From contig NZ_CP084530.1 of NCBI RefSeq assembly GCF_023704175.1, forward strand, positions 2,068,001 through 2,132,000: a stretch of 64,000 nt of DNA, given 5' to 3'. Both the position numbers and the translations under genes were made by a program. This stretch comes from Paenibacillus sp. YPG26 (lineage in GTDB: Bacteria; Bacillota; Bacilli; Paenibacillales; Paenibacillaceae). The notes beneath the pieces are model-generated. The model worked only from the letters and a program-made list of their open reading frames with translations. It did not search any database and was not told the DNA's origin. Below, one piece after another: positions 1 through 64,000 of this stretch (within the stretch, counting starts at the first letter, position 1; the number at the start of each line of letters is the position of its first letter).

Positions 1-811
1 CTATAACTTGGTCGGGCTTGGGAAGTAAATGAGTATTTAATCCGATCCATTTATACGAATCAGCCAGGCCTGACGCCGTGTCCTTGCCCAGTATCGGAGA
101 TAAAGCTTCTTCGAACGCTTCCACTGGGAGAGAGAAGAACTGTATCTCTCGGTCGAGTGCAGTGCTAAATTGCTCTGCCAGCTGATTGCCGGTCAGCGCC
201 TCCGATCCTACGATAGGCAAAATCTGTCCTGCCAGCTCCGGGTGATTAAGCGCGTATACGCTATAAGCAGCTGCATCTTCCATGCTAATCCAAGCAATTG
301 CAGAATCGGCAGGCACTGGATAAGCCAGTGTTTGATTGCTTAGAACGCCCGGAACCAGGAAGTTTTCCATATAAAGTGTAGGTTTAAGAATAATTGACGG
401 AATACCGCTTTCCTTCACATAAGCAATCAATTCTCTCTTAATATCATAGAGTGTGACTCCTGTAGCCTCATCAGGATTGAAAGCGCTGGTATTAACAACG
501 AGAAGCTTAACCTTTGCTTCCTTGGCAGCATCAACGGTATTGCGGATGAATCGGCGATTACGCTCCAGATTGTAGTCCACCGGCAACAGCAGGAACACTT
601 TGCTAACTCCTTCATGAGCTGCATGGAGGCTGCTTGCATCTGTCAGATCGCCTACAAAGGCGGTAATCCCTTGCTCCTCAAGCTTAGCGGCCTTGTCCGC
701 GCTTCTTACGATTGTATGAACGATATAACCTTCCTCAAGAAGCCTGCGTGCAACCGCTCCTCCTTGCACACCGCCAGCTCCATAAACTAATACTTTATCC
801 TTCTTTTCCAT
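1..811 (-). CDS. NmrA-family NAD(P)-binding protein (C-terminus cut by window edge)
   Basis: The reading frame starts with ATG at 811 after a GAAAGGATG ribosome binding site and is still open at base 1, so the end lies outside the window. The N-terminus reads MEKKDKVLVYGAGGVQGG, a Rossmann dinucleotide-binding glycine motif of the atypical short-chain dehydrogenase (NmrA/HSCARG) type. Further in are a GDL segment after the second strand and an extended NmrA-like C-terminal half. Such proteins act as NAD(P)H-dependent oxidoreductases or redox sensors; the substrate cannot be told. It is divergent from the HxlR regulator at 945, a very common pairing in which the regulator controls the reductase gene in response to electrophiles or quinones. 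Confidence 0.85.
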   Translation of the reverse strand, partial: MEKKDKVLVYGAGGVQGGAVARRLLEEGYIVHTIVRSADKAAKLEEQGITAFVGDLTDASSLHAAHEGVSKVFLLLPVDYNLERNRRFIRNTVDAAKEAKVKLLVVNTSAFNPDEATGVTLYDIKRELIAYVKESGIPSIILKPTLYMENFLVPGVLSNQTLAYPVPADSAIAWISMEDAAAYSVYALNHPELAGQILPIVGSEALTGNQLAEQFSTALDREIQFFSLPVEAFEEALSPILGKDTASGLADSYKWIGLNTHLLPKPDQVI

Positions 812-944
812 TTGCTCAACATCCTTTCGTTTGCTTAAAGTAATTTTGTATATTTGAATCATATAGGCTTAAAATTAAATATGTAAGTACGCACATTTAT
901 GATATATTGTATCCTTTAGGATACTATAAGAGGAGGGAAGCACA
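812..944. promoter_or_regulatory. Divergent promoter region with candidate HxlR operator
   Basis: The 133-base gap between the divergent NmrA-like and HxlR genes is AT-rich and holds a perfect inverted repeat at about 909-924, GTATCC-TTTA-GGATAC. It lies just upstream of the AGGAGGG ribosome binding site (about 931-937) of the HxlR gene, where a self-repressing dimer would be expected to bind. The operator role is inference from position and symmetry. Confidence 0.45.
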
Positions 945-1295
945 GTGGATAAGCAACAACACTCGCATAGCTCACCATGTCCTGTTGAATTTACAGTCAA
1001 TATGGTTGGAGGCAAGTATAAGCTGGTCATTTTGCACAAGCTTTCGATGTACGGGGTTATGCGCTTCAATGAATTAATGAGGGAATTTCCCAATATAACG
1101 CAGCGTACACTCACTCGCCAGCTGCGCGAGCTAGAAAGCGATGGGCTTATTAACCGGCAGGTGTATTCTGAAGTTCCACCCAAGGTAGAGTATTCACTCT
1201 CTGAGACTGGTAAGAGCCTCTATCCTATACTTCTCCCTATAGAGCAATGGGGCCTGGATTATATGCAAAAAATTCAGAATACTCGCCTTGTGTAA
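945..1295 (+). CDS. HxlR-family winged-helix transcriptional regulator
   Basis: 116 residues, starting with GTG behind AGGAGGG. The sequence shows the HxlR pattern: CPVEFTVNMVGGKYKLVILHK near the N-terminus, with a conserved Cys at about residue 10 after a His-rich start, then a winged helix with RFNELMREFPNITQRTLTR and the wing containing EVPPKVEYSLSETG. HxlR proteins (HypR, YodB, QorR types) are small dimeric repressors or activators, and many sense electrophiles or disulfide stress through a Cys in the N-terminal helix. The divergent NmrA-like gene is the likely target. Family is secure; the effector is unknown. Confidence 0.93.
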   Translation: MDKQQHSHSSPCPVEFTVNMVGGKYKLVILHKLSMYGVMRFNELMREFPNITQRTLTRQLRELESDGLINRQVYSEVPPKVEYSLSETGKSLYPILLPIEQWGLDYMQKIQNTRLV

Positions 1296-1325
1296 CGATC
1301 AACGATAATGCCCAAGGTTATTTCC

Positions 1326-1357
1326 AAAAAAAAGAGCCGCAATATATGCGACTCTTA
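1326..1357 (-). terminator. Rho-independent terminator of the ArsR/CoA-disulfide reductase operon
   Basis: On the minus strand AAGAG-TCGCA and TGCG-GCTCTT form a stem followed by a run of eight T. It sits about 40 bases after the stop codon of the 1397-3889 gene. Confidence 0.8.
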
Positions 1358-1396
1358 GGTCAACTGTTTCATATTTTATAACTATATTTTGTTATA

Positions 1397-3889
1397 TCAT
1401 ATAAACAGATTATGATTGGCTTGTGCTGCCTGTCCCAGATAATAACCTACGCCGCCAATGGTAACCTGATCGATCAGCTCTTCACGCTGAATCCCCATCA
1501 AATCCATAGACATCTGGCAAGCGACCATCTCAACGCCTTGCGCAGCTGCGGATTCCATCAATTCCTCTAGCGAGGCAACATTGTTCTTTTTCATTAATCC
1601 GCGAATCATTTTCGGACCGATTCCGAACATATTCATTCTGGACATTCCAAGCTTGTGGCTGCCACGAGGCAGCATCATGTCGAACATGCGGCCGATCACG
1701 GATTTGGATACTTGTTGTGGTTGATGCTTGCGAATTATATTCAATCCCCAGAATGTAAAGAACATCGTGACCTTGCGGCCACTTGCTGCTGCTCCATTAG
1801 CTATAATAAGTGAAGCAATCGCTTTATCCAGATCCCCGCTGAAGACAACCATGGTACTTGCAGGCTCAGCATCTGACTTAACTATTGCGGAGGATGCGGT
1901 TTGTTCTGCCTTCTTGGCAAGAACCGCTTCAATAATTCCGCCCTTGCTTCGTTCCAATTGCAGCAGCGGAGAACCAGACATTTTGGCCCATGCTTTCACA
2001 TCTTCATAGAATCCCGGATCGGAAGCTTTGACATGAAGGGTCTGCCCATCCGTAAGTTGATCCATCCTTTTCTTAACTTGGATCAATGGACCAGGGCAGC
2101 TGAGGCCACATACATCCAGCTCGTTATCCATATGCATGGCTTGCCCCATAGTTTGATTTTTCGTATGTGGTAATTGTTCTTTTGAGACATGTTCATTCGG
2201 GTCTTGATTAACATTATCATTATTTCCAGAAGTCATGGGAGTTGGCTTAAATTGCGCTTGCCGGTATGTTTTGTACCCCCCACTCAGATTTTTAACGTTG
2301 AAGCCGTTCTGACGTAATATTTGTGTAGCCGTATATCCACGCAACCCGACTTGACAGTACACCCAGATTTCTTTTGAGGGATCAAGTTCACTTGTCCTCT
2401 GACGCAGCTCGTCCACTGGAATGTTCACTGAGCCCGGAATATTCCCGTTGTGATGCTCCAGTTCACTGCGTACGTCCACCAGTATGATATGATCTGAATG
2501 GCGTTCAGACAATTCATCAAAAGTGAAAGTATTCACACGTCCATTGATAATATTCTCCGCTGCATAGCCGGCCATATTAACAGGATCTTTGGCAGAGGAA
2601 TAAGGTGGAGCATAACTCAGCTCAAGTTCAGTCAGATCGCTGATGCTGCCCCCAAAATGAATAGCAACAGCTATGTCATCAATTCGTTTGTCCACTCCCT
2701 CATAGCCGATAGCCTGAGCTCCCAGAATCTTACCTTCTGGCGTGAACAGAAGTTTAAGTGTGATTGAACTGGATCCGGGATAATAAGACGCGTGAGAGGC
2801 AGGATGCACGATAACCGTACGGTAATCTACACCAAGCATCTTTAGTGTTCTCTCATTGCTGCCGGTCGTAGCACCTGTCAATCCAAACACTTTAATAATG
2901 GAAGTCCCTTGTGTCCCTTTATAGGTAGAATTAAGTCCGGCGATCCGATCCGCAACAATACGTCCCTGTTTGTTCGCAGGACCAGCCAGCGGAATAGCTG
3001 TCTTAGTTCCATGAATATAGTCTCTAACTTCAATGGCGTCCCCAACAGCATAAATATGTGGAACATTTGTCTCTAATGCTTCGTTGACAATGATATGTCC
3101 TCGCCCGCCCATAGTTATACCGCTATTAATCAGGAAAGAGGTATCTGGCGTCACACCTATTGCGAGAATAACTAAATCGGCGGATGCAACATGACCATCC
3201 GATAGTTCAACTCCTATTCCTTGCTTAAGTGAACGAAAGCCCTGCACTCGCTTAGAGAAAAGCAAATTCACCCCATGCTGCTCCATCTCCTGTGCAAGAG
3301 AAGCTGCCAATTCAGGATCAAATGGAGTAAGCACTTGTTCGTTCCCCTCAACCAGCGTCACTTCCAGTCCTGCTTCCCTCAGATTTTCTGCCATTTCAAC
3401 CCCAATAAATCCACCGCCAATCACGATCGAAGAACGGATATTCGATGTATTCAATACCTCTTTGATACGGTCAATGTCAGAAATATTGCGGACAGTATAG
3501 ATAAGAGGATTTTCCTTTCCAGGTAAATCCGGAATGACTGGACGCGCACCCGGGGACAGAATCAATTCGTCATAACTCTCCTCATACAGACCGCGCTCTT
3601 GGCTTTGTACTTGAATCGTCTTAGCATCTGAATTAATTGCAATAACTTCGCTCTTTGTTCGCACATCGATCCGAAAGCGGTCCTCCATGCCTTTAGGAGT
3701 CTGTACAAGCAAGCGTTCACGGTCAGCGATCGATCCACCAATATAATAAGGCAGCCCACAATTGGCAAATGATATGTGAGGTCCTTTCTCAAATATAATA
3801 ATCTCGGCATGTTCATCTAGACGGCGCAGTCGTGCAGCTGCAGACGCCCCCCCTGCTACTCCACCAACAATAAGAACTTTTTTATTCAT
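1397..3889 (-). CDS. CoA-disulfide reductase / rhodanese / TusA / DsrE four-domain fusion
   Basis: 830 residues. Residues 1 to about 450 are a pyridine-nucleotide disulfide oxidoreductase of the CoA-disulfide reductase family: FAD motif GGVAGGASAAAR, single redox Cys44 in SFANCGLPYY, and a second NAD(P) glycine motif IGGGFIGVE. A rhodanese domain follows (about 460-545) with active Cys512 in VYCQVGLRG. Next is a TusA-like sulfur carrier domain (about 590-660) with VCGLSCPGPL, Cys598. A C-terminal DsrE-like domain (about 680-830) starts MVVFSGDLDKA. The combination points to handling of persulfide sulfur: reduction of CoA or low-molecular-weight persulfides and relay of sulfane sulfur between Cys residues. 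Translation is coupled to the upstream ArsR gene by an ATGA overlap, so the two form an operon. Substrate is inferred. Confidence 0.92.
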   Translation of the reverse strand: MNKKVLIVGGVAGGASAAARLRRLDEHAEIIIFEKGPHISFANCGLPYYIGGSIADRERLLVQTPKGMEDRFRIDVRTKSEVIAINSDAKTIQVQSQERGLYEESYDELILSPGARPVIPDLPGKENPLIYTVRNISDIDRIKEVLNTSNIRSSIVIGGGFIGVEMAENLREAGLEVTLVEGNEQVLTPFDPELAASLAQEMEQHGVNLLFSKRVQGFRSLKQGIGVELSDGHVASADLVILAIGVTPDTSFLINSGITMGGRGHIIVNEALETNVPHIYAVGDAIEVRDYIHGTKTAIPLAGPANKQGRIVADRIAGLNSTYKGTQGTSIIKVFGLTGATTGSNERTLKMLGVDYRTVIVHPASHASYYPGSSSITLKLLFTPEGKILGAQAIGYEGVDKRIDDIAVAIHFGGSISDLTELELSYAPPYSSAKDPVNMAGYAAENIINGRVNTFTFDELSERHSDHIILVDVRSELEHHNGNIPGSVNIPVDELRQRTSELDPSKEIWVYCQVGLRGYTATQILRQNGFNVKNLSGGYKTYRQAQFKPTPMTSGNNDNVNQDPNEHVSKEQLPHTKNQTMGQAMHMDNELDVCGLSCPGPLIQVKKRMDQLTDGQTLHVKASDPGFYEDVKAWAKMSGSPLLQLERSKGGIIEAVLAKKAEQTASSAIVKSDAEPASTMVVFSGDLDKAIASLIIANGAAASGRKVTMFFTFWGLNIIRKHQPQQVSKSVIGRMFDMMLPRGSHKLGMSRMNMFGIGPKMIRGLMKKNNVASLEELMESAAAQGVEMVACQMSMDLMGIQREELIDQVTIGGVGYYLGQAAQANHNLFI

Positions 3890-4200
3890 GATTCATGGTC
3901 ATCCTCTCCAAACAAGATGGTTACTATGTGCTCAATACGTTCATCAGCAAGTATATAATTCACTTCGAGACCGTTCCGCTCCGTATCTACTATGCCTGTG
4001 CTGCGAAGCTTCTGTAAGTGCTGAGATACTGTGGATTGCGGCAAATCAAGACATTCCTGCATATATGACACATTACATTTCTTCTTTCGAATCAGTCCAC
4101 GCACGATGCATAAGCGAATCGGGTGAGACAGAGCCTTCAGCAAATTGGCAGGTTCTTCGAATCGCTTTAGATCACTACTGTTAAAAGCCGAGTTATCCAT
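3886..4200 (-). CDS. ArsR/SmtB-family transcriptional regulator, possible sulfur or redox sensor
   Basis: 104 residues with the ArsR winged helix: LLKALSHPIRLCIVRGL, then the recognition helix LPQSTVSQHLQKLRSTG and wing NGLEVNYIL. Three Cys residues (31, 42, 50) fall in the helices before the DNA-reading helix. ArsR-family persulfide sensors of the SqrR/BigR type also use Cys pairs, but the spacing here was not matched to them. The stop overlaps the start of the CoA-disulfide reductase fusion (ATGA), so regulator and enzyme are translated together. An inverted repeat directly upstream (4217-4246) suggests autoregulation. Metal sensing is the alternative. Confidence 0.9.
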   Translation of the reverse strand: MDNSAFNSSDLKRFEEPANLLKALSHPIRLCIVRGLIRKKKCNVSYMQECLDLPQSTVSQHLQKLRSTGIVDTERNGLEVNYILADERIEHIVTILFGEDDHES

Positions 4201-4216
4201 CTTACTGCCTCCGATC

Positions 4217-4246
4217 TATATTGTTATATTAGAATAATACGATATA
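4217..4246. promoter_or_regulatory. Inverted repeat upstream of ArsR gene, candidate operator
   Basis: TATATTGTTATATT and the complement of AGAATAATACGATATA match at 11 of 14 positions, forming an imperfect dyad just upstream of the ArsR start. Its place over the expected minus-strand promoter fits an ArsR autoregulatory site. The function is inferred. Confidence 0.45.
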
Positions 4247-4442
4247 GTTTCGCGATAGTCAATCTACCGGATAATACTTCCTAATTCTCAACAATAATCT
4301 AGCAATTGTTCTAATTCCAAGGCCCTACTCATTACCAAATTTATGTAATTCGTGCGATATCTAATCTCTTAACCTTACGGAATAATTGAGATGAGTCTTG
4401 ATCATATAAGCCTAGCACCAAATCCTGAAGGGAGTGTCAAAT

Positions 4443-7292
4443 TTGTTACATAACCTGCTACGTAAAGTCAGTTCTTCTCTTCTCAGCCTCACCCTTGTAT
4501 CAGGTATGATGGCTGGTGTCGGTTACGCATCTTCAGATACCGGAACACCAACCCTGGAATGGTCCCGACAATACGGTATGGATGAACAATTCTTCACGGG
4601 TCGTGATGTTGCCTCAACCTCTGACGGAGGATCCATTGTAACTGCGAACTTCAGTGCTTCAACAGGACAGACCCGTATTCTGAAGCTGAATTCCTCCGGA
4701 AAGATGCAATGGGAACGAACTATTCAGCACGACACCAGCAGGCTTACTACAGCGAACGAAACTATGGAGACGAGAGACGGTGGCTTCCTGGCTGTTGGTA
4801 GTATTCAGAGTCAGAACGGGAAGCACAATATTTTACTGATTAAGCTGGGCGTACAAGGCAACATAGTATGGGAGAAAGAATATGACCTGGGGTTTAGCGC
4901 CTCCTCGCTATCCTTGGCTGAGACTCAAGATGGAGGCTATGTCATTACGGGTGAAAGCTACGGGTGGCCAAATGGCCAGCACGCTTTCGTACTCAAGGCA
5001 GATACACAGGGACAAGAATTGTGGCTTAAAAAGCTTAAATTTAGCGATGAGCAGTACTATACGGATATCATAGCCACCCCGGACGGCGGATCCATTGCGG
5101 TTGGCACCCAATACGACCTCTATTTCAACGATCCTAATAAGGGCGCGCTTATTACCAAATTAAATGCAAATGGAGAAGAAGCGTGGACCAAGAAATTGTC
5201 CACACCGGATTCCCTGCGCACAGCAACTTCTATCGCACCTTCAGAAGACGGTGGGTATGTGATCTATAGTAAATCCTCCAGAGATGATCACTATTTGACC
5301 CAAATAGACTCAAGCGGCGAGATTAAATGGGAGAAGAGGTTTGATTCTCCAACCGACCGTGTCTTGTTCAAAAAAATCGTTCCATTCGGAGAAGGGTACG
5401 CCCTTTTCTCAGAATACAGGAATACTTCTAATGCTCCAGAAAGAAAATATCAGCTTTGGGAGCTGGACAATACCGGTGAAAGCGTGAATAAGCAGGACTT
5501 CACCATCAAAGGCTTTGATCGTATGACAGGGCTAACCCCTTCGGCAGATGGTGGGTTTGTGCTGTTAGGCGAGGTGAAAGGTCCAGATTATAACCGTTAT
5601 ATACAGGTGACCAAGCTTGCCGGTCCACACAGCCAACCGGGAGAACGCACGTTGGAGGACATCCGCTTCGCCGATACCAGCATAACGCTAGCTGTCGGGG
5701 AGCATACGGCTCCCCTACTCATTGGCACTTATTCGGATGGGTCCAAGGAGACCATCAATGTCCCCGTGTCCCTCACATCGGATGACAATGGAATAGCCGC
5801 GGTTGACCCGAAAGGCTTCATTACAGGCATCAATCCGGGAACAACCTCCATTTATGCAGAATTTAAAGGCCATCAGGCCAAATTATCAGTAAAGGTGTAT
5901 CAGAACCCTAACCTTGGAGATTCTCTTCATTGGTCGTATCAATACGGAACAGAGCAGAGTTACATGCAGGGACGGAGCATTACGCCTGCCTCAGACGGCG
6001 GGTATATTATAACAGCGGACACCAGAGATCAACTGTATGGCAGCACAAAAGCCTATATCCTGAAGCTAAATGCAGATGGCAGCCTTAAGTGGCAGCACAA
6101 AATCCAGCATGGCTTGTCTGAATTCACCCTGCCTTTAAAAGCTATGGAGACCAGCGATGGCGGAATTATTGTCTGCGGAATCACTCGAATTCAGGACTTC
6201 CGTGCCCGTAACCAGGTCTTTTTGGCTAAACTCAGTGCCCAAGGCACCCTGGAATGGGAGAAAGAATTTGATGGTGGTGGCAATAAGTCGGGGAACTCCG
6301 TGGACGAGACAACCGATGGCGGGTTCGTAGTTACGGGCGCAACTCTCTCGATTTCTGGTGAGGACTTAGCTTACGTTTTGAAGACGAACGCCCACGGGGA
6401 ACTTCTGTGGGATAAACGCTTCCGGTTCGAGAGCAACCAGAACTACAACGACATCATTGCCACTCCTGACGGTGGATCGATCGCTGTCGGTACCATCAAT
6501 ACCTATGTAGGCAGCAAAATAAATGATAGAGCTATCGTGACTAAGCTAAGCCCGGATGGAGATGAGATATGGACCAAGAAGTTCGCTCCAGCGGGTCGTG
6601 ATGCCTATTCTATAATTCGCGCGGATCAGAACTATTTGATCGCCAGCAGAGCACCGGACGGTGTTAATTATCTAACTGAGCTGAGTGCATCCGGTGACGT
6701 AATATGGGACAAGTCTTATGAAGCTATAGAGGGACAGCATTTCTATATAGTATCACGTTATCAGCAAGGATACGTACTACTTGGAAACTATACAACTGGA
6801 GAATATCCAGACCGGCAATCTAGGCTAATCGCATTACAGCTTGATAACGAGGGGCAGGTCGTATCGAACTTACATTTCAGTGAGGCCAATGTATCCGGCC
6901 TTGACATGGGAACGGTCTCCTCTGATGGTGAATTTGTGTTCATGGGAGCCGTTCAAGTTGGCGAAGATAAAACGGGACTGCAAGTAACTAAGAGTGCAGG
7001 ATCGGACCAACCTCTAGGCGACCCGGAATTCTTCCTGGATTCGGAAGAGTACTCCTTGGCGGCGGGAACTTCGCTGGATACGGTAGTCTATTTCAAAGAT
7101 AAATACGGTAAAATCCATAACGTTACTCCGCAAACCAAGTTCGAGAGTGAGAATCCTGCAGTAGTCGACTACGACAAGGACGGCAATATTATCGCTGTCC
7201 GCGCAGGAATTACCTATATTACGGCTGAATATCAAGGCATGACTTACAGAGCTCTCGTACAAGTGGTTCGCGCCTCAGTCCCGAATAAGTGA
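4443..7292 (+). CDS. Large secreted protein: two beta-propeller blocks each followed by a Big2-type Ig domain
   Basis: About 949 residues from a TTG start at 4443, which sits 8 bases after AGGGAG (4429-4434). The upstream in-frame GTG at 4434 overlaps that binding site, so TTG is preferred. A signal peptide with a hydrophobic core (LLSLTLVSGMMAG) precedes a cleavage region near YASSDTG. The rest is a tandem duplication. Residues about 30-400 and 490-860 are repeats carrying SDGGSIVT, ETRDGGFL, TPDGGSIAVGT motifs, typical of PQQ/Kelch-like propeller blades. Each block ends in a roughly 80-residue Big2-like domain (about 405-485 and 870-949). It probably acts at the cell surface or outside the cell. 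The Ig domains resemble those of the 50821-51771 protein. No enzymatic motif seen. Confidence 0.85.
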   Translation: MLHNLLRKVSSSLLSLTLVSGMMAGVGYASSDTGTPTLEWSRQYGMDEQFFTGRDVASTSDGGSIVTANFSASTGQTRILKLNSSGKMQWERTIQHDTSRLTTANETMETRDGGFLAVGSIQSQNGKHNILLIKLGVQGNIVWEKEYDLGFSASSLSLAETQDGGYVITGESYGWPNGQHAFVLKADTQGQELWLKKLKFSDEQYYTDIIATPDGGSIAVGTQYDLYFNDPNKGALITKLNANGEEAWTKKLSTPDSLRTATSIAPSEDGGYVIYSKSSRDDHYLTQIDSSGEIKWEKRFDSPTDRVLFKKIVPFGEGYALFSEYRNTSNAPERKYQLWELDNTGESVNKQDFTIKGFDRMTGLTPSADGGFVLLGEVKGPDYNRYIQVTKLAGPHSQPGERTLEDIRFADTSITLAVGEHTAPLLIGTYSDGSKETINVPVSLTSDDNGIAAVDPKGFITGINPGTTSIYAEFKGHQAKLSVKVYQNPNLGDSLHWSYQYGTEQSYMQGRSITPASDGGYIITADTRDQLYGSTKAYILKLNADGSLKWQHKIQHGLSEFTLPLKAMETSDGGIIVCGITRIQDFRARNQVFLAKLSAQGTLEWEKEFDGGGNKSGNSVDETTDGGFVVTGATLSISGEDLAYVLKTNAHGELLWDKRFRFESNQNYNDIIATPDGGSIAVGTINTYVGSKINDRAIVTKLSPDGDEIWTKKFAPAGRDAYSIIRADQNYLIASRAPDGVNYLTELSASGDVIWDKSYEAIEGQHFYIVSRYQQGYVLLGNYTTGEYPDRQSRLIALQLDNEGQVVSNLHFSEANVSGLDMGTVSSDGEFVFMGAVQVGEDKTGLQVTKSAGSDQPLGDPEFFLDSEEYSLAAGTSLDTVVYFKDKYGKIHNVTPQTKFESENPAVVDYDKDGNIIAVRAGITYITAEYQGMTYRALVQVVRASVPNK

Positions 7293-7323
7293 GTTGAACC
7301 TCGAGGATCGCCACATGAACACG

Positions 7324-7354
7324 AAAGGGGGAAGACCATGGTCTTCCCCCTTTT
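7324..7354 (+). terminator. Strong terminator after the propeller protein
   Basis: A perfect palindrome, AAAGGGGGAAGACC-ATGGTC..., runs from 7324 to 7353 and ends in TTTT on the plus strand. It lies between two convergent genes and also carries A-rich flanks, so it may work in both directions. Confidence 0.85.
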
Positions 7355-7399
7355 CAATCCCTAACACTATGTATGATCAGTCAACCGCAGAGGATGAAC

Positions 7400-7942
7400 C
7401 TAATGTCTTGTTTCCTCTGTAATCCCAGCAATGGGAGTGCTGCTGCCTGTTCCGGCTATCCATGATTTCCATCTCATCAGGGCTTGATCCATTCTTGATA
7501 TCCAGGTCAATTGTTCTAGCTTACCGATGAACCAAAGAGTAAGTGCCAGCCCGGCCAGCGAGGCCATTACAGACGCGGGTAACATCCATATGGTAACGGG
7601 ATGAGCGAAGAAGGGAATCAAGGAGACAGCTAAGATTGGAGCAGCATTGCATCGGAATAACTTGATTAGCGAGAGTGTAATCATCGCAGTCGCGAAGAAG
7701 GACAGCACCCCTGAATCGATAGTATAAAAAAGGCTGCCTAAAGTCGCGGCAACGATCGCCCCGATTATGATACGTCCTGTATCTTTAATATGACCCTGAC
7801 GATGTATGAACAAAAAGCTGAAGGCGCCAAGGGTGGGATAAAATACCATTTTCAGAGATGGCAATTGAATGGATGCAAAATAGATAATTGCTAAGTAGCT
7901 GCAAATGATTAATGAACGTAAAAACATTAGAAGATAGATCAT
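7400..7942 (-). CDS. HPP-like integral membrane protein
   Basis: 180 residues with about five hydrophobic segments. The stretch LKMVFYPTLGAFSFLFIHR followed by a GAIVAATLGSLF helix resembles the HPP transmembrane family, found in nitrite and other transporters, but the match is by eye only. The C-terminal tail is hydrophilic and probably cytoplasmic. The annotated ATG at 7942 directly abuts an AAAGG sequence; an in-frame ATG at 7927 is also possible and has a more natural distance. It stands alone between a convergent and a co-directional gene. Function unknown. Confidence 0.7.
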   Translation of the reverse strand: MIYLLMFLRSLIICSYLAIIYFASIQLPSLKMVFYPTLGAFSFLFIHRQGHIKDTGRIIIGAIVAATLGSLFYTIDSGVLSFFATAMITLSLIKLFRCNAAPILAVSLIPFFAHPVTIWMLPASVMASLAGLALTLWFIGKLEQLTWISRMDQALMRWKSWIAGTGSSTPIAGITEETRH

Positions 7943-8021
7943 CCTTTCTATTTAGCAAATGCCGAGTTGATTACTCAACATTTAATTTTACAGAAAGGAA
8001 ATGCTTTATGTCAAGAAATTT

Positions 8022-8741
8022 TCATGAAAGACGATTACCCTGCATAAGCTCGGATATTTTGGAGATCAGATCTTCCGAATTCGCATGGAATTGTTCATTC
8101 GCATCTGTCCATACGGATCTTAGGAAGTACGAGGCATGAAACCGCCAGCCTTGATGAGTCGGATTGAACTCTATTTGAATCTCGCGGCCCGGCTTGCCGC
8201 GGTAACTCTTGGAACCTGGTCTGCGCCAGCTTCCAATTTGAGTAATTCTGTCGGGATTTTGACCTGTTATATAGGTGAATCTGTGGTTGTAAGGAATATC
8301 TTTCAAAAAGAACTTTGGACTTCCTACAGCAAATACCTCGGCCCGTTGAATCCCATGCTCCTTCTCCAGATAAAGCCCTGTCCGGTAAGCAACCACACCT
8401 CCAGCACTGTGGCCGATTAGAATGATATTATCCGCACAAGCGATGTCTTCACGGATGAACTGTGCCGCCTCGGTCACCCTCTTCGACTTATCTAACGCAA
8501 GATCATAACCAACCTGGGTCAGCTGCCGGGCCAGCAGACGGAATAAGGATGAACCCGATGTGCCGTTCGCAGTCCCATAGGGGAAGATACTTACAATCTT
8601 GGCGCCTGGATATCTTTTGGCAATCTCGCTGGCAGCATCTTCGAAGTTATCCTGATATGTCAGTACACCGGCAAAAAAGCATACGAGCGTTCGGCATGCT
8701 CTCGTACATGTGCTATTAGGGGATACGAAACCTTCCATCAT
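8022..8741 (-). CDS. Lipase-like alpha/beta hydrolase
   Basis: 239 residues. The nucleophile elbow is GHSAGG with Ser112, preceded by a DNIILIGHS strand as in class 3 lipase-like alpha/beta hydrolases. FAVGSPKFF after the elbow fits the lipase fold, and a His near the C-terminus (HASYFLRS) could complete the triad. No signal peptide is visible. The first ATG at 8741 lies 9 bases after GAGGGGG; a second ATG follows immediately. Substrate is unknown; a thioesterase or lipase role is possible. Confidence 0.72.
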   Translation of the reverse strand: MMEGFVSPNSTCTRACRTLVCFFAGVLTYQDNFEDAASEIAKRYPGAKIVSIFPYGTANGTSGSSLFRLLARQLTQVGYDLALDKSKRVTEAAQFIREDIACADNIILIGHSAGGVVAYRTGLYLEKEHGIQRAEVFAVGSPKFFLKDIPYNHRFTYITGQNPDRITQIGSWRRPGSKSYRGKPGREIQIEFNPTHQGWRFHASYFLRSVWTDANEQFHANSEDLISKISELMQGNRLS

Positions 8742-8921
8742 GATGTATAGCCCCCTCTCTGTTCTTATATATTAATCTTGCTCAATCTATACACAGGATA
8801 TTCCAGTCGTCTCAGGCCTAAGTAAATATTACTTCTTATAATTAAGTCAAGTATGTATAGATGAAACCCTGATCTGCTTGTGGGAATCGATGCTTCTCCT
8901 CCAACAGAGTGAACACTAAAT

Positions 8922-8972
8922 AACCCAGCACAAATACACTATACATAGGTATAGTATATTTGCGAGCTGGGT
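8922..8972 (-). terminator. Long hairpin downstream of the PEBP lipoprotein gene
   Basis: ACCCAGC and GCTGGGT flank a second stem, AAATA..ACTATA with TATAGT..TATTT, making a hairpin of about 50 bases. It lies some 15 bases after the stop of the 8986-9588 gene on the minus strand. There is only a short T-rich tail. Confidence 0.6.
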
Positions 8973-8985
8973 ATACGGGCAAGGC

Positions 8986-9588
8986 CTACTTGACCTCATA
9001 GAAACCGTTTATTTCAGCTGATCCCAATATATGATCTTTCTGAGAAGCCAGGAATGAGGAATAGGTGACTGAATCAGGAAGGTTGAGATTCTTCTCATTT
9101 AATGCGAAGACGATACATTTGTAATTGTGGTCTCCAGAACCAGACGGTGGAAGTGGACCGCCATAACCTACGTTACCGAAAGAGTTAAGGAGTTCTTTAG
9201 AGCCTGCGGGAAGTGTATTCGTCCCCGACACACCTTCTGGCAGTTCAAGCGTGTCTACGGGAATATTCACAACCCCCCAGTGAACCCACTGGTCGGCAAT
9301 CGGGTGAACATCAATCATTAACACGGCGAACGATTGTGTATCCTTAGGCGGGTTGCTCCATGTTAGTGGTACACTAACATTCTTGTCGGCACTCGTATAC
9401 TTGTCAGCAATCCTTCCACCATCTTGAAAGGCAGCAGACGTAACCTTGAAGGGTTCATCTGCAGCAGATTGATTAGAAGAAGCCGGAGAACTGCTTGAGC
9501 AACCGCTTACAAGAAGTGTTAGTACAATAACTACTGCAAATATCCCTTTCTTTTGCAGCAGATGGAACCAATTACGTTCATTTAGCAC
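8986..9588 (-). CDS. YbhB/YbcL-family PEBP lipoprotein
   Basis: About 200 residues from GTG at 9588, which follows AAAGGGGGTGAT at a spacing of 8. The longer frame to 9618 would place that ribosome binding site inside the protein. The N-terminus is a lipoprotein signal ending in a lipobox, LLVSGC, so the protein should be anchored to the outer face of the membrane. The rest is a phosphatidylethanolamine-binding-protein (Raf kinase inhibitor-like) fold with VHWGVVNIP and YGGPLPPSGSGDHNY, the ligand-pocket motifs. Physiological ligand unknown. It follows the PaaX-like regulator by 22 bases and is probably co-transcribed with it. Confidence 0.9.
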   Translation of the reverse strand: MLNERNWFHLLQKKGIFAVVIVLTLLVSGCSSSSPASSNQSAADEPFKVTSAAFQDGGRIADKYTSADKNVSVPLTWSNPPKDTQSFAVLMIDVHPIADQWVHWGVVNIPVDTLELPEGVSGTNTLPAGSKELLNSFGNVGYGGPLPPSGSGDHNYKCIVFALNEKNLNLPDSVTYSSFLASQKDHILGSAEINGFYEVK

Positions 9589-9610
9589 ATTTATCACCCC
9601 CTTTCGGAGT

Positions 9611-10405
9611 TCAATCACTTGTCATAAGCTCATAATAATAATTTTCCTTTGGTACATCCTGATGCAGAGTGCTGAATTCCGCATAAAATTCGCTCATAAT
9701 CTCCTGTCCCCGCCAATCCCCAGGAAGCAGTTCAGCAGGAAGCATCGGATCAAGGATGGTTAACTCCCCCATCTTCTCTCCTAGTTCTAAATATAGAATG
9801 AATAATTGAAGGGCATTCTTCTCTTTCTTGTACAACCGCGCTGATGGAAGGAAACTATCCTGGAACCAAGCCCATTTCTCAGTGTGAGCCGTACGGATTG
9901 TATCCAACTTCCACATCCTTGCTGCGAGAGCGGCGTCAATCTTGAAATGGTGGAATATCCCCTTCATCTGCGTCAGATATGCTCCCAGCTCAAGACGTTC
10001 GGAGAGACGATGAATCTCTTCTGTATAATTCCATGGAGAAATATATGTGTTCTTATGTAACTCGGCAAAACCGAGATTTAAAAGAGACTGGACAAGCCGA
10101 TAGCGTTTGGCCCGCTCAACTTCAGGGATCTCAAAGGTGACCAGCTGCCATTCTCCATCCCACTTCTCTCCGTAATGGAACCCTTTGCTTGCGATGGATG
10201 TCAAGGTACTCCGTCCGTGCTCCGTAATCGAATAACAAGAGCGAGCAACAGCTTCGATATAACCTTCTCGCTTAAGATTGGAGACCACATTGCGAATCGA
10301 CTGAGCCAAGTAACCTCTAGCCGTGTAAATTTCAATAAAACGCTGAATCGTGATCGTTGAAGCTTTGGTTAATAAAAAAAGAATCTGCTTGTCTATAGAA
10401 ATCAT
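9611..10405 (-). CDS. PaaX-family transcriptional regulator
   Basis: 264 residues. An N-terminal winged helix (about 1-75) includes YLAQSIRNVVSNLKREGYI. The PaaX signature WDGEWQLVTFEIPEVERAKR follows, then GFAELHKNTYISPWN and a C-terminal domain with LPAELLPGDWRG, all characteristic of PaaX repressors. Known members repress phenylacetate catabolism in response to phenylacetyl-CoA, but no such pathway is nearby, so the effector here is probably different. It begins at ATG 10405 with GAGGTAGG upstream and precedes the PEBP lipoprotein gene. Confidence 0.9.
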   Translation of the reverse strand: MISIDKQILFLLTKASTITIQRFIEIYTARGYLAQSIRNVVSNLKREGYIEAVARSCYSITEHGRSTLTSIASKGFHYGEKWDGEWQLVTFEIPEVERAKRYRLVQSLLNLGFAELHKNTYISPWNYTEEIHRLSERLELGAYLTQMKGIFHHFKIDAALAARMWKLDTIRTAHTEKWAWFQDSFLPSARLYKKEKNALQLFILYLELGEKMGELTILDPMLPAELLPGDWRGQEIMSEFYAEFSTLHQDVPKENYYYELMTSD

Positions 10406-10602
10406 TTGCCTACCTCATTTATAACATTTATTTTACGATTCGTAAATAATGGATTATAAAATTACCAAAATATTTTTTTTTGAATCGTACCTAACATCAT
10501 CCTATACTGAAAGAAAACTTAGAGCAAGATCGAGCCCTTGGGCCATACAAATAATTAACCCCGCATGACAAAAAGCCAGATAGAAGCGATCCGGTACAAA
10601 TC

Positions 10603-10644
10603 AATACGGAGAGCTTACCTCCTTAGATGCAAGCTCTCCGTATT
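10603..10644 (-). other. Perfect 14-bp stem-loop with AGGAGG-like loop
   Basis: AATACGGAGAGCTT (10603-10616) pairs perfectly with AAGCTCTCCGTATT (10631-10644) across a 14-base loop. On the minus strand the loop reads GCATCTAAGGAGGT, holding a Shine-Dalgarno-like AAGGAGG. It lies just after the MFS gene stop. There is no T-run, so it may be a terminator of weak type, an RNA-processing element or a small RNA; the data do not decide. Confidence 0.5.
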
Positions 10645-10653
10645 CAAAAAGTA

Positions 10654-11844
10654 TCAATGTCCCACTCGTACTCTACCCTTCCATGTCATGAACATCACGA
10701 ACGCTGCACACAATACAACCGCGGCAAGCAGGTACGGCAGATTTACATGTACATCGATCAGGATTCCGCCTACGGCAGGTCCGACAATAATGCCCAAGCT
10801 TGTGTAAGCGGAGTTCATGCCAGCTACAAATCCTTGATCCTCCCCTGCCATTTTGGAGAGAAACGTGGTTACAGCAGGACGGAGCAAATCACAAGCAAAG
10901 AATACAACACACGTTACAGCCAGAATCCCCCTGTAGCTGTTAACGAAGACCGTTACGACAATGAACACAGCGGCCAGCATGAGCATAAAAAGAATCAGCT
11001 TTTTCTCGCCGAACTTGCCAACCAGCTTCTCAAAGAAAGCAACCTGTACAACTACACCGAATATAGAGCCTATAGTAATAATTTTGGCAATATCTTTGGC
11101 CGTCATACCAAACTTCAAGTCGACAAACAAGCTGAACAGCATTTCATAAGCTGCCAATCCGAAGGAGAGTACAAAGACAATCACCAACGGCACAAAATAG
11201 ACAGAGCTTACAGACTTCTTAACCTCTCCAAAAATATTGGCCCTTCTCTTGTCAGCTCTATTCTTCTCAAGCTGTTCCTTCGATAAGGATTCTTGCAGAA
11301 TAGACAAAGAGATGATTGCCGCGATAAAAGAGAGTCCTGCCGCAAAAAAGAACGGTGCGCGAATGCCCAGCTCAGCGATAAATCCCCCCAAACCGGGGCC
11401 GATGATGAACCCCCCACTGATGGCAGCTGCTTGATAGCCCAGCACTTTTGCTCTATTCTCTAATGAAGTTCGGTCCGCTATATAGGTGATCACAGCGGGC
11501 ATAATGAACGCATCACTGATACCTCCTAGAATTCTGGACAGGAACAGCATCCATACTTGGTTCCCGAACCCAAACAATAACTCCGAGAAGGAGAACAGAA
11601 AAAGTCCAAACACAATCATTTTCTTTCTGCCAACCGTGTCTACCCATACTCCCGTTATCGGTGATGCCAGAAGCTGTGCAAATGCAAAAGCGGAAATCAG
11701 CAGTCCTACAGTTTCGCCGCTAAGCTCCATTTCCTTCGCAAATGAAGGGATGACTGGAACTACTAGACCGATCCCTACATAGGCAATAAATAAATTAAAC
11801 AACACTAAACCTAATGATATCTTTTCCTTGCTGACTGTATGCAT
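10654..11844 (-). CDS. MFS drug-efflux-type transporter (DHA1)
   Basis: 396 residues with about 12 hydrophobic segments. MFS motif A occurs as GVWVDTVGRKK between helices 2 and 3, and GLVVPVIPSF in helix 1 with GGFIIGPGLGG in helix 5 (motif C) mark a proton-coupled drug antiporter of the DHA1 group. It sits 11 bases after a MarR-type repressor gene and should be in one operon with it, which is the usual arrangement for an inducible efflux pump. The start at 11844 follows GGGGAG. The exported compound is unknown. Confidence 0.9.
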   Translation of the reverse strand: MHTVSKEKISLGLVLFNLFIAYVGIGLVVPVIPSFAKEMELSGETVGLLISAFAFAQLLASPITGVWVDTVGRKKMIVFGLFLFSFSELLFGFGNQVWMLFLSRILGGISDAFIMPAVITYIADRTSLENRAKVLGYQAAAISGGFIIGPGLGGFIAELGIRAPFFFAAGLSFIAAIISLSILQESLSKEQLEKNRADKRRANIFGEVKKSVSSVYFVPLVIVFVLSFGLAAYEMLFSLFVDLKFGMTAKDIAKIITIGSIFGVVVQVAFFEKLVGKFGEKKLILFMLMLAAVFIVVTVFVNSYRGILAVTCVVFFACDLLRPAVTTFLSKMAGEDQGFVAGMNSAYTSLGIIVGPAVGGILIDVHVNLPYLLAAVVLCAAFVMFMTWKGRVRVGH

Positions 11845-11855
11845 GATTCTCCCCG

Positions 11856-12296
11856 CTAACTTTGATCTGAAATAGCCTGATTGAGATTATTTATTGTTCG
11901 AAGCATCTGCTCCAGATCCTCTTTCTTGACCTGGGAGAAGTATTTTTCAACAAAAGCCTTATCGGCCTCCTCGATGAGGTGAGCATAATTCTCACCTTCT
12001 CGCCCGAGAAGAATGAATGATTCTCTGCGATCGCTTGGATTACTTTCCCGGCGTATGAATTCCCTGGACTCTAAATGGGACAGCACTTGGCTGACTGCGC
12101 CTTTGGTAATGGAGAAGTGCGCTGCGATCTCATTTACGGTAGTTCTCTGATTCCGCATAACAAAAAGCAGCATATTCTCTTGTTGAACAGTTAGATTATA
12201 TTGATCCAGCTTTTTGGCCCCTTTATTGTAGTGCATGTAATATTCGTTAAATGCCTCATGCAGCTCTTTGACAATTTTTTGGTGCTCAGATAACAT
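11856..12296 (-). CDS. MarR-family transcriptional repressor
   Basis: 146 residues from ATG 12296, six bases after AGGAGG; the ATG at 12302 directly touches that site and is unlikely. The core has the MarR winged helix: NQRTTVNEIAAHFSITKGAVSQVLSHLESREFI, then wing residues RRESNPSDRRESF with the conserved DxR. It is upstream of and co-directional with the MFS efflux gene, and a perfect palindrome (12348-12362) lies in its promoter. It is therefore most likely a ligand-released repressor of itself and the pump. Confidence 0.93.
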   Translation of the reverse strand: MLSEHQKIVKELHEAFNEYYMHYNKGAKKLDQYNLTVQQENMLLFVMRNQRTTVNEIAAHFSITKGAVSQVLSHLESREFIRRESNPSDRRESFILLGREGENYAHLIEEADKAFVEKYFSQVKKEDLEQMLRTINNLNQAISDQS

Positions 12297-12347
12297 GCTC
12301 ATCCTCCTGCAAGAAAGTATTTACCAGAATATCGAACGAAATAAGTT

Positions 12348-12362
12348 TAGTTAACTTAACTA
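12348..12362. promoter_or_regulatory. MarR operator candidate
   Basis: TAGTTAA-C-TTAACTA is a perfect 7-1-7 palindrome about 50 bases upstream of the MarR start. Size and AT-rich symmetry match known MarR operators, and it is surrounded by related TTAACTATACTAAC sequence. Binding is inferred. Confidence 0.6.
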
Positions 12363-12431
12363 TACTAACTCTATAGCATGTTTTCTTGATTGTCAAATGA
12401 ACTCAACAGGATATGCAAGTAAATGTACAAC

Positions 12432-12453
12432 AAAAAAAGCCGCTAATAGCGAC
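12432..12453 (-). terminator. Terminator after OsmC-family gene
   Basis: On the minus strand a GTCGCTA / TAGCGGC stem directly after the stop codon is followed by a run of seven T. Confidence 0.7.
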
Positions 12454-12900
12454 TTAGTTCTCGATAATAATATCCTTTAATCTAAGATTAACCGGGTTCG
12501 CAATGGTATCTCCCACGGGGCACTTGCTCTCCAGGAACCGGACGAACTCGTCAATTTTATCTTTTGGTGAATCGGTTCTGATTCTAAATGTATACCGAAT
12601 GTCAGAGTAACCAGGGCGGACAGGGGATTTGTCGAAGAATCCATCGAGGTCAATTTCACCTTCTGCCTCCACACGGAAATCATCGAGTTGTACACCAAAT
12701 TTGGAAGCGTACACCCTAGCGACGATGGCTTGGCATGCTCCTAATGAGGCAAGTAGAGCTTCAACGGGATTCATTCCCGTATTCGTTCCGCCCAGGCTCT
12801 CCGGCTCATCAATGATCAGCTCGAAATTTCTGGAGGTGGTTCTGACCTGAACACTGTCTTGTAAATGTGCAGTTGCCTTGAAAGTGTGAACGTTCGCCAT
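12454..12900 (-). CDS. OsmC-family peroxiredoxin-like protein
   Basis: 148 residues. The two conserved thiols of the OsmC/Ohr superfamily are present: one in the central helix (SLGACQAIV) and one near the C-terminus (SKCPVGDTI). GGTNTGMNPVEALLASLGAC matches the YhfA/OsmC-type subgroup. Known members reduce organic hydroperoxides with the helix Cys as peroxidatic thiol; the physiological substrate is not evident here. A good AAGGAGAG site lies 9 bases before ATG 12900. It is monocistronic, with its own terminator. Confidence 0.92.
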   Translation of the reverse strand: MANVHTFKATAHLQDSVQVRTTSRNFELIIDEPESLGGTNTGMNPVEALLASLGACQAIVARVYASKFGVQLDDFRVEAEGEIDLDGFFDKSPVRPGYSDIRYTFRIRTDSPKDKIDEFVRFLESKCPVGDTIANPVNLRLKDIIIEN

Positions 12901-13078
12901 AATATAAACTCTCCTTAATATAAATGTTATGTATCTAGCTTGTATAAAACCAACTTAACCACTATGTATTATTTGTATTATAATAGGGGTGTATATTACT
13001 GTCAATCGATTTCGGTCCTGACTCATTATGCTACTACCAATACTGGAGTGGAACCTACCAGAAATCTTAATATAAATA

Positions 13079-13108
13079 ACAAAAAACCGCGTAAAACGCG
13101 GTTTTTGT
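13079..13108 (-). terminator. Terminator of the UvrA-like gene
   Basis: ACAAAAAACCGCGT and ACGCGGTTTTTGT form a GC-rich stem; on the minus strand it ends in six T. It begins a few bases after the UvrA-like stop codon. Confidence 0.9.
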
Positions 13109-13115
13109 TCCTGGA

Positions 13116-15371
13116 TTATACCAAGTATCTTCCCGTGATCGACTTCTCCGCATGAACAATCTGTGAAGGCGTCCCCTCGAACACCACCTCGCCGCCCTTG
13201 CTGCCTCCGTCCGGTCCCATATCGATGATCCAGTCCGCTTGACTGATTACATCCAGGTTATGCTCAATCACGATGACCGTATTGCCGGCGTCCACAAGAC
13301 GGTTCATGATCTCCAGAAGGTGGCTGATATCTGACATATGCAGGCCGGTTGTCGGCTCGTCCATCACGTAGATGCTGCCCTTCTTGTGCAGTTCACTCGC
13401 GAGCTTAATTCGCTGGCATTCCCCGCCTGAGAGCGTACTGAGAGGCTGGCCAAGAGTAATATAATTCAGGCCCACATCACTCATTGCCTGGAGCTTCCTC
13501 ACCACTTCTTTTAACTGGAAAAATGCTAGTGCTTCTTCCACGGTCATCCCAAGCACTTCGGCAATTGACTTACCATTCAGCTTGTATGCCAGCACTTCTT
13601 CCTTAAACCGCCTGCCCCCGCATACTTCACACGGCAGCTTGACGCTGTCGAGGAATGCAAGATCTGTATAGACAACTCCAAGTCCCTGGCAATTCTCGCA
13701 AGCTCCCTTCGAGTTGAAGCTGAACAAGCCTGGGCTGACCTTGTTCGCGGAAGCAAACGCCTTGCGCACATCATCCATAATGCCCGTGTAGGTCGCAGGA
13801 TTGGAACGTGTGGATACACCTATTGCCGATTGGTCAATGACGATCGCATCCGGCTGCTGACTGAGAAACACTTCGTTGATCAAGGTGCTTTTGCCCGAAC
13901 CCGCGACACCCGTTACGACAGTCAGGACCCCAGTCGGGATATCAACACTCACGTTCCGCAAGTTATGAAGCTCCGCATCCCTAATGGACAGCTTACCAGA
14001 TGGCTGTCTGCAATCGCGCTTCAGATGCAGAGGACGCTTCATATGGGTGCCTGTCAGTGTCCCGGATTCCAGCAGACCCTGGAAGCTGCCTTCGTACATG
14101 ATGTTCCCACCTCGGCTGCCGGCGTGCGGCCCCACGTCAACGATATGATCCGCCACCTTGATTACATCAGGATCATGCTCAACAACAATGACGGTATTGC
14201 CCTTGTCGCGCAGCTTCTGCAGCAGTTCATTCAGCCGGTGTACATCCCTTGGGTGTAATCCAACGCTGGGCTCGTCGAAAATGTAAGTGACATCCACAAG
14301 ACTGCCGCTCAGGTGCTTCACCATCTTGACCCGCTGAGATTCTCCGCCGGACAAAGTATCCGTCTCACGATCCAAAGTCAAGTAGTCAAGCCCGATATCC
14401 ACCAAGTGCTGGAGGCGCTCCGTTAATGATTTGACAATCGGCGCTGCGGCGGGAATGTCAATCTCATGAATGACACGGATGAGCTGTCCGACCTCCATCG
14501 AGGACATTTGCGCAATGTTATATCCATTGATTCTGCAGCTGAGCGCAGCCTGACTGAGTCTCGCGCCATGACAGCAGGTACAAGGCCCTTCAGAGATGAA
14601 TGGAGCCACCGTTTTTTGGGTACGTTCGGACTTCGTCTTTACATCCTGCTTGATGTACTTGTTAGTGAATTTCTCAATAACGCCTTCCACGGTAATGTTA
14701 ATCGTCTTCCCGCCGAACTGGGTTGCCAGCTTCCTTGCTTTGCCGTATAGCAGCAGTTCCAGCTCTTCTTCCGGATAATCACTCAGCTTCTTGTCAGGAT
14801 CAAATGGTCCCGACTGCACGGTCATCGACCAATCCATGCTGTCCACCGAATAGCCCGGCAGCAGGATTGCCCCTTCACCCAGTGACTTTGACATGTCGAG
14901 GGCTTTGTTCATATCGACGGACAAGCTCCGTCCAATTCCGCTGCACTCAGGACACATGCCTTGTGGATCATTGAAGGAGAACTGATTCACATGTCCAATA
15001 TACGGCTGGCCCACACGGGAGAAGAGCAGACGAAGAATAGGAGAAATATCAGTTATCGTGCCCATCGTAGAGTGGGAACCGCCGCCCAGCCGCTTCTGAT
15101 CAACAATGACAGCCATGCTTAGGTTCTCGATTGCGTCTGCATCTGGCTGCGGATAACGCGGGAGGAAATTACGCACGAACATACTGAAATTCTCATTCAG
15201 CAGCCGAGTGGATTCCGCTGCAATTGTATCGAAGACGATGGATGACTTGCCAGATCCTGATACTCCGGTGAAGATCGTAATCTTCCGCTTCGGAATACGG
15301 AGGGATACGTTCTTAAGATTGTTCTCCCTTGCCGCCGAGATCATGATATATTCCTGATTAGACTCACTCAT
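13116..15371 (-). CDS. Short UvrA-like ABC ATPase (DrrC-type)
   Basis: About 751 residues from ATG 15371 (10 bases after GGAGG; the ATG at 15380 abuts it). It has two ABC ATPase halves: Walker A GVSGSGKS and GVAGSGKS, signatures LSGGESQR and LSGGECQR, Walker B YIFDEPSVGLH and YVMDEPTTGLH. Zinc-finger Cys pairs occur as CPEC, CTCC, CENC and CEVC. Bacterial UvrA is normally about 940 residues; the missing length suggests loss of the UvrB-binding region, as in DrrC-like proteins linked to resistance against DNA-binding drugs. It may protect DNA without full excision repair. Not in an operon. Specific drug unknown. Confidence 0.88.
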   Translation of the reverse strand: MSESNQEYIMISAARENNLKNVSLRIPKRKITIFTGVSGSGKSSIVFDTIAAESTRLLNENFSMFVRNFLPRYPQPDADAIENLSMAVIVDQKRLGGGSHSTMGTITDISPILRLLFSRVGQPYIGHVNQFSFNDPQGMCPECSGIGRSLSVDMNKALDMSKSLGEGAILLPGYSVDSMDWSMTVQSGPFDPDKKLSDYPEEELELLLYGKARKLATQFGGKTINITVEGVIEKFTNKYIKQDVKTKSERTQKTVAPFISEGPCTCCHGARLSQAALSCRINGYNIAQMSSMEVGQLIRVIHEIDIPAAAPIVKSLTERLQHLVDIGLDYLTLDRETDTLSGGESQRVKMVKHLSGSLVDVTYIFDEPSVGLHPRDVHRLNELLQKLRDKGNTVIVVEHDPDVIKVADHIVDVGPHAGSRGGNIMYEGSFQGLLESGTLTGTHMKRPLHLKRDCRQPSGKLSIRDAELHNLRNVSVDIPTGVLTVVTGVAGSGKSTLINEVFLSQQPDAIVIDQSAIGVSTRSNPATYTGIMDDVRKAFASANKVSPGLFSFNSKGACENCQGLGVVYTDLAFLDSVKLPCEVCGGRRFKEEVLAYKLNGKSIAEVLGMTVEEALAFFQLKEVVRKLQAMSDVGLNYITLGQPLSTLSGGECQRIKLASELHKKGSIYVMDEPTTGLHMSDISHLLEIMNRLVDAGNTVIVIEHNLDVISQADWIIDMGPDGGSKGGEVVFEGTPSQIVHAEKSITGRYLV

Positions 15372-15485
15372 ATGGAACATCCCTCCAATAATAGTGTAGC
15401 TATCACACTGCTATTCGCATTATATCATCCATCTTACCTGGATAATCAGATGGGCAAATAAAAGATACCCCATAGCCGAACTCCC

Positions 15486-15923
15486 TTATAACTCCTTGTT
15501 CATAAATATCAGTCTTTCAATTTCAACAAAACCATGTTTCTTATAAAAATCTTCTGCTGGTATCCCTCTATTTGTTAAGAGCGTTATGCGAGAAATACCT
15601 CGAGATTGCATATCCTCGTGTACAATATTGATTAACTGTGACCCGATTCCACTTCTCTGACAACTTGTATCCACGCACATTTCATTGATAAAAAATTCAT
15701 CTCCGCTCCACCACTTCTTGCGTATCCCCATAATAAAGCCCTTAATACCCTCCTCATCTTCGGCAATATAACCTCCAAAGCCAGAAGCGTTAACGTAGTC
15801 ATTCAAGTAGTGTCCAGCATAGTCTCTAGACCATTCATCATTCCATGGTTCCTGGTTAAACACTCTAATAAATAGGTCAACACATGAATCAATATCCGCC
15901 TGTGAAAAACTTCTGATTTTCAT
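15486..15923 (-). CDS. GNAT-family N-acetyltransferase
   Basis: 145 residues. The acetyl-CoA binding loop is visible as QRSGIGSQLINIV, preceded by the strand FFINEMCVD and followed by LTNRGIPAEDFYKKHGF, the usual GNAT C-terminal signature. The start ATG at 15923 has only a weak GAGTGG site. Some relatives are aminoglycoside 6'-N-acetyltransferases, but nothing here fixes the substrate. It stands between the ankyrin protein and the UvrA-like gene on the same strand. Confidence 0.88.
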   Translation of the reverse strand: MKIRSFSQADIDSCVDLFIRVFNQEPWNDEWSRDYAGHYLNDYVNASGFGGYIAEDEEGIKGFIMGIRKKWWSGDEFFINEMCVDTSCQRSGIGSQLINIVHEDMQSRGISRITLLTNRGIPAEDFYKKHGFVEIERLIFMNKEL

Positions 15924-15967
15924 ATAATTCCACTCATTTCACGTTTATAGTTTTATTTGGAGCTATT

Positions 15968-17545
15968 CTATTGAATTGTGTAAGTCAGCTCTTGAACAGG
16001 AGAATCTTCGCTAATGGTTAATTGGGTAGGACCTTTTAGATTGAATTTCTGTTGAGAAGAGTAGATTGCAGTTATGAGGTAACTTCCAGGAGGTAGTGCC
16101 AGATTAAATCGACCCTCCACTACATGTACAGAGGAAAGGGTCCTGGAGTTATTATTGGCAATTAAAAAAGTGTTGACTTGATTTTCCTTGGTTGATCCGT
16201 TAATTGTCCCTTTCACATTAATTTTGGGAAGTCTTAGTGAAGTTGGCTCAACAACCCCCTGTGTAATTCTGATTAATGTATTTAACGGAAACATATAGCT
16301 TGTGTCTCTCTGCCAAAAATCGGTTAATAGATATTCTCCATCCGGCACACCAAGATTGAATGCTTTTCCCGACCAATATATCACCTCTTTATTTGAACCA
16401 ATTCGGGTATTCTTAATAATAAGTTGACCATCCTGTACAGGAGTTCCATCATTATATTGGATGGTAAGAACAGGAGTCTTTTGAGCCGGATCAGGTTTGA
16501 TCCAGCTGCCAATGCTCATTGACTGTGCTCTCTCATAAGGAGTAACGCCGAAAGAATCAGGACGATTAGGATCTGCTCCCTTGTTAAGTAAAGCTTGTAT
16601 AATTTCATAATTGGCTGCGGTTACAGCTGCTGCAAGTGAATCATCGTTGGAGGGATCAGCACCGTATTCTAGCAGCATATTTACGATTTGAATATTTGGC
16701 CGTATCTCATTTGAAGATCCATCTGCCTGAGTAACATGTATAATTCCAGAGGCAACAGATAAAATTGTGCGCGACAAACTCAATTTATAATTAGGATCCA
16801 GGCCATGCTTGAGGAGCAGCTCTAGCATTTTAACGTTACTGAACCTGATCGCTTCGGACGACAAATCAGGATTAAAGATTCCTTGTTGATCAAGTAGAAT
16901 TTGGACAGCCTCGGTTCTATTAGACATTATCGCATAATCAAGGACGGTATGATCTCCGAACTCTTCAACTAATTTTAAATTCACATTCACTCCACGACTA
17001 AGCATTTTTTTTAAAGTGGCTACATCCCCGTTACGGGCGGATTCATAAAGCAATTTCTGAAATTGATACATTTGAGCATCGCTGAATCCAACTCTTATCT
17101 GCCGCTTGGTATGGTCATATGATATTTCTTTGTCTAGAACCAGAGAAGCAATCCGGGCGGGTACATACAATCGGCTATTGAGGACTGTTGGGGCTGTGGG
17201 AAGAACAATCGTTATCTTTCCTTTAGTTGCTTTTAGTGAGTTTAGTTTCCCTTCAACGCGCACGTCACCTTTTGATACAGTGAACTTATCCTTTTCAAGA
17301 GAGACCTGAGCTCCAACAATATCAAAAAAAGATTTAGCGGGAAGCAAAAGATTATTCTTAATCAGAAGTGGCGGGGCATGCATTTTTACAGATTTCTGGT
17401 CAATAATCAATGAGGTTGCCGGTAATAGAACTTGTTTTTGTGAGGCTTGTCTTGGGGCAGCATAAGAGGCTGGCACGGTTAATAGGATGGTGCCTATTGT
17501 AGCGGCAGGAATTAAGATACGAATTAAGATGGTCTGCTTTGTCAT
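15968..17545 (-). CDS. Secreted protein with stalk domain and ankyrin repeats
   Basis: 525 residues. A signal peptide (hydrophobic ILIPAATIGTILLTVPAS, cleavage near YAAPRQ) is followed by a copper-amine-oxidase-N-like stalk domain (about 40-150, with PLLIKNNLLLPAKSFF and SRLYVPARI). Ankyrin repeats occupy roughly 160-335, with repeat starts such as NGDVATLKKMLSRG, RTEAVQILLDQ and NYEIIQALLNKGADPNRPD. The last 180 residues look like Ig/carboxypeptidase-regulatory beta domains. The stalk domain is typical of Paenibacillus surface proteins. Likely a cell-wall or extracellular protein-protein interaction scaffold; partner unknown. Confidence 0.85.
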   Translation of the reverse strand: MTKQTILIRILIPAATIGTILLTVPASYAAPRQASQKQVLLPATSLIIDQKSVKMHAPPLLIKNNLLLPAKSFFDIVGAQVSLEKDKFTVSKGDVRVEGKLNSLKATKGKITIVLPTAPTVLNSRLYVPARIASLVLDKEISYDHTKRQIRVGFSDAQMYQFQKLLYESARNGDVATLKKMLSRGVNVNLKLVEEFGDHTVLDYAIMSNRTEAVQILLDQQGIFNPDLSSEAIRFSNVKMLELLLKHGLDPNYKLSLSRTILSVASGIIHVTQADGSSNEIRPNIQIVNMLLEYGADPSNDDSLAAAVTAANYEIIQALLNKGADPNRPDSFGVTPYERAQSMSIGSWIKPDPAQKTPVLTIQYNDGTPVQDGQLIIKNTRIGSNKEVIYWSGKAFNLGVPDGEYLLTDFWQRDTSYMFPLNTLIRITQGVVEPTSLRLPKINVKGTINGSTKENQVNTFLIANNNSRTLSSVHVVEGRFNLALPPGSYLITAIYSSQQKFNLKGPTQLTISEDSPVQELTYTIQ

Positions 17546-17701
17546 TGTTATTCTTATTCTCCTTCATATTCTTATTACAAATCAGGATTAGCTCTTGTTA
17601 TGTATGTTTATCTCTTCCAGATCCTATTATAGTATTCCATATTAACCCAGAATAGTTAAGTGTCTTAGTGACCCCACCCGCCTAACTCCCTTATAAGACA
17701 G

Positions 17702-17742
17702 AAAAAAGTACAGCCTCTTCAATGTTCTTGAAGATCTGTACC
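17702..17742 (-). terminator. Terminator at the end of the carrier-protein operon
   Basis: On the minus strand GTACAG-ATCTTCAAG and CTTGAAGAGG...CTGTAC arms make a hairpin followed by TTTTTT. It is about 30 bases after the FMN reductase stop and marks the 3' end of the biosynthetic operon. Confidence 0.8.
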
Positions 17743-17772
17743 TGTCTGCCTGCCTAAACCAAATGTCAGCCA

Positions 17773-18321
17773 TTAATTAGCTGAGTCTTCCCGCCATTGT
17801 CTTCGAATTTGCTCCACAGCAGCCAGAGCATTCCCGTCTTCCAGGATGTCGCCCGGCCGGTTCGCCTTGCCTAGGATATATCCTTCATACCTCGTGCCCG
17901 TAAAATCAAAAATGTACTGAAACTGTTGAACCAGCGGAAGTCCCTTAAGATGGGGCTCATCATCACCAATGCCGATCACCCATGCCGATTTGCCCCGGAG
18001 CTTCGCAAGAAATCCGTCCCTGTCTTCCCGTAGTGACTGAGACCAGCGGTCAATGAACGTTTTTGTAAGCCCGGATGCCCCATACCAATAGATGGGCGTG
18101 GCAAAAACAAACTTATCCTGTGCCAGCACACGATCTATAACAGTGCGATAATCGTCTTCGGGATATGGTTCTTTATCGGTATGACGGTAATCCTTAATCG
18201 GCTCGATATTATAATCGGCCAAATGAATATGATCGGCTTCGAATCCTTCCGTTAACCGTTTGGCTAACTGTTCCGAGTTACCGTTTCTTCTCGAACTTCC
18301 GTAAATGACGGCTATGCCCAT
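17773..18321 (-). CDS. NADPH-dependent FMN reductase family protein
   Basis: 182 residues. The flavodoxin-like FMN motif is GSSRRNGNSEQLAKR at the N-terminus, followed by FATPIYWYGASGLTKTFIDRW, the family's second flavin-contact region. It is the last gene of the carrier-protein operon and overlaps the ATP-grasp ligase by 10 bases. It could reduce a quinone or flavin, or supply reduced flavin for a tailoring step; no monooxygenase partner is seen in the cluster, so its role in the pathway is open. Confidence 0.88.
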   Translation of the reverse strand: MGIAVIYGSSRRNGNSEQLAKRLTEGFEADHIHLADYNIEPIKDYRHTDKEPYPEDDYRTVIDRVLAQDKFVFATPIYWYGASGLTKTFIDRWSQSLREDRDGFLAKLRGKSAWVIGIGDDEPHLKGLPLVQQFQYIFDFTGTRYEGYILGKANRPGDILEDGNALAAVEQIRRQWREDSAN

Positions 18322-19580
18322 AAGTTAGCACCCACCCTTTCCTGATTCCGATAGACGATCTTCAATCCATCAAGCAGGGATAGCGCTGTTCGTTTGGCTT
18401 CATCCGGCGTATCGCCTGCGACTATAAAATAAGCGAGCCGGTCATCCGAACTTTTGGCCTGGGCAATTTGATCGCCAGCCTCCACTAAGATATGCGTACG
18501 CACGACAGCCGGATGCTTAGACAGCAGCTCGAACCCTTCAATTCGTTCAAGTACACCATCACTTTCCGCTGTAATATAAGCGATTGTGGCCGCCCGGACG
18601 TGCTTCTTCTCAATAGAGATCGGACTGTCCAGATAGTAATTAACCGTCGCTTCAAAAATATCAACACCGAAAGCCAGCACCAACAGATCCGATGAAATGT
18701 TATCCCCGCCAGGTCTGCCATTCACTTCGATAATCCGGGGGCCGGAAGACGTAAGCTTTACCTCGACATGACTAGGTCCGTTCGTAAGCCCGATCGCTTT
18801 AAGCGCATCGACAGCAGTCTTGATTATTTCGTCCTGGCGTTCGGTATATGACGGGGATGGCAGCGTATGAAGCGTCTCAACGAAATAGGGCAGAGGCGTC
18901 GTCAGCTTCTCGGTCACGGCCGCGAATAATGAATTACCATTTTGCAAGAACAGCTCTACACTGAATTCCGGTCCTTGCAAATATTGTTCGATCAAGTACT
19001 CCTCCCGCACTTTGAAATCCATATACGTCACTTTGAAATTGACAATAACGTCCATGGCCCTCTGCAGCTCAGCCTCATCGTTAATAAAATAGACATTTTG
19101 GCTGCTGGCACAGTTGGTCGGCTTCAGAACGACTGGATACCCGATCTCCCCAGCCGCTTGGGCTGCTTCCTCGAATGTTTTTAATTTGCGGAATTTCGCA
19201 CTAGGCACCCCGTGTTCGGCATACGCCTGTCTCGCCAAATCCTTGTTCCTCGATTTCAGAGCCGCTTCATAGGGTACACTCCGCAGACCAAGCCGCTGCG
19301 CGACTTTGGCTGTCAAGTGGGAAGCGTAATCCGTTGCAGGGATAAGCGCATCCAGCTTACCTGCATAGGGTGATTCGGCTATTGCTTGATAGAGCGAATC
19401 CTCATCCCGTATATCCGCAACAATCAAGTCATGGTAGATGCCTTCATACCCGTATTTCTGTGGATTGTCCGTGGACGAGACGACCGAAATGACCCGATGC
19501 CCCTGTTCGTAGGCTGCTTTGGCGAAGCTGACACCATAAAAGCTAGGCTCGACAAACGCAACCGTTTTAACCGTTGACAT
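18312..19580 (-). CDS. ATP-grasp ligase, L-amino-acid ligase type
   Basis: About 422 residues from ATG 19580, eight bases after AAAGGAG; the longer frame to 19625 lacks a binding site. Layout is N-terminal pre-ATP-grasp domain (AFVEPSFYGVSFAKAAYEQGH), ATP-grasp core (YPVVLKPTNCASSQNV, EQYLQGPEFSVE) and the metal-binding strand IIEVNGRPGGDNI. A C-terminal domain resembles those of L-amino-acid ligases such as BacD of bacilysin synthesis. It would join a carboxylate, through an acyl phosphate, to an amino acid. In a cluster that makes an unusual diamino acid, a dipeptide-forming role is the simplest reading, and the adjacent MFS gene parallels bacD-bacE. Substrates are inferred. Confidence 0.85.
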   Translation of the reverse strand: MSTVKTVAFVEPSFYGVSFAKAAYEQGHRVISVVSSTDNPQKYGYEGIYHDLIVADIRDEDSLYQAIAESPYAGKLDALIPATDYASHLTAKVAQRLGLRSVPYEAALKSRNKDLARQAYAEHGVPSAKFRKLKTFEEAAQAAGEIGYPVVLKPTNCASSQNVYFINDEAELQRAMDVIVNFKVTYMDFKVREEYLIEQYLQGPEFSVELFLQNGNSLFAAVTEKLTTPLPYFVETLHTLPSPSYTERQDEIIKTAVDALKAIGLTNGPSHVEVKLTSSGPRIIEVNGRPGGDNISSDLLVLAFGVDIFEATVNYYLDSPISIEKKHVRAATIAYITAESDGVLERIEGFELLSKHPAVVRTHILVEAGDQIAQAKSSDDRLAYFIVAGDTPDEAKRTALSLLDGLKIVYRNQERVGANLWA

Positions 19581-19640
19581 GTTCTTCACTCCTTTAAGCT
19601 GCAGAGCAACCTGCAGCATAAGCATAATTTGGAAGAAAAC

Positions 19641-20855
19641 TTACACCTCTATCGTCTGTTTCTGCGTGGACTGGCTGTTCAGGAAGTAATAGACGAGGAG
19701 TCCGGCGAACATCAGACCTGCCATCAGGATAAAGCCGAGTCCTGGCGAGTATCGGTCGATGATGACACCAAGTCCCGTAGCTGAGACCGTCTGCAGCAAT
19801 AAGGAGATCCCCATCCAGACCGAAGTCGCGCGCCCCATATATGATTTCGAGACCGACTCCATAAGCGCTGTTGTGATCAGAATGCGTAGCGAGGAATTCG
19901 TTAGACCTATGAGTATGCAGCCTACATAGAGCAGAATGATCGTCGAATTAAAGGAGATGGCCACCAGATTCAACACAGATACTAGGAAAATGATCAGAAT
20001 TGTCCCATGCTGTGTGAGCCTTCTCGCCAAGGGGACAGCCAGGAAACCGGACAGCAACCCTCCTAATCCGTAGCACATATCAGACAGACCGAATACGACC
20101 GAATCTCCTCGAACGGCTGTGCTGACATAACCAGGCAGTACGACATTGAACACCATCGTTGTCACTAGCGGAATGATGGATACGATACCCAATACAAATA
20201 TAGAAGGCCTCTTCGCCAAATATCCAATACCCGCCTTAAATGATTCGAAGAATGACGCTTCAGCTTCTTCAGAAGGCATGGCCGAATAGGAGATCCTGCT
20301 TAGGAAGAGGCTGCTGATCAGAAAAGCCGCGGCATTCAGCAGCAAGATCGCTTCAAAGCCGATATAATTGTATAAAAAGCCTGATAGTCCTCCAGCCATG
20401 AACATGCCGACCTGCAGGCTGATCTCGATCAAAGAATTGCCATGGATCAGCTCTTCCTCAGGCAGAAGCTCCTGCACGAGGCTCCGTGAAGCCGACATGT
20501 AGAGCGCCCATCCCATGCCGTTGACCACAGCGAACGCGTACAAATATTCAACGTGGAATCCGGTGCTCCAGAAGGCACCAGCAATCAGCAGCAGTGCGGC
20601 AGCTCTAACAATGTTAGCCCACAGCAGAATCGTCTTTCGGTTCCACTTATCGACGAAGGTCCCGGCGAACGCCGATATAAGAAACCCCGCAATCACATTA
20701 AGTGAGAGCATTAGCCCGACAGCGGTCATCGAACCCGTCCGGTCCATTAGATACCAATTGGCGCCGATCGTGCTCATGCCCACGCCGAAGCCGGATATTA
20801 TGTCCGAGATAAAATAGTTGCGAAACCTGCCAGTCTTTAGCACGCTAAATACCAT
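19641..20855 (-). CDS. MFS transporter, probable product exporter
   Basis: 404 residues with 10-12 membrane segments. MFS motif A appears as GTFVDKWNRKTIL. The N-terminus FRNYFISDIISGFGVGMSTIGANWYLM places it with the EntS/MFS_3-like group of small-molecule exporters. The start overlaps the transketolase C-terminal-half gene by 11 bases, with AGGAGG five bases before the ATG. It lies inside the carrier-protein operon directly before the ATP-grasp ligase, so export of the final product, and thus self-protection, is the likely role. Confidence 0.87.
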   Translation of the reverse strand: MVFSVLKTGRFRNYFISDIISGFGVGMSTIGANWYLMDRTGSMTAVGLMLSLNVIAGFLISAFAGTFVDKWNRKTILLWANIVRAAALLLIAGAFWSTGFHVEYLYAFAVVNGMGWALYMSASRSLVQELLPEEELIHGNSLIEISLQVGMFMAGGLSGFLYNYIGFEAILLLNAAAFLISSLFLSRISYSAMPSEEAEASFFESFKAGIGYLAKRPSIFVLGIVSIIPLVTTMVFNVVLPGYVSTAVRGDSVVFGLSDMCYGLGGLLSGFLAVPLARRLTQHGTILIIFLVSVLNLVAISFNSTIILLYVGCILIGLTNSSLRILITTALMESVSKSYMGRATSVWMGISLLLQTVSATGLGVIIDRYSPGLGFILMAGLMFAGLLVYYFLNSQSTQKQTIEV

Positions 20856-21786
20856 TCGAACCTCCTAATAGAGACTGGATTTGCCGACGCAGCGGCTCTA
20901 AGCCAAAGCCTAAATCGGCCAGCACTTCCGCATGCGTCCCCCCATAAGTCGGCCACTGGTCTCCACAGTTATGCGAATAGACCGGCTGCTCGGGCATTAA
21001 TAATGCCAAATAAGAAGCGGTTCCACCGGTCGCCCGATGCTCCTCAACGACAAGGAAGCGATCAGCTAACCCTTTTAACGGCTCTACATACGATTTCAAA
21101 CTTTGACTATCGATGTAACAAGCATGAACGTGAACGACACTTTCGTACTCTTGGGTTAACGTCTTGCATAGCTCCGTCGCTTGCTCTCCGACCGAAATCA
21201 GACACAGCTCCGCACGGACCTCCGCCCTCCTGTCTTCAACGAGCAATTGACTGCATGAGATATTGGATGCTCGCGGCAAGCTTTCGAACGCTTCATTGCG
21301 GGATAGACGAATATAATAAGGTTCCTCGGAGGCGGCCGCTTCGCGGATGACCCTCCTTGTCTCTTCTTCCCCATGCGGGCAGGCAATCCGGATATTCTGG
21401 AAGGACTGGATGACCGCGATGTCCTCAAGGGCATGATGGGTCGTACCAAACCATCCGCCTGACACTCCGCCGTACGGAGCGACAAGCTTCACATTTTTGC
21501 CCATATAACCCATCGACAGCTTCACGCTCTCCGCTGCCCGCAATGCCGCGAAGGCGGCGAAGGTCGAGAAGAACGGAACATATCCCGCTTCGGCAAGTCC
21601 GGCCGCGATATCCACGCCCGCAAGCTCGGCGATGCCGAGATTGACAAAACGTTCCGGGTAACGGCTCTGGAATGGATGGTTTTTGCCCCCTAGATCCGCT
21701 TCGAGACAAATGATTCGACTTTCAGTCTCCGCAAGCTTGGCAAGCTCGTCTTTATAGGCATCACGCCCTGACAACGTCGTAGTCAT
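20845..21786 (-). CDS. Transketolase C-terminal half (pyrimidine-binding and C-terminal domains)
   Basis: About 313 residues from ATG 21786, which overlaps the stop of the N-terminal-half gene as ATGA. The sequence shows the Pyr-domain pattern: RFVNLGIAELAGVDIAAGLA, APYGGVSGGWFGTTHHALEDIA and PYYIRLSRNE. The C-terminal domain ends before LGGSNGI. Split transketolases form a heteromer with the N-terminal half to bind thiamine diphosphate. In this operon the pair probably adds a two-carbon ketol unit to the aldehyde carried on the amino-group carrier protein, as proposed for the vazabitide pathway. General pentose phosphate function is the alternative, but the operon context argues against it. 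Confidence 0.9.
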   Translation of the reverse strand: MTTTLSGRDAYKDELAKLAETESRIICLEADLGGKNHPFQSRYPERFVNLGIAELAGVDIAAGLAEAGYVPFFSTFAAFAALRAAESVKLSMGYMGKNVKLVAPYGGVSGGWFGTTHHALEDIAVIQSFQNIRIACPHGEEETRRVIREAAASEEPYYIRLSRNEAFESLPRASNISCSQLLVEDRRAEVRAELCLISVGEQATELCKTLTQEYESVVHVHACYIDSQSLKSYVEPLKGLADRFLVVEEHRATGGTASYLALLMPEQPVYSHNCGDQWPTYGGTHAEVLADLGFGLEPLRRQIQSLLGGSNGI

Positions 21787-22601
21787 GATAGCTTCACCTT
21801 CCATCTTTTCGCCAGATTGGCGGGGATTTTGGCATAGTGTGCATCTGGATTTCCTTCGAGGGCGGCAACACCTTTACCTTTGACTGTATGGGCTAGAACG
21901 GCAAGAGGCTTCTCGCTATCTGGCGTAAGAGCGGAGAAAATGGCCTCATGCTGGTGTCCGTCAACCTCCCGAACTGCGAACCCGAACGCCTCGAAGCGTT
22001 CCCTCAGATTGCGGATCGGCGATATGTCGTCAACGTACCCATCGTTCTGCCCGCCATTGCAATCGACAATATAGATGAAATTTGAAAGCGACCTCGCTTG
22101 TGCGATTTGTGCCGTTTCCCAGATCAACCCTTCCTGCAGCTCACCATCTCCGCCGATCACGATGCCAAGTCCTCGGGTTCCCTGAAGCTTTTGAGCTAGA
22201 GCCCAGCCCGCCGCATAAGCAACGCCGTGCCCCAGACTCCCCGTGGCAAAAGGAATACCCGGCAGCTTATGGTTCGGGTGCCCCGTATAGAGCGAGCCTT
22301 GCTGACCATAGCTTTCCGCCGGATTTGAGGGCAGCTTCCCATGCACGTAAAGTGCCGCATATAGAGCCGCCGCCGCATGCCCTTTGCTAAGGATGACGGA
22401 GCTGTACTCATCATGCCCGTATTTCGCCAAAGCTGTGACCAGCAGGTCGATAGCCGATAGACTTCCCCCAATGTGGCAGCCTGTCGGTGTGGCCGCCATG
22501 TCGATAATTAGCTTCCTCGCTTCTTTCGCCAGATTGGCCAGATCAATGGATAACGGAATCGTACCTTCCTGTTCATGCAATACTGGTATCGACTGTTCCA
22601 T
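21783..22601 (-). CDS. Transketolase N-terminal half (ThDP pyrophosphate-binding domain)
   Basis: 272 residues. The thiamine diphosphate motif GDG...N is seen as GGDGELQEGLIWETA with CNGGQNDGY about 25 residues on. Other transketolase hallmarks are ILSKGHAAAALYA and TGHPNHKLPGI, with catalytic His residues. GGAGG lies five bases before the ATG, which immediately follows the stop of the LysZ-LysK fusion gene. It pairs with the C-terminal half encoded next. Split forms are common among archaeal and secondary-metabolism transketolases. Confidence 0.92.
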   Translation of the reverse strand: MEQSIPVLHEQEGTIPLSIDLANLAKEARKLIIDMAATPTGCHIGGSLSAIDLLVTALAKYGHDEYSSVILSKGHAAAALYAALYVHGKLPSNPAESYGQQGSLYTGHPNHKLPGIPFATGSLGHGVAYAAGWALAQKLQGTRGLGIVIGGDGELQEGLIWETAQIAQARSLSNFIYIVDCNGGQNDGYVDDISPIRNLRERFEAFGFAVREVDGHQHEAIFSALTPDSEKPLAVLAHTVKGKGVAALEGNPDAHYAKIPANLAKRWKVKLS

Positions 22602-24449
22602 TCAGTCCTCCGTTCGCAGTCGGAACCATTCGTTAACTGCTTCTCTCAGAATGGCTCTCGATGATTCTACTTCCTCGTAATGCAAATATTCGTCGTTCGT
22701 ATGATCCAGGCTGGAATCGCCCGGGCCATAAGCTACCATCGGAACGGTAGACCAAGCCGAAGCCAGAGTATTCATGTCACTCGTTCCCCGTTTCTTCAAG
22801 TAACGGATCGACTTCCCGTGTTTGGCGAAGCTTCGGACAAAAGCCTTCACCAGCGTATCCGAACGCGGGTTAGCGAAACCAGGAGTGGCGCGAAGCACCT
22901 CGACCGTAATGGCGTCGCCGAAAGAGAGGTCGACTTTGTCTGTATATCCATTGCCCGCTTCAGGCGATATCCTGAAATTCAAGATGGCCGTGACCGTGAT
23001 ATAACCACGCTCGTTGCGATGCTCGATATCAATTAAGGACGACAAGCCTTGCGGATCAATATCCCGGACTCTGCCGCGAATGTCTGCCGCAACTTGATAC
23101 AGCTCGTCGATAGCGCTCACACTGTCCTTCGCCGCCGTATGCTCCTGTGCGCGCCTAATGGTTATCCGCAGCTTGAACAATCCGTAATACCCTAGAGTCA
23201 AGCTGTCTTCGCCGCTCGGTTCACCAATGATGACCGCATCCGCCCGGTAATGATCCCGGATGTAGAATGCGCCTTTGGAAGACGAGATCTCTTCCTCCAC
23301 GGCTCCAATGACGAGCAGCGAGCCGTTCTCGGGCACCTCCGCTTCCTCCAGCATGTGGACGAAGTTGACGAAGCTGCCTTTGGCGTCCACGACACCTCTT
23401 CCCGCAAGTCCTTCAGTGTCCGACCTTACGGGCCACACGTAAGGCACAGTGTCGAGATGGCCTAGAAGCAACAGCGTATGAGGACCGGCGCCTTTGCGGA
23501 ACACAACGTTGCCGGCATCGTCAACGTGCCCGGTCACCGATGGATCTTGGATCTCGCCCAGCAAGAACCGGGCAAGCTCGTGTTCATCTTTGGATACGGA
23601 GGGGATGCGGGCAACCTTGTTAAGCAGCTCGAAGGCGGCAGGACCGCGCTCCGCTTGCCAGAACCATGTCCGGCCGCCATGTTCAAGCGAATGCGGACCG
23701 GAAATATTCACATCGCAGATCCCCCGTTCTGCCGCCAGCCTTGCCGCCCTTACCTTCTGCTTCATACGTCCCTTGACGGAGATGAGCTCTTCTTCTCCGT
23801 AGACATCCGGAATGGTTGAGTCTTCGTCTTCGATATCCTGCAGCAGCCCCGCCGTGCCAGTCACGAAGCGCAGATGATGCGCTTCGAGCTCTACGGCAAG
23901 TTCGGCCGCCAACACGTCAGCGTCGATATTGATATAGGATGCGAGCTCGGGATCCCAGATTGGAGGCGTCAAGCATACGACATCGAAATGATTCAGTGCA
24001 TCTTGCAGGAACGAGGAATGACTGCCCGTATATTGTCCGAAGAACGAATCGCGCACAATAACGGTCTTTCCTCCTTGAACAGCCTTGATCGGTTTGGCCT
24101 TCCTGCCGAGCACAAGCCCGTTGTCGCCGCCAAGCTGCGCGAACGTGCTGAGCCCTTGTTCCTTCAATCGCTCCCGAACCGGAGTCAGGATATTCTCATA
24201 ATAGGCATCGCGGATATAGGGCAACTCCTCAGGGGAGCAATAGCGCACTTCATCACTGGATGGCAGCGTCAAGAAGGGCATTGGCCGCGACAGGTCTTCG
24301 TACTTCCGGCGTATCGCTTCCGCTCCGCCCGCGACGAGCAGCACCTGGTTCCCTCTTCGCGAGATGCGGCCAATCTCCTCGAAGATGCGTGGGTGATTGA
24401 CGATGGTACTGCTGCCAAGCTTGATAACATATAGACTGCCTTTGCTCAT
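22602..24449 (-). CDS. LysZ-LysK fusion: carrier-protein amino-acid kinase plus M20 carrier-protein hydrolase
   Basis: About 615 residues from ATG 24449, which shares one base with the LysY stop (TAATG). Residues 1 to about 265 are an acetylglutamate-kinase-like domain: VIKLGSS, LLVAGGAEAIRR, LGGDNGLVLGRK, INIDADVLAAELA, TGTAGLL and GRMKQKVRAA, as in LysZ. Residues about 270-615 are an M20 peptidase: metal ligands in LLGHLDTVP, GRGVVDAKG, GAVEEEISSSKG, IGEPSG and a late His in SLDHTNDEY, as in LysK. LysZ phosphorylates the side-chain carboxylate of the carrier-bound amino acid. LysK cuts the finished product from the carrier. Both active sites look intact. Having the second and last steps on one chain is unusual. 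Confidence 0.9.
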   Translation of the reverse strand: MSKGSLYVIKLGSSTIVNHPRIFEEIGRISRRGNQVLLVAGGAEAIRRKYEDLSRPMPFLTLPSSDEVRYCSPEELPYIRDAYYENILTPVRERLKEQGLSTFAQLGGDNGLVLGRKAKPIKAVQGGKTVIVRDSFFGQYTGSHSSFLQDALNHFDVVCLTPPIWDPELASYINIDADVLAAELAVELEAHHLRFVTGTAGLLQDIEDEDSTIPDVYGEEELISVKGRMKQKVRAARLAAERGICDVNISGPHSLEHGGRTWFWQAERGPAAFELLNKVARIPSVSKDEHELARFLLGEIQDPSVTGHVDDAGNVVFRKGAGPHTLLLLGHLDTVPYVWPVRSDTEGLAGRGVVDAKGSFVNFVHMLEEAEVPENGSLLVIGAVEEEISSSKGAFYIRDHYRADAVIIGEPSGEDSLTLGYYGLFKLRITIRRAQEHTAAKDSVSAIDELYQVAADIRGRVRDIDPQGLSSLIDIEHRNERGYITVTAILNFRISPEAGNGYTDKVDLSFGDAITVEVLRATPGFANPRSDTLVKAFVRSFAKHGKSIRYLKKRGTSDMNTLASAWSTVPMVAYGPGDSSLDHTNDEYLHYEEVESSRAILREAVNEWFRLRTED

Positions 24450-25498
24450 TATGGCCACGCTCCTTCGCCTTCTTGGGGCAGCCCTTCTTCCTCGGGGAAT
24501 CCGAAGTACAGATTGGCCGCCTGGACAGCTTGTCCCGCCGCTCCTTTAAGCAGGTTATCGATCGTCGCCAAGGACACGCAGTTTCTGCCTTCCACGTAAG
24601 CTCCAATCTCTGCAAAATTCGTGCCATTAACCGTCTTGATCATGGGAGTCCCGCTGCCGGCCGGGATGTAATGAAGAAACGGCTTGGCGGCATAGGCGCC
24701 ATAGAATGCTTTTCTCACATCAACAGCCGTTACGCCCTCTTTGAGCAAGGAATAGGAGGTCGCCATAATTCCCCGCGGCAAATCGAGACTGTATACTGAA
24801 AATTGAAGATCGACCGTACGTTCCAAATGGTAGGTCAGCGCATGTTCGATCTCCGGCTTATGCCGGTGTCCGTGCACTTTGTATGCCCGGAAGTTATTCG
24901 TGCGCTCGGCGTGATGCTCGCTCGTCGACTTGCCTCCGCCGCTTGAGCCGGTCTTGGCGTCCGTGATGACGCGTTCCTCAATCAGGTCATTCGCTACTAG
25001 AGGATATAAAGTATAGATCGTTGCCACAGCCATACATCCTGGCAGATTTACAACCTTCTTGCTCCGGTCGATCTCGCTGAACTCAGGTATGAAATAATGC
25101 CATCCGCCTTCGAAATCATGCTTCAGCGTCTCCGGGTAATGCCGCTGCAATAACGCGGTGTCGGTTATCCTGTAATCGCCGCTTACGTTGAAGATGTAGT
25201 CCGTGTGCTCGGCAACTTCACGGATGATCTTCGGCAGCTCACCCGTTGGCAGACAGGAGAACACGGCATCGAAATGCCCGTCCAGCTCAGAGACCCGGCT
25301 GAATTTGAGCCCTCCCGGCTTCTTCCTGTGGATAGATCCCGTGTAATATTTGTCTACTGGAAGTCCGGCGTTTGACTCCGATGAGACAAAGGTAACCTCG
25401 AATCCGGGATGCCTGCGGAGCAGCCTGTAGAGCTCGGCACCCGTGAACCCGCTGCCGCCAAGAATGGCCGCTTTCTTCAATTGCGACGCGCTGCTCAT
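24449..25498 (-). CDS. lysY: LysY: carrier-protein-linked acyl-phosphate reductase (ArgC-like)
   Basis: 349 residues. N-terminal NADP motif is ILGGSGFTGAELYRLL. The catalytic Cys155 is in NLPGCMAVAT, followed by SSGGGKSTSEHH and the catalytic His region GHRHKPEIEHAL. This is the N-acetyl-gamma-glutamyl-phosphate reductase/LysY family, which reduces an acyl phosphate to a semialdehyde. Since it lies between a LysZ-type kinase and LysW/LysX genes, the carrier-protein-bound form is the likely substrate and the product a carrier-linked glutamate (or aminoadipate) semialdehyde. It overlaps the aminotransferase gene as ATGA. Confidence 0.92.
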   Translation of the reverse strand: MSSASQLKKAAILGGSGFTGAELYRLLRRHPGFEVTFVSSESNAGLPVDKYYTGSIHRKKPGGLKFSRVSELDGHFDAVFSCLPTGELPKIIREVAEHTDYIFNVSGDYRITDTALLQRHYPETLKHDFEGGWHYFIPEFSEIDRSKKVVNLPGCMAVATIYTLYPLVANDLIEERVITDAKTGSSGGGKSTSEHHAERTNNFRAYKVHGHRHKPEIEHALTYHLERTVDLQFSVYSLDLPRGIMATSYSLLKEGVTAVDVRKAFYGAYAAKPFLHYIPAGSGTPMIKTVNGTNFAEIGAYVEGRNCVSLATIDNLLKGAAGQAVQAANLYFGFPEEEGLPQEGEGAWP

Positions 25499-26817
25499 CC
25501 TAACCTCGCATCTCTTTCGTAGACGACCTTCAAATCGCCGCTTTGCTCAGCGAGCTCGCGGATCTTATCCGGATTCGCATCCACCTTCTTAAATGCCAGG
25601 GCATAGGCCTGGATCCGCTCGTATTCGATCGGTGTCCGCAGTTCTCTGCATATTGTAAGCGTGCTGCGCAGCATGTTCAGCGTTACGGGGAACCGGTCCA
25701 GATCGTACCCGAAATCCTGCCGATCTGACAGCGAGAACGGATAACCATTGCCGAAGCCTCTCCTGTTCTTGAACGGAAGATGCCCCGGAATCGGTACGTT
25801 CTGCCATTCTCTAGCGAAGACGCCTTCCGCATGAATCAGCTGCTCTACCGCATGCTTGACCCGGTAATCCTCCAGATCTCCAAGTCCAAGCTGTTCCGGT
25901 GACAGCTTAACGCGATACATATTGTAGCTGTGTTTATAGCCTTCCGGGACGAAAGGACCGCTAAAGAGCTTCGTCTCCTTGAGTGCATTCGTCAAATAAT
26001 CGGCGTTACGCGCGCGGATCGCATCGTAATAAGGCAGCCGGTCCAGCTGGCTTATTCCAAAAGCCGCAGCGATCCAGGACATACGGTAATCGATGCCTGA
26101 TTCATTCAGGAACGTGAGTGCGCGCTGATAATCTTCCTTCTCCCGGAAGAACGCGATGCCTCCTTCGCCGCCGACGGGAAAGTTCTTGTCCGCCATCAGG
26201 CTCTGTCCCGCGCCATCTCCGATGGAGCCGGCTACGCGGCCGTCAATGGAGGCAGAATGGGCATGTGATGCATCTTCGACTAACCGCAGCGAATGCTTGT
26301 CCGCCAGTTGGCGCAAGGCATGCAGATCGGCAGGCAAGCCGTGCACATGGACGGGCATGATTGCTTTTGTCTTGCTGGTGATGGCTTGCTCCACCTTCGA
26401 AGGATCCAGGCAATACGTGACAGGATCGATATCCACGAATATCGGAATTGCTTTGGCGGCAACGACCGCTTGGGCGGTCGCGATGAAGGTGAAGGCAGGT
26501 ACAATGACTTCATCACCAGGCTCCACGCCAACTCCGACAAGCGCCAAGTGCAGACTCGATGTTCCGCTTGATGTGGCGATTGCGTAATTAGCACCCACGT
26601 AGCTGCGATACGCTTCCTGGAACTCTTCTACGACGCTGTCGCCATCCTGTTGAATGGAGACGAACATTTGAATAACGTCTTCTTTAGTGATAATGGGAAA
26701 GTTGGTTCTGCGGACATCTTCAGGAATGATCGAGGGTCCTCCATCTACAGCTAGTGGAGTCCATACCAATTCCTCGTTAGGCAGCTGGAGCGGTTTGCGG
26801 ATAAAATCAGTTTTCAT
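25495..26817 (-). CDS. DegT/DnrJ/EryC1-family PLP aminotransferase
   Basis: About 440 residues from ATG 26817, preceded by AAGGAGG; the frame upstream to 26934 is out of place inside the previous gene. Motifs of sugar/cyclitol aminotransferases: ATSSGTSSLHLAL (cofactor phosphate), GDEVIVPAFTFIATAQA, VEDASHAHSA (Asp for the pyridine N) and MADKNFPVGGEGG with the Schiff-base Lys211. It overlaps both the preceding miniature homologue and LysY by ATGA. In the proposed pathway it would place an amino group on the ketone formed by transketolase (C6 of a seven-carbon chain), as the DegT-type step of vazabitide-like pathways does. Substrate is inferred. Confidence 0.92.
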   Translation of the reverse strand: MKTDFIRKPLQLPNEELVWTPLAVDGGPSIIPEDVRRTNFPIITKEDVIQMFVSIQQDGDSVVEEFQEAYRSYVGANYAIATSSGTSSLHLALVGVGVEPGDEVIVPAFTFIATAQAVVAAKAIPIFVDIDPVTYCLDPSKVEQAITSKTKAIMPVHVHGLPADLHALRQLADKHSLRLVEDASHAHSASIDGRVAGSIGDGAGQSLMADKNFPVGGEGGIAFFREKEDYQRALTFLNESGIDYRMSWIAAAFGISQLDRLPYYDAIRARNADYLTNALKETKLFSGPFVPEGYKHSYNMYRVKLSPEQLGLGDLEDYRVKHAVEQLIHAEGVFAREWQNVPIPGHLPFKNRRGFGNGYPFSLSDRQDFGYDLDRFPVTLNMLRSTLTICRELRTPIEYERIQAYALAFKKVDANPDKIRELAEQSGDLKVVYERDARLG

Positions 26818-27476
26818 GAGGACGATTTCCTCCTTAGTAAAGAAATCTTGACACAAGCCGCCACGAGCGGGCTGAGCCTGTAATTGAACTGGACGGCCGG
26901 TTGAAGCTCCGGCTCGCTCTCCTCCTGCGTCCACATCGTCTGCAGGTCGAAGGCGCCGAAAATTTTGAGCCGTTCGGCCTTCTTCCAGATGAGCTCGTCA
27001 TTTGACGCGACCGCAGCAACCGGGCCAAATCCTAGTCCCGTGAAATCGAGGACAAGGACAGGTGACTGGACGGCGGAGCTGCGAACTTCCTGCTCTAACC
27101 GGTGAAGATTATGCTTATCCACTTTTATGGTGGAATAAGCGATCCCCGTGTAGGAATCTGCATGGAGCTGAATACCCAGCCACTTCGCGAATTTCTTTTC
27201 TTGCTCGCTGGCATGCTCAAGCCGCGCGGTCGAGCCATAACCGATGTCCTGACCCCAGAATGCTCCGTGCACAGCTCCCGTGAAGCTATTGAACAAAGAT
27301 ACGTGTTTGGTATTCGTGAGCTTGGCTATCGCCTTTTCCAGTCCTTTTAACTCATGGTCGTTCTTTTCGATACTCATAATAACGCCTGAGTTCAGCACTC
27401 TGGAGAGAACAAACGATAATGAAAAATAGTGTTCTTTCTCGATTGGAGCCGCTGGCTTCGTTATGGTGTCTCCCAT
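26814..27476 (-). CDS. Miniature DegT-like protein lacking the PLP lysine region
   Basis: 220 residues from ATG 27476 with GGGAGG 11 bases upstream. The first third matches the start of DegT aminotransferases (SRVLNSGVI, LEKAIAKLTNTKHVSLFNSFTGAVHGA). The last third resembles a later part of the same fold (ERLKIFGAF...FNYRLSPLVAACVKISLLRR). The middle, where DegT enzymes carry the Asp and the Schiff-base Lys, is short and shows neither motif, so it is probably not catalytic on its own. Its stop overlaps the start of the full-length aminotransferase (ATGA), which suggests equal synthesis and a heteromer. A non-catalytic subunit or a carrier-protein docking subunit is possible. Homology is by eye. 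Confidence 0.65.
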   Translation of the reverse strand: MGDTITKPAAPIEKEHYFSLSFVLSRVLNSGVIMSIEKNDHELKGLEKAIAKLTNTKHVSLFNSFTGAVHGAFWGQDIGYGSTARLEHASEQEKKFAKWLGIQLHADSYTGIAYSTIKVDKHNLHRLEQEVRSSAVQSPVLVLDFTGLGFGPVAAVASNDELIWKKAERLKIFGAFDLQTMWTQEESEPELQPAVQFNYRLSPLVAACVKISLLRRKSSS

Positions 27477-27499
27477 TCGCTATTGTTCCTCCCTTTATA

Positions 27500-28393
27500 C
27501 TATGAATTAACCGTAAGATTTACCTTGTTTGTGCTGCTAATCTTCTCCTTTACGTACTTGGCTATATGATAGGCGACATCAACCCCATGTATCTTCCATG
27601 ATTTCGCGAATTCCGGATTCTGGTTCACTTCGCATACGACATAACGAAGCTGTTGGTAATCGAAAAATAAATCAGCTCCATAAATGCCTTCTCCTAATAC
27701 GCCGACCAGATCCTTAGTGATCGCAGCGATCTCGCTGTTGATCTCGATCGGTTCAATCTCCGCGCCCAGATGTGTATTCGTCTTCCAATTCTCGGCTGAT
27801 ACCCGTCTGAAAGCAGCGATCGGCTTGTGTCCGACAATGACGACACGAATGTCGTAATCACCTTTCTCCACATATTCCTGCACAAGAACGGGGAACGATT
27901 GGTGGCTCGGATCAACCGATTCCCTGGCGGCGATCCATCCATCCAGGCATTCCTTGCCCGTCATCCTGGCGATACCCCGCCCCCATGAGGAGGTTGCGGG
28001 CTTAATGACACATAGATCCCCAAAGTCTGAAAGGGCGTCGTACAGCTTCGCTGGGGTGAAGGCAACTTGATAACGAGGCTGTGGGATGCCATGCTTCTCG
28101 AACACAATTGCCTGATGGATTTTATTCGTGCAAATGGTGATAGCTCTTGCCGAATTCAATGTCTCGAATCCGGCAAGCTCAAGTAGCTGGGAGCGGCTGA
28201 GCGCATTTTTTTGAGACAGGCACCGAATGAGCGCCAGCCCATTTGGCGGGACTTCTTCCCCTCCGACAGGCAGATCCATGGAGTCCAGATTCACTTGAAC
28301 ACGGATGCCGAGCTGGTCAAGATGGGAGGCGATGAGCTGCTCTTCTTCCCTTAGTTTCGTGACGCACATTAGAATCGTGCTATTGTTCTCCAT
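27500..28393 (-). CDS. lysX: LysX: ATP-grasp ligase loading the amino-group carrier protein
   Basis: About 297 residues from ATG 28393, ten bases after the LysW stop; the longer frame to 28588 only runs antiparallel in frame through lysW. It is a RimK/LysX-type ATP-grasp protein: LCVIKPATSSWGRGIARM (ATP lysine and glycine loop), VLVQEYVEKGDYDIRVVIVG, and the metal-binding CEVNQNPEFAKSW. LysX joins the alpha-amino group of glutamate or aminoadipate to the gamma-carboxyl of the carrier's C-terminal Glu. Immediate adjacency to lysW supports this strongly. Which amino acid is loaded cannot be read with confidence. Confidence 0.92.
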   Translation of the reverse strand: MENNSTILMCVTKLREEEQLIASHLDQLGIRVQVNLDSMDLPVGGEEVPPNGLALIRCLSQKNALSRSQLLELAGFETLNSARAITICTNKIHQAIVFEKHGIPQPRYQVAFTPAKLYDALSDFGDLCVIKPATSSWGRGIARMTGKECLDGWIAARESVDPSHQSFPVLVQEYVEKGDYDIRVVIVGHKPIAAFRRVSAENWKTNTHLGAEIEPIEINSEIAAITKDLVGVLGEGIYGADLFFDYQQLRYVVCEVNQNPEFAKSWKIHGVDVAYHIAKYVKEKISSTNKVNLTVNS

Positions 28394-28403
28394 GGGTGTA
28401 TAC

Positions 28404-28577
28404 CTACTCTCCCCAAGTTTCTTCGATTTCGGGAGCCAAAGCGATGGTGACACGGCTCGCTTCAACCTGGACTTCATGCTCCTGGCCGCAGGAATCGCAC
28501 TCCACAATCTCCCCTGTGGTCGCGCGTTCTTCAACCTCAATGTCCGACTTGCATACGAGACAGCTAAGATCTGCCAT
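28404..28577 (-). CDS. lysW: LysW-type amino-group carrier protein
   Basis: A 57-residue acidic protein too short for most ORF cut-offs. It starts at ATG 28577 with AGGAGG and AAGGAG just upstream and stops at 28404. Two zinc-binding pairs, CLVC (Cys6, Cys9) and CDSC (Cys27, Cys30), form the small beta zinc domain. The C-terminus is EETWGE, the LysW hallmark (EDWGE in Thermus) whose last Glu gamma-carboxyl is the attachment point. The acidic surface guides the pathway enzymes. It is followed ten bases later by LysX and further on by LysY and LysZ-LysK, so all partners are present. It shields the alpha-amino group while the side chain is rebuilt. Confidence 0.95.
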   Translation of the reverse strand: MADLSCLVCKSDIEVEERATTGEIVECDSCGQEHEVQVEASRVTIALAPEIEETWGE

Positions 28578-28640
28578 TCTCCTTGCACCTCCTATTGGTA
28601 TATAAAAAAATGTATTATAACGGAATGTATCCCTTATAAC
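28578..28640 (-). promoter_or_regulatory. Candidate internal promoter before lysW
   Basis: The 63-base gap between OppA and LysW holds a perfect TATAAT (28614-28619 on the minus strand), about 37 bases before the lysW start, but no good -35 at 17 bases. A small GTTATAAGGGATACATTCC-like hairpin and a T7 run also lie here, so part of the opp transcript could end while a second promoter starts the biosynthetic genes. Evidence is modest. Confidence 0.4.
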
Positions 28641-30290
28641 TTACTTGACCGCCAAATCCCACTCGTTCACGTTGTTGAACGTGCCAACATTCAGCGGCTT
28701 GCCTGCAAGGACATCCTTAGACACAACCTGCAGTCTCTTCTCGGAATAGACGGCCAGTGTCGGCACGTCCTCGTGCAGCACCTCTTGAAGACGGTTGTAA
28801 ATCTCGTGGCGCTTCGCCTCGTCGATTTCTTGTTCACCTTGGGCAATTAATTCGTCGACAACCGGATTGTTGTACCGGATTACGCTTTCGGGATCATCAC
28901 TTTTGTAAGTAGTAAAGTAAAGACTAGGTTCGATGTAATAGTCCCGGGTAAAAATCGTGATATCGTGTTCGCCTTTCTCAACTTTATCGATAAGTGTAGG
29001 GAAATCATATTGTTGAACATCGATTTGTAGCCCCACGGCTTCCAGGTTCTGCACCAAAATATCGGCAGCCTGTTCGCGGACCTTGTTGCCAATCGGGATG
29101 AGAAATGCTAGCTTCCGGCTCGAGTCGAAGCCGGCTTCCTGCAGCAGCTGCTTCGCTTTTTCGGGATCGTACGGGTAAGGGGTAATATCTTTATTGAAAT
29201 ACGGATGTGAGCTTGGAATGCCGCCGTCGATAATCTCCGCTTGCCCCTTAAGCAGCTGTTCTACAATAAGCGGCCGGTTGAGGGCGTAAGCGATCGCTTG
29301 ACGGACTTTCTTATTAGGCAGCTTCTCTACGTTGAAGAATAACTCTGCCGGCTCAGAAGCGGAGGCGGAAGTCACATTCACGTTGTCGAAGCTCTTCACT
29401 TTATCGTAATCCGTGATCGGAACGAGTCCGACCGGCAGTGAATTCATATGGACTTCTCCCGTCTGCAGCTGGGCAACCAGATTAGCTGCTGGCAGGACCT
29501 TAAAGAAGATCGAATCGATCTTGGGTGCGCCTAAATAGTACTTTTCATTTTTGGTAAGTTCGACATATTGACCTTGCTCGTAAGCGGCGAACCGGTATGG
29601 ACCGTTCGTGACGTCCGGCTTCTGGAAATAGGGATGTGTTGACAGCTTCGCAGGATCCACATCTTTCAAGAGATGCTCCGGCAAATAATAGACCTTCGCG
29701 CCAAATCGTTCGTTGAACACAAGAGGATCAATCGGTGTCTTGGCTTTGATCTCGAATGTATGCTTGTCGATGACATGAAGTCCTGCGATTTCCTTGACAC
29801 CTTTTCCAAGCTTGCCAAAGTCGTTCAGTCCTTCAATGAAGTTCAGCTTGAACGAGGTTTCTACATCGGCATGAAGCGCTAGCTTGAGTGTGAATGCCAC
29901 ATCCGCCGTTGTGAATGGGGTTCCATCATTCCACTTGGCATCCGGACGGAGCTTGATCGTGTAATTCAGCTTATCCTTCGTCTTGATCGATTCCGCAAGC
30001 TTGGGGATGAATTCAGCCGATTCGGTCACGTCAAGCAGCGCATCGTTAAGCAGTCCAATTGGGGCAAGCGATGCGGAATTGTCCTGTGTATTAATCTGAT
30101 TCAATGTGACAGGCGCGTTAACGATACCGATCGTCAACTTCTTCTTGCCTTGAGCTACCTTGGTCGTTGCTTGCTGTGTCGGCTGGTTCTGAGTACCTTT
30201 ATTCGCCTCGCTGGATTGACTGCATGCCGCAAGCAAGAGTATTGCAGCGGTAGAGATAATCAACAAGCTAAGTCGTCTGTATCGGTTCAT
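28641..30290 (-). CDS. oppA: Oligopeptide/dipeptide ABC transporter substrate-binding lipoprotein
   Basis: About 549 residues from ATG 30290, nine bases after GAAGGAG. A lipoprotein signal ends in LLLAAC, so it should be tethered to the outside of the membrane. The family 5 solute-binding pattern is present: KLTIGIVNAPVTLNQ at the start, YTIKLRPDAKWNDGTPFTTADVAFTL, ITNGPYRFAAYEQGQYVEL-like segments and AIAYALNRPLIVEQLL. It is the last gene of a five-gene Opp-type operon and lies next to the carrier-protein operon, so its ligand may be a peptide related to that pathway's product or precursor. Confidence 0.92.
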   Translation of the reverse strand: MNRYRRLSLLIISTAAILLLAACSQSSEANKGTQNQPTQQATTKVAQGKKKLTIGIVNAPVTLNQINTQDNSASLAPIGLLNDALLDVTESAEFIPKLAESIKTKDKLNYTIKLRPDAKWNDGTPFTTADVAFTLKLALHADVETSFKLNFIEGLNDFGKLGKGVKEIAGLHVIDKHTFEIKAKTPIDPLVFNERFGAKVYYLPEHLLKDVDPAKLSTHPYFQKPDVTNGPYRFAAYEQGQYVELTKNEKYYLGAPKIDSIFFKVLPAANLVAQLQTGEVHMNSLPVGLVPITDYDKVKSFDNVNVTSASASEPAELFFNVEKLPNKKVRQAIAYALNRPLIVEQLLKGQAEIIDGGIPSSHPYFNKDITPYPYDPEKAKQLLQEAGFDSSRKLAFLIPIGNKVREQAADILVQNLEAVGLQIDVQQYDFPTLIDKVEKGEHDITIFTRDYYIEPSLYFTTYKSDDPESVIRYNNPVVDELIAQGEQEIDEAKRHEIYNRLQEVLHEDVPTLAVYSEKRLQVVSKDVLAGKPLNVGTFNNVNEWDLAVK

Positions 30291-30353
30291 ACTATTACAC
30301 TCCTTCATCTTCTCTATCTATTTAACAGAATCTATTTGTCTTCGCCGGTATAG

Positions 30354-31235
30354 TTACGCCTTCGCATCAAGCGCATCGCGCAGGCCGTCCCCGACGAAGT
30401 TGACGGCCAATACGGCGATCAGGATCATGCATCCCGCAGGCATCCACAGCCACTGCTGCTCGGTTAATACAGTCAAGGACTGTGCATCGTGCAGCATGTT
30501 GCCAAGGCTCGCCTGGGGCGACTTCACTCCCATGCCGAGAAAGCTGAGTCCGGCTTCGCTCAGAATCGTGCCTGCTACGCCGAATGTCGCACTCACGATA
30601 ATGGGGCCAATAATGTTGGGCAGCATGTGGCGCAGAAGAATGCGCGGCGTACGGTAGCCGAGCGCAGCGCCCGCTTTTATGTAATCTTGCTCCTTCGCAG
30701 CCAATACACTTCCCCGCACAAGCATTGCAATCGTAGGCCACTTGAACAAAGCGAGCACAATCATAATCGTTGCAATGTCGGCACCGAGGATGCTGACGAT
30801 CACTAGCACAACCAGCATGTAAGGAAAGCTTAAAAAAATATCGGTGAGTCTCATAATGGTCATATCAAGCCAGCGTCCGTAGTAGCCAGCGGCCATACCT
30901 ACTATAGTTCCGAACGTTACATAGATCGCCACGGTAGTAAAGCCGATGAACAGAGAAATGCGGGTTCCGTAGAGCATACGGCTTAACACGTCCCGGCCTA
31001 CTTGATCAGTACCGAGCCAGTGAGCGGCCGAAGGCTTGGCACCGAACTCATTCATAACTTCATTGGGCGGATAAGGCGCCAGCCATGGGGCGAGCAAGGC
31101 GATCAGGATCAGAAGTATCGTGACAGCCAGACCCCAGACAGCAAGCTTGTGCTGCAAAAACTTTCTTTTAACCTGACGGACGTAACCTTCAATCCTTGTA
31201 TTCGACTGATCCCAAGGCAGCGTTGTTGCAGACAT
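30354..31235 (-). CDS. oppC: Oligopeptide ABC transporter permease, OppC type
   Basis: About 293 residues from ATG 31235, nine bases after GGGAGG; the upstream in-frame starts lack a site. N-terminal RQVKRKFLQHKLAVWGLAV is typical of OppC/DppC. The conserved HWLGTDQVGRDVLSRMLYGTRISL motif follows, and the cytoplasmic EAA loop includes AAKEQDYIKAGAALGYRTPRI. About six membrane helices. It partners OppB, with OppD and OppF as ATPases. Confidence 0.93.
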   Translation of the reverse strand: MSATTLPWDQSNTRIEGYVRQVKRKFLQHKLAVWGLAVTILLILIALLAPWLAPYPPNEVMNEFGAKPSAAHWLGTDQVGRDVLSRMLYGTRISLFIGFTTVAIYVTFGTIVGMAAGYYGRWLDMTIMRLTDIFLSFPYMLVVLVIVSILGADIATIMIVLALFKWPTIAMLVRGSVLAAKEQDYIKAGAALGYRTPRILLRHMLPNIIGPIIVSATFGVAGTILSEAGLSFLGMGVKSPQASLGNMLHDAQSLTVLTEQQWLWMPAGCMILIAVLAVNFVGDGLRDALDAKA

Positions 31236-31251
31236 CCTAAGCTTCCTCCCA

Positions 31252-32202
31252 TCATCCATAAGTAATGCGCGGATCGGCAGCCGCATACAACACATCCGTG
31301 AACAAGTTGATCAGCAGCACGACGCAGGCCGCTATAAGGTTAAGTCCCATTAGAACCGGGTAATCGCGTGACAGAATAGCCTCCATCGTCAACTGGCCGA
31401 TTCCAGGCCATTGGAATACTTGCTCGATGACAATGCTGCCGCCGAGGAGCAATGGAATCTCTGCTCCGACTACGGCAATCACCGGAATTAGCGCATTACG
31501 CAGCGCATGCTTATTCGTCACCACAAGTTCCCGCAATCCCTTCGCTCTGGCCGTACGTAAGAAATCTTGATCCAGCACTTCCAGCATACTGGCCCGGACA
31601 TAACGCACCTTCTTCCCTGCGATAGCGGCTCCTAATACTGTTACCGGTAAGATCATATGCAGAAGAACATCGCCTGTTCCACCATCACCGCCTAGAGTCG
31701 AAATGCCCCCGGTTGGCAGCCATTTCAGCTGTATCCCCGTTATGTAGATCAGTCCGAGCCCTAGGAAGAAGGGCGGAATGGAGATCCCGAGGAAGGTCAT
31801 TCCCGTCAGAAAGTAATCCAGCTTGGAATTCCGCTTCACGGCGCTAATAACGCCGACAGGAATCGCAATGAGCAATCCGATTAATAAAGATGCCGCTGCA
31901 AGCAGTAATGTCGGACCAATTCTCTTGCCGATTAACTCGGAGACCGGGGCATAACTGCTGAAGGAGTAACCCAGATCACCTCTGAGTATACCTCCTAGCC
32001 AATTCGCGTACTGCACGTATAGGGGATCGTTAAGACCCAGCTTTTCCCGCTTTAACTCAAGCAGTTCCTTCGGAATATTAGGATTGATTAACATGTCTAC
32101 TGGATTACCAGGCGCCAAATTCATGATGAGGAAGCTGAGTACCGTAATGCCGAAGAAGACAGGGACCGCGATGAAGAGCCTCCTGACGATATAAGAGCCC
32201 AA
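31252..32202 (-). CDS. oppB: Oligopeptide ABC transporter permease, OppB type
   Basis: 316 residues, starting with TTG at 32202, six bases after a near-perfect AGGAGGTG. The N-terminus (SYIVRRLFIAVPVFFGITVL) and FLIMNLAPGNPVDML are typical of OppB/DppB. The EAA-loop region reads VLDQDFLRTARAKGLRE. About six membrane helices. Spacing to OppC is 16 bases and to OppF 23 bases, so these genes form one transcription unit. Confidence 0.93.
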   Translation of the reverse strand: MGSYIVRRLFIAVPVFFGITVLSFLIMNLAPGNPVDMLINPNIPKELLELKREKLGLNDPLYVQYANWLGGILRGDLGYSFSSYAPVSELIGKRIGPTLLLAAASLLIGLLIAIPVGVISAVKRNSKLDYFLTGMTFLGISIPPFFLGLGLIYITGIQLKWLPTGGISTLGGDGGTGDVLLHMILPVTVLGAAIAGKKVRYVRASMLEVLDQDFLRTARAKGLRELVVTNKHALRNALIPVIAVVGAEIPLLLGGSIVIEQVFQWPGIGQLTMEAILSRDYPVLMGLNLIAACVVLLINLFTDVLYAAADPRITYG

Positions 32203-32225
32203 TTACGTCACCTCCTCCCTTTCTC

Positions 32226-33218
32226 TTAAGCCAGCGGATAATGACAGGCAACGGCATGCGTGTCATTCGTTAAGCCTGGGGCCTCCTTTCGGCACCGTTC
32301 CTGTACATATGGACAACGGGTATGGAACCCGCAGCCTGAAGGTGGGCGCGACGGGTCAGGCACATCTCCCTGGATAATCGGACGTTCCATACCCCGGTAC
32401 ACTGGATCCGGTGGATGATATGCGCCGAGCAGCAGCTTCGTGTATGGGTGTCTTGGCCTCTCAAATAGCGATTCCGAAGGAGCCAGCTCTACAATTCGTC
32501 CCAGATACATGACAGCGACTCGGGTACTCACCTGCTTCACAGCGCCGATCCCGTGGGCAATGAACAAGTAGGTCAGCTTCAACTCGTCCTGCAGATCCTG
32601 CAGCAGTCCGAGGATTTGCGCCTGGATCGATACGTCGAGCGCGGACACGGGTTCATCACACACGATCAGCCTTGGCTTCAGCGATAATGCCCTTGCAATG
32701 CCGATCCGCTGCTTCTGGCCGCCCGAGAACTCATGGGGATACCGATAAGCTGATGCACGCGGTAATCCCACCAGCTGAAGCAGCCTTTCTACCTCCTTCT
32801 GTACGTCACCGCGCTTGACCAATCGATGGGCGAGCATCGGCTCCGCCAAAGTATCAAATATCCGCATTCTAGGATTAAGCGAGGCATAAGGATCTTGGAA
32901 GATCATCTGCATGCGCAGCCGGGCAGGTCTAAGTTCGCTCTGCGAGAGATTCGTAATGTCTTCACCCTCGAAAAGAACGCGGCCAGCATGCGGTTGCTCC
33001 AGCCGGATCACCGATCTGCCAATTGAAGACTTGCCGCAGCCCGATTCGCCGACGAGCCCCAGCGTCTCTCCTTCGTAGAGTGATAAGCTGACGCCATCCA
33101 CGGCTTTGACATACCCGGAAGTTCGGCCAAACAGCCCCCGGCGAATCGGATAATAGGTTTTGAGATTCTCGATCTGCAGCAGCGTCTTTGGCATCACTTC
33201 CTGTGTCGTGATCGTCAT
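32226..33218 (-). CDS. oppF: Oligopeptide ABC transporter ATP-binding protein, OppF type
   Basis: About 330 residues from ATG 33218, which overlaps the OppD stop as ATGA; the longer frame to 33380 is an out-of-place extension inside oppD. Walker A is GESGCGKS, signature FSGGQKQR, Walker B LIVCDEPVSALD. The C-terminal oligopeptide-transport motif CGFHTRCPYVQERC holds the three Cys that bind an iron-sulfur cluster in some homologues. YYPIRRGLFGRT at the start is a typical OppF element. Confidence 0.93.
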   Translation of the reverse strand: MTITTQEVMPKTLLQIENLKTYYPIRRGLFGRTSGYVKAVDGVSLSLYEGETLGLVGESGCGKSSIGRSVIRLEQPHAGRVLFEGEDITNLSQSELRPARLRMQMIFQDPYASLNPRMRIFDTLAEPMLAHRLVKRGDVQKEVERLLQLVGLPRASAYRYPHEFSGGQKQRIGIARALSLKPRLIVCDEPVSALDVSIQAQILGLLQDLQDELKLTYLFIAHGIGAVKQVSTRVAVMYLGRIVELAPSESLFERPRHPYTKLLLGAYHPPDPVYRGMERPIIQGDVPDPSRPPSGCGFHTRCPYVQERCRKEAPGLTNDTHAVACHYPLA

Positions 33219-34243
33219 ATGGTGATCACCGATCCCAACTGAGGCAGCTCCTCCTGGGCAAGGCTGGACGAATGGGCTGCCCAGCATCTGACGCTGTGAC
33301 GGTCTCCTATACTTTGCAAGCTCGGATTCTCGAGCCGGCATCGATCGACCGCATAGGTACAGCGAGGGTGGAAGCGGCATCCTTCGGGCATTTCACGAAG
33401 CGAGGGTACAGCTCCTGGGATCGGCTGCGCGCGACTTCTTCCCGCTCCGTCAATTGCCGGTACCGCTCGAATTAGTCCCTGCGTGTAGGGATGCTTCGGA
33501 TCCCGGAATAAAGTGAAGACATCCGCTTCCTCCACGACCTGTCCCGCATACATGACAATGACTTGATCAGCCATTTCAGCTACAACACCCAGATCATGCG
33601 TGACGAGCAGAATAGCCATGCCAACTTCCTGCTGCATTTGTTTCATCAGCTGGAGGATCTGTGCTTGTATCGTTACATCAAGGGCTGTCGTCGGCTCGTC
33701 CGCAATCAACAGCTTCGGATTCCCAGCCATGGCCATGGCGATCATCACCCTCTGGCGCATACCTCCTGACAAGGCATGGGGATACTCCTTCGCTACGGCT
33801 TCAGCTCTTGCGATGCCGACTTTCTTCAGCAGCAGAGCCGCGGTCGACTTCGACTCCCTGCGGCTGCATTTATGGTGAAGACGCACACATTCTCCGATCT
33901 GCTCGCCAATCTTCATGACTGGATTCAGAGACGTCATCGGCTCTTGGAAGATCATTGCAATTTCCTTCCCCCGCAGCCGCCGCATCTCCGTTTCATTGAA
34001 GCCCGTTATGACGCTGCCTTCAAATCGTATTTCCCCTTGGGTAACGGCACCAGATGCACCGAGCAATCCCATGATAGAGAGCGAAGTCACGCTTTTTCCA
34101 CATCCTGATTCCCCGACGAGCGCCACGGTCTCACCGCGTCCTATCGCAAAACTAACTTCCTCAACAGCAACAACTTCTTCGTGCTCGGCTTGAAAGGCAA
34201 TTCGCAGCCGATCTACATTAAGGATTCGAGCCATGCCTTCCAC
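33215..34243 (-). CDS. oppD: Oligopeptide ABC transporter ATP-binding protein, OppD type
   Basis: 342 residues from GTG 34243; an ATG three codons later (34234), five bases after GGTGG, is as likely. Walker A GESGCGKS, signature LSGGMRQR, Walker B LLIADEPTTALD, and a C-terminal CRFHPRCTYAVDRC motif are present. It is the first gene of the opp operon and hence nearest to its promoter. Together with OppF it powers transport of small peptides through OppB/OppC. Confidence 0.93.
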   Translation of the reverse strand: MEGMARILNVDRLRIAFQAEHEEVVAVEEVSFAIGRGETVALVGESGCGKSVTSLSIMGLLGASGAVTQGEIRFEGSVITGFNETEMRRLRGKEIAMIFQEPMTSLNPVMKIGEQIGECVRLHHKCSRRESKSTAALLLKKVGIARAEAVAKEYPHALSGGMRQRVMIAMAMAGNPKLLIADEPTTALDVTIQAQILQLMKQMQQEVGMAILLVTHDLGVVAEMADQVIVMYAGQVVEEADVFTLFRDPKHPYTQGLIRAVPAIDGAGRSRAQPIPGAVPSLREMPEGCRFHPRCTYAVDRCRLENPSLQSIGDRHSVRCWAAHSSSLAQEELPQLGSVITI

Positions 34244-34342
34244 CCGCCCTGTTCCAGATTGTTAGAGTCATTTATCTTATAATTCCAATGAGTTTAATAA
34301 ACTTTATATCAAAAGGATACCTTACCAGGATTTATTTGGATA

Positions 34343-34372
34343 ATAGAAGAATCTATTTACCGATAGAAGAAT
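34343..34372. repeat. Direct repeat upstream of the opp operon, period 20
   Basis: ATAGAAGAAT occurs at 34343-34352 and again at 34363-34372, exactly two helical turns apart. It lies about 100-130 bases upstream of oppD and downstream of the ABC-F gene. It could be a regulator binding site for the opp/biosynthetic operon; this is inference. Confidence 0.45.
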
Positions 34373-34395
34373 TCTAATCGCCGGATCAGACAGCA

Positions 34396-34445
34396 ATGGC
34401 CGCTGTACGCTCACGGCTGATCGGCCATTCACGGACAGCGGCCAT
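34396..34445 (-). terminator. GC-rich hairpin after the ABC-F gene
   Basis: ATGGCCGCTGT (34396-34406) and ACAGCGGCCAT (34435-34445) make a perfect 11-bp stem, with a further inner pairing around GGCTGATCGGCC. It lies 30 bases after the ABC-F stop. No T-run follows, so termination strength is uncertain. Confidence 0.5.
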
Positions 34446-34474
34446 AGAAGGCGGCTTGTTAAATATGCTCAATT

Positions 34475-35953
34475 TTACAATTTCACTATCTTTGTAGCCA
34501 CTTGGCTGCAAAATTCACGATCGTGCTCGACAAACACTAGTGTTGGATTATAATCCAGCAGCAGCTGCTCAATTTGCATGCGGGAGATGACATCAATAAA
34601 GTTCAGTGGTTCGTCCCAAATATGCAAATGAGCTTGCTCGCACAAGCTTTTGGCTATAAGCACTTTTTTCTTTTGTCCCCCGCTAAAGAACGACATGTCT
34701 TTTTCAAATTGGATGCGGGAGAAATCCAGCTTACGGAGTATAGCTTTGAACAGACTCTCATCAATTCGCTGCTCGCGCGCATAATGGGTTAACGTTCCAT
34801 GCAAATGCGAGGTATCCTGGGATACGTAGGATATGCTCAGCTGCCTGCCAATCCTGAACTCACCCGTATAGCCAATATCCTCGCCGGTGAACAGCTTCAG
34901 AATGCTTGATTTGCCTGAGCCATTTCTGCCGGACAGTGCGATCCGGTCACCCTTCTCGATCGTAAAGCTTACATCTGAGCATACGGTGTGATCTCCATAA
35001 TAGAGCGATACATGACTCAGCTCTGCAAGCTGACTTTTGTGATAATGAAGCTGGGACAGCTTCAGATTATCGGCGCTCTCCATGTTTCTCAAGAGTGAGG
35101 ACTTCTCTTCGATTGCAGCTTGCTGCCGGTTCTCTATGCTTTTGGATCGTCTCATCATCTTGGCTGCCTTGTGGCCGATATAACCTTTATCCACCTTGGA
35201 GCCTGAATTCCGCGTCCCATTCTTGGTCTTCTCCACTTCATGTGACCAGCTGCTTGTGCGTTCAGCAGCCCCCGCGAGACGTCTAATGTCTTTTTTCAGC
35301 TTTTCATTCTCCGCAAGCTCATATTGATCCTGCCGCTCTTTCTGTTCCCACCAAGCTGAGAAGTTCCCTTTCTGAATTACAATATCTGTTTTGTTAATAG
35401 ACAAAATATGGTCCACACAGTTATCCAGGAACGCCCGGTCATGGGAGACCAGTATGAACCCACTCTTCGTATTGAGATATTGACTGACAAGTTCCCTTGC
35501 TTCCATATCCAGATGGTTGGTCGGCTCATCAATTAGCAGAAACTGATTCTCTCTAAGGAACAGCGCGGCCAGCATCACCTTCGTCTGCTCTCCTTGAGAC
35601 AGTGAATCGAACGGGCGGTACAGCACATTCTCCGAAACCTGCAGCCAAGTAAGCTCTCTCATAAGCTCCCAGTGGACGTAGTCCGGGTAGATTTCCTCAA
35701 TCACATCAATTGTGTTCCGTTCCTTGTTCTGAATTGGGTAAGGAAAATAGTCAAACTGCACTTGGGCCGAGATCGTCCCAAAGTACTCATATTTGCTCAT
35801 AAATAAATGAAGCAGTGTCGTCTTTCCCCGGCCGTTCCTCCCTGTACACCCCAGCTTCCACTCCGTATCTATATTAAAACTTACATCTTCAAAAATGTTA
35901 TCGTAGCTGCCGTCATAGGCAAATGTTAGATCTTTGACCTGAATTAATGACAT
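34475..35953 (-). CDS. Lsa-type ABC-F ribosomal protection protein
   Basis: 492 residues, the usual length for Lsa/Vga-type ABC-F proteins. Two ATPase domains without membrane segments: Walker A GRNGRGKT and GRNGSGKS, signatures LSQGEQTK and FSGGQKKK, Walker B LLIDEPTNHLD and HIWDEPLNFID. A charged linker (about 190-300) corresponds to the antibiotic resistance domain that reaches the peptidyl-transferase centre. Such proteins bind the ribosomal E site and displace lincosamides, streptogramins A or pleuromutilins. A long leader with terminator hairpin upstream (35976-36245) suggests antibiotic-induced attenuation. It could also protect the host from its own product, as it neighbours the biosynthetic region. 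Drug spectrum is not readable from sequence. Confidence 0.9.
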   Translation of the reverse strand: MSLIQVKDLTFAYDGSYDNIFEDVSFNIDTEWKLGCTGRNGRGKTTLLHLFMSKYEYFGTISAQVQFDYFPYPIQNKERNTIDVIEEIYPDYVHWELMRELTWLQVSENVLYRPFDSLSQGEQTKVMLAALFLRENQFLLIDEPTNHLDMEARELVSQYLNTKSGFILVSHDRAFLDNCVDHILSINKTDIVIQKGNFSAWWEQKERQDQYELAENEKLKKDIRRLAGAAERTSSWSHEVEKTKNGTRNSGSKVDKGYIGHKAAKMMRRSKSIENRQQAAIEEKSSLLRNMESADNLKLSQLHYHKSQLAELSHVSLYYGDHTVCSDVSFTIEKGDRIALSGRNGSGKSSILKLFTGEDIGYTGEFRIGRQLSISYVSQDTSHLHGTLTHYAREQRIDESLFKAILRKLDFSRIQFEKDMSFFSGGQKKKVLIAKSLCEQAHLHIWDEPLNFIDVISRMQIEQLLLDYNPTLVFVEHDREFCSQVATKIVKL

Positions 35954-35975
35954 AGCGCAGTCCCCTTTCGCAAAT

Positions 35976-36011
35976 AAAAAAGCTGCGAGAAAAGTTACTT
36001 TTCTCGCAGCT
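35976..36011 (-). promoter_or_regulatory. Attenuator-like terminator in the ABC-F leader
   Basis: AGCTGCGAGAAAAGT (35981-35995) pairs perfectly with ACTTTTCTCGCAGCT (35997-36011). On the minus strand this stem is followed by TTTTTTATTT and then, about 25 bases later, by the ABC-F start. It stands between promoter and gene, not after a gene. An upstream AAGCTGCG (36142-36149) could pair with the 3' arm and prevent the terminator forming. The switch is inferred; the hairpin is directly visible. Confidence 0.75.
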
Positions 36012-36245
36012 CAAATACATCTACGACTAATTCAGCCCCAAGGGAGCCGGACCAGTGCCTATCCGTTTGAGTGGAAAAGAATAAGTAACTTTAATCCCGC
36101 TAATCCATAATAAAACAAAGCGATGGCCGATAACGGCAGACCGCAGCTTCTCGTTTTATTATGTTCCTGATCAGCAAGTTAAGATTACATTATCCTCTTC
36201 AACTCCTTTTGCTTAGCTATAGGGATCGTAGCATACCTAGACTGG
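36012..36245 (-). promoter_or_regulatory. ABC-F leader region with promoter and start-stop element
   Basis: On the minus strand TTGAAA, an 18-base spacer and extended -10 TGC-TACGAT lie just after the Mqo stop. About 30 bases on come AAAAGGAG and AAGAGG followed by ATGTAA (36185-36190), a start codon directly followed by a stop. The remaining leader contains the candidate antiterminator AAGCTGCG. A ribosome stalled at the start-stop element under antibiotic could change leader folding. All regulatory meaning is inference. Confidence 0.5.
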
Positions 36246-37745
36246 TTATTTCAACACAGGCTCGTTCTTATTCAGGCCAAGCGACTTTGCTGTGGTTGTA
36301 TGAATTTCGCGCAGCAGCTCAGGGTTATTCATTAGCGACTGACCGTAAGACGGAATCATCTCTTTGATCTTGCCTTCCCACTCATTCATACGTTCCGGGA
36401 AGCATTTATTAATAACTTCAAGCATAACGTGAACAGCTGTGGAAGCCCCCGGGGAAGCGCCAAGCAACGCAGCAATTGAGCCGTCCGAGGACGTAATGAC
36501 TTCAGTCCCGAATTGGAGTTTTCCTTTGCCGTCGGGCGTATCCTTGATAACTTGAACACGCTGGCCTGCTACGACCAGGTCCCAGTCCTCGCTCTTCGCC
36601 GTAGGGATAAACTCACGGAGTTCCTCCATACGCTGTTCTTTCGATAGCATGACTTGCTGGATCAAGTATTTGGTCAATGACATCTCCTTGGCTCCTGCCG
36701 CCAGCATCGTGAAGACATTATTCGGCTTCACCGAAGTCACCAGGTCAAATAAGGAACCCGTCTTCAGGAATCTTGGGGAGAAGCCGGCAAATGGACCAAA
36801 TAACAATGATTTCTTGTTATCAATATATCTTGTGTCGAGATGCGGAACAGACATTGGCGGGGCCCCGACTTTTGCTTTGCCGTATACCTTGGCATGATGC
36901 TGCTCGATAACTTCGGGGTTGTTGCACACCATGAATATTCCACTCACAGGGAACCCGCCGATATGCTTCCCTTCGGGAATACCGGTCTTTTGCAGTAAAT
37001 GAAGGCTTCCGCCACCGCCACCGATAAAGACAAACTTTGCCTTATGCCGGTCGGCAGCACCGGTGTTCAAATTACGAACCTTTAGTTCCCACTGCCCGTC
37101 GCTTGTGCGTTTGATATGATCAACACTATGCTTATACTTTATATCCACATTCCTGGTCTTTAGATGGTCAAATAACATGCGTGTTAAAGCGCCAAAGTTA
37201 ACATCGGTTCCCGTGTCAATTTTGGTTGCCGCTATAACCTCACTTGTTGGACGGTTCTGCATAATTAGAGGAATCCATTCCTTAAGCTTAGCCGGGTCCT
37301 CAGAGAACTCCATCCCTTGGAACAAGGGATTGCTTGACAGCGCTTCATATCTTTTCTTCAAAAAAGCCACATTCTCTTGTCCTTGCACCATACTCATATG
37401 CGGCAGCGGCATGATAAAATCGATCGGATTATGGATCAGCTTGTGAGTAACCAGATAAGACCAGAACTGCATCGAGACCTGGAACTGCTCATTAATGCTG
37501 ATCGCTTTGCTTATATCGACGGATCCGTCCGGCTTCTGGACAGTGTAGTTAAGCTCACATAAGGCGGCATGGCCTGTTCCTGCGTTGTTCCACTCGTTCG
37601 AGCTCTCTTCGCCTGCCTTGTCGAGCTTCTCGAACACTTTAATATTCCATTCCGGTGCTAATTCCTTCAATAGTGTACCAAGAGTGGCACTCATAATCCC
37701 GGCACCAATCAAGATCACGTCTGTTTTAGTTAGGCTGTTGCTCAT
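36246..37745 (-). CDS. mqo: Malate:quinone oxidoreductase
   Basis: About 499 residues from ATG 37745, nine bases after AAGG; the ATG at 37754 overlaps the site. An FAD motif [20 protein letters not shown] opens the protein. Mqo signatures follow: [40 protein letters not shown], and [19 protein letters not shown] near the end. Mqo is a membrane-peripheral enzyme that oxidises malate to oxaloacetate and passes electrons to the quinone pool, bypassing NAD-linked malate dehydrogenase in the TCA cycle. Length agrees with the family. It stands alone. Confidence 0.96.
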
Positions 37746-37983
37746 TGTAACCATCCTTATAGGCTAGTATTTACTTAAGATTAACATATCCATGATTATC
37801 TGATAACTATAAAGTAGTAGGTGGTGACAAAAAAAGTGAGAAATTCGCCAGAAGGTACTAAAAAAAGACATATTTCCCGCGTCGCCGTCATCTGCATGTA
37901 CAGACGCTTAATTAGACCAGTATATGAACCTAGCCGCGACCACGTGAATGAACTTGAATTGGATGCAGGCGGGGTTGAAGTAG

Positions 37984-39006
37984 TTAGGTCTTTGTTACAG
38001 CAGGAATGATGCTTTGCTTGATCAAGGTCCACCTGTCACGGGCATTCGTTGTGAATTCAGATGCAATAGCTACCACCAGACTCAGAGACGGAATACAGCA
38101 GATCAGATTCCCGCCATCACCGGCTGCAGAATAAGCATAAATTCCATCCTCTTCACGTAACCACCATAAATATCCGTATGTATTAGCGTTCCTTGCAACT
38201 GATTTTTCAACCCAGCTCTCGGAGATGATCTGGCGGTCTAGCCATCTGCCGCGATTCAGATAGAGAAGACCGAACCGTGCCATGTCACGCGGCGTCAGTG
38301 TTAATCCCCATCCTCCTGTAGAAATGCCGCTCGGATCATGGACCCAGCCCTTCACATTTCGTCCGAACAGATCATCGAACCCGAATGATTGCATTTCGTA
38401 ATCTGGAATCGCTCTCATTCCAATCGGACTGAACAAATGCTCGCCCGCAAATTCACGGGCACTTCTCCCCGTGCTGCGTGAAATAATGGCCGACAGCAAG
38501 TGCGTGCCTGCAGTGGAGTACTTAAATGCTCCAATCTTCCCGTTCTCCCCCAAAATATCCAGCGTATATTTCACCCAGTCAGGCTGCATACACAGCTTAT
38601 CCAGCGGTTCCTTCCAATCCTCGAATGAATAAGGCGCCGTCATGGTAAGCAGATGTCTTAGCGTGATCTCTTGCTTCTGGGAATCCAAATTCTCAGTTAT
38701 ATATTCGGGGAAGTAATCCAGCACCTTCTTGTCCTCATGTGGAATATACCCTTTGTCAATAGCGATTCCAACAAGCGCAGAGATGAGGCTCTTCGTTACA
38801 GAAGCTACATGATGCGTATCCTCTGGACCATGGCCATTGAAGTACCTCTCATAAGCGAGATATCCGTCTTTGATTATCACAATTCCATTTATATTGCTGT
38901 ATTCGGATTGGATGATTGGTTCCAGCGCTAATAACTTGTCAGTGTCGGTTTCAAGGGCAGCAGGGCCAGCAGTCTGCCAAGATAGAGAAGGCCTTTCGTT
39001 GAACAT
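37984..39006 (-). CDS. Class C beta-lactamase-like serine hydrolase
   Basis: 340 residues. The catalytic SxxK motif is SVTK (Ser69, Lys72), followed by a YST motif in FKYSTAGTHLLSAI, the beta-lactamase class C/esterase pattern. No signal peptide, so it is probably intracellular, and more likely an esterase or D-amino peptidase than a true beta-lactamase. ATG 39006 is preceded by AGGGGG. It is 27 bases downstream of a MerR-type regulator gene and is probably controlled by it. Confidence 0.87.
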   Translation of the reverse strand: MFNERPSLSWQTAGPAALETDTDKLLALEPIIQSEYSNINGIVIIKDGYLAYERYFNGHGPEDTHHVASVTKSLISALVGIAIDKGYIPHEDKKVLDYFPEYITENLDSQKQEITLRHLLTMTAPYSFEDWKEPLDKLCMQPDWVKYTLDILGENGKIGAFKYSTAGTHLLSAIISRSTGRSAREFAGEHLFSPIGMRAIPDYEMQSFGFDDLFGRNVKGWVHDPSGISTGGWGLTLTPRDMARFGLLYLNRGRWLDRQIISESWVEKSVARNANTYGYLWWLREEDGIYAYSAAGDGGNLICCIPSLSLVVAIASEFTTNARDRWTLIKQSIIPAVTKT

Positions 39007-39033
39007 AATAATTATCCCCCTATGACGTAAGAA

Positions 39034-39858
39034 TTATCTTTTTTTCACTGGAAAATAAACTTCAGTTACCAGATCATCAGGCGCGGCGATGTGATCCGGA
39101 TCACTCAGGTATACCTCATACGGTGATCTCACCAGCACGTAACCTTCCTGTTCAATCCACTCTGTCAATCTTGCAAAAACCGATGTTAATCCTGAATACG
39201 TGCCCTTTAAGATTGATTTCGCGCATAGACCGCCAGGTAAATCTCTAGTGCCTTTTACGAACTCCTGTATCGGGATAGCGAATTCGGTATCATTGCCGGA
39301 TGGATCGTATTCCGGACTGTGATAGATTGTCATGGGGGTACCCAGCATGGTGAGCTTATCCGTTGTAATCCTTTTAAATAACCTGCCTAGAAAGGGTCCG
39401 TAACCCGCGTTATACTCCTCACCACTTATCTTCTGCCGTATAGACAGAATGTTCATAGGCGGAGTGTCCACAAGCTGTACGTCTATATCATTCAGGTATG
39501 ACATCAGCGGTACGCCCTTCTCCAGACTTAGAATGTCCGCATTCATCTGCAGCAAAGTGTGTTCATATGCATGCAGCTTGTCCTGGATCTCCAATCTTTT
39601 GCGATGAAGGGCTGAGCGGATCACTTCTTCGAATGAATCTTCCTCCATCTTCAGCAGGCCCTTCATCTCCTCGAGTGAGAAATGATAGGACTTCAGCCGA
39701 TTGATGAAGAGCATTCTCTTCATTTGTCTGACAGAATAGTATCTGTAAGCATTCTCGGGATTAATTACTTCCGGTTTAATTAATCCGATCTCATCATAAT
39801 AACGAAGCGTCTTGGTTGACACTCCGCACATCTTAGAAAATTCTCCAATCGATAACAA
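39034..39858 (-). CDS. MerR-family regulator with GyrI-like effector domain
   Basis: About 274 residues from TTG 39858, five bases after GGGGGTG; the GTG at 39876 has no binding site. The MerR helix-turn-helix is IGEFSKMCGVSTKTLRYYDEIGLIKPEVINPENAYRYYS, split here by description: HTH about 1-70, coiled coil about 75-115, and a BmrR/GyrI-like ligand-binding domain from about 120 on. Such regulators activate efflux or detoxification genes by twisting long-spacer promoters. The downstream hydrolase gene is the likely target. Confidence 0.9.
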   Translation of the reverse strand: MLSIGEFSKMCGVSTKTLRYYDEIGLIKPEVINPENAYRYYSVRQMKRMLFINRLKSYHFSLEEMKGLLKMEEDSFEEVIRSALHRKRLEIQDKLHAYEHTLLQMNADILSLEKGVPLMSYLNDIDVQLVDTPPMNILSIRQKISGEEYNAGYGPFLGRLFKRITTDKLTMLGTPMTIYHSPEYDPSGNDTEFAIPIQEFVKGTRDLPGGLCAKSILKGTYSGLTSVFARLTEWIEQEGYVLVRSPYEVYLSDPDHIAAPDDLVTEVYFPVKKR

Positions 39859-39946
39859 TAGTTCACCCCCAATCACGTACTGTGTACACTTCTACTTAAC
39901 ACCTTCCCCTAAGGGCAAAGTCAACCACAAAGATACAATCTGCCCA

Positions 39947-40705
39947 TCATAGCTCAGTTATCGCGCCTTTGAACTGATCAAGCGTTAAATCTCCTGTGAT
40001 GAGGATTCGATGCAGCTTGAATCTTCCCTGCTTCACATCTGCGGCTCCCGGCTCGGTGATGACAGCGAGCTGATAACCCGCCTTCTGAACCGCGTCGATA
40101 GAACGCCTATCATAGAAGCCATACGGATATGCGAATACGTCTGCTGGATGCCCTAATTTATGTTGTATTTCGTTCCTGGAATTGACCAGTTCCTTCATCT
40201 TCTCCTCATCGCTAAGCTTGGTTAAGTTGAAATGGGTTACGGTGTGTGATTGGGTATCTACCAAGCCAGATGACTCCATCGTGTGCAGCTGGTTCCATGT
40301 AAGCCTGCCCGGTGCGCCGATGCTTCCCGTTACCGCAAATATGGTTGCTTTCATACCTGTTCGGAGTAAAATGGGGTACGCCGCACTGTAGTTATCCTCA
40401 TACCCATCATCAAAAGTAATGATAATCGGCTTGGGGGGTAAAGCTCGTCCGTTGTACCACCCCTCCCGAAGTTCATTGAAAGTAATCGAATGATATCCCT
40501 CATTCATCAAATAGGTCATCTGTTCTTCAAACCGGGCTGGTTCTATCTTGAGCGGATCCCCCTGATCACCGGATACCGAGTGATAAAGCAGAATCGGTAC
40601 AGGAGAAGGGCCAGCTGCCCTACTCTGATCGAACAATTCTCCCCGCAGATTGCCGCTAAATAAGCATAGTGTAATCAAAGAAAGCCCAACAAGGTATGTT
40701 CTCAT
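39947..40705 (-). CDS. Secreted polysaccharide deacetylase (NodB domain)
   Basis: 252 residues. A signal peptide (LVGLSLITLCLFSG) precedes a NodB-type domain: PILLYHSVSG, ITFDDGYEDNY with the catalytic Asp pair, and SHTVTHFNL with the metal-binding His pair. The family removes N-acetyl groups from chitin, peptidoglycan or related polymers; the MPILLYHSV-type start is typical of the PgaB/IcaB-like branch in Firmicutes. ATG 40705 has AGGTGAG upstream. Exact polymer unknown. Confidence 0.93.
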   Translation of the reverse strand: MRTYLVGLSLITLCLFSGNLRGELFDQSRAAGPSPVPILLYHSVSGDQGDPLKIEPARFEEQMTYLMNEGYHSITFNELREGWYNGRALPPKPIIITFDDGYEDNYSAAYPILLRTGMKATIFAVTGSIGAPGRLTWNQLHTMESSGLVDTQSHTVTHFNLTKLSDEEKMKELVNSRNEIQHKLGHPADVFAYPYGFYDRRSIDAVQKAGYQLAVITEPGAADVKQGRFKLHRILITGDLTLDQFKGAITEL

Positions 40706-40763
40706 AAACTCACCTTTCAGAAGTTACTTTGCCAATAGGAAAAAGTCCATATCGCTAAAACAA

Positions 40764-40798
40764 GATACCTTCCACGTTATTTTCGGGGGGAAGGTATC
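40764..40798 (-). terminator. Terminator after the DUF4367-like gene
   Basis: GATACCTTCC and GGAAGGTATC form a 10-bp stem; on the minus strand the sequence ends in TTGTTTTAG. It is about 12 bases after the 40811 stop. Confidence 0.75.
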
Positions 40799-40810
40799 CT
40801 GTACTGATGA

Positions 40811-41335
40811 TCATTTCATGGATTCAGCTATTTTAATCATATCCTGTTTTGACAAATCTGCGCTATCCATCTCCATGTAAGTACCTTCCTGTATCCATCT
40901 CAGTACTCCGCCCTTAGAATTGTTAGCCCACGCTTCAAATCGCCCCTCTATTCCGTTCACATTTACAACGTCACCTTTGGTATTATAGGTAAAGTCTTCT
41001 TCATGAGTAGTGGTAGTTATTTTATCGCTCTTTATATCAATGTTAGTCACTTCTTGTTTTGTTTTATATCCCTTGGCCTTGTGTTGGGTGATTCCAAAAA
41101 TATAGGTTCCTGATTTATCGAAATAATGGATTCTTAGTAAATTTACTGTTTTGCCAGGATCGAGCTTAGACGGTTCTTTTATTTCGAAGTTAAAGTCAGA
41201 GGACGAGGGTGTAATAACCCTGAAATCGGATTTGACCTTCTCCACGAAGGTGGGAGGTTGGATAGATGTAATTTCGTTTCCTGAGGTAGATCCAACCAGT
41301 AACAAAAAGCTTAGTACCAAGGTTTTAAAGAACAC
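40811..41335 (-). CDS. Secreted DUF4367-like protein
   Basis: 174 residues starting with GTG 41335, ten bases after GGAGAGG. A signal peptide (FKTLVLSFLLLVGSTSG) is followed by a beta-rich domain that ends in the pattern LRWIQEGTYMEMDSADLSKQD, resembling the DUF4367 domain found in Bacillus sporulation and anti-sigma-like proteins. No catalytic residues are evident. Function unknown. It has its own terminator and is likely a single-gene unit. Confidence 0.75.
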   Translation of the reverse strand: MFFKTLVLSFLLLVGSTSGNEITSIQPPTFVEKVKSDFRVITPSSSDFNFEIKEPSKLDPGKTVNLLRIHYFDKSGTYIFGITQHKAKGYKTKQEVTNIDIKSDKITTTTHEEDFTYNTKGDVVNVNGIEGRFEAWANNSKGGVLRWIQEGTYMEMDSADLSKQDMIKIAESMK

Positions 41336-41550
41336 TACGTCTCAACCTCTCCTACAATTTTTTGCTGTAAGTATTGGCAGTGCTATATGGAATGAAATAA
41401 AGAAATGAAATTTTGGATTCTGGTAACCGCTTGTTGTGCTAAGAAATCGATCACGCAGTCTTAAGTTCAATCCATATAACTTTAACTTAGTTGTTTACAA
41501 GGACCAAAGATTCCATGCGTATGTAATAAAATAGTTTTGAATTCATAACT

Positions 41551-41868
41551 TCAATTGCTTCTTGTTCTGTGGCGATACATAATTAAATTAGTTACATTTA
41601 AAATGAAGGTAACAATTACCAGAACTGTTGCGGCGAAGGCAGCAACCCCATTGGTATCTATCAGAGCTGAAATATCTTCATTTCTTACCATAAAATAATA
41701 TTGGTAGATCTGTGCCAGCAATGACACAGCACAAGAACACAGACTAATCATCAAATAGACGGCCCATCGGCTAGTACTCAGCTCCTGTACCCGAATGAGA
41801 CTAATAATAGGTAATATCCAAGCAATAAAGCCTAGTACAAGACTAATGACATTAAGTTCACCGCTCAT
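41551..41868 (-). CDS. Small three-helix membrane protein, unrecognised
   Basis: About 105 residues from ATG 41868, six bases after GGGGG; earlier in-frame ATGs overlap that site. Three hydrophobic helices are visible: ISLVLGFIAWILPIISLI, a central one rich in Cys and Ser, and VLVIVTFILNVTNLIMY. The tail YRHRTRSN is positively charged and should be cytoplasmic. It does not match a family I recognise. It is preceded by the terminator of the glycosidase gene and stands alone. Confidence 0.7.
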   Translation of the reverse strand: MSGELNVISLVLGFIAWILPIISLIRVQELSTSRWAVYLMISLCSCAVSLLAQIYQYYFMVRNEDISALIDTNGVAAFAATVLVIVTFILNVTNLIMYRHRTRSN

Positions 41869-41910
41869 ATGCATCCCCCTCTTCATACCTTTGATCAAGG
41901 TTAGCTTAAC

Positions 41911-41960
41911 ATAAAAATACCCTACCGAGAGACTTTTTTACAGTGTTCTCAGGTAGGGTA
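41911..41960 (-). terminator. Terminator of the GH1 glycosidase gene
   Basis: TACCCTACC-GAGA and TCTC-AGGTAGGGTA form a stem; on the minus strand it ends in TTTTTAT. It lies about 50 bases after the stop of the 42009 gene. Confidence 0.85.
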
Positions 41961-42008
41961 CAGTATAAATATCCGAAAAACTTCATTGGGTCCTCGCCTA
42001 AATAATCG

Positions 42009-43520
<1,512 letters not shown>

Positions 43521-43583
43521 TCAATCACAATGCAAACCACTAAAGCGCAATGGGAGCAAGCTTCATTCGCTCCAAGGACAAAG

Positions 43584-44357
43584 TTAGACTGTCCGGGCTA
43601 ACTTTCGAATTTCTTCACTAAGTCTGCCATTAACGGGATATACACGTTCCAAGTAGCTCAAGATATTAAGGGCCGATTCCGGAGTCCGGTTGTATCCAAG
43701 CATCATTTCTCCAATTAAAGCCCCAAACTTAGGGAATCGCCTTTCGAGACGTCTTTCATTGCCGAAGGGATCGGGATAATAGTCTTCTTCCTCCTCAAGC
43801 AGGTGCAGGACGGATAGAATAGAATCAATGGCATATCCTTGAACGAATCTCATGGCAGACAGCTTCTCTCCCCGGGCATATCGGCCGAGTCCGACATACA
43901 GATTGGTTAAAGCTTCGTTGAGTGAATAATCCAGCTGATCCTTTCTTATGCTCGGAATGCGTTCAGCGTTGTTATCCCCGATGATGAAGTGAGCTGCTTT
44001 GGGACTTCTCCAGACGACGCGAGCGGCCTTGTATGGAATATGCTTCAGTTCGCCTTCCTCGAACACCGCGAATTCACCATAAATACCATCCTGATACAAG
44101 AATTTGTAGCCGTCATCCGTATTTTTGAAACAATACTCAAGTGGCAGCACGTCTTCAAGCCAATCAAGCCGATCGATGAATCTCTGTTTGGCACCGGACT
44201 CAACAATAACGAAAAAGTCAAGATCCGAATACTCATCCATACGATCCAGCTCCTGACCGACAGAGCCCACACCAAGCAGAGCAAGTGCTCCTTCCTTTTG
44301 TTCAAGTGAACTTCCAATGTGATCTAGACGCTGCAGCAGTGTGTCCGGTTGTGGCAT
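43584..44357 (-). CDS. Lnu(B/F)-like nucleotidyltransferase
   Basis: About 257 residues from ATG 44357, nine bases after AAGGAG; an upstream in-frame ATG overlaps it. The nucleotidyltransferase core is LGVGSVGQELDRMDEYSDLDFF, with GSV and the DxD metal motif, followed by helices. Size and layout resemble lincosamide nucleotidyltransferases of the Lnu(B)/Lnu(F) group, and FAVFEEGELKHIP also fits that group. True lincosamide modification is not proven. A hairpin with a T-run stands just upstream (44383-44428), possibly the terminator of the MFS gene or an attenuator. Confidence 0.75.
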   Translation of the reverse strand: MPQPDTLLQRLDHIGSSLEQKEGALALLGVGSVGQELDRMDEYSDLDFFVIVESGAKQRFIDRLDWLEDVLPLEYCFKNTDDGYKFLYQDGIYGEFAVFEEGELKHIPYKAARVVWRSPKAAHFIIGDNNAERIPSIRKDQLDYSLNEALTNLYVGLGRYARGEKLSAMRFVQGYAIDSILSVLHLLEEEEDYYPDPFGNERRLERRFPKFGALIGEMMLGYNRTPESALNILSYLERVYPVNGRLSEEIRKLARTV

Positions 44358-44382
44358 ACCAATCTTCTCCTTATATGGATGC

Positions 44383-44428
44383 AAAAAAAAGGGCCCACCT
44401 CATTATGAATAACGAGGTTGAACCCTTT
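44383..44428 (-). terminator. Hairpin with T-run between MFS and nucleotidyltransferase genes
   Basis: On the minus strand AAAGGGTTCAACCTC and GAGGTGGGCCCTTT form an interrupted stem with a TTATTCATAA top, then eight T. It lies 60 bases after the MFS stop and 26 before the nucleotidyltransferase start. It could be a plain terminator or an attenuator for the resistance-like gene. Confidence 0.7.
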
Positions 44429-44488
44429 GGTTGCATGGCCTTTATTTGTATATATAAATATCATAATCTCACTGGGCGAGTCAACTCC

Positions 44489-45703
44489 CTATTTACTTCC
44501 CTCCCTTCTATATCGGGGATTTAGCAGTTGACGCATATAGAACCAGCTTAGCAGGGGAGCGCATCCAAGAACAACCAGCACCCAGGTAAGTGCAGACGGA
44601 GTTCTGCTGTAAGAGACTACCCCTATAAATACAAGCGTTCCAGCTATGCGACCGGCCATTAGACTCAGTTCACGCAGTACCACGAGCTCCACTCTCTTCT
44701 CGACATTACTGGCACTCGCTCCCATCAGGTCGAAGCCCGCGGATACCATGGGCAGTATATAGAGCGGCATGAACAGCGAGGTGCCTATTCCCCAGATCAG
44801 CAGTGTGCTATAACTGACCTGCCATAGCATTGGAAGGATTACGAGCACCAAAAGCACCGATCCAATCAGCATGCCTTTGTACCGATAACCCGGTTTGAAC
44901 CATTTGCCGGCCAACCAGAAGCTTCCAAGTCCGACTGCAGATGTAATGAAAGAAAATTGTCCCAGCTTCGATTCCTGAGTTGTAGCGACATAGACAAGCA
45001 GATATATCAGAAAAGAGAAGACGCCCTCGCGCAGCCCTTGGGCAAATAAACCGGGTACGGCAGCCCGCCACGGGTCCCCCTGTCTGCCTAATCTGCGAAA
45101 AGGTTCCAGCCACTCGTAGGTTCCTTGCGCCTTGCGCTTTTTCAAGAAAAAGCTTAGCAGGACACTTACGCCGTAAATCACCAGCGAAATAGTGAAAATA
45201 ATCCGGTAGCCCTGATCGTCCTCTAATCTCGATATGATCCAGCCGGATAACAAGGGACCCGCAATGCCGGTAACAGATCCGAGCAATCCTACCCATCCGT
45301 TGAACAAATCACGATTCCCCGCATCGGTCACTTCAAAGTAGACCACGTTGAAAGCAAGCCAAAAAAGTCCCAGTGCGGTTCCCAGCAATATGCCCAGCGG
45401 CCAGATATAATTTACGGCTTCTTTTCCTGCCCACAAAACCAGCAGATAAAATAGTCCCGTCACGGCGGTTCCCATACGCAGCGCATTCATCTTGTTGTGC
45501 TCCTTTACCCACTTTCCCGCCACCCAGAAGGTGAGGCCGAGTGCAAGCTGCTGACTAATGGTGAACCAGCCGATCATGCTGTAATCCTGCCTGCTTTTCC
45601 ACAAATATACATTCAGGAACGTTCCCGATAGCGCTCCGGCAAGCACAAACAGTCCATTCACGCTAAGCAGCAGAATGGACTGTTTGTTAAGCGATATCTT
45701 CAT
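44489..45703 (-). CDS. MFS transporter
   Basis: About 404 residues from ATG 45703, five bases after GGGGGG. About 12 hydrophobic segments with a LNVYLWKSRQDYSMIG N-terminal element and a central loop (KKRKAQGTYEWLEPF). Motif A is degenerate, GKWVKEHNK in place of GxxxDRxGRR, so this is a divergent MFS protein of Firmicutes with unknown substrate. It is divergent from the amino-acid permease at 45869 and upstream of the Lnu-like gene. Confidence 0.82.
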   Translation of the reverse strand: MKISLNKQSILLLSVNGLFVLAGALSGTFLNVYLWKSRQDYSMIGWFTISQQLALGLTFWVAGKWVKEHNKMNALRMGTAVTGLFYLLVLWAGKEAVNYIWPLGILLGTALGLFWLAFNVVYFEVTDAGNRDLFNGWVGLLGSVTGIAGPLLSGWIISRLEDDQGYRIIFTISLVIYGVSVLLSFFLKKRKAQGTYEWLEPFRRLGRQGDPWRAAVPGLFAQGLREGVFSFLIYLLVYVATTQESKLGQFSFITSAVGLGSFWLAGKWFKPGYRYKGMLIGSVLLVLVILPMLWQVSYSTLLIWGIGTSLFMPLYILPMVSAGFDLMGASASNVEKRVELVVLRELSLMAGRIAGTLVFIGVVSYSRTPSALTWVLVVLGCAPLLSWFYMRQLLNPRYRREGSK

Positions 45704-45868
45704 GGTAACCCCCCTTTTCACTGAAGCCTTGATCCTTCTCCGGAATAATATGCCCCATCTCCTGAAATTTACGCTGGTGCTTTAGCAGAAGAAAGTGTAT
45801 TATGATTACCTGTTGGTTTATTTTTAGTTCAAATTCTTAATTATTCATGAAAAAGGGGTTAATTCAAC

Positions 45869-47275
45869 ATGACCAGACATAAATTAGGCTTCTGGATTCT
45901 TACCGCTCTTGTTGTCGGGAACATGGTCGGTTCAGGCATATTCATGCTGCCTCGGTCTTTGTCGGAAGCGGCGAGTCCGCTAGGGGTTATTCTTGCCTGG
46001 GCTGCAACCGGACTTGGAGTACTAACGCTTGCCCTAGTCTTCGGGAGTCTCGCGGTCCGCAAGCCAGAGTTAAGCGGGGGTCCGCAAATCTATGCGAAAG
46101 AGCTGTTCCGGGAAGGGTCGCACGGCTCATTATTGGCTGGGTTTATGTCCACCTGGGGATACTGGGTCGGCAATATCGCAGGTTTTGTAGCGGTCATTAC
46201 TACTTTTGCCAGCTACCTGTCCACCTTCTTCCCTGTTCTAACCAGTAACCGGGTATGGATTGACCTTGGGGGCTTCACGCTAAAAGCAGGGAATGCCTTG
46301 ACATTCCTTGTCTGCTCAGTGCTGCTGTGGGGAACGCACGCCATCTGTCTCAAAGGAATGAACAGTGCCGGACGGTTGAATTTTGTGGCCACGGCAACCA
46401 AGGTCATAGGCTTCGCCCTATTCATTGTCATTGCTCTCTTCGCTTTTCAGCAGAGCAATATTGGGCCTATGCTGGCTCCGCGGACGAATGAAAGCGGCGA
46501 GTCGATGGGTCTGCTCTCCCAGGTTAACTCTGCTGCAATTGCCACGCTGTGGGCCTTCATTGGTGTTGAGTCGGCCATGGTCTTTGCCGCCCGTGCCCGC
46601 CGCAAGCAGGATATCCGTTATGCAACGATCGCCGGGCTGCTTATCTCGATCGTTCTGTATGTCGGGATCAGTATTCTGACTATGGGTCTGCTTACGCAGG
46701 ATCAGCTCATGTCTTCCCAGAATCCGCTCGTAGACGGCATCTCCACTGTACTTGGACCCATAGGCGGGAAGATGCTGGCCGGTCTTGGACTGATCAGTCT
46801 GCTTGGATCCACGATCGGATGGGTTCTGCTAAGTGCTGAGGTACCTTTTCAAGCGGCCAAGCTTGGGGTCTTCCTCCCGTCTTTCGCCAAGGAGAACAGC
46901 AAGGGCATGCCCAAGGTATCCCTGTGGATCTCCAACCTGCTGGGTCAGCTGCTGCTGCTGTCTACCATCTCCGGCTCGATCTCGGCAGCTTTTAACTTCA
47001 TCATACACATAGCTACGCTTGCTTATCTTGTTCCCTATTTGATTGCTTCCCTCTATCAACTTAAGCTGGCCTGGACAGGTGAGACCTACTCGCTGCGCAG
47101 AGAACGGGTAACGGAAGGCATTCTTGCAGCCTTGGCAGCCATCTACTCTTTATGGGTAATCATAGCCGGTACGGCCGATCTCCTGACGTTCGTGCTTGGA
47201 CTTGCGTTGATTGTCAGCGGCATCCTGTTCTACCCTCTTCTGATGAAATACCGCAAGATGAATAAGCAAGCATAG
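45869..47275 (+). CDS. APC-family amino-acid permease (APA, basic amino acid/polyamine antiporter type)
   Basis: 468 residues with about 12-13 membrane helices. The APC signature GNMVGSGIFMLPRSLSEAA is in helix 1, and GLGLISLLGSTIGWVLLSAEVPF later matches the ArcD/CadB-like APA group that exchanges arginine/ornithine or lysine/cadaverine. The AGGGG site is about ten bases before ATG. No amino-acid decarboxylase is adjacent, so the direction and substrate are open. It is divergent from the MFS gene. Confidence 0.9.
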   Translation: MTRHKLGFWILTALVVGNMVGSGIFMLPRSLSEAASPLGVILAWAATGLGVLTLALVFGSLAVRKPELSGGPQIYAKELFREGSHGSLLAGFMSTWGYWVGNIAGFVAVITTFASYLSTFFPVLTSNRVWIDLGGFTLKAGNALTFLVCSVLLWGTHAICLKGMNSAGRLNFVATATKVIGFALFIVIALFAFQQSNIGPMLAPRTNESGESMGLLSQVNSAAIATLWAFIGVESAMVFAARARRKQDIRYATIAGLLISIVLYVGISILTMGLLTQDQLMSSQNPLVDGISTVLGPIGGKMLAGLGLISLLGSTIGWVLLSAEVPFQAAKLGVFLPSFAKENSKGMPKVSLWISNLLGQLLLLSTISGSISAAFNFIIHIATLAYLVPYLIASLYQLKLAWTGETYSLRRERVTEGILAALAAIYSLWVIIAGTADLLTFVLGLALIVSGILFYPLLMKYRKMNKQA

Positions 47276-47314
47276 CTGAGAGTAAGGCTAATGCTAGTAT
47301 GGCCAATCATAACA

Positions 47315-47349
47315 ATGCCCCCTATCTGACCAAGCTCAGAAGGGGGCAT
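47315..47349. terminator. Hairpin between convergent permease and flavoprotein genes
   Basis: ATGCCCCCT and AGGGGGCAT (with inner TCTGA / TCAGA) give a 14-bp interrupted stem between two convergent genes. It lacks a clear T-run on either strand, so it is a probable rather than certain terminator. Confidence 0.6.
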
Positions 47350-47362
47350 CGCTGTATCACCT

Positions 47363-48511
47363 TTATACGAATGTACGTGTCTCTGTTAGCCGTGTAGCTT
47401 TAGCTAAATAGCTGGCTAAGCCAGGCACAAGCCTGATAAGTCCTGGATATAGACGATTGGCCTTGGTGAAAGCCAGCCTTTGTATAATCCTTGCTCTCCG
47501 GAGCAGCTGTCTGAATTCGCGGTCCGCATCTCTACTGTACTGGTCCTTCCATCCGCTCAAGCTTAAATGTCCCCTTAGATATCTATCTGCGGAGCGGGCG
47601 CATAACAAAGCTGAACGAAGGGCAATGGACATGCCGTCTCCGCATAGCGGCGGTAGTACAAGCAAGGCATCCCCAATGTGCGGGAAGTCCGACCACGGCT
47701 CAGGCACGCGAGACAGGCGGACAGGTGCAACGGAGACCTGCGTGCCTGGAACTGGTGAACCTTCCGCAAGCCGAGCCGCCAGCTTCGCATGGGTACGCGA
47801 GACCCCTTCCAGAATATCAGTTACAGATTTGCCAAGCTTCTGAACGGCATCAAGAGTTAATAAAGCAGCCGCATTGGCAAGTCCATTCTCTATAGGCGAA
47901 ATACCGACATACCCTCCTTCACAGAAATACATCTCGACCTGGGAAGGAACGTGAATGCCGCTATAGTGGGATTTGACCCCTACATATACTTGCTCGCCTT
48001 CTCTTGATTGTGAATGGGATACGCCCCGCGGCCGCTTGGTTCCAAATGCGCCGATCACAGCCTTTGCCTGATACCGGGCCTCCACTCCCTCTTGACGGGT
48101 AATCACCTCATATGAATTGGTGTCAAGCTTATGGATGTCTGTAACTACCACATTTGTAACTATATCAGCCCCTGACTCAGACGCCTTCTCATGAAGGAGC
48201 TGATCCAGCGTGTAGCGGCTGATCCCTGACGCGCGTCCGGGTAGGGGAACCTCAAACTCTCCACCGTGCGGCAGGATAATGTGGGCTTTGTCCATGGAGC
48301 TGGGTTCAGCTCCATGTCTATGCGGATTCACACCCAGATATTCGAGCATCTCCCTGGTCTCCGGGGACATGAACTCACCGCAAGTCTTGTGCCTGGGGAA
48401 GCTCAGACGGTCCAGTAGAAGAGTCTTGTGTCCTTGCCTGGTAAGCTCAAGGGTACAGCTGCTTCCAGCAATCCCTGCCCCTATAACAATCGCATCCACC
48501 TGCTTCAGCAT
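47363..48511 (-). CDS. FAD-dependent oxidoreductase (geranylgeranyl-reductase/UbiH-like) of the type III PKS operon
   Basis: 382 residues. FAD motif DAIVIGAGIAGSSCTLELTRQG at the start, LLLDRLSFPRHKTCGEF as in geranylgeranyl-reductase-like proteins, and a C-terminal GDALLVLPPLCGDGMSIAL second FAD site. It is the third gene of a type III PKS/methyltransferase operon, 16 bases after the methyltransferase stop, with AGGTGATC before ATG 48511. By comparison with Streptomyces srsABC, it could hydroxylate or otherwise oxidise the PKS product. Substrate is inferred. Confidence 0.88.
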   Translation of the reverse strand: MLKQVDAIVIGAGIAGSSCTLELTRQGHKTLLLDRLSFPRHKTCGEFMSPETREMLEYLGVNPHRHGAEPSSMDKAHIILPHGGEFEVPLPGRASGISRYTLDQLLHEKASESGADIVTNVVVTDIHKLDTNSYEVITRQEGVEARYQAKAVIGAFGTKRPRGVSHSQSREGEQVYVGVKSHYSGIHVPSQVEMYFCEGGYVGISPIENGLANAAALLTLDAVQKLGKSVTDILEGVSRTHAKLAARLAEGSPVPGTQVSVAPVRLSRVPEPWSDFPHIGDALLVLPPLCGDGMSIALRSALLCARSADRYLRGHLSLSGWKDQYSRDADREFRQLLRRARIIQRLAFTKANRLYPGLIRLVPGLASYLAKATRLTETRTFV

Positions 48512-48527
48512 ATGAGATCACCTGCCT

Positions 48528-49262
48528 TTAATATGGCTTATGTTCAGATCCAGCCTTGGGAATGACAACACAATACCGGAATAAGGGCTTCCAATCGTAT
48601 GTTAACGTGCCATGGTTAAGCTGTGTTTTTAATTCCTGCCAATCCCTGGCCTTGAACCCTTTGGCAACAGACAGCGGGCCGTCATGACGGATATATCGAT
48701 TGCGCGATATCATCCTTGTCATTAACCACACTGCGGTATAAGATACCCGGTGCCTGTGAATATCGTTAATTACGACCCCGTATTTCGAAGCCTTAAGCAT
48801 ATGGAATACCATATCAATCAGCTCATCACCATCGAAATGGTGGAGGAACTGCGAGCCGGTTACGATATCGGCAGACCCCTCTGCTAACTCCTTGACATTG
48901 CCCTGCCATACCTCAACCCTTGGCTCTTTCTGGAACAACCGTCTTGCTTCATCACAGGCTTCTTTGGTCATATCAACAAGGGTGATATGCATGGAGATAC
49001 CTCGCTGAGCAGCCCACTTCAGGAGCTTGCTATTGATATCCCCCGAACCTGCGCCCACATCCAGAATGCTGAGTGACGCGGGTCTGCCTTTCAGTATCCA
49101 GAGCTTCTCTACACCATGGAGAACAGGTCCTGCAGCGGGAAAAATGGTATTTAGCCGCCTCAAATGCTGCAGGGCTTCACTCAGCTCTTCTCCTCCCATG
49201 GAGAAGTCGTCCATAAGTTCATCTTCCTGTGCCCGCTCCCGCAGCGTTCTAAAGAAGGGCAT
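48528..49262 (-). CDS. Class I SAM-dependent methyltransferase of the type III PKS operon
   Basis: 244 residues. SAM motif I is LSILDVGAGSGDINSKLL, followed by ITLVDMTKEACDEARR (motif II, acidic residue) and ADIVTGSQFLHHF (motif III). It overlaps the type III PKS by 14 bases and has AAGGAG upstream of ATG 49262. Bacillus type III PKS operons carry a methyltransferase that alkylates the pyrone; a similar role in O- or C-methylation of the polyketide is likely. Site of methylation is unknown. Confidence 0.9.
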   Translation of the reverse strand: MPFFRTLRERAQEDELMDDFSMGGEELSEALQHLRRLNTIFPAAGPVLHGVEKLWILKGRPASLSILDVGAGSGDINSKLLKWAAQRGISMHITLVDMTKEACDEARRLFQKEPRVEVWQGNVKELAEGSADIVTGSQFLHHFDGDELIDMVFHMLKASKYGVVINDIHRHRVSYTAVWLMTRMISRNRYIRHDGPLSVAKGFKARDWQELKTQLNHGTLTYDWKPLFRYCVVIPKAGSEHKPY

Positions 49263-50406
49263 GATCCTGCTCCTTGACTGCTACCGATTGAGCCGGCATA
49301 TAAGTGAAGCGCATAAGCTCCGCGGTCAGGCCTGGCCCGAACGCCATGGCTACCCCTTCCGATCTGGCCTGATCCAGCGACTTCATATCTTCGCGCATGG
49401 CATGAAGTACAAAGATAATTGTCACGGAGGACACATTGCCAACGGTTCTAAGTATCTCCCTGCTGTATTTTGTCTGATCACCAGTCAGGTTCATAACTTC
49501 TTCTACCGAGTCCACGATGCCCCGTCCACCCGGATGTATGGCCCATAGCTCTGGAAGCTCATCCCCTTCGAGCAGTGAAGCAAGCTCAGTCTCCAGGTGT
49601 TCACCAAGCAGCTTCGGAATGCGTGGCGACAGATACAGATCATATCCTGTATCCCCCACTTCCCATGTCATATCTTCAGTTGAGTCCGGCAGCAGCACCG
49701 AATAACCTGTTCCCAGGTCCAGGTAATGCCGATGGTGAGGCTCAGGGCTCCCAATCACACAGGCTGCGGCGGCATCACCGAAGAATGACGCTGCGAAGAG
49801 AGCCTCCCTCTCTTTGGCTGGCTGAAAATGCAGACTGCACAGCTCCACACAGACCACCAGGACTTGGGATCCGGGAGCACCCTGAACAACGTCCCGCGCC
49901 ATTTGAATCGCTTTAAGCCCTGCGGCGCATCCTTGGAATATGAGCGGAAGCCGGTTAGTCCGCGGCGATAATCCCAGCTGGCGAATCAGCATTACATCTA
50001 AGCCGGGCAGATATTGACCGGTACAGCTGACAGTAATAAGGTGGGTAATACTGTCCGGCAATATCCCGGCGTCATTAATTGCTGCCTGGGCTGCTTTCAA
50101 CCCCAGCGGGGCCGCCTCCCTTTTGTATGTATCCATTCTGTCTTGAGTGGTAGGAATATCGGATGGGTCGCCTTCAGGCAAATAACGGCATTCCTCTGGA
50201 GAGCCAAGGAAGGCGGGTTCACAGGTATAACGTGTCTCTACTCCGCACGACCGGAATACTCTTCTGGCGAAGCGGGCAAGGTCCGGACTGTCCTGCAGGG
50301 AATGAGCAATGAATTCGGCAATATCTGATTGTGCAATCGAATGAACCGGCAATGCCGTTCCAATCCCCAGAATAGCAGCCTGGGAAGTGCTGATCGTTGA
50401 CGTCAT
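49249..50406 (-). CDS. Type III polyketide synthase (chalcone/alkylpyrone synthase family)
   Basis: 385 residues. The catalytic triad is readable: Cys160 in FQGCAAGL, His291 in AIHPGGRG, Asn324 in VGNVSSVTI. Thiolase-fold signatures around these agree with bacterial alkylpyrone/alkylresorcinol synthases such as Bacillus BpsA. It condenses a fatty acyl-CoA starter with malonyl-CoA to give pyrones or resorcinols. With the downstream methyltransferase and flavoprotein it makes a phenolic lipid or methylated pyrone operon. Starter and chain length are not readable. First gene of the operon. Confidence 0.95.
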   Translation of the reverse strand: MTSTISTSQAAILGIGTALPVHSIAQSDIAEFIAHSLQDSPDLARFARRVFRSCGVETRYTCEPAFLGSPEECRYLPEGDPSDIPTTQDRMDTYKREAAPLGLKAAQAAINDAGILPDSITHLITVSCTGQYLPGLDVMLIRQLGLSPRTNRLPLIFQGCAAGLKAIQMARDVVQGAPGSQVLVVCVELCSLHFQPAKEREALFAASFFGDAAAACVIGSPEPHHRHYLDLGTGYSVLLPDSTEDMTWEVGDTGYDLYLSPRIPKLLGEHLETELASLLEGDELPELWAIHPGGRGIVDSVEEVMNLTGDQTKYSREILRTVGNVSSVTIIFVLHAMREDMKSLDQARSEGVAMAFGPGLTAELMRFTYMPAQSVAVKEQDHALL

Positions 50407-50519
50407 GTATTAACCTCCTGATAAAAGTGGGAAATACCGGGGTAAAATAGTATTCCTATAATAAGATAACCCGTTCACACCAAGCTGTATCCAATCAGAC
50501 TGGAATTAGTCAAAAAACA

Positions 50520-50550
50520 AAGCGGCTGCCGATAGATATCAGCAGCCGCT
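50520..50550 (-). terminator. Terminator of the small basic protein gene
   Basis: AGCGGCTGC and GCAGCCGCT make a 9-bp stem; on the minus strand it is followed by TTTGTTTTTTG. It lies about 16 bases after the 50567 stop. Confidence 0.85.
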
Positions 50551-50566
50551 CATGTTCAATGTGAAG

Positions 50567-50695
50567 CTAATGTGTAGTATGTTCCGCATCATACTCGCGA
50601 GATAATTCCTTCAGCGATTTGATTTTACCATGGGGATGTACTTGCTGCTTGCGTGACTTCCAGGCAGCTTCTTGTCTTCGCTTCTGATCAGCCAT
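50567..50695 (-). CDS. Small basic protein, 42 residues, unrecognised
   Basis: From ATG 50695, nine bases after AGAGGAGG, the protein is highly charged (MADQKRRQEAAWKSRKQQ) and ends in a His-rich tail. A longer frame to 50782 has no ribosome binding site. The strong site and a good terminator right after the stop support a real gene. No family is recognised; small, basic and acidic-patch proteins of this kind are often nucleic-acid-associated or sporulation-related in Bacillales, but that is a guess. Confidence 0.65.
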   Translation of the reverse strand: MADQKRRQEAAWKSRKQQVHPHGKIKSLKELSREYDAEHTTH

Positions 50696-50820
50696 TACAG
50701 GTATCCTCCTCTTGGCTTGCGCGTGATCTACTACATCGTTAGGATGGTGCTTAGAGCTATAAATCATGCGTAAATCACGCATACAATTATTATTCGTTCA
50801 CCCTCGGATGTCCAAGGTCA

Positions 50821-51771
50821 TCAATCTAAGCTTAAACTTCTTATCCTTGGATAGACGATAACCTTGGCTGTTGCTGCGCGACCCTTGTATGAGACCGTTA
50901 TAGTTGCCTCTCCAGGACCAACCGCAACAATTTCACCCGTATTTCTGTCCACCCAGGCAACATTAAAGTTATCAGAATAGGTCTGTACAAACTCCTGCCG
51001 GGGATCAACCATTTCATTACTTCCGTTCGGCTGTATGATTGAAAATCTCATATCCAGCCGTTCGCCTGGCATCAAGCTGTATTCTTCCGAATCCACAGTA
51101 AACTTGTAATTGTGTTTAAAGGACGTCACATGAGCAGTCGCGACTTTACCTTGGTACATCGCCGTAATTGTAGTTGTGCCCGGTACACTGCTATATAACT
51201 CATACATGCCGTCATGGATAGAGAATAAGACAATATGATAAGAATATGTACTTAATATTGCGTCCGAAGTTACATCTCTGACTACGCCATCCTTTCCTTT
51301 AGCAGTTACTCTGAATTCCAAGGGTCTCTCAGGAACAACACTATACTCATCTGAATCGAAATTTAGTTCTAAGTCAGCTGGGGGATCTCCTACCACCCGG
51401 ACCTCTGCTCTAGCCATCTTCATTCTTACAGGGTTATATCCATATATATAGATGGTTCCTGGATTAATACCCTCTATTGTGCCAAAATTATCAATCTTTG
51501 CAATATGTGGATTATCAGATACTAGATTTGAAGCTACAGTTACATCCTCATAACCATTATTCCCTTTTGAGTAAAGTATGGCATTAATTTTTTCTCCCAG
51601 CTTCACTTCATAGACGTTCTTAGAGAACTCCAAGTTGAAACTGCTGCCGGGAGCTTCTGCTTGTGCTGCATTCAAAGGTTCATGAATCCAAACCACACTT
51701 ATACCAACCAAAGTCATAAAGATGGCTATCATCTTTCTCCAGAATGAAGCTGCAGTTGGCCGTATCAACAT
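50821..51771 (-). CDS. Secreted Ig-repeat (Big2-like) protein
   Basis: 316 residues. A signal peptide (FWRKMIAIFMTLVGISVVWI, cleavage near NAAQAEA) is followed by three Ig-like repeats. Their starts share a pattern: FSKNVYEVKLGEKI, FDSDEYSVVPERPLEF and VDSEEYSLMPGERLDM. Each ends in a GTITI/GEATITVSYKG-type strand. The same pattern ends the propeller protein at 4443-7292 (LDSEEYSLAAGTSL), so the two may serve the same surface structure. Likely cell-wall-associated or extracellular; no catalytic motif. Confidence 0.82.
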   Translation of the reverse strand: MLIRPTAASFWRKMIAIFMTLVGISVVWIHEPLNAAQAEAPGSSFNLEFSKNVYEVKLGEKINAILYSKGNNGYEDVTVASNLVSDNPHIAKIDNFGTIEGINPGTIYIYGYNPVRMKMARAEVRVVGDPPADLELNFDSDEYSVVPERPLEFRVTAKGKDGVVRDVTSDAILSTYSYHIVLFSIHDGMYELYSSVPGTTTITAMYQGKVATAHVTSFKHNYKFTVDSEEYSLMPGERLDMRFSIIQPNGSNEMVDPRQEFVQTYSDNFNVAWVDRNTGEIVAVGPGEATITVSYKGRAATAKVIVYPRIRSLSLD

Positions 51772-51896
51772 TTAATCACTCCTCGTTTTTTTCTTCGGCT
51801 ATCATAGCAATTTCAGTTTAAATAATAAAAAGGATGGAACAAATAGGAAGAACTTATTATTTCGCCAGACCAGAAAATGGGAGTATTTCACCATAT

Positions 51897-51976
51897 ACAA
51901 AAACCCTCCGGCACCAATGTCTAAGTCAATCCATAAAAGCTGATGACTTTTAACACAAATTACCGTGAGGGTTTGT
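51897..51976 (-). terminator. Nested inverted repeat after the amino-acid ABC operon
   Basis: ACAAAAACCCTCCGG near 51897 and CCGTGAGGGTTTGT near 51963-51976 form an outer stem; inside are AAGTCA and TGACTT. On the minus strand the end is GGAGGGTTTTTGT, consistent with a large terminator of the 52006-54175 operon. A small transposon-like element is an alternative. Confidence 0.5.
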
Positions 51977-52005
51977 AATTTTTCACTAAGTCTAAATCCT
52001 TAAGC

Positions 52006-52734
52006 CTACAGTACTTTCTCTAGAAAACTGATCGTACGCTCGTGCTTGGGATTACCAAATACTTGCTCGGGCGGACCTTCCTCCACAATATATCCCCCGT
52101 CCATGAAGATGACACGGTCGGCAACCTCGCGGGCGAAGCCCATCTCATGCGTGACAATCATCATGGTCATGCCTTGGCGGGCCAAGTCGTTCATGACACC
52201 AAGCACCTCACCGACCATCTCAGGGTCCAGTGCCGAGGTTGGCTCATCGAACAGCATAATATCCGGATTCATCGCGAGCGCTCTGGCGATGGCTACACGC
52301 TGCTTCTGCCCACCGGACAGCTGGCTTGGAAAGGCATCGGCTTTGTCGGACAGGCCAACCTGATCCAGCAGCTTCAACGCCGTGGAGCGAGCTTGTTCCT
52401 TGGACTGCTTACCTAGCTCTGTAGGAGCGAACATGATGTTCCGGAGCACGCTGAAATGCGGGAACAGGTTGAAGTGCTGGAATACCATGCCGATATTCTC
52501 GCGAACCTGGTTGATGTCCGTCTTGGGATCGTTAATGTTCCGGTTGTCAACAATGACTGTACCGGCTGTAATATCTTCCAGCCTGTTAATGCATCTAAGG
52601 AAGGTACTCTTGCCTGACCCCGATGGGCCGATGACACAGACGACCTCTCCCTCCTGCACTTCCATATCAATTCCTTTTAGAACCTGGTTGGCTCCATAGC
52701 TTTTTTTAAGACCTTCTACCTTGATTTTACCCAT
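52006..52734 (-). CDS. glnQ: Polar amino-acid ABC transporter ATP-binding protein (GlnQ type)
   Basis: 242 residues, the usual GlnQ length. Walker A GPSGSGKS, signature LSGGQKQR, Walker [14 protein letters not shown]-loop [22 protein letters not shown] is the characteristic Q-loop region of the amino-acid-importing group. It overlaps the fused binding-protein/permease gene by 8 bases and forms a complete importer with it. Glutamine, arginine or cystine are likely ligands, but the sequence does not discriminate. Confidence 0.95.
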
Positions 52735-54175
52735 GGCGCACCTTTCCTTCCAGACGGCTCGAGATTTTGGTCAGTATGGTGATGACAACTAGATACATGA
52801 CGGCAACCGTGAGCCATATATCGAACGAAGCAAAGGTTCTGGCAATGACAATCTTCCCTGATTGCGTAAGCTCTACTAGACCGATTACCGATAGTATAGA
52901 GGTATCTTTCAGCGTGATTACCAGCTGGTTGATGAATGCGGGAATCATGATACGGACCGCCTGCGGAATAATGATTTTGAACATCGCCTTCCGGTAAGGC
53001 AGACCCAGAGATCTGGCAGCCTCCATCTGACCGCGGTCAATGGACTGGATACCACCTCGGATAATCTCCGTCACATATGCCCCCGCGTTAAGGCTAAGCG
53101 TCAGAATTGCTGCCAGGAACATCGGCATCGTGAAGCCTAAGGCTTGGGGAATCCCGAAATAGATGAAGAATGCGAGTACAATCAGCGGAATTCCGCGGAA
53201 CAGGTCGACAAATACAGTTGCAATACCCCGAAGGAATTTATTCCGGCCAACCTTCATGAAACCAAAGATTAATCCCAATATGAATGCAAAGAATAGGGAG
53301 ATAAGCGTATACAGGAGTGTCTTGCCAAGTCCCACAAAGAGCGCTGGCAAAGAGCTCTGAATCAGCCCCCAGCGGCTTTGGTTCGCAGGTACGAGAGCAT
53401 TCTCACCAAGATACTTATCAAGTATCTTCTGGTACTCCCCGCTCGCACGGAGGTTCGTGAGGCCCGCATTGAATTTATCTAGCAGCTCCTTATTCGCGCC
53501 CTTACTTACGGCAAAACCATAAGAGGCACCTTTCTCCTTATCCGTGACCGTCTTGAGTCCATTGTTTTGTTTCACTCCGTAGGCAAGAACTGGATAGTCA
53601 TCAAAACACGCAATTGAATTCCCGGTATTAACATCATTGTACATTTGAGCCGAATCATCAAAAGGCACGATAGTGAAGCCATACTTGGATGCGACAGACT
53701 CAGCGAAGGTGTAACCCTCTGTCCCCGTCTTTACGGCCACCTTTTTCCCTTTGAGGTCTTCATAGTTCTTAACCTCGTCATTGTCTTTCCGAACGGCCAT
53801 GATCACGCCAGAGTCGAAGTAAGGGTCCGAGAAGTCAAACTTCTGTTTGCGCTCCTCCGTAATGCTCATACCAGCAATTACGCCATCTACCTGATTTGAC
53901 TCGAGCGCCTGGACAGCCGCGTTAAAGCCCAAGGATTTGATCTCGAACTTGAAATTCTGATCCTTGGCTATGGCTGCCAATAGATCCATATCAATGCCTA
54001 CGAACTTGCCATTCGCATCTTGGAATTCAAATGGCGCAAACGTGGTATCTGTACCAATTTGATAAATTTTGTCTGAGGCTTGAGCTGCCTCAGCATTCAC
54101 TGTCCCGGCCGGAATGCCCGCTATAATCAGGAAGAGCAAAGACATAAAAATTAAGAACGTCCGCATTGTTTTCAT
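52727..54175 (-). CDS. Fused substrate-binding protein and permease of a polar amino-acid ABC transporter
   Basis: 482 residues. A signal sequence ([21 protein letters not shown]) leads into a family 3 solute-binding domain (about 35-260): [42 protein letters not shown]. From about 275 a His/Glu/Gln/Arg-type permease follows: [20 protein letters not shown] and the EAA loop [26 protein letters not shown]. Fusion of binding protein and permease is common in Firmicutes (GlnP-type). It overlaps its ATPase gene, making a two-gene importer. Confidence 0.94.
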
Positions 54176-54476
54176 TTAAGTCCTCCTCTTGTTGTTCAAC
54201 CACATCTTATGAATGTTACCCAATAATCATTCTTTGCTAAACAGGCACCTGAGAATTCAGAACTTATCCGATGATGTCAGGTATGACAAACATCATAAAA
54301 ATCAGCCTTATCGAAAATTTATAACATAGAAATGAACATATTACTACTTCCAAAATATTGAGGTAAAAACAATTTTTCGCTGCTAATTCTCCTCAGCGAG
54401 AAACAAGCCCCTTTTTCAAGGGACTTCTTTCTTGGATATTATTATGAATTTTTCATATGATGAACGTTGCTGTTGA
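54176..54476. other. Intergenic stretch with MFS terminator
   Basis: No gene seen. AAGCCCCTT (54405-54413) and AAGGGACTT (54418-54426) form a stem suited as terminator for the MFS gene on the minus strand (54477). The rest carries the upstream region of the amino-acid transporter operon, AT-rich without a clear operator. Confidence 0.6.
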
Positions 54477-55697
54477 TCAGGCTGCCTTCCGGCGCGCATG
54501 CCTTGTGCCAAGGCTCAAGTTCAACTTCTCGGAGAATATAAGCATGGCTGCCGCGCAGATCAAGATATAGAAAGGGAATATGCTAATGCTCAAGCTGGAA
54601 GCTAGCATCCCCAGCAGCGGTGGCATGAATGTGCCGCCTGTATAGGCCAATGCCATCTGATAGCCCATGATGGTCTGAGCATGCTTGTTCCCAAAACGCA
54701 CAGGAGTTTCATGCAGCATACATGGGAAGATGGGAGCGAGTCCTAATCCGATGATCATCAACGCGGCTAATGAGAATGCCGCTGGCAAAGGCAGCACAAG
54801 CAGAATCGCTCCGATCAGTGCAGTCACCTGTCCTCCTAGGATAAGATTCCGGTTACTGACCTTGAAAGTGATAAAACCTGTAATGAAACGCCCAACTGTA
54901 ATCCCTCCGTAATAGATGGAGACCCAGCTAGCAGCTTCAGCCGCAGTCAGCTTCTTGAGGCCTACCAGAAAGCTGCTTCCCCATAAACCAATGGTAGCTT
55001 CGACACCACAGTACAGCAGAAAAGTAACCATGGCCAGCTTGACTCCTCTGATCTGAATCGGTTTCGTAGAAGGGGTGAGTGACTCGTCAGCTTCGATATT
55101 ATTACCGGTTCGCTCTCCTTCTTCAGAGGAATTGGCCTGGCTCCTGCTTGCCACACGGTCCCATAAAGGAAGTGATACAAATAGGATGATAATCAAAAGT
55201 CCTTGTATACCCGCAACAGCGAGGTATCCTTGTCTCCACAAATTCTGCCCCGTGATGAATTGGGCCATGATAACGGGTCCCAGGGTAGCCCCCACACCCC
55301 AGAAGCAATGCAGCCAGCTCATATGGTGGGCTTTGTAATGAGCCGCAACGTAGTTGTTCAACCCAGCGTCAACAGCCCCGGCGCCTAATCCTAGCGGAAT
55401 TCCGCACAAGATAAGCCAGATCAGCGAGGGAGAGATGGCAAATCCCGCTAATGCACCCGCTGTCATTATGCAGCTGACCAAGGTCACTTTTCCGGTACCA
55501 AAACGCCGCAGCATAGCTCCGCTAATCAGACTGGATACAATGGTTCCACCTGCAATAACCATGAACAACATACCCGCCGTCTCCAGCGGCGCTCCTAGAC
55601 TGTAGCGCATGACCGGCCATGCCGAGCCCAGAAGAGAATCTGGCAGCCCCAAGCTAATGAAGGCCAAATAGATAATAATTAGAAAAAAAGTAGCCAA
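54477..55697 (-). CDS. MFS transporter, sugar-type, next to ROK regulator
   Basis: 406 residues from TTG 55697, six bases after GGTGAGG. About 12 membrane segments, YLAFISLGLPDSLLGSAWPVMR in helix 1 and YVAAHYKAHHMSWLHCFWGVGATLGP in helix 5, resembling the FHS/FucP-like sugar branch of the MFS. A ROK regulator gene lies 27 bases upstream on the same strand. Sugar uptake or efflux under ROK control is the likely role; the sugar is not known. Confidence 0.85.
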   Translation of the reverse strand: MATFFLIIIYLAFISLGLPDSLLGSAWPVMRYSLGAPLETAGMLFMVIAGGTIVSSLISGAMLRRFGTGKVTLVSCIMTAGALAGFAISPSLIWLILCGIPLGLGAGAVDAGLNNYVAAHYKAHHMSWLHCFWGVGATLGPVIMAQFITGQNLWRQGYLAVAGIQGLLIIILFVSLPLWDRVASRSQANSSEEGERTGNNIEADESLTPSTKPIQIRGVKLAMVTFLLYCGVEATIGLWGSSFLVGLKKLTAAEAASWVSIYYGGITVGRFITGFITFKVSNRNLILGGQVTALIGAILLVLPLPAAFSLAALMIIGLGLAPIFPCMLHETPVRFGNKHAQTIMGYQMALAYTGGTFMPPLLGMLASSLSISIFPFYILICAAAMLIFSEKLNLSLGTRHARRKAA

Positions 55698-55724
55698 TTA
55701 ATGCCTCACCTCTAACTGTTATAA

Positions 55725-56753
55725 TTAAGTATTTACTTCCGATACCATAAGCCCGATCCCCAGTGTCTGCAGTCCAAGCAAATAATCCTGTGTCCAGTCA
55801 CTGGATATCAATTCCGGAAGAGTCTGCTCAGGTATGTAGATGGCGCTTCGGGCAGCAATCTGGCTAAGCATAACCGGATTCACCTCATCCTGAGAGAATA
55901 TGATTGAATGAGGATTAACAATTGCAGTGAACGCAGCCACCAGACGGCTGATCGCGTCTATCCTTTGACTGATAAGCTGTGTCTGGTCCTGTTCGCCACT
56001 AGGATTCATAGCTTGCTGGAAGTTCCGCTCGTCATATAGAGGGATGAAGGATACTTCCCCCGAGAAAGATGTACTCCCCCGCACCAGCTCCCCATTAATC
56101 ATAATTCCCGATCCCGGTCCGTTCTGACCGAAGTACAGATAAATGAGTGATGGCCGATCCAGTATCCGCTTAGTATCTCGATATCCTAGAACTGCGGCAT
56201 TCATATCATTCTCTACAACGACTGCAACCGGCAGCTTCTCCTCCAGATACTGCTTAAGGTCCACGTTCTGAAACGGCTCAAAGTCGGGTATATAGAGAAT
56301 GCGGCCATGATTCACCACACCGGGGACTCCGATAGCTACCGTCCGGATCTTCGGATATTTGGATATAATCTCTTCGATTTGTCTTGCCAGATCATCCAAG
56401 TCATCTGTCAGAACACTTGCTGATACTCCTTGTTCCTTGTTCTCACCCTTGCAGTTGAAGACCGTGTAGTGCGTCTCCTTCTTCTCAAGATAGATGGCTA
56501 AGCCCAGCATATATTCAGGATTGTAAGCATACCGCTTCGCCCTTCTTCCCCCGCTTGATTCGTCCATACCGGCCAGAATGATCTCCCCGTCCTGCTCCAT
56601 TCTTGAAATAAACTTGCTTATAGTCGGGAAGCTGACACCCAACTCTGATATGAGCTCGGCCTTGGTTGCACTTTCAACCTGAAGAAGCTTTGTACGTAGA
56701 TCTCGTAGAATCGCCTTCTGAATCTCTCTTGGATGGGTAGTCAAGTCACCCAA
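55725..56753 (-). CDS. ROK-family transcriptional regulator lacking the zinc motif
   Basis: 342 residues from TTG 56753. N-terminal winged helix about 10-75 (TKAELISELGVSFPTISKFISRM), then a ROK sugar-kinase-like domain with AIGVPGVVNHGRI and VVENDMNAAVLGY. The usual ROK zinc-binding cluster of Cys residues (CxCGxxGC) after the GE-H segment is missing: the region reads GEVSFIPLYDERNF. It precedes an MFS gene, so it probably controls sugar transport. Loss of the zinc site suggests altered ligand binding. Confidence 0.88.
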   Translation of the reverse strand: MGDLTTHPREIQKAILRDLRTKLLQVESATKAELISELGVSFPTISKFISRMEQDGEIILAGMDESSGGRRAKRYAYNPEYMLGLAIYLEKKETHYTVFNCKGENKEQGVSASVLTDDLDDLARQIEEIISKYPKIRTVAIGVPGVVNHGRILYIPDFEPFQNVDLKQYLEEKLPVAVVVENDMNAAVLGYRDTKRILDRPSLIYLYFGQNGPGSGIMINGELVRGSTSFSGEVSFIPLYDERNFQQAMNPSGEQDQTQLISQRIDAISRLVAAFTAIVNPHSIIFSQDEVNPVMLSQIAARSAIYIPEQTLPELISSDWTQDYLLGLQTLGIGLMVSEVNT

Positions 56754-56927
56754 ATTACCACCACCTATAGTGATTTGTCCGAACTTAATTAACGTGTTAA
56801 ATAAGTCACCGTGATAATAGCAGAATTTAATTTCACGTGCAAGGTGCCTTACCCGAAATATTAATGGATTGACTATGTTAAAATATGGATGTATTTAGAG
56901 ACAATTTTCTAAAAGGAGAGGATTATT

Positions 56928-57392
56928 ATGGACCATTACTTGTTCGATCAATTGAAATTTGTACGAGGTGCTACAATTAATCAGGTAAAAGCGATGAGCG
57001 AGGATGAGGCGCGTACTGTACCGCGTGGACTCAACAACAATATTCTGTGGAACCTGGGGCACATTCTTCTTGTTCATGAAAAGTTCTCTACTGTTATAAC
57101 AAATGAAAAAGTGGAGCTGCCACTGCATTTTACTGAAATGTTTGCTCCTGGAACTAAGCCGGACAACTGGGGAACGCAAGTACCAGACTTGGAAGAGATA
57201 TTGCTATTGCTGTCTCAGCAAATTGAACGGATTGAGCAGACCCTGGGGAACCGTCTGGACGAAGAAATCAGGCCACCCAAGGTTACTTCGTCGGGTCTTA
57301 AGATATCTACAGTAAAGGAATGCCTAAGTTTCTGTCTGTATCATGAAGGCATGCATTTTGCAGCGATTAAAGCTATTAAACAGCTGTTATAG
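56928..57392 (+). CDS. DinB-superfamily protein
   Basis: 154 residues. Starts MDHYLFDQLKFVRG with AAAGGAGAGG upstream. Four-helix DinB layout, with metal-ligand His residues in NLGHILLVHEKF (about 46 and 51) and in YHEGMHFAAIKAIK near the C-terminus. DinB-like proteins in Bacillales may be metal-dependent transferases or hydrolases using bacillithiol. Which reaction is unknown. It is divergent from the ROK regulator and convergent with the VOC gene. Confidence 0.87.
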   Translation: MDHYLFDQLKFVRGATINQVKAMSEDEARTVPRGLNNNILWNLGHILLVHEKFSTVITNEKVELPLHFTEMFAPGTKPDNWGTQVPDLEEILLLLSQQIERIEQTLGNRLDEEIRPPKVTSSGLKISTVKECLSFCLYHEGMHFAAIKAIKQLL

Positions 57393-57434
57393 TATCATGA
57401 GTATTATGGGCTGGAAAGCAACATTGAAAATTAA

Positions 57435-57458
57435 AATAAGCTGCCTAGGCAGCTTATT
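57435..57458 (-). terminator. Terminator of the VOC gene
   Basis: AATAAGCTGCCTAGGCAGCTTATT is a perfect 24-base palindrome, with TTTTAATTTTC following on the minus strand. It lies between the convergent DinB and VOC genes. Confidence 0.75.
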
Positions 57459-57468
57459 GCATCTTAGC

Positions 57469-57900
57469 TTATTGGTTATCAGAACCTAAGGTGGATAACT
57501 GCCACTGTACACCGAACTTGTCGGTAACTTGTCCGTATAACGGACTCCAGAATGTCTCCTGCAGCGCCATATCAACCTTGCCACCGTCCTGAAGCTTCGC
57601 AAAGACTTCTTCAGTCTTCTTGGCATCGTTAAGAATTAAAGCGATCGTCACTTGTGAACCAAGCTGATAAGGTAATCCCGGGAAGTTATCGGACAGCATG
57701 AGATCCATATTGCCCACCTTCAGATGTGCGTTCAAGACGAGATTCTCGGCTCCCGGCGGGGTAGGATGCTCTGGATTCTCAGGCAAATCCCCAAAAGTCT
57801 GTACAGCTACTACTTGGGCATCCAAAGCAGCTTCATAAAATTTCACAGCTTCTTGTCCATTTCCATTCGTTACTAGATAAGGATGCATTCCTACGATCAT
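57469..57900 (-). CDS. VOC-family PhnB-like protein
   Basis: 143 residues. Typical PhnB/glyoxalase-fold pattern: HPYLVTNGNGQEAVKFYEAALDAQ at the start, VLNAHLKVGNMDLMLSDNFPG, and ETFWSPLYGQVTDKFGVQWQLS at the end. Members bind metals or small ligands; the activity is rarely known. The start at 57900 has AGAGGTGCGG. It is followed by its own terminator. Substrate unknown. Confidence 0.9.
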   Translation of the reverse strand: MIVGMHPYLVTNGNGQEAVKFYEAALDAQVVAVQTFGDLPENPEHPTPPGAENLVLNAHLKVGNMDLMLSDNFPGLPYQLGSQVTIALILNDAKKTEEVFAKLQDGGKVDMALQETFWSPLYGQVTDKFGVQWQLSTLGSDNQ

Positions 57901-58019
57901 ACCGCACCTCTTCTAAATTATTTTGGAATACAGAACAGACATTCCTATCTTATTTTACTGTATTTACCATAGAGGTGCAAGCTTTGCCTGTCGTTGCTGC
58001 TGTGCGCATCCGCTATTAT

Positions 58020-58361
58020 TTATATTTCCTTAGCATACCGTTCATCGGGAATTTTAGTCAGAACTACATACAGACTGGATGGTTCGCTTCCCGTATTGGA
58101 ATAGGAGAACATCTCTCCCCCATCCACATGAACGACATCTGATTTGGAGACCTGAACCACATTGTCGTCAACTATCATTTCGCCGCTTCCCTCCACCACC
58201 ATAAGATATACATCCGCTCCTGGATGCTTATGGGCGGGCAGGGATTGGCCTGGCAAGAAATGAAGCATGAATACGACATTGTCCCCTTGCTTGAACAGGA
58301 TTTTCTTGGTGAACGAATCATCGCGGAATTCCGTATGCTCGGCTATTGTTTTCTTTTCCAT
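58020..58361 (-). CDS. Cupin-domain protein
   Basis: 113 residues. Cupin motif 1 is LPAHKHPGADVYLMVVEGSGEM with His residues, and motif 2 is VVHVDGGEMFSYSNTG with a less conserved set. A single beta-barrel domain; such small cupins serve as binding or isomerase-like proteins. TAGGAGGG precedes ATG 58361. It is followed by a short gap and the VOC gene on the same strand. Function unknown. Confidence 0.87.
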   Translation of the reverse strand: MEKKTIAEHTEFRDDSFTKKILFKQGDNVVFMLHFLPGQSLPAHKHPGADVYLMVVEGSGEMIVDDNVVQVSKSDVVHVDGGEMFSYSNTGSEPSSLYVVLTKIPDERYAKEI

Positions 58362-59087
58362 ATTAATACCCTCCTAAATTTCATTCGTGCTCTTGTCCAG
58401 GATAACACACATCATCCGGAAATGTTCCGGGTCTAGCTAATGTACTACCAAGGGGCAAACGTGTCTAGCATAAAGCTCACTTTTTCTTACAAACTACAAC
58501 GTATATATATGTAGAACACTCATGTACATCTCGAAAATCTTCAAGACGGACGCAGCATGCAATTCCCTTTCCCCAGTCCTGTGATAGTTGTCAGTAAGTC
58601 TACTCAGTGCGTACTGGCTGGCAATAACTTCGAGGAACACCTCAATTAGTAATATTTAGGATTAAACTGGACAAAGTTCAGTAAAACAGAATCTACATTT
58701 TTCAAAATACATGTGTACTGATTTTAGATAGTAGTATGCTAATGCGATGTCTTTCAAACAGCATTTGAAAAGAACTACACGCTTATCTTTTACCAATAAA
58801 GGTAGGTATATGTTATTCCTAAAGTTATCTACAAACAAGGCTACCCGCTTTCTTGAGTAGCCTTGTCATTAATCATTTTTAAAAATAATTATCATATATT
58901 TCCCGATTTCATTTTATTCGGTAGAACACTTATACTTATTCATTCATTAGTAGATTCTCTGTTTTTCAGTAAAAAATCAGAGAAGTAGATATTTGGTGTT
59001 CTAAGTCGTTAGAGAACTGAAACTTAACGAGCACGAACAAGTGTTGTTTCAAAATAAGCAATCGAATATATAGTCAATTACTTTAAG
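58362..59087. other. 726-base gap without a supported gene
   Basis: Nothing coding was supported. A 10-bp stem, ACAAGGCTAC (58835-58844) and GTAGCCTTGT (58857-58866), followed by ATTTTT further on, looks like a terminator, although no clear gene precedes it on the plus strand. A 37-codon frame ending inside the hairpin (58747-58860) has no ribosome binding site. The region could carry a small RNA or decayed sequence. Confidence 0.5.
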
Positions 59088-59636
59088 TTAAAGAGATACC
59101 CATGTCAAAGTTTTTGTAACCCACCAAGCTACAGTCTCAGACATACCTAATGCAAGACAGCCTTGATAGATAGCATCTTCAACAGATCCAGTAAAGTGAT
59201 CAATGGTATTAAGCAGTGCAGCAAAACCAGCTGTACCCCCAATTGCATCTTGAACCCCTGATGGGAGTTTATCCCAACCTGCTTTTAATAATTTGATAAC
59301 TGCGGTAAATTTTCCTTGAGTTGTAATGGTATTTGGATCACTTTGTTCTATAAGCTTGCCGTTTCGGTCATAGGCTACACCATCAATTAAATAAACCCCG
59401 GATGATTTTGTTAACAACAGTTTTTTAATCTCACTAACTGTTACCCCTAATTCTTTTAACTCATTGATATTGGGGGAAACTTTTTCTACTATAGACGGTA
59501 CTTCGGTTCTGAAAGATGATGTATTGTATTCCTTTTTATTTATTGCATCTGCAAAAACACTAGTACCAATTCCAATTGATCCGAATGCAATAACAGAAGA
59601 CAAAGAAGCAATCCATATTCGACTGACTTTTTTCAC
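59088..59636 (-). CDS. Unrecognised secreted protein with hydrophobic C-terminal tail
   Basis: 182 residues from GTG 59636. A signal peptide (IWIASLSSVIAFGSIGIGTSVFA) is cleaved near DAINKK. The middle is hydrophilic (about 30-130). After AIGG the last 50 residues become hydrophobic with Gly, Ala and two Trp (FAALLNTIDHF, AWWVTKTLTWVSL). There is one Cys. Layout recalls precursors of proprotein bacteriocins that release a C-terminal peptide, but no homology is recognised. An XRE regulator/membrane protein pair lies upstream. An extended -10 promoter is present. Confidence 0.7.
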   Translation of the reverse strand: MKKVSRIWIASLSSVIAFGSIGIGTSVFADAINKKEYNTSSFRTEVPSIVEKVSPNINELKELGVTVSEIKKLLLTKSSGVYLIDGVAYDRNGKLIEQSDPNTITTQGKFTAVIKLLKAGWDKLPSGVQDAIGGTAGFAALLNTIDHFTGSVEDAIYQGCLALGMSETVAWWVTKTLTWVSL

Positions 59637-59938
59637 CTAATCCATCCCTCTTTCCAAATATAGTATATAAAAACCAAATTATAGCATTAAAATTTCTATT
59701 AGTCTACTTAATTTACTATATTATACAAAAAAGTTACTATATATTCGTACCGGCATGGTAGCCTTTGACAATCAAGTATTACTGAGATCAGCTATTCAAA
59801 CCATTACAATCTACTCACAATGCATATTTTTTGTTTCTATTCCGCCAACAATAACTCACAAACAAAGAAATGGCCCGATTTCCAAGATAACTAGGAATCG
59901 CGCCAGTGCTTTGCATTTCATTTTGCCTATACTTCAAA
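59637..59938 (-). promoter_or_regulatory. AT-rich upstream region with extended -10 promoter for the secreted protein
   Basis: On the minus strand TGC-TATAAT (TATAAT at about 59678-59683) forms an extended -10 box, about 42 bases before the GTG start of the 59088-59636 gene. The other bases are AT-rich with no further gene supported; a 77-codon plus-strand frame here lacks coding signs. Confidence 0.5.
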
Positions 59939-60355
59939 TTACAACCGCTTCTCAAAATATAAATTACTCCATAACTCCGATAGAATAGTTGTTATTATTA
60001 ACAATGACAGGGTTAGAACAATCCAGACAAAGGTCGGCTCCCTGAATATTGCAAATAGTATAATAAACAATACTTTGAGCAAAAAGATGGTATATTGAAC
60101 TATTCGGAACGATAATGCGCTACTCTTATCACTAACAAGCTGATTCCGTTCATCTAGCTCCTCAATATTTGACCTGTAAACAAAAGATCTTGAAAGACTG
60201 TTTCGGAGTTCGAAAATTGAAATCATAAGAATAATTGGTATCAAAATTAATAACTTTAAGTTGAAACCTTTAATAATTAGCGAGGCTATTCCTATTATTG
60301 CGATCAATAATAAAATTCCGCCAATTATAAATTTCCTCTTGCTATAAATTTTCAT
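59939..60355 (-). CDS. Small membrane protein paired with XRE regulator
   Basis: About 138 residues from ATG 60355, nine bases after GAGG, overlapping the end of the XRE gene by 14 bases. Four hydrophobic helices in two pairs are seen, with FIIGGILLLIAIIGIASLII and LKLLILIPIILMISIF first. SKEIDELDERNQLVSDKSSALSF-like sequence in the loop is typical of membrane proteins that pair with small Cro/CI regulators. It may be a partner or immunity-like protein. Function unknown. Confidence 0.75.
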   Translation of the reverse strand: MKIYSKRKFIIGGILLLIAIIGIASLIIKGFNLKLLILIPIILMISIFELRNSLSRSFVYRSNIEELDERNQLVSDKSSALSFRIVQYTIFLLKVLFIILFAIFREPTFVWIVLTLSLLIITTILSELWSNLYFEKRL

Positions 60356-60572
60356 ACTCAACATCCTCCAATTCTTTATTTTGCTTTAAGCAGAATAAAT
60401 CTTCAACTGAAGTATCAAAAAAACAACTCATACGATAAGCTAACATAATTGATGGCTTGTATTGGCCCTTTTCTAGAGAAATAATTGTTCTCTGAGATAC
60501 ATACACTGCTTCCGCTAGTTGTTTTTGAGTTAGGTTAAGAATGTTTCGATATTCTTTAACACGGTTTATCAT
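60342..60572 (-). CDS. XRE-family (Cro/CI-type) small DNA-binding protein
   Basis: About 76 residues from ATG 60572 (an upstream in-frame ATG at 60587 is less well placed). Helix-turn-helix: NLTQKQLAEAVYVSQRTIISLEKGQYKPS, about residues 13-41. The tail is SVEDLFCLKQNKELEDV. Similar regulators (YozG-like) control themselves and a membrane partner. It overlaps the membrane protein gene, and nested palindromes lie at 60590-60635 in its upstream region. Confidence 0.92.
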   Translation of the reverse strand: MINRVKEYRNILNLTQKQLAEAVYVSQRTIISLEKGQYKPSIMLAYRMSCFFDTSVEDLFCLKQNKELEDVEYENL

Positions 60573-60589
60573 AAATTCCACCACCAATT

Positions 60590-60635
60590 ATGAAGCGAAT
60601 TTCATATGAAACACGCTTCATGCGAAGTATACTTC
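60590..60635. promoter_or_regulatory. Nested palindromes upstream of the XRE gene, candidate operators
   Basis: ATGAAGCG (60590-60597) and CGCTTCAT (60614-60621) frame a perfect 12-base palindrome TTTCATATGAAA (60600-60611). A second 12-base palindrome, GAAGTATACTTC (60624-60635), follows. The shared ATGAAG/CTTCAT half-sites suggest cooperative repressor binding just before the start codon. The rest of the gap to 60925 holds nothing recognised. Confidence 0.6.
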
Positions 60636-60931
60636 ATACTGTAACTGGTTTGTTTCATCTTCGCAACCCTTATTATTGAATTTTAAATATTTATTTCCAG
60701 TTGTAGTCGCTGTGAAGTCAAAAAAGAGGTTGGGGGAGATTGTCCTTTTTTCTAAGCGTAACAGAATCTCTGTATGTCCTGAGCCAGGGGCTTGTGAAGC
60801 TTACCAAGATTACGGTGAATGTTAACTATATAGGGTGACTAGAAAAGTTGAACTTATCTAAATAGAAGTTTAAAGTTAGGTTACAGCCCGCTAATTTATT
60901 CTATCTAAATCTTGGTTAAGGAGAGATGAGA

Positions 60932-61630
60932 GTGAAGCCAACCTTTGAACATGATTGGAAGCAGGATTACATAGAGGCCGTCATTTTCGATATGGACGGT
61001 GTGCTCGTCGATAGTGAACCTATCTATTTTGATATCGAACGTGCCTCCTTCGCTCATTTTGGTGCCTTTCTGGATGATGAAGAGCACCATGGCTATGTGG
61101 GCACGACTTTGGAGACGATGTGGCAGCGTGTCCTGGACAAGCATCAGCTGAATTTCACATTGGAGGAAGTTCTCAATCACCATAATAGTAATGTAATCAA
61201 GATCATGACAGATCATCCTGATCTGAGGCCTATGCCTCAGTTAGAGCGTTGGTTGGATTGGCTGGCGGAGAATCAGATTCCAGTAGCAGTTGCCTCCTCT
61301 TCCCCCAAAGTGCTGATCGACTTGATTATGAACAAGACTGGCCTTGGACGTTATTTCAGCATCAGAGTGTCCGGAGAGGATGTCGCTCACGGGAAGCCCG
61401 AGCCGGATATCTTCCTTCAAGCGGCAGATCAGCTTGGCATCAAGCCTTCGGCCTGTCTCGTCATAGAAGATTCACGCAACGGGGTAAAAGCAGCCAAAAG
61501 TGCAGGAATGCGCTGTATCGGCTATAACAATCCCGGTTCTGGTAGTCAGGACTTATCTCTAGCGGATCTGCAGATCACGGGATATGAACAGCTATGGAAC
61601 CTGAGAAATGAGCTGTTATTCAGCTCCTGA
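60932..61630 (+). CDS. HAD-superfamily phosphatase, beta-phosphoglucomutase-like
   Basis: About 232 residues from GTG 60932, eight bases after AAGGAG; an ATG at 60926 is the alternative. HAD motifs: I, VIFDMDGVLVDSEP with both Asp; II, VAVASSSPK; III, the Lys in AHGKPEPDIFL; IV, LVIEDSRNGVKAAKSAGM. The long cap region inserted after motif I is of the beta-phosphoglucomutase/phosphoglycolate phosphatase type. No sugar-phosphorylase gene is adjacent, so a general sugar-phosphate phosphatase is more probable. Confidence 0.9.
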   Translation: MKPTFEHDWKQDYIEAVIFDMDGVLVDSEPIYFDIERASFAHFGAFLDDEEHHGYVGTTLETMWQRVLDKHQLNFTLEEVLNHHNSNVIKIMTDHPDLRPMPQLERWLDWLAENQIPVAVASSSPKVLIDLIMNKTGLGRYFSIRVSGEDVAHGKPEPDIFLQAADQLGIKPSACLVIEDSRNGVKAAKSAGMRCIGYNNPGSGSQDLSLADLQITGYEQLWNLRNELLFSS

Positions 61631-61699
61631 CCGATTCGTCCACAGTTCGCCATGTGTGCTAACTTTGCACCTTAAACTGTTCAAGTTCTTTATACAACA

Positions 61700-61727
61700 A
61701 GTGCCCTCTCCGGCGGAGAAGGGCACT
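61700..61727. terminator. Bidirectional terminator between HAD and hydrolase genes
   Basis: AGTGCCCTCTCC and GGAGAAGGGCACT form a stem with one bulge, between two convergent genes. Flanking T-rich and A-rich ends are short. Confidence 0.75.
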
Positions 61728-61765
61728 CTTAATAGCTGGAACACTAATATATAGGAACTTTATGC

Positions 61766-62602
61766 TTAACTGCCGAGGAATTCAATCAGTGCTCTGTTGA
61801 ACTCATCCGCATGCGTTGCATTGAGGCCATGCGGTCCGCCTTCTATAACAACGAGCTTACTTCCTGAGATCGCTTTATGGCTTCTCGCCCCGCTGACTTC
61901 AATAGGAACGATGGCATCTGCATCGCCATGAATTATGAGCGTAGGAATATTGAACTTCGCCAAATCTTCCCGGAAATCGGTATAGCTGAACGCTCCGATA
62001 CAATCAAGTGTTCCTTTTGGAGAAGCAGACGCTGCAATATCAAGGTTATACTGCCGGAATGGCTCGCTTACCAGATCCGTTCTGTCTCCAGCTGCGAAGA
62101 ATCCCTTGGTAAAGTTGTCGAGAAAGGCCAGACGGTCGCCACGTACTCCGTTCTGGAAGTCCTGAATCGTTGCATCGTTCAGTCCCCCTTCCGGATTGTC
62201 ATCTGATTTATACAGGTACGGAGGCACGGCAGCCGCGAATACTGCCTTGCTTATCCGGTCACTTCCATAAGCACCGACATATCTTGCAACCTCGCCGCCT
62301 CCCATGGAGAAGCCTACAAGCGCAGCTTCACGCAGGTCCAAATGTTCAAGGAGCTTATTCAAATCCGCCGCAAAAGTATCATAATCATAGCCATTCCATG
62401 GCTGCGAGGATTGTCCAAACCCACGTCGGTCGTATGTAATCACCCGGTAACCGGCTTCAATCAACGCAGGTACCTGCTTTTCCCACGAACGGCCGCTCAG
62501 GGGCCATCCATGAATCAGTACAATCGGCTTGCCTGCACCCAGATCCTCATAATACAGCTCAATCGGCGCGTTATTCTCTGTACCTACTGTTAACTTTGGC
62601 AT
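61766..62602 (-). CDS. Alpha/beta hydrolase of the cofactor-free haloperoxidase/esterase type
   Basis: About 278 residues from ATG 62602, six bases after GGAGGAG; the frame further upstream has no site. Triad: Ser99 in GFSMGGGE, Asp in HGDADAIVPIE, His in GGPHGLNATH. Oxyanion motif IHGWPLSGRSW is typical of non-heme chloroperoxidase-like hydrolases (MPKLTVGTENN start). Such enzymes hydrolyse esters or make peracids. Substrate unknown. It is monocistronic. Confidence 0.92.
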   Translation of the reverse strand: MPKLTVGTENNAPIELYYEDLGAGKPIVLIHGWPLSGRSWEKQVPALIEAGYRVITYDRRGFGQSSQPWNGYDYDTFAADLNKLLEHLDLREAALVGFSMGGGEVARYVGAYGSDRISKAVFAAAVPPYLYKSDDNPEGGLNDATIQDFQNGVRGDRLAFLDNFTKGFFAAGDRTDLVSEPFRQYNLDIAASASPKGTLDCIGAFSYTDFREDLAKFNIPTLIIHGDADAIVPIEVSGARSHKAISGSKLVVIEGGPHGLNATHADEFNRALIEFLGS

Positions 62603-62780
62603 GTTAATCTCCTCCGGAATTTTAATTTTCATCAAATTATACTGGACGAAGTTTACGTACATAGATTAGTAGGAAATACATAAATTGTCAACAATGCGGT
62701 AAACGCATGATATAGTTCATGATATAGTTATTGAATTAACCTTTTGACTGGAAATATAAACGTTGTGGGGAGAGAAGAAG

Positions 62781-63239
62781 ATGAACGAAGCATCACAGCA
62801 ATATTGGAACGACTACTGGAATTCTCTAGACCAGTGCAAGCCAGCAAAAGTAAGTGCGTGGCAATTCGGAGCAAGTCCGGACCATTTGGCCCAGTTAGTC
62901 ATTAACGGAGTGAAAACAGCCACCTGCTCAGGACTTGTCTTCTATGAGATTGAGAACGAACCACTGCCTTCTATTGAAGACTACAGCATTATCTTGAGCA
63001 GCAAGGATGAACCGTTAGCAATTATTAAGACAACTGATGTGACCCTCATGCCCATGAATGAAGTTCCTGAGGAGTTTGCTATTGCAGAAGGTGAAGGAGA
63101 TCGAACTTATTCGTATTGGAGACAAGCACATGAACAATTCTTCACTAGGGAGTTAAGTCGGATCGGGCTGGAATATTCGGAAGAAATGATGCTGGTGTGC
63201 GAGCGTTTTGAATTAGTAGATGTGAATAGGATGTCATGA
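62781..63239 (+). CDS. ASCH-domain protein
   Basis: 152 residues from ATG 62781, preceded by GGGGAGAG; the upstream TTG frame is not needed. The ASCH (PUA-like beta barrel) pattern is visible: SAWQFGASPDHLAQLVINGVKTATCSGLVFYE and later DVTLMPMNEVPEEFAIAEGEGDRTYSYWRQAHEQFF. ASCH domains bind RNA or act on modified nucleosides. Function unproven. It is convergent with the TelA gene. Confidence 0.92.
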   Translation: MNEASQQYWNDYWNSLDQCKPAKVSAWQFGASPDHLAQLVINGVKTATCSGLVFYEIENEPLPSIEDYSIILSSKDEPLAIIKTTDVTLMPMNEVPEEFAIAEGEGDRTYSYWRQAHEQFFTRELSRIGLEYSEEMMLVCERFELVDVNRMS

Positions 63240-63293
63240 CCACCCTTAGACGGTCTGGTTTTTTGTTACACGCACTCAACCAGCTAAAGCCAT

Positions 63294-63323
63294 AAAAAAC
63301 GCTTGGAATTTCTCCAAGCGTTT
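63294..63323 (-). terminator. Terminator of the TelA gene
   Basis: AAACGCTTGGA and TCCAAGCGTTT make an 11-bp stem; on the minus strand the sequence ends in TTTTTTATG. It lies about 85 bases after the 63409 stop. Confidence 0.8.
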
Positions 63324-63408
63324 CCACATGTACATTTGCACCCAGTCTCAGAGCCAAGGACTGCTCCAACCATTAGTAGATGTGAGGATAGATATTTATC
63401 CGGTCTAT

Positions 63409-64000
63409 CTACAGCCCTAGCTTATGGCCTTTCTCAAGCCGCTGTATCTGAGCCTCTCCACTATCAGCAAGTTCACGGAACTGATTAATTGTATCGTGCA
63501 TTTTGGGCAGAGCTTCCTGCTTATAGTTACTGATTGAATCCAGTGCTGATAGTACATCTGTGAAGGCTTGCTTCAATGTATCTACAGAAATACTAGTCTC
63601 TAGGGATTGCTTATGGATCTCTGCACCCTGATTCTTCAGCATGCGGGACGTGCCCGCTATTAGCTCATTCGTCGTTTGGTTAAGAAGTTCGATCTTCTTC
63701 AGGACAATCTTCTGATTATAAAGTGCACTGGCTACCGTTACAGAAATCTTCAGTGCCGAAATCGTTACATTCTTCGCTCGGTCTACCCCGCGGATGAGCT
63801 CTTTATTGTTCCTAATAATCACTTCAATAGCCATGATCCCCTGTTGGTTAACTACGAGCATCTGCTGCAAATCCATCACCCGCTGACGAAGAGGGAACAG
63901 AACTTCCTCAGTGATGAAACGGACCCGGTCGGGGTCTTCATTCCGCACTTTTGCCGCTTCTATTTGAGATCCAATGGCTTCATCCATCAGACTGCCCAGT
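63409..64000 (-). CDS. telA: TelA-family toxic-anion-resistance protein (N-terminus outside the window)
   Basis: Only the C-terminal part of about 197 residues is seen; the frame is open at base 64000 in the minus direction. Helical, charged segments with RVRFITEEVLFPLRQRVMDLQQMLVVNQQG, then NNKELIRGVDRAKNVTISALKISVTVASAL are the TelA/KlaA signature region, ending in a coiled stretch. TelA proteins occur with tellurite or toxic-anion resistance and cell-envelope stress genes; biochemistry is unclear. Full-length proteins are near 380-400 residues. Confidence 0.9.
   Translation of the reverse strand, partial: LGSLMDEAIGSQIEAAKVRNEDPDRVRFITEEVLFPLRQRVMDLQQMLVVNQQGIMAIEVIIRNNKELIRGVDRAKNVTISALKISVTVASALYNQKIVLKKIELLNQTTNELIAGTSRMLKNQGAEIHKQSLETSISVDTLKQAFTDVLSALDSISNYKQEALPKMHDTINQFRELADSGEAQIQRLEKGHKLGL

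What the first reader, a model, noticed from the sequence alone, without database searches (positions are those of the whole stretch)
17773..28577. LysW-type amino-group carrier protein biosynthetic operon with split transketolase, DegT aminotransferase and ATP-grasp ligase
Eleven co-directional, overlapping genes combine LysW, LysX, a LysZ-LysK fusion and LysY with two transketolase halves, a DegT aminotransferase, an amino-acid ligase and an MFS exporter. Established knowledge: LysW-type carriers serve lysine or arginine synthesis in Thermus and archaea, and in Streptomyces (vazabitide A) a carrier-bound glutamate semialdehyde is extended by transketolase and transaminated to 2,6-diamino-5,7-dihydroxyheptanoic acid (DADH). 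This operon holds every step of that logic. Inference: a Bacillales operon making DADH or a close relative, then joined into a dipeptide by the BacD-like ligase. No sulfotransferase or ring-forming gene is visible, so the product may stay acyclic.
Basis: partly seen in the sequence, partly recalled or inferred. Interest (0 to 1): 0.95.

Follow-up and report, generated by a model that had tools for sequence, protein, structure and literature searches.

The report
LysW-carrier operon for unusual dipeptide
A compact set of eleven genes, found in very different bacteria, looks built to make an unusual sugar-like amino acid while it is tethered to a small carrier protein, and probably to join it to another amino acid and export it; the end product has not been seen.

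Summary
In detail: eleven intact, co-directional, tightly packed genes at 17773-28577 (minus strand). One point was missed. The aminotransferase has two subunits: a lysine-bearing DegT (25495-26817) and a shorter DegT-like protein (26814-27476). Both are homologous to a solved [quoted passage not shown] (PDB 8Y96-8Y98), which is itself encoded by a copy of this operon.

I compared 40 further copies: mostly Paenibacillus and relatives, also a Clostridium bin, three Enterobacterales, and plasmids of Staphylococcus epidermidis, Pseudalkalibacillus and Streptomyces. The core keeps one order; ligase and exporter are in 39 of 40.

The host has separate lysine and arginine genes, so primary metabolism is unlikely. 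Best reading: glutamate is loaded on LysW, reduced to the semialdehyde, extended by two carbons by the split transketolase and transaminated to a 2,6-diamino-5,7-dihydroxyheptanoate (DADH)-type amino acid, then released, ligated to a dipeptide and exported. The C7 logic is known from vazabitide, azinomycin and ficellomycin. Different here: no NRPS or sulfotransferase in the operon, a kinase-hydrolase fusion, the two-subunit aminotransferase, and the wide spread. Product, stereochemistry and ligase partner are inferred only.

The parts
28404..28577 (-). LysW-type amino-group carrier protein, 57 aa, ends in ETWGE
   Evidence: PF21344 47 bits (cut-off 27), NCBIfam carrier models matched but under cut-off; solved LysW relatives
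27500..28393 (-). LysX-type ATP-grasp ligase that loads the amino acid on LysW (start codon chosen at 28393)
   Evidence: RimK and LysX_preATP_grasp; TIGR00768 over cut-off, TIGR02144 under it; solved LysX relatives; start read
26814..27476 (-). Small DegT-like aminotransferase subunit, 220 aa, no counterpart of the PLP-lysine motif seen
25495..26817 (-). Large DegT/DnrJ/EryC1/StrS aminotransferase subunit, Lys211 taken as the PLP lysine
   Evidence: PF01041 238.8 bits; homologous to 8Y96 chain A, 606 bits, and Fic25, 249 bits
24449..25498 (-). ArgC/LysY-type acyl-phosphate reductase
   Evidence: TIGR01850 282.4 bits, cut-off 233.6
22602..24458 (-). LysZ-LysK fusion: amino-acid kinase plus M20 hydrolase
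   Evidence: PF00696 at 10-250 and PF01546 at 330-609; TIGR01902 282.8 bits, cut-off 163.1
21783..22601 (-). Transketolase N-terminal half (thiamine diphosphate-binding)
   Evidence: PF00456; best solved relative is the N-terminal component of a split transketolase
20845..21804 (-). Transketolase C-terminal half (pyrimidine-binding)
   Evidence: PF02779
19641..20855 (-). MFS transporter, probable exporter
   Evidence: PF07690; TIGR00900 and EntS-type models under cut-off
18312..19625 (-). ATP-grasp L-amino acid ligase, probable dipeptide ligase
   Evidence: ATP-grasp_4 and LAL_C2; solved relatives BL00235 and BacD
17773..18321 (-). NADPH-dependent FMN reductase-like protein, role open
   Evidence: PF03358 71.7 bits; found in 34 of 40 loci

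Best explanation
A self-contained operon that makes a DADH-type C7 diamino-dihydroxy acid on a LysW-type carrier and turns it into an exported dipeptide. Steps: (1) LysX couples the amino group of glutamate to the C-terminal Glu of LysW; (2) the LysZ half of the fusion phosphorylates the side-chain carboxylate and LysY reduces it to the carrier-bound semialdehyde; (3) the split transketolase adds a two-carbon ketol unit; (4) the two-subunit DegT aminotransferase aminates the new C6 ketone; (5) the LysK (M20) half releases the free amino acid; (6) the LAL-type ATP-grasp ligase joins it to another amino acid; (7) the MFS protein exports it. The role of the flavin reductase is open. Shown here: gene content, order, homology, conserved residues, distribution. 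Inferred: every reaction, the glutamate starter, the C7 product and the dipeptide.
For: Family assignments. Four cysteines of the carrier kept in 40 of 40 rows, the terminal Glu in 38 rows with 2 gaps. The aminotransferase pair matches 8Y96 chains A (606 bits) and C (208 bits), titled a heterooligomeric aminotransferase from Serratia sp. ATCC 39006; the Prodigiosinella copy of the operon encodes chain C identically over 210 residues. The next best solved relative of the large subunit is Fic25, one entry of which is titled as a PLP-(5S,6S)-N2-acetyl-DADH adduct. Azinomycin and vazabitide reach DADH by the same logic (passages of PMC9570651, and PMC9303977). Ligase and exporter in 39 of 40 loci; the ligase has LAL_C2 and resembles BL00235 and BacD. 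The host has LysA and ArgJ and separate ArgC- and ArgB-like genes; the homocitrate synthase family stays under its cut-off (284.5 against 413.55 bits), which argues for glutamate rather than aminoadipate.
Against: No product, substrate or activity is known for any copy from what I could read. The Streptomyces camelliae copy lacks the ligase and the MFS gene, so the dipeptide step is not universal. The flavin reductase (34 of 40 loci) has no place in the scheme. Stereochemistry and ligase partner cannot be read from sequence. LysW is under the NCBIfam cut-offs for LysW carriers (56.2 against 75 bits; 30.6 against 53.2) and LysX under that for LysX (199 against 275.6), so both are divergent. His278 of the transketolase C half varies in 7 of 40 rows.
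Confidence: 0.7

Rival explanations
1. The operon makes and exports the free DADH-type amino acid; the ATP-grasp ligase does something else, for example a tailoring or resistance ligation.
For: The Streptomyces camelliae copy keeps the core but has no ligase or MFS match and has an amino acid permease instead.
Against: The ligase is in 39 of 40 loci and resembles dipeptide ligases.
Confidence: 0.15
2. The carrier is loaded with another acid, such as aminoadipate, or the ketol donor differs, giving a C8 or otherwise different amino acid.
For: LysX and LysW are divergent from the curated models and sequence does not fix the starter.
Against: Homocitrate synthase family not over its cut-off in the host; the known transketolase-type pathways start from glutamate.
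Confidence: 0.08
3. The product is a metallophore: exported by the MFS protein and taken up by the Opp-type importer encoded upstream, as with staphylopine (comparison recalled).
For: An Opp-type importer lies directly upstream in the window and an SBP match lies in the fetched flanks of 23 of 40 loci; enriched in carriers, 5 of 10 against 9 of 286.
Against: The importer scores best as Opp4 oligopeptide type, far above CntA (261 against 86 bits); nine genomes without the operon carry a strong homologue; no Fur-like match within 17773-34475 and no Zur-like match in the window.
Confidence: 0.05
4. The operon serves primary lysine or arginine synthesis.
For: LysW, LysX, LysY, LysZ and LysK homologues are those of the lysine and arginine carrier pathways.
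Against: Own LysA and ArgJ over cut-off, separate ArgC- and ArgB-like genes, homocitrate synthase under cut-off, LysW in only 3 of 40 genus genomes, and transketolase, ligase and exporter in the same operon.
Confidence: 0.02
5. A sulfotransferase elsewhere closes an aziridine, giving a ficellomycin- or vazabitide-like DNA alkylator; the nearby UvrA paralogue would be self-resistance.
For: UvrA paralogue at 13116-15380; large DegT related to Fic25.
Against: No sulfotransferase among the eleven products; no UvrA-like match in the downstream flanks of ten relatives or in L023.
Confidence: 0.04

Closest known systems
Operon of Serratia sp. ATCC 39006 (Prodigiosinella confusarubida, L052) with the solved aminotransferase 8Y96-8Y98
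   Same: The same eleven gene types; aminotransferase subunits 60% (large) and 49% (small) identical to the window's.
   Different: Flavin reductase stands first instead of last; other phylum. I could not read a paper on it.
Vazabitide A pathway (Hasebe et al. 2016; seen only as cited in PMC9570651 and PMC9303977)
   Same: LysW-type carrier leading to DADH.
   Different: There DADH enters an NRPS product; the window operon has no NRPS and has a dipeptide-type ligase. The vzb proteins themselves could not be compared here.
Azinomycin azabicycle pathway (passages of PMC9570651)
   Same: Kinase, reductase, two-part transketolase and aminotransferase leading to N-acetyl-DADH.
   Different: The amino group is acetylated there instead of carried by LysW; sulfation and aziridine closure follow.
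Ficellomycin aminotransferase Fic25 (8GYH-8GYJ)
   Same: Homologous to the large DegT subunit (249 bits); titled as DADH adduct.
   Different: Much more distant than 8Y96. That it needs no small subunit is not tested; only one molecule was listed for these entries.
Streptomyces sp. CL7 LysW-NRPS locus (L061)
   Same: LysW, LysX, LysY, kinase, M20, split transketolase and DegT in one region.
   Different: Several NRPS genes, separate kinase and M20 genes, no match to the small DegT.
Iso-maleimycin cluster of Streptomyces sp. QL37 (passages of PMC12022981)
   Same: A LysW orthologue and RimK-type ligase needed for a specialised product.
   Different: Different enzymes and product class.
L-amino acid ligases BL00235 and BacD
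   Same: Ligase homology over most of the protein, LAL_C2 domain.
   Different: Substrates of the window's ligase unknown.

Membership tests
LysW/AmCP-mediated DADH-type pathway | LysW-type carrier with C-terminal Glu | tested here: met
   PF21344 over cut-off, ends in ETWGE; under the two NCBIfam carrier cut-offs
LysW/AmCP-mediated DADH-type pathway | LysX, kinase, reductase and M20 hydrolase acting on the carrier | tested here: met
   Homologues present by family match; action on the carrier itself not tested
LysW/AmCP-mediated DADH-type pathway | Transketolase pair and DegT aminotransferase in the same cluster | tested here: met
LysW/AmCP-mediated DADH-type pathway | Product is carrier-bound DADH | not testable with these tools
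   needs metabolite or enzyme assays
Azabicycle (ficellomycin/vazabitide) class | Sulfotransferase for aziridine closure in the cluster | tested here: not met
   None among the eleven operon products by Pfam; the rest of the genome was not searched
Vazabitide-type NRPS cluster | NRPS genes in the cluster | tested here: not met
   None among the eleven products
Heterooligomeric aminotransferase of the 8Y96 type | Large DegT subunit plus small DegT-like subunit, both homologous to 8Y96 chains | tested here: met
   complex formation itself not tested
L-amino acid ligase (LAL) | ATP-grasp with LAL_C2 domain | tested here: met
   PF13535 113.5 and PF18603 70.8 bits, both over cut-off; dipeptide formation not tested
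LysW lysine/arginine primary pathway | Host depends on it for lysine or arginine | tested here: not met
   Own LysA and ArgJ over cut-off, ArgC- and ArgB-like genes beside ArgJ; dependence itself needs a mutant

The most novel reading that the evidence does not exclude
The product is a dipeptide whose DADH residue mimics diaminopimelate: DADH has the same C7 2,6-diamino acid skeleton, with one carboxyl reduced and C5 hydroxylated. The dipeptide would enter target cells through oligopeptide importers, be hydrolysed inside, and the freed amino acid would block peptidoglycan or lysine enzymes. This would be a horizontally spread, NRPS-free Trojan-horse antimetabolite class, carried even by a Staphylococcus epidermidis plasmid. 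The skeleton comparison is my own reasoning and no call tested activity. Weakly in its favour: an Opp4-like oligopeptide importer lies next to many Paenibacillus copies.
Probability: 0.1. Interest if true: 0.85.

Novelty: new variant of a known kind. Interest (0 to 1): 0.6.

Why it matters
The LysW/AmCP routes to specialised amino acids that I could read about come from Streptomyces. A minimal NRPS-free operon in Paenibacillus, Enterobacterales and on a Staphylococcus plasmid would extend them to other hosts, some of them easy to work with. Eleven genes would then carry the whole route from glutamate to an exported small peptide. It also gives a natural setting for the solved two-subunit aminotransferase of Serratia sp. 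ATCC 39006, which no paper that I saw discusses.

Tried and rejected
Primary lysine or arginine pathway: rejected. Metallophore reading: kept only as a weak rival. A Fur-like pattern had 8 matches at up to 3 mismatches in the window (4.37 expected), none within 17773-34475, and a Zur-like pattern had none. The importer scores best as Opp4 type, not CntA, and 9 of 286 order genomes without the small DegT carry a strong SBP homologue.

Alkylator reading: no match to the UvrA paralogue or the ankyrin protein in the downstream flanks fetched from ten relatives or in L023; the ABC-F protein gave one weak hit there (23%). Upstream, ABC-F hits of 25-31% occur in 4 of 40 loci and may be other ATPases. 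No Rfam family matched 15000-37000. A profile comparison of the two DegT alignments gave no useful alignment (probability 0.6%), so the missing PLP lysine of the small subunit rests on reading alignment A1 and on the fold match. A single-sequence fold of the small DegT was useless (mean pLDDT 31.7); the one with 21 sequences was usable (74.0).

Several lists were capped, so I saw only the top rows (for example 40 of 121, 40 of 517, 15 of 47, 15 of 63). No row that I saw concerned this operon, 8Y96, or a LysW natural-product operon outside Streptomyces. The library lacks most subscription journals; the depositors of 8Y96 may well have described the Serratia pathway.
Full report
The thing itself. 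Eleven intact genes run on the minus strand from 28577 to 17773 with gaps and overlaps of +23 to -22 nt. In order: LysW, LysX, a short DegT-like protein, a full DegT aminotransferase, an ArgC/LysY reductase, an amino-acid kinase fused to an M20 hydrolase (LysZ-LysK), transketolase N half, transketolase C half, an MFS transporter, an ATP-grasp ligase with an L-amino acid ligase C-terminal domain, and a flavin reductase. LysW begins after AGGAGGTGCAAGGAGA and ends in ETWGE (for relatives, for the window). It is the only LysW in the genome at a meaningful score; a second hit has E 0.23.

The aminotransferase has two subunits. The large one holds a DKNFPVGGEGG motif whose lysine (K211) I take as the PLP lysine, kept in 40 of 40 rows. 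In the small one (220 aa) I see no counterpart of that motif, though its predicted fold matches DegT-type chains. Both match PDB 8Y96-8Y98, titled a heterooligomeric aminotransferase from Serratia sp. ATCC 39006. The source operon is in hand: the Prodigiosinella confusarubida chromosome (L052) carries the same eleven gene types and encodes chain C identically over 210 residues. That this name is the current one of Serratia sp. ATCC 39006 is recalled; the identical protein fits it. The ligand code PPE in the title of 8Y98 is, as I recall and not from a call, a PLP-glutamate adduct. The next solved relative of the large subunit is Fic25 of Streptomyces ficellus (249 bits), one entry of which is titled as a PLP-(5S,6S)-N2-acetyl-DADH adduct.

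How common and how conserved. In the window's genus 3 of 40 genomes have a LysW match. In its order 10 of 296 genomes, in 8 of 48 genera, have the small DegT. A scan of one genome per species with two peptide patterns gave 31 loci; plasmid records gave 3 of 72,556. LysX, both DegT genes, LysY, LysZK and both transketolase halves are found in 40 of 40, LysW in 39 (not in the frame-broken L054), ligase and MFS in 39 each (not in Streptomyces camelliae), flavin reductase in 34. The loci were collected by a DegT subunit, so the presence of DegT is by construction. The order from LysW to the transketolase C half is the same in all; MFS, ligase and flavin reductase change places in some. L054 was left out of the residue counts and of the tree.

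Origin and movement. In a tree of 42 large DegT rows, the Prodigiosinella and Kosakonia rows lie with the S. epidermidis plasmid row and two rows of the window's own family (support 100/99), and this set joins a Clostridium row among Bacillota rows. The simplest reading is transfer from Bacillota into Enterobacterales. The S. epidermidis and Streptomyces rows are long branches and their places are unsure, as the tool warned; many inner forks are weakly supported (15 of 39 starred). The two Streptomyces NRPS-type rows (L061, L062) form a separate, very long-branched pair.

Not primary metabolism. The host has LysA and ArgJ over their cut-offs. Beside ArgJ lie ArgC- and ArgB-like stretches only 34% and 26% identical to LysY and the LysZ half. 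The homocitrate synthase family is under its cut-off. Most genus members lack LysW (37 of 40).

How it most likely works. In azinomycin and vazabitide, glutamate is activated, reduced to the semialdehyde, extended by a transketolase pair and transaminated to DADH (passages of PMC9570651, and PMC9303977). By analogy the operon should make a LysW-bound DADH-type amino acid and release it. The ligase is nearest among solved structures to BL00235 (114 bits), then BacD (79 bits), so a dipeptide is likely. None of these reactions was tested.

What differs from known clusters. The Streptomyces sp. CL7 locus (L061) has several NRPS genes and separate kinase and M20 genes. The small DegT has no match at E 1e-5 in L061 or L062, and the best LysZK match there covers only the M20 half (a weaker kinase match would not have been shown). 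The window operon has no NRPS and no sulfotransferase among its eleven products.

The importer. An Opp4-like oligopeptide importer (SBP, two permeases, two ATPases; 28641-34243) lies directly upstream and points the same way. An SBP match lies in the fetched flanks of 23 of 40 loci. Of these, L045 is only 29% identical, L028 lacks the middle, L046 keeps an end fragment, and three (L018, L046, L047) are on the other strand. In the genus a strong SBP homologue occurs in exactly the 3 of 40 genomes with LysW, but in G039 it lies some 60 kb away and is only 58% identical. In the order, SBP homologues of 700 bits or more occur in 5 of 10 carriers and 9 of 286 others (Fisher p 2.4e-5); with the looser E 1e-130 limit it is 5 of 10 and 25 of 286 (p 0.0014). 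This assumes that searches drew the same 296 genomes, takes no account of kinship, and only four candidates per genome were scored. So the importer is enriched but neither necessary nor exclusive, and I do not count it as part of the operon.

A possible control element. Between the SBP stop and LysW lies an imperfect inverted repeat, TTATAAGGGATACATTCCGTTATAA (28615-28639), whose right end overlaps a TATAAT box. A repeat with like ends lies 35-40 nt before LysW in 16 of 40 rows (window included, L054 not); single-sequence scores of 8-11 of 12 stand only a little above simple shuffles (about 8). Operator, terminator of the importer transcript or RNA hairpin: open.

Verdict. The operon is real, conserved, present in several phyla and very probably makes a DADH-type compound. 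The chemistry is a known kind; the compact form with dipeptide-type ligase and two-subunit aminotransferase is a variant that I did not find described in the rows I saw. The 2024 structure release shows that others have studied at least one enzyme of the Serratia copy.

Noticed in passing
window 34475-35953 (-): Lsa-family ABC-F ribosomal protection protein just over its NCBIfam cut-off (753.4 against 750 bits). Only weak hits (25-31%) in the upstream flanks of 4 of 40 operon loci.
   Followed up: partly
window 13116-15380 (-): Short UvrA paralogue (754 aa, over the TIGR00630 cut-off) about 2.4 kb downstream of the operon. UvrA-like proteins are, as I recall, self-resistance factors in some alkylator clusters, but none is found in the downstream flanks of ten relatives.
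   Followed up: partly
window 28615-28639: Imperfect inverted repeat overlapping a TATAAT box 37 nt before LysW; a similar one in 16 of 40 rows.
   Followed up: partly
L053:434-7036 (Kosakonia oryzendophytica): A TonB-dependent siderophore receptor-like gene, a Fhu/Fec-type permease and a weak FhuF reductase match lie upstream of the operon copy, some under their cut-offs. Enterobacter sp. EA-1 (L054) has similar-looking, broken reading frames there.
   Followed up: no
L058 (NZ_CP043848.1, 54-kb plasmid of Staphylococcus epidermidis NCCP 16828): A full copy of the operon, with a LysR-type regulator beside it, sits on a plasmid from a blood isolate.
   Followed up: partly
L028:8542-8827 (Paenibacillus curdlanolyticus): The importer SBP next to the operon has no match to residues 157-487 of the window protein, while the biosynthetic genes match over most of their length.
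   Followed up: no
L042:19152-19703: Where other copies have the flavin reductase, this one has a different protein that looks flavodoxin-like by eye.
   Followed up: no
G335, G378, G601 (L066-L068): Three genomes of one other family of the phylum hold LysW-like carriers that score higher than the window's; 15 of 398 phylum genomes pass the LysW cut-off. Their neighbourhoods were not read.
   Followed up: no
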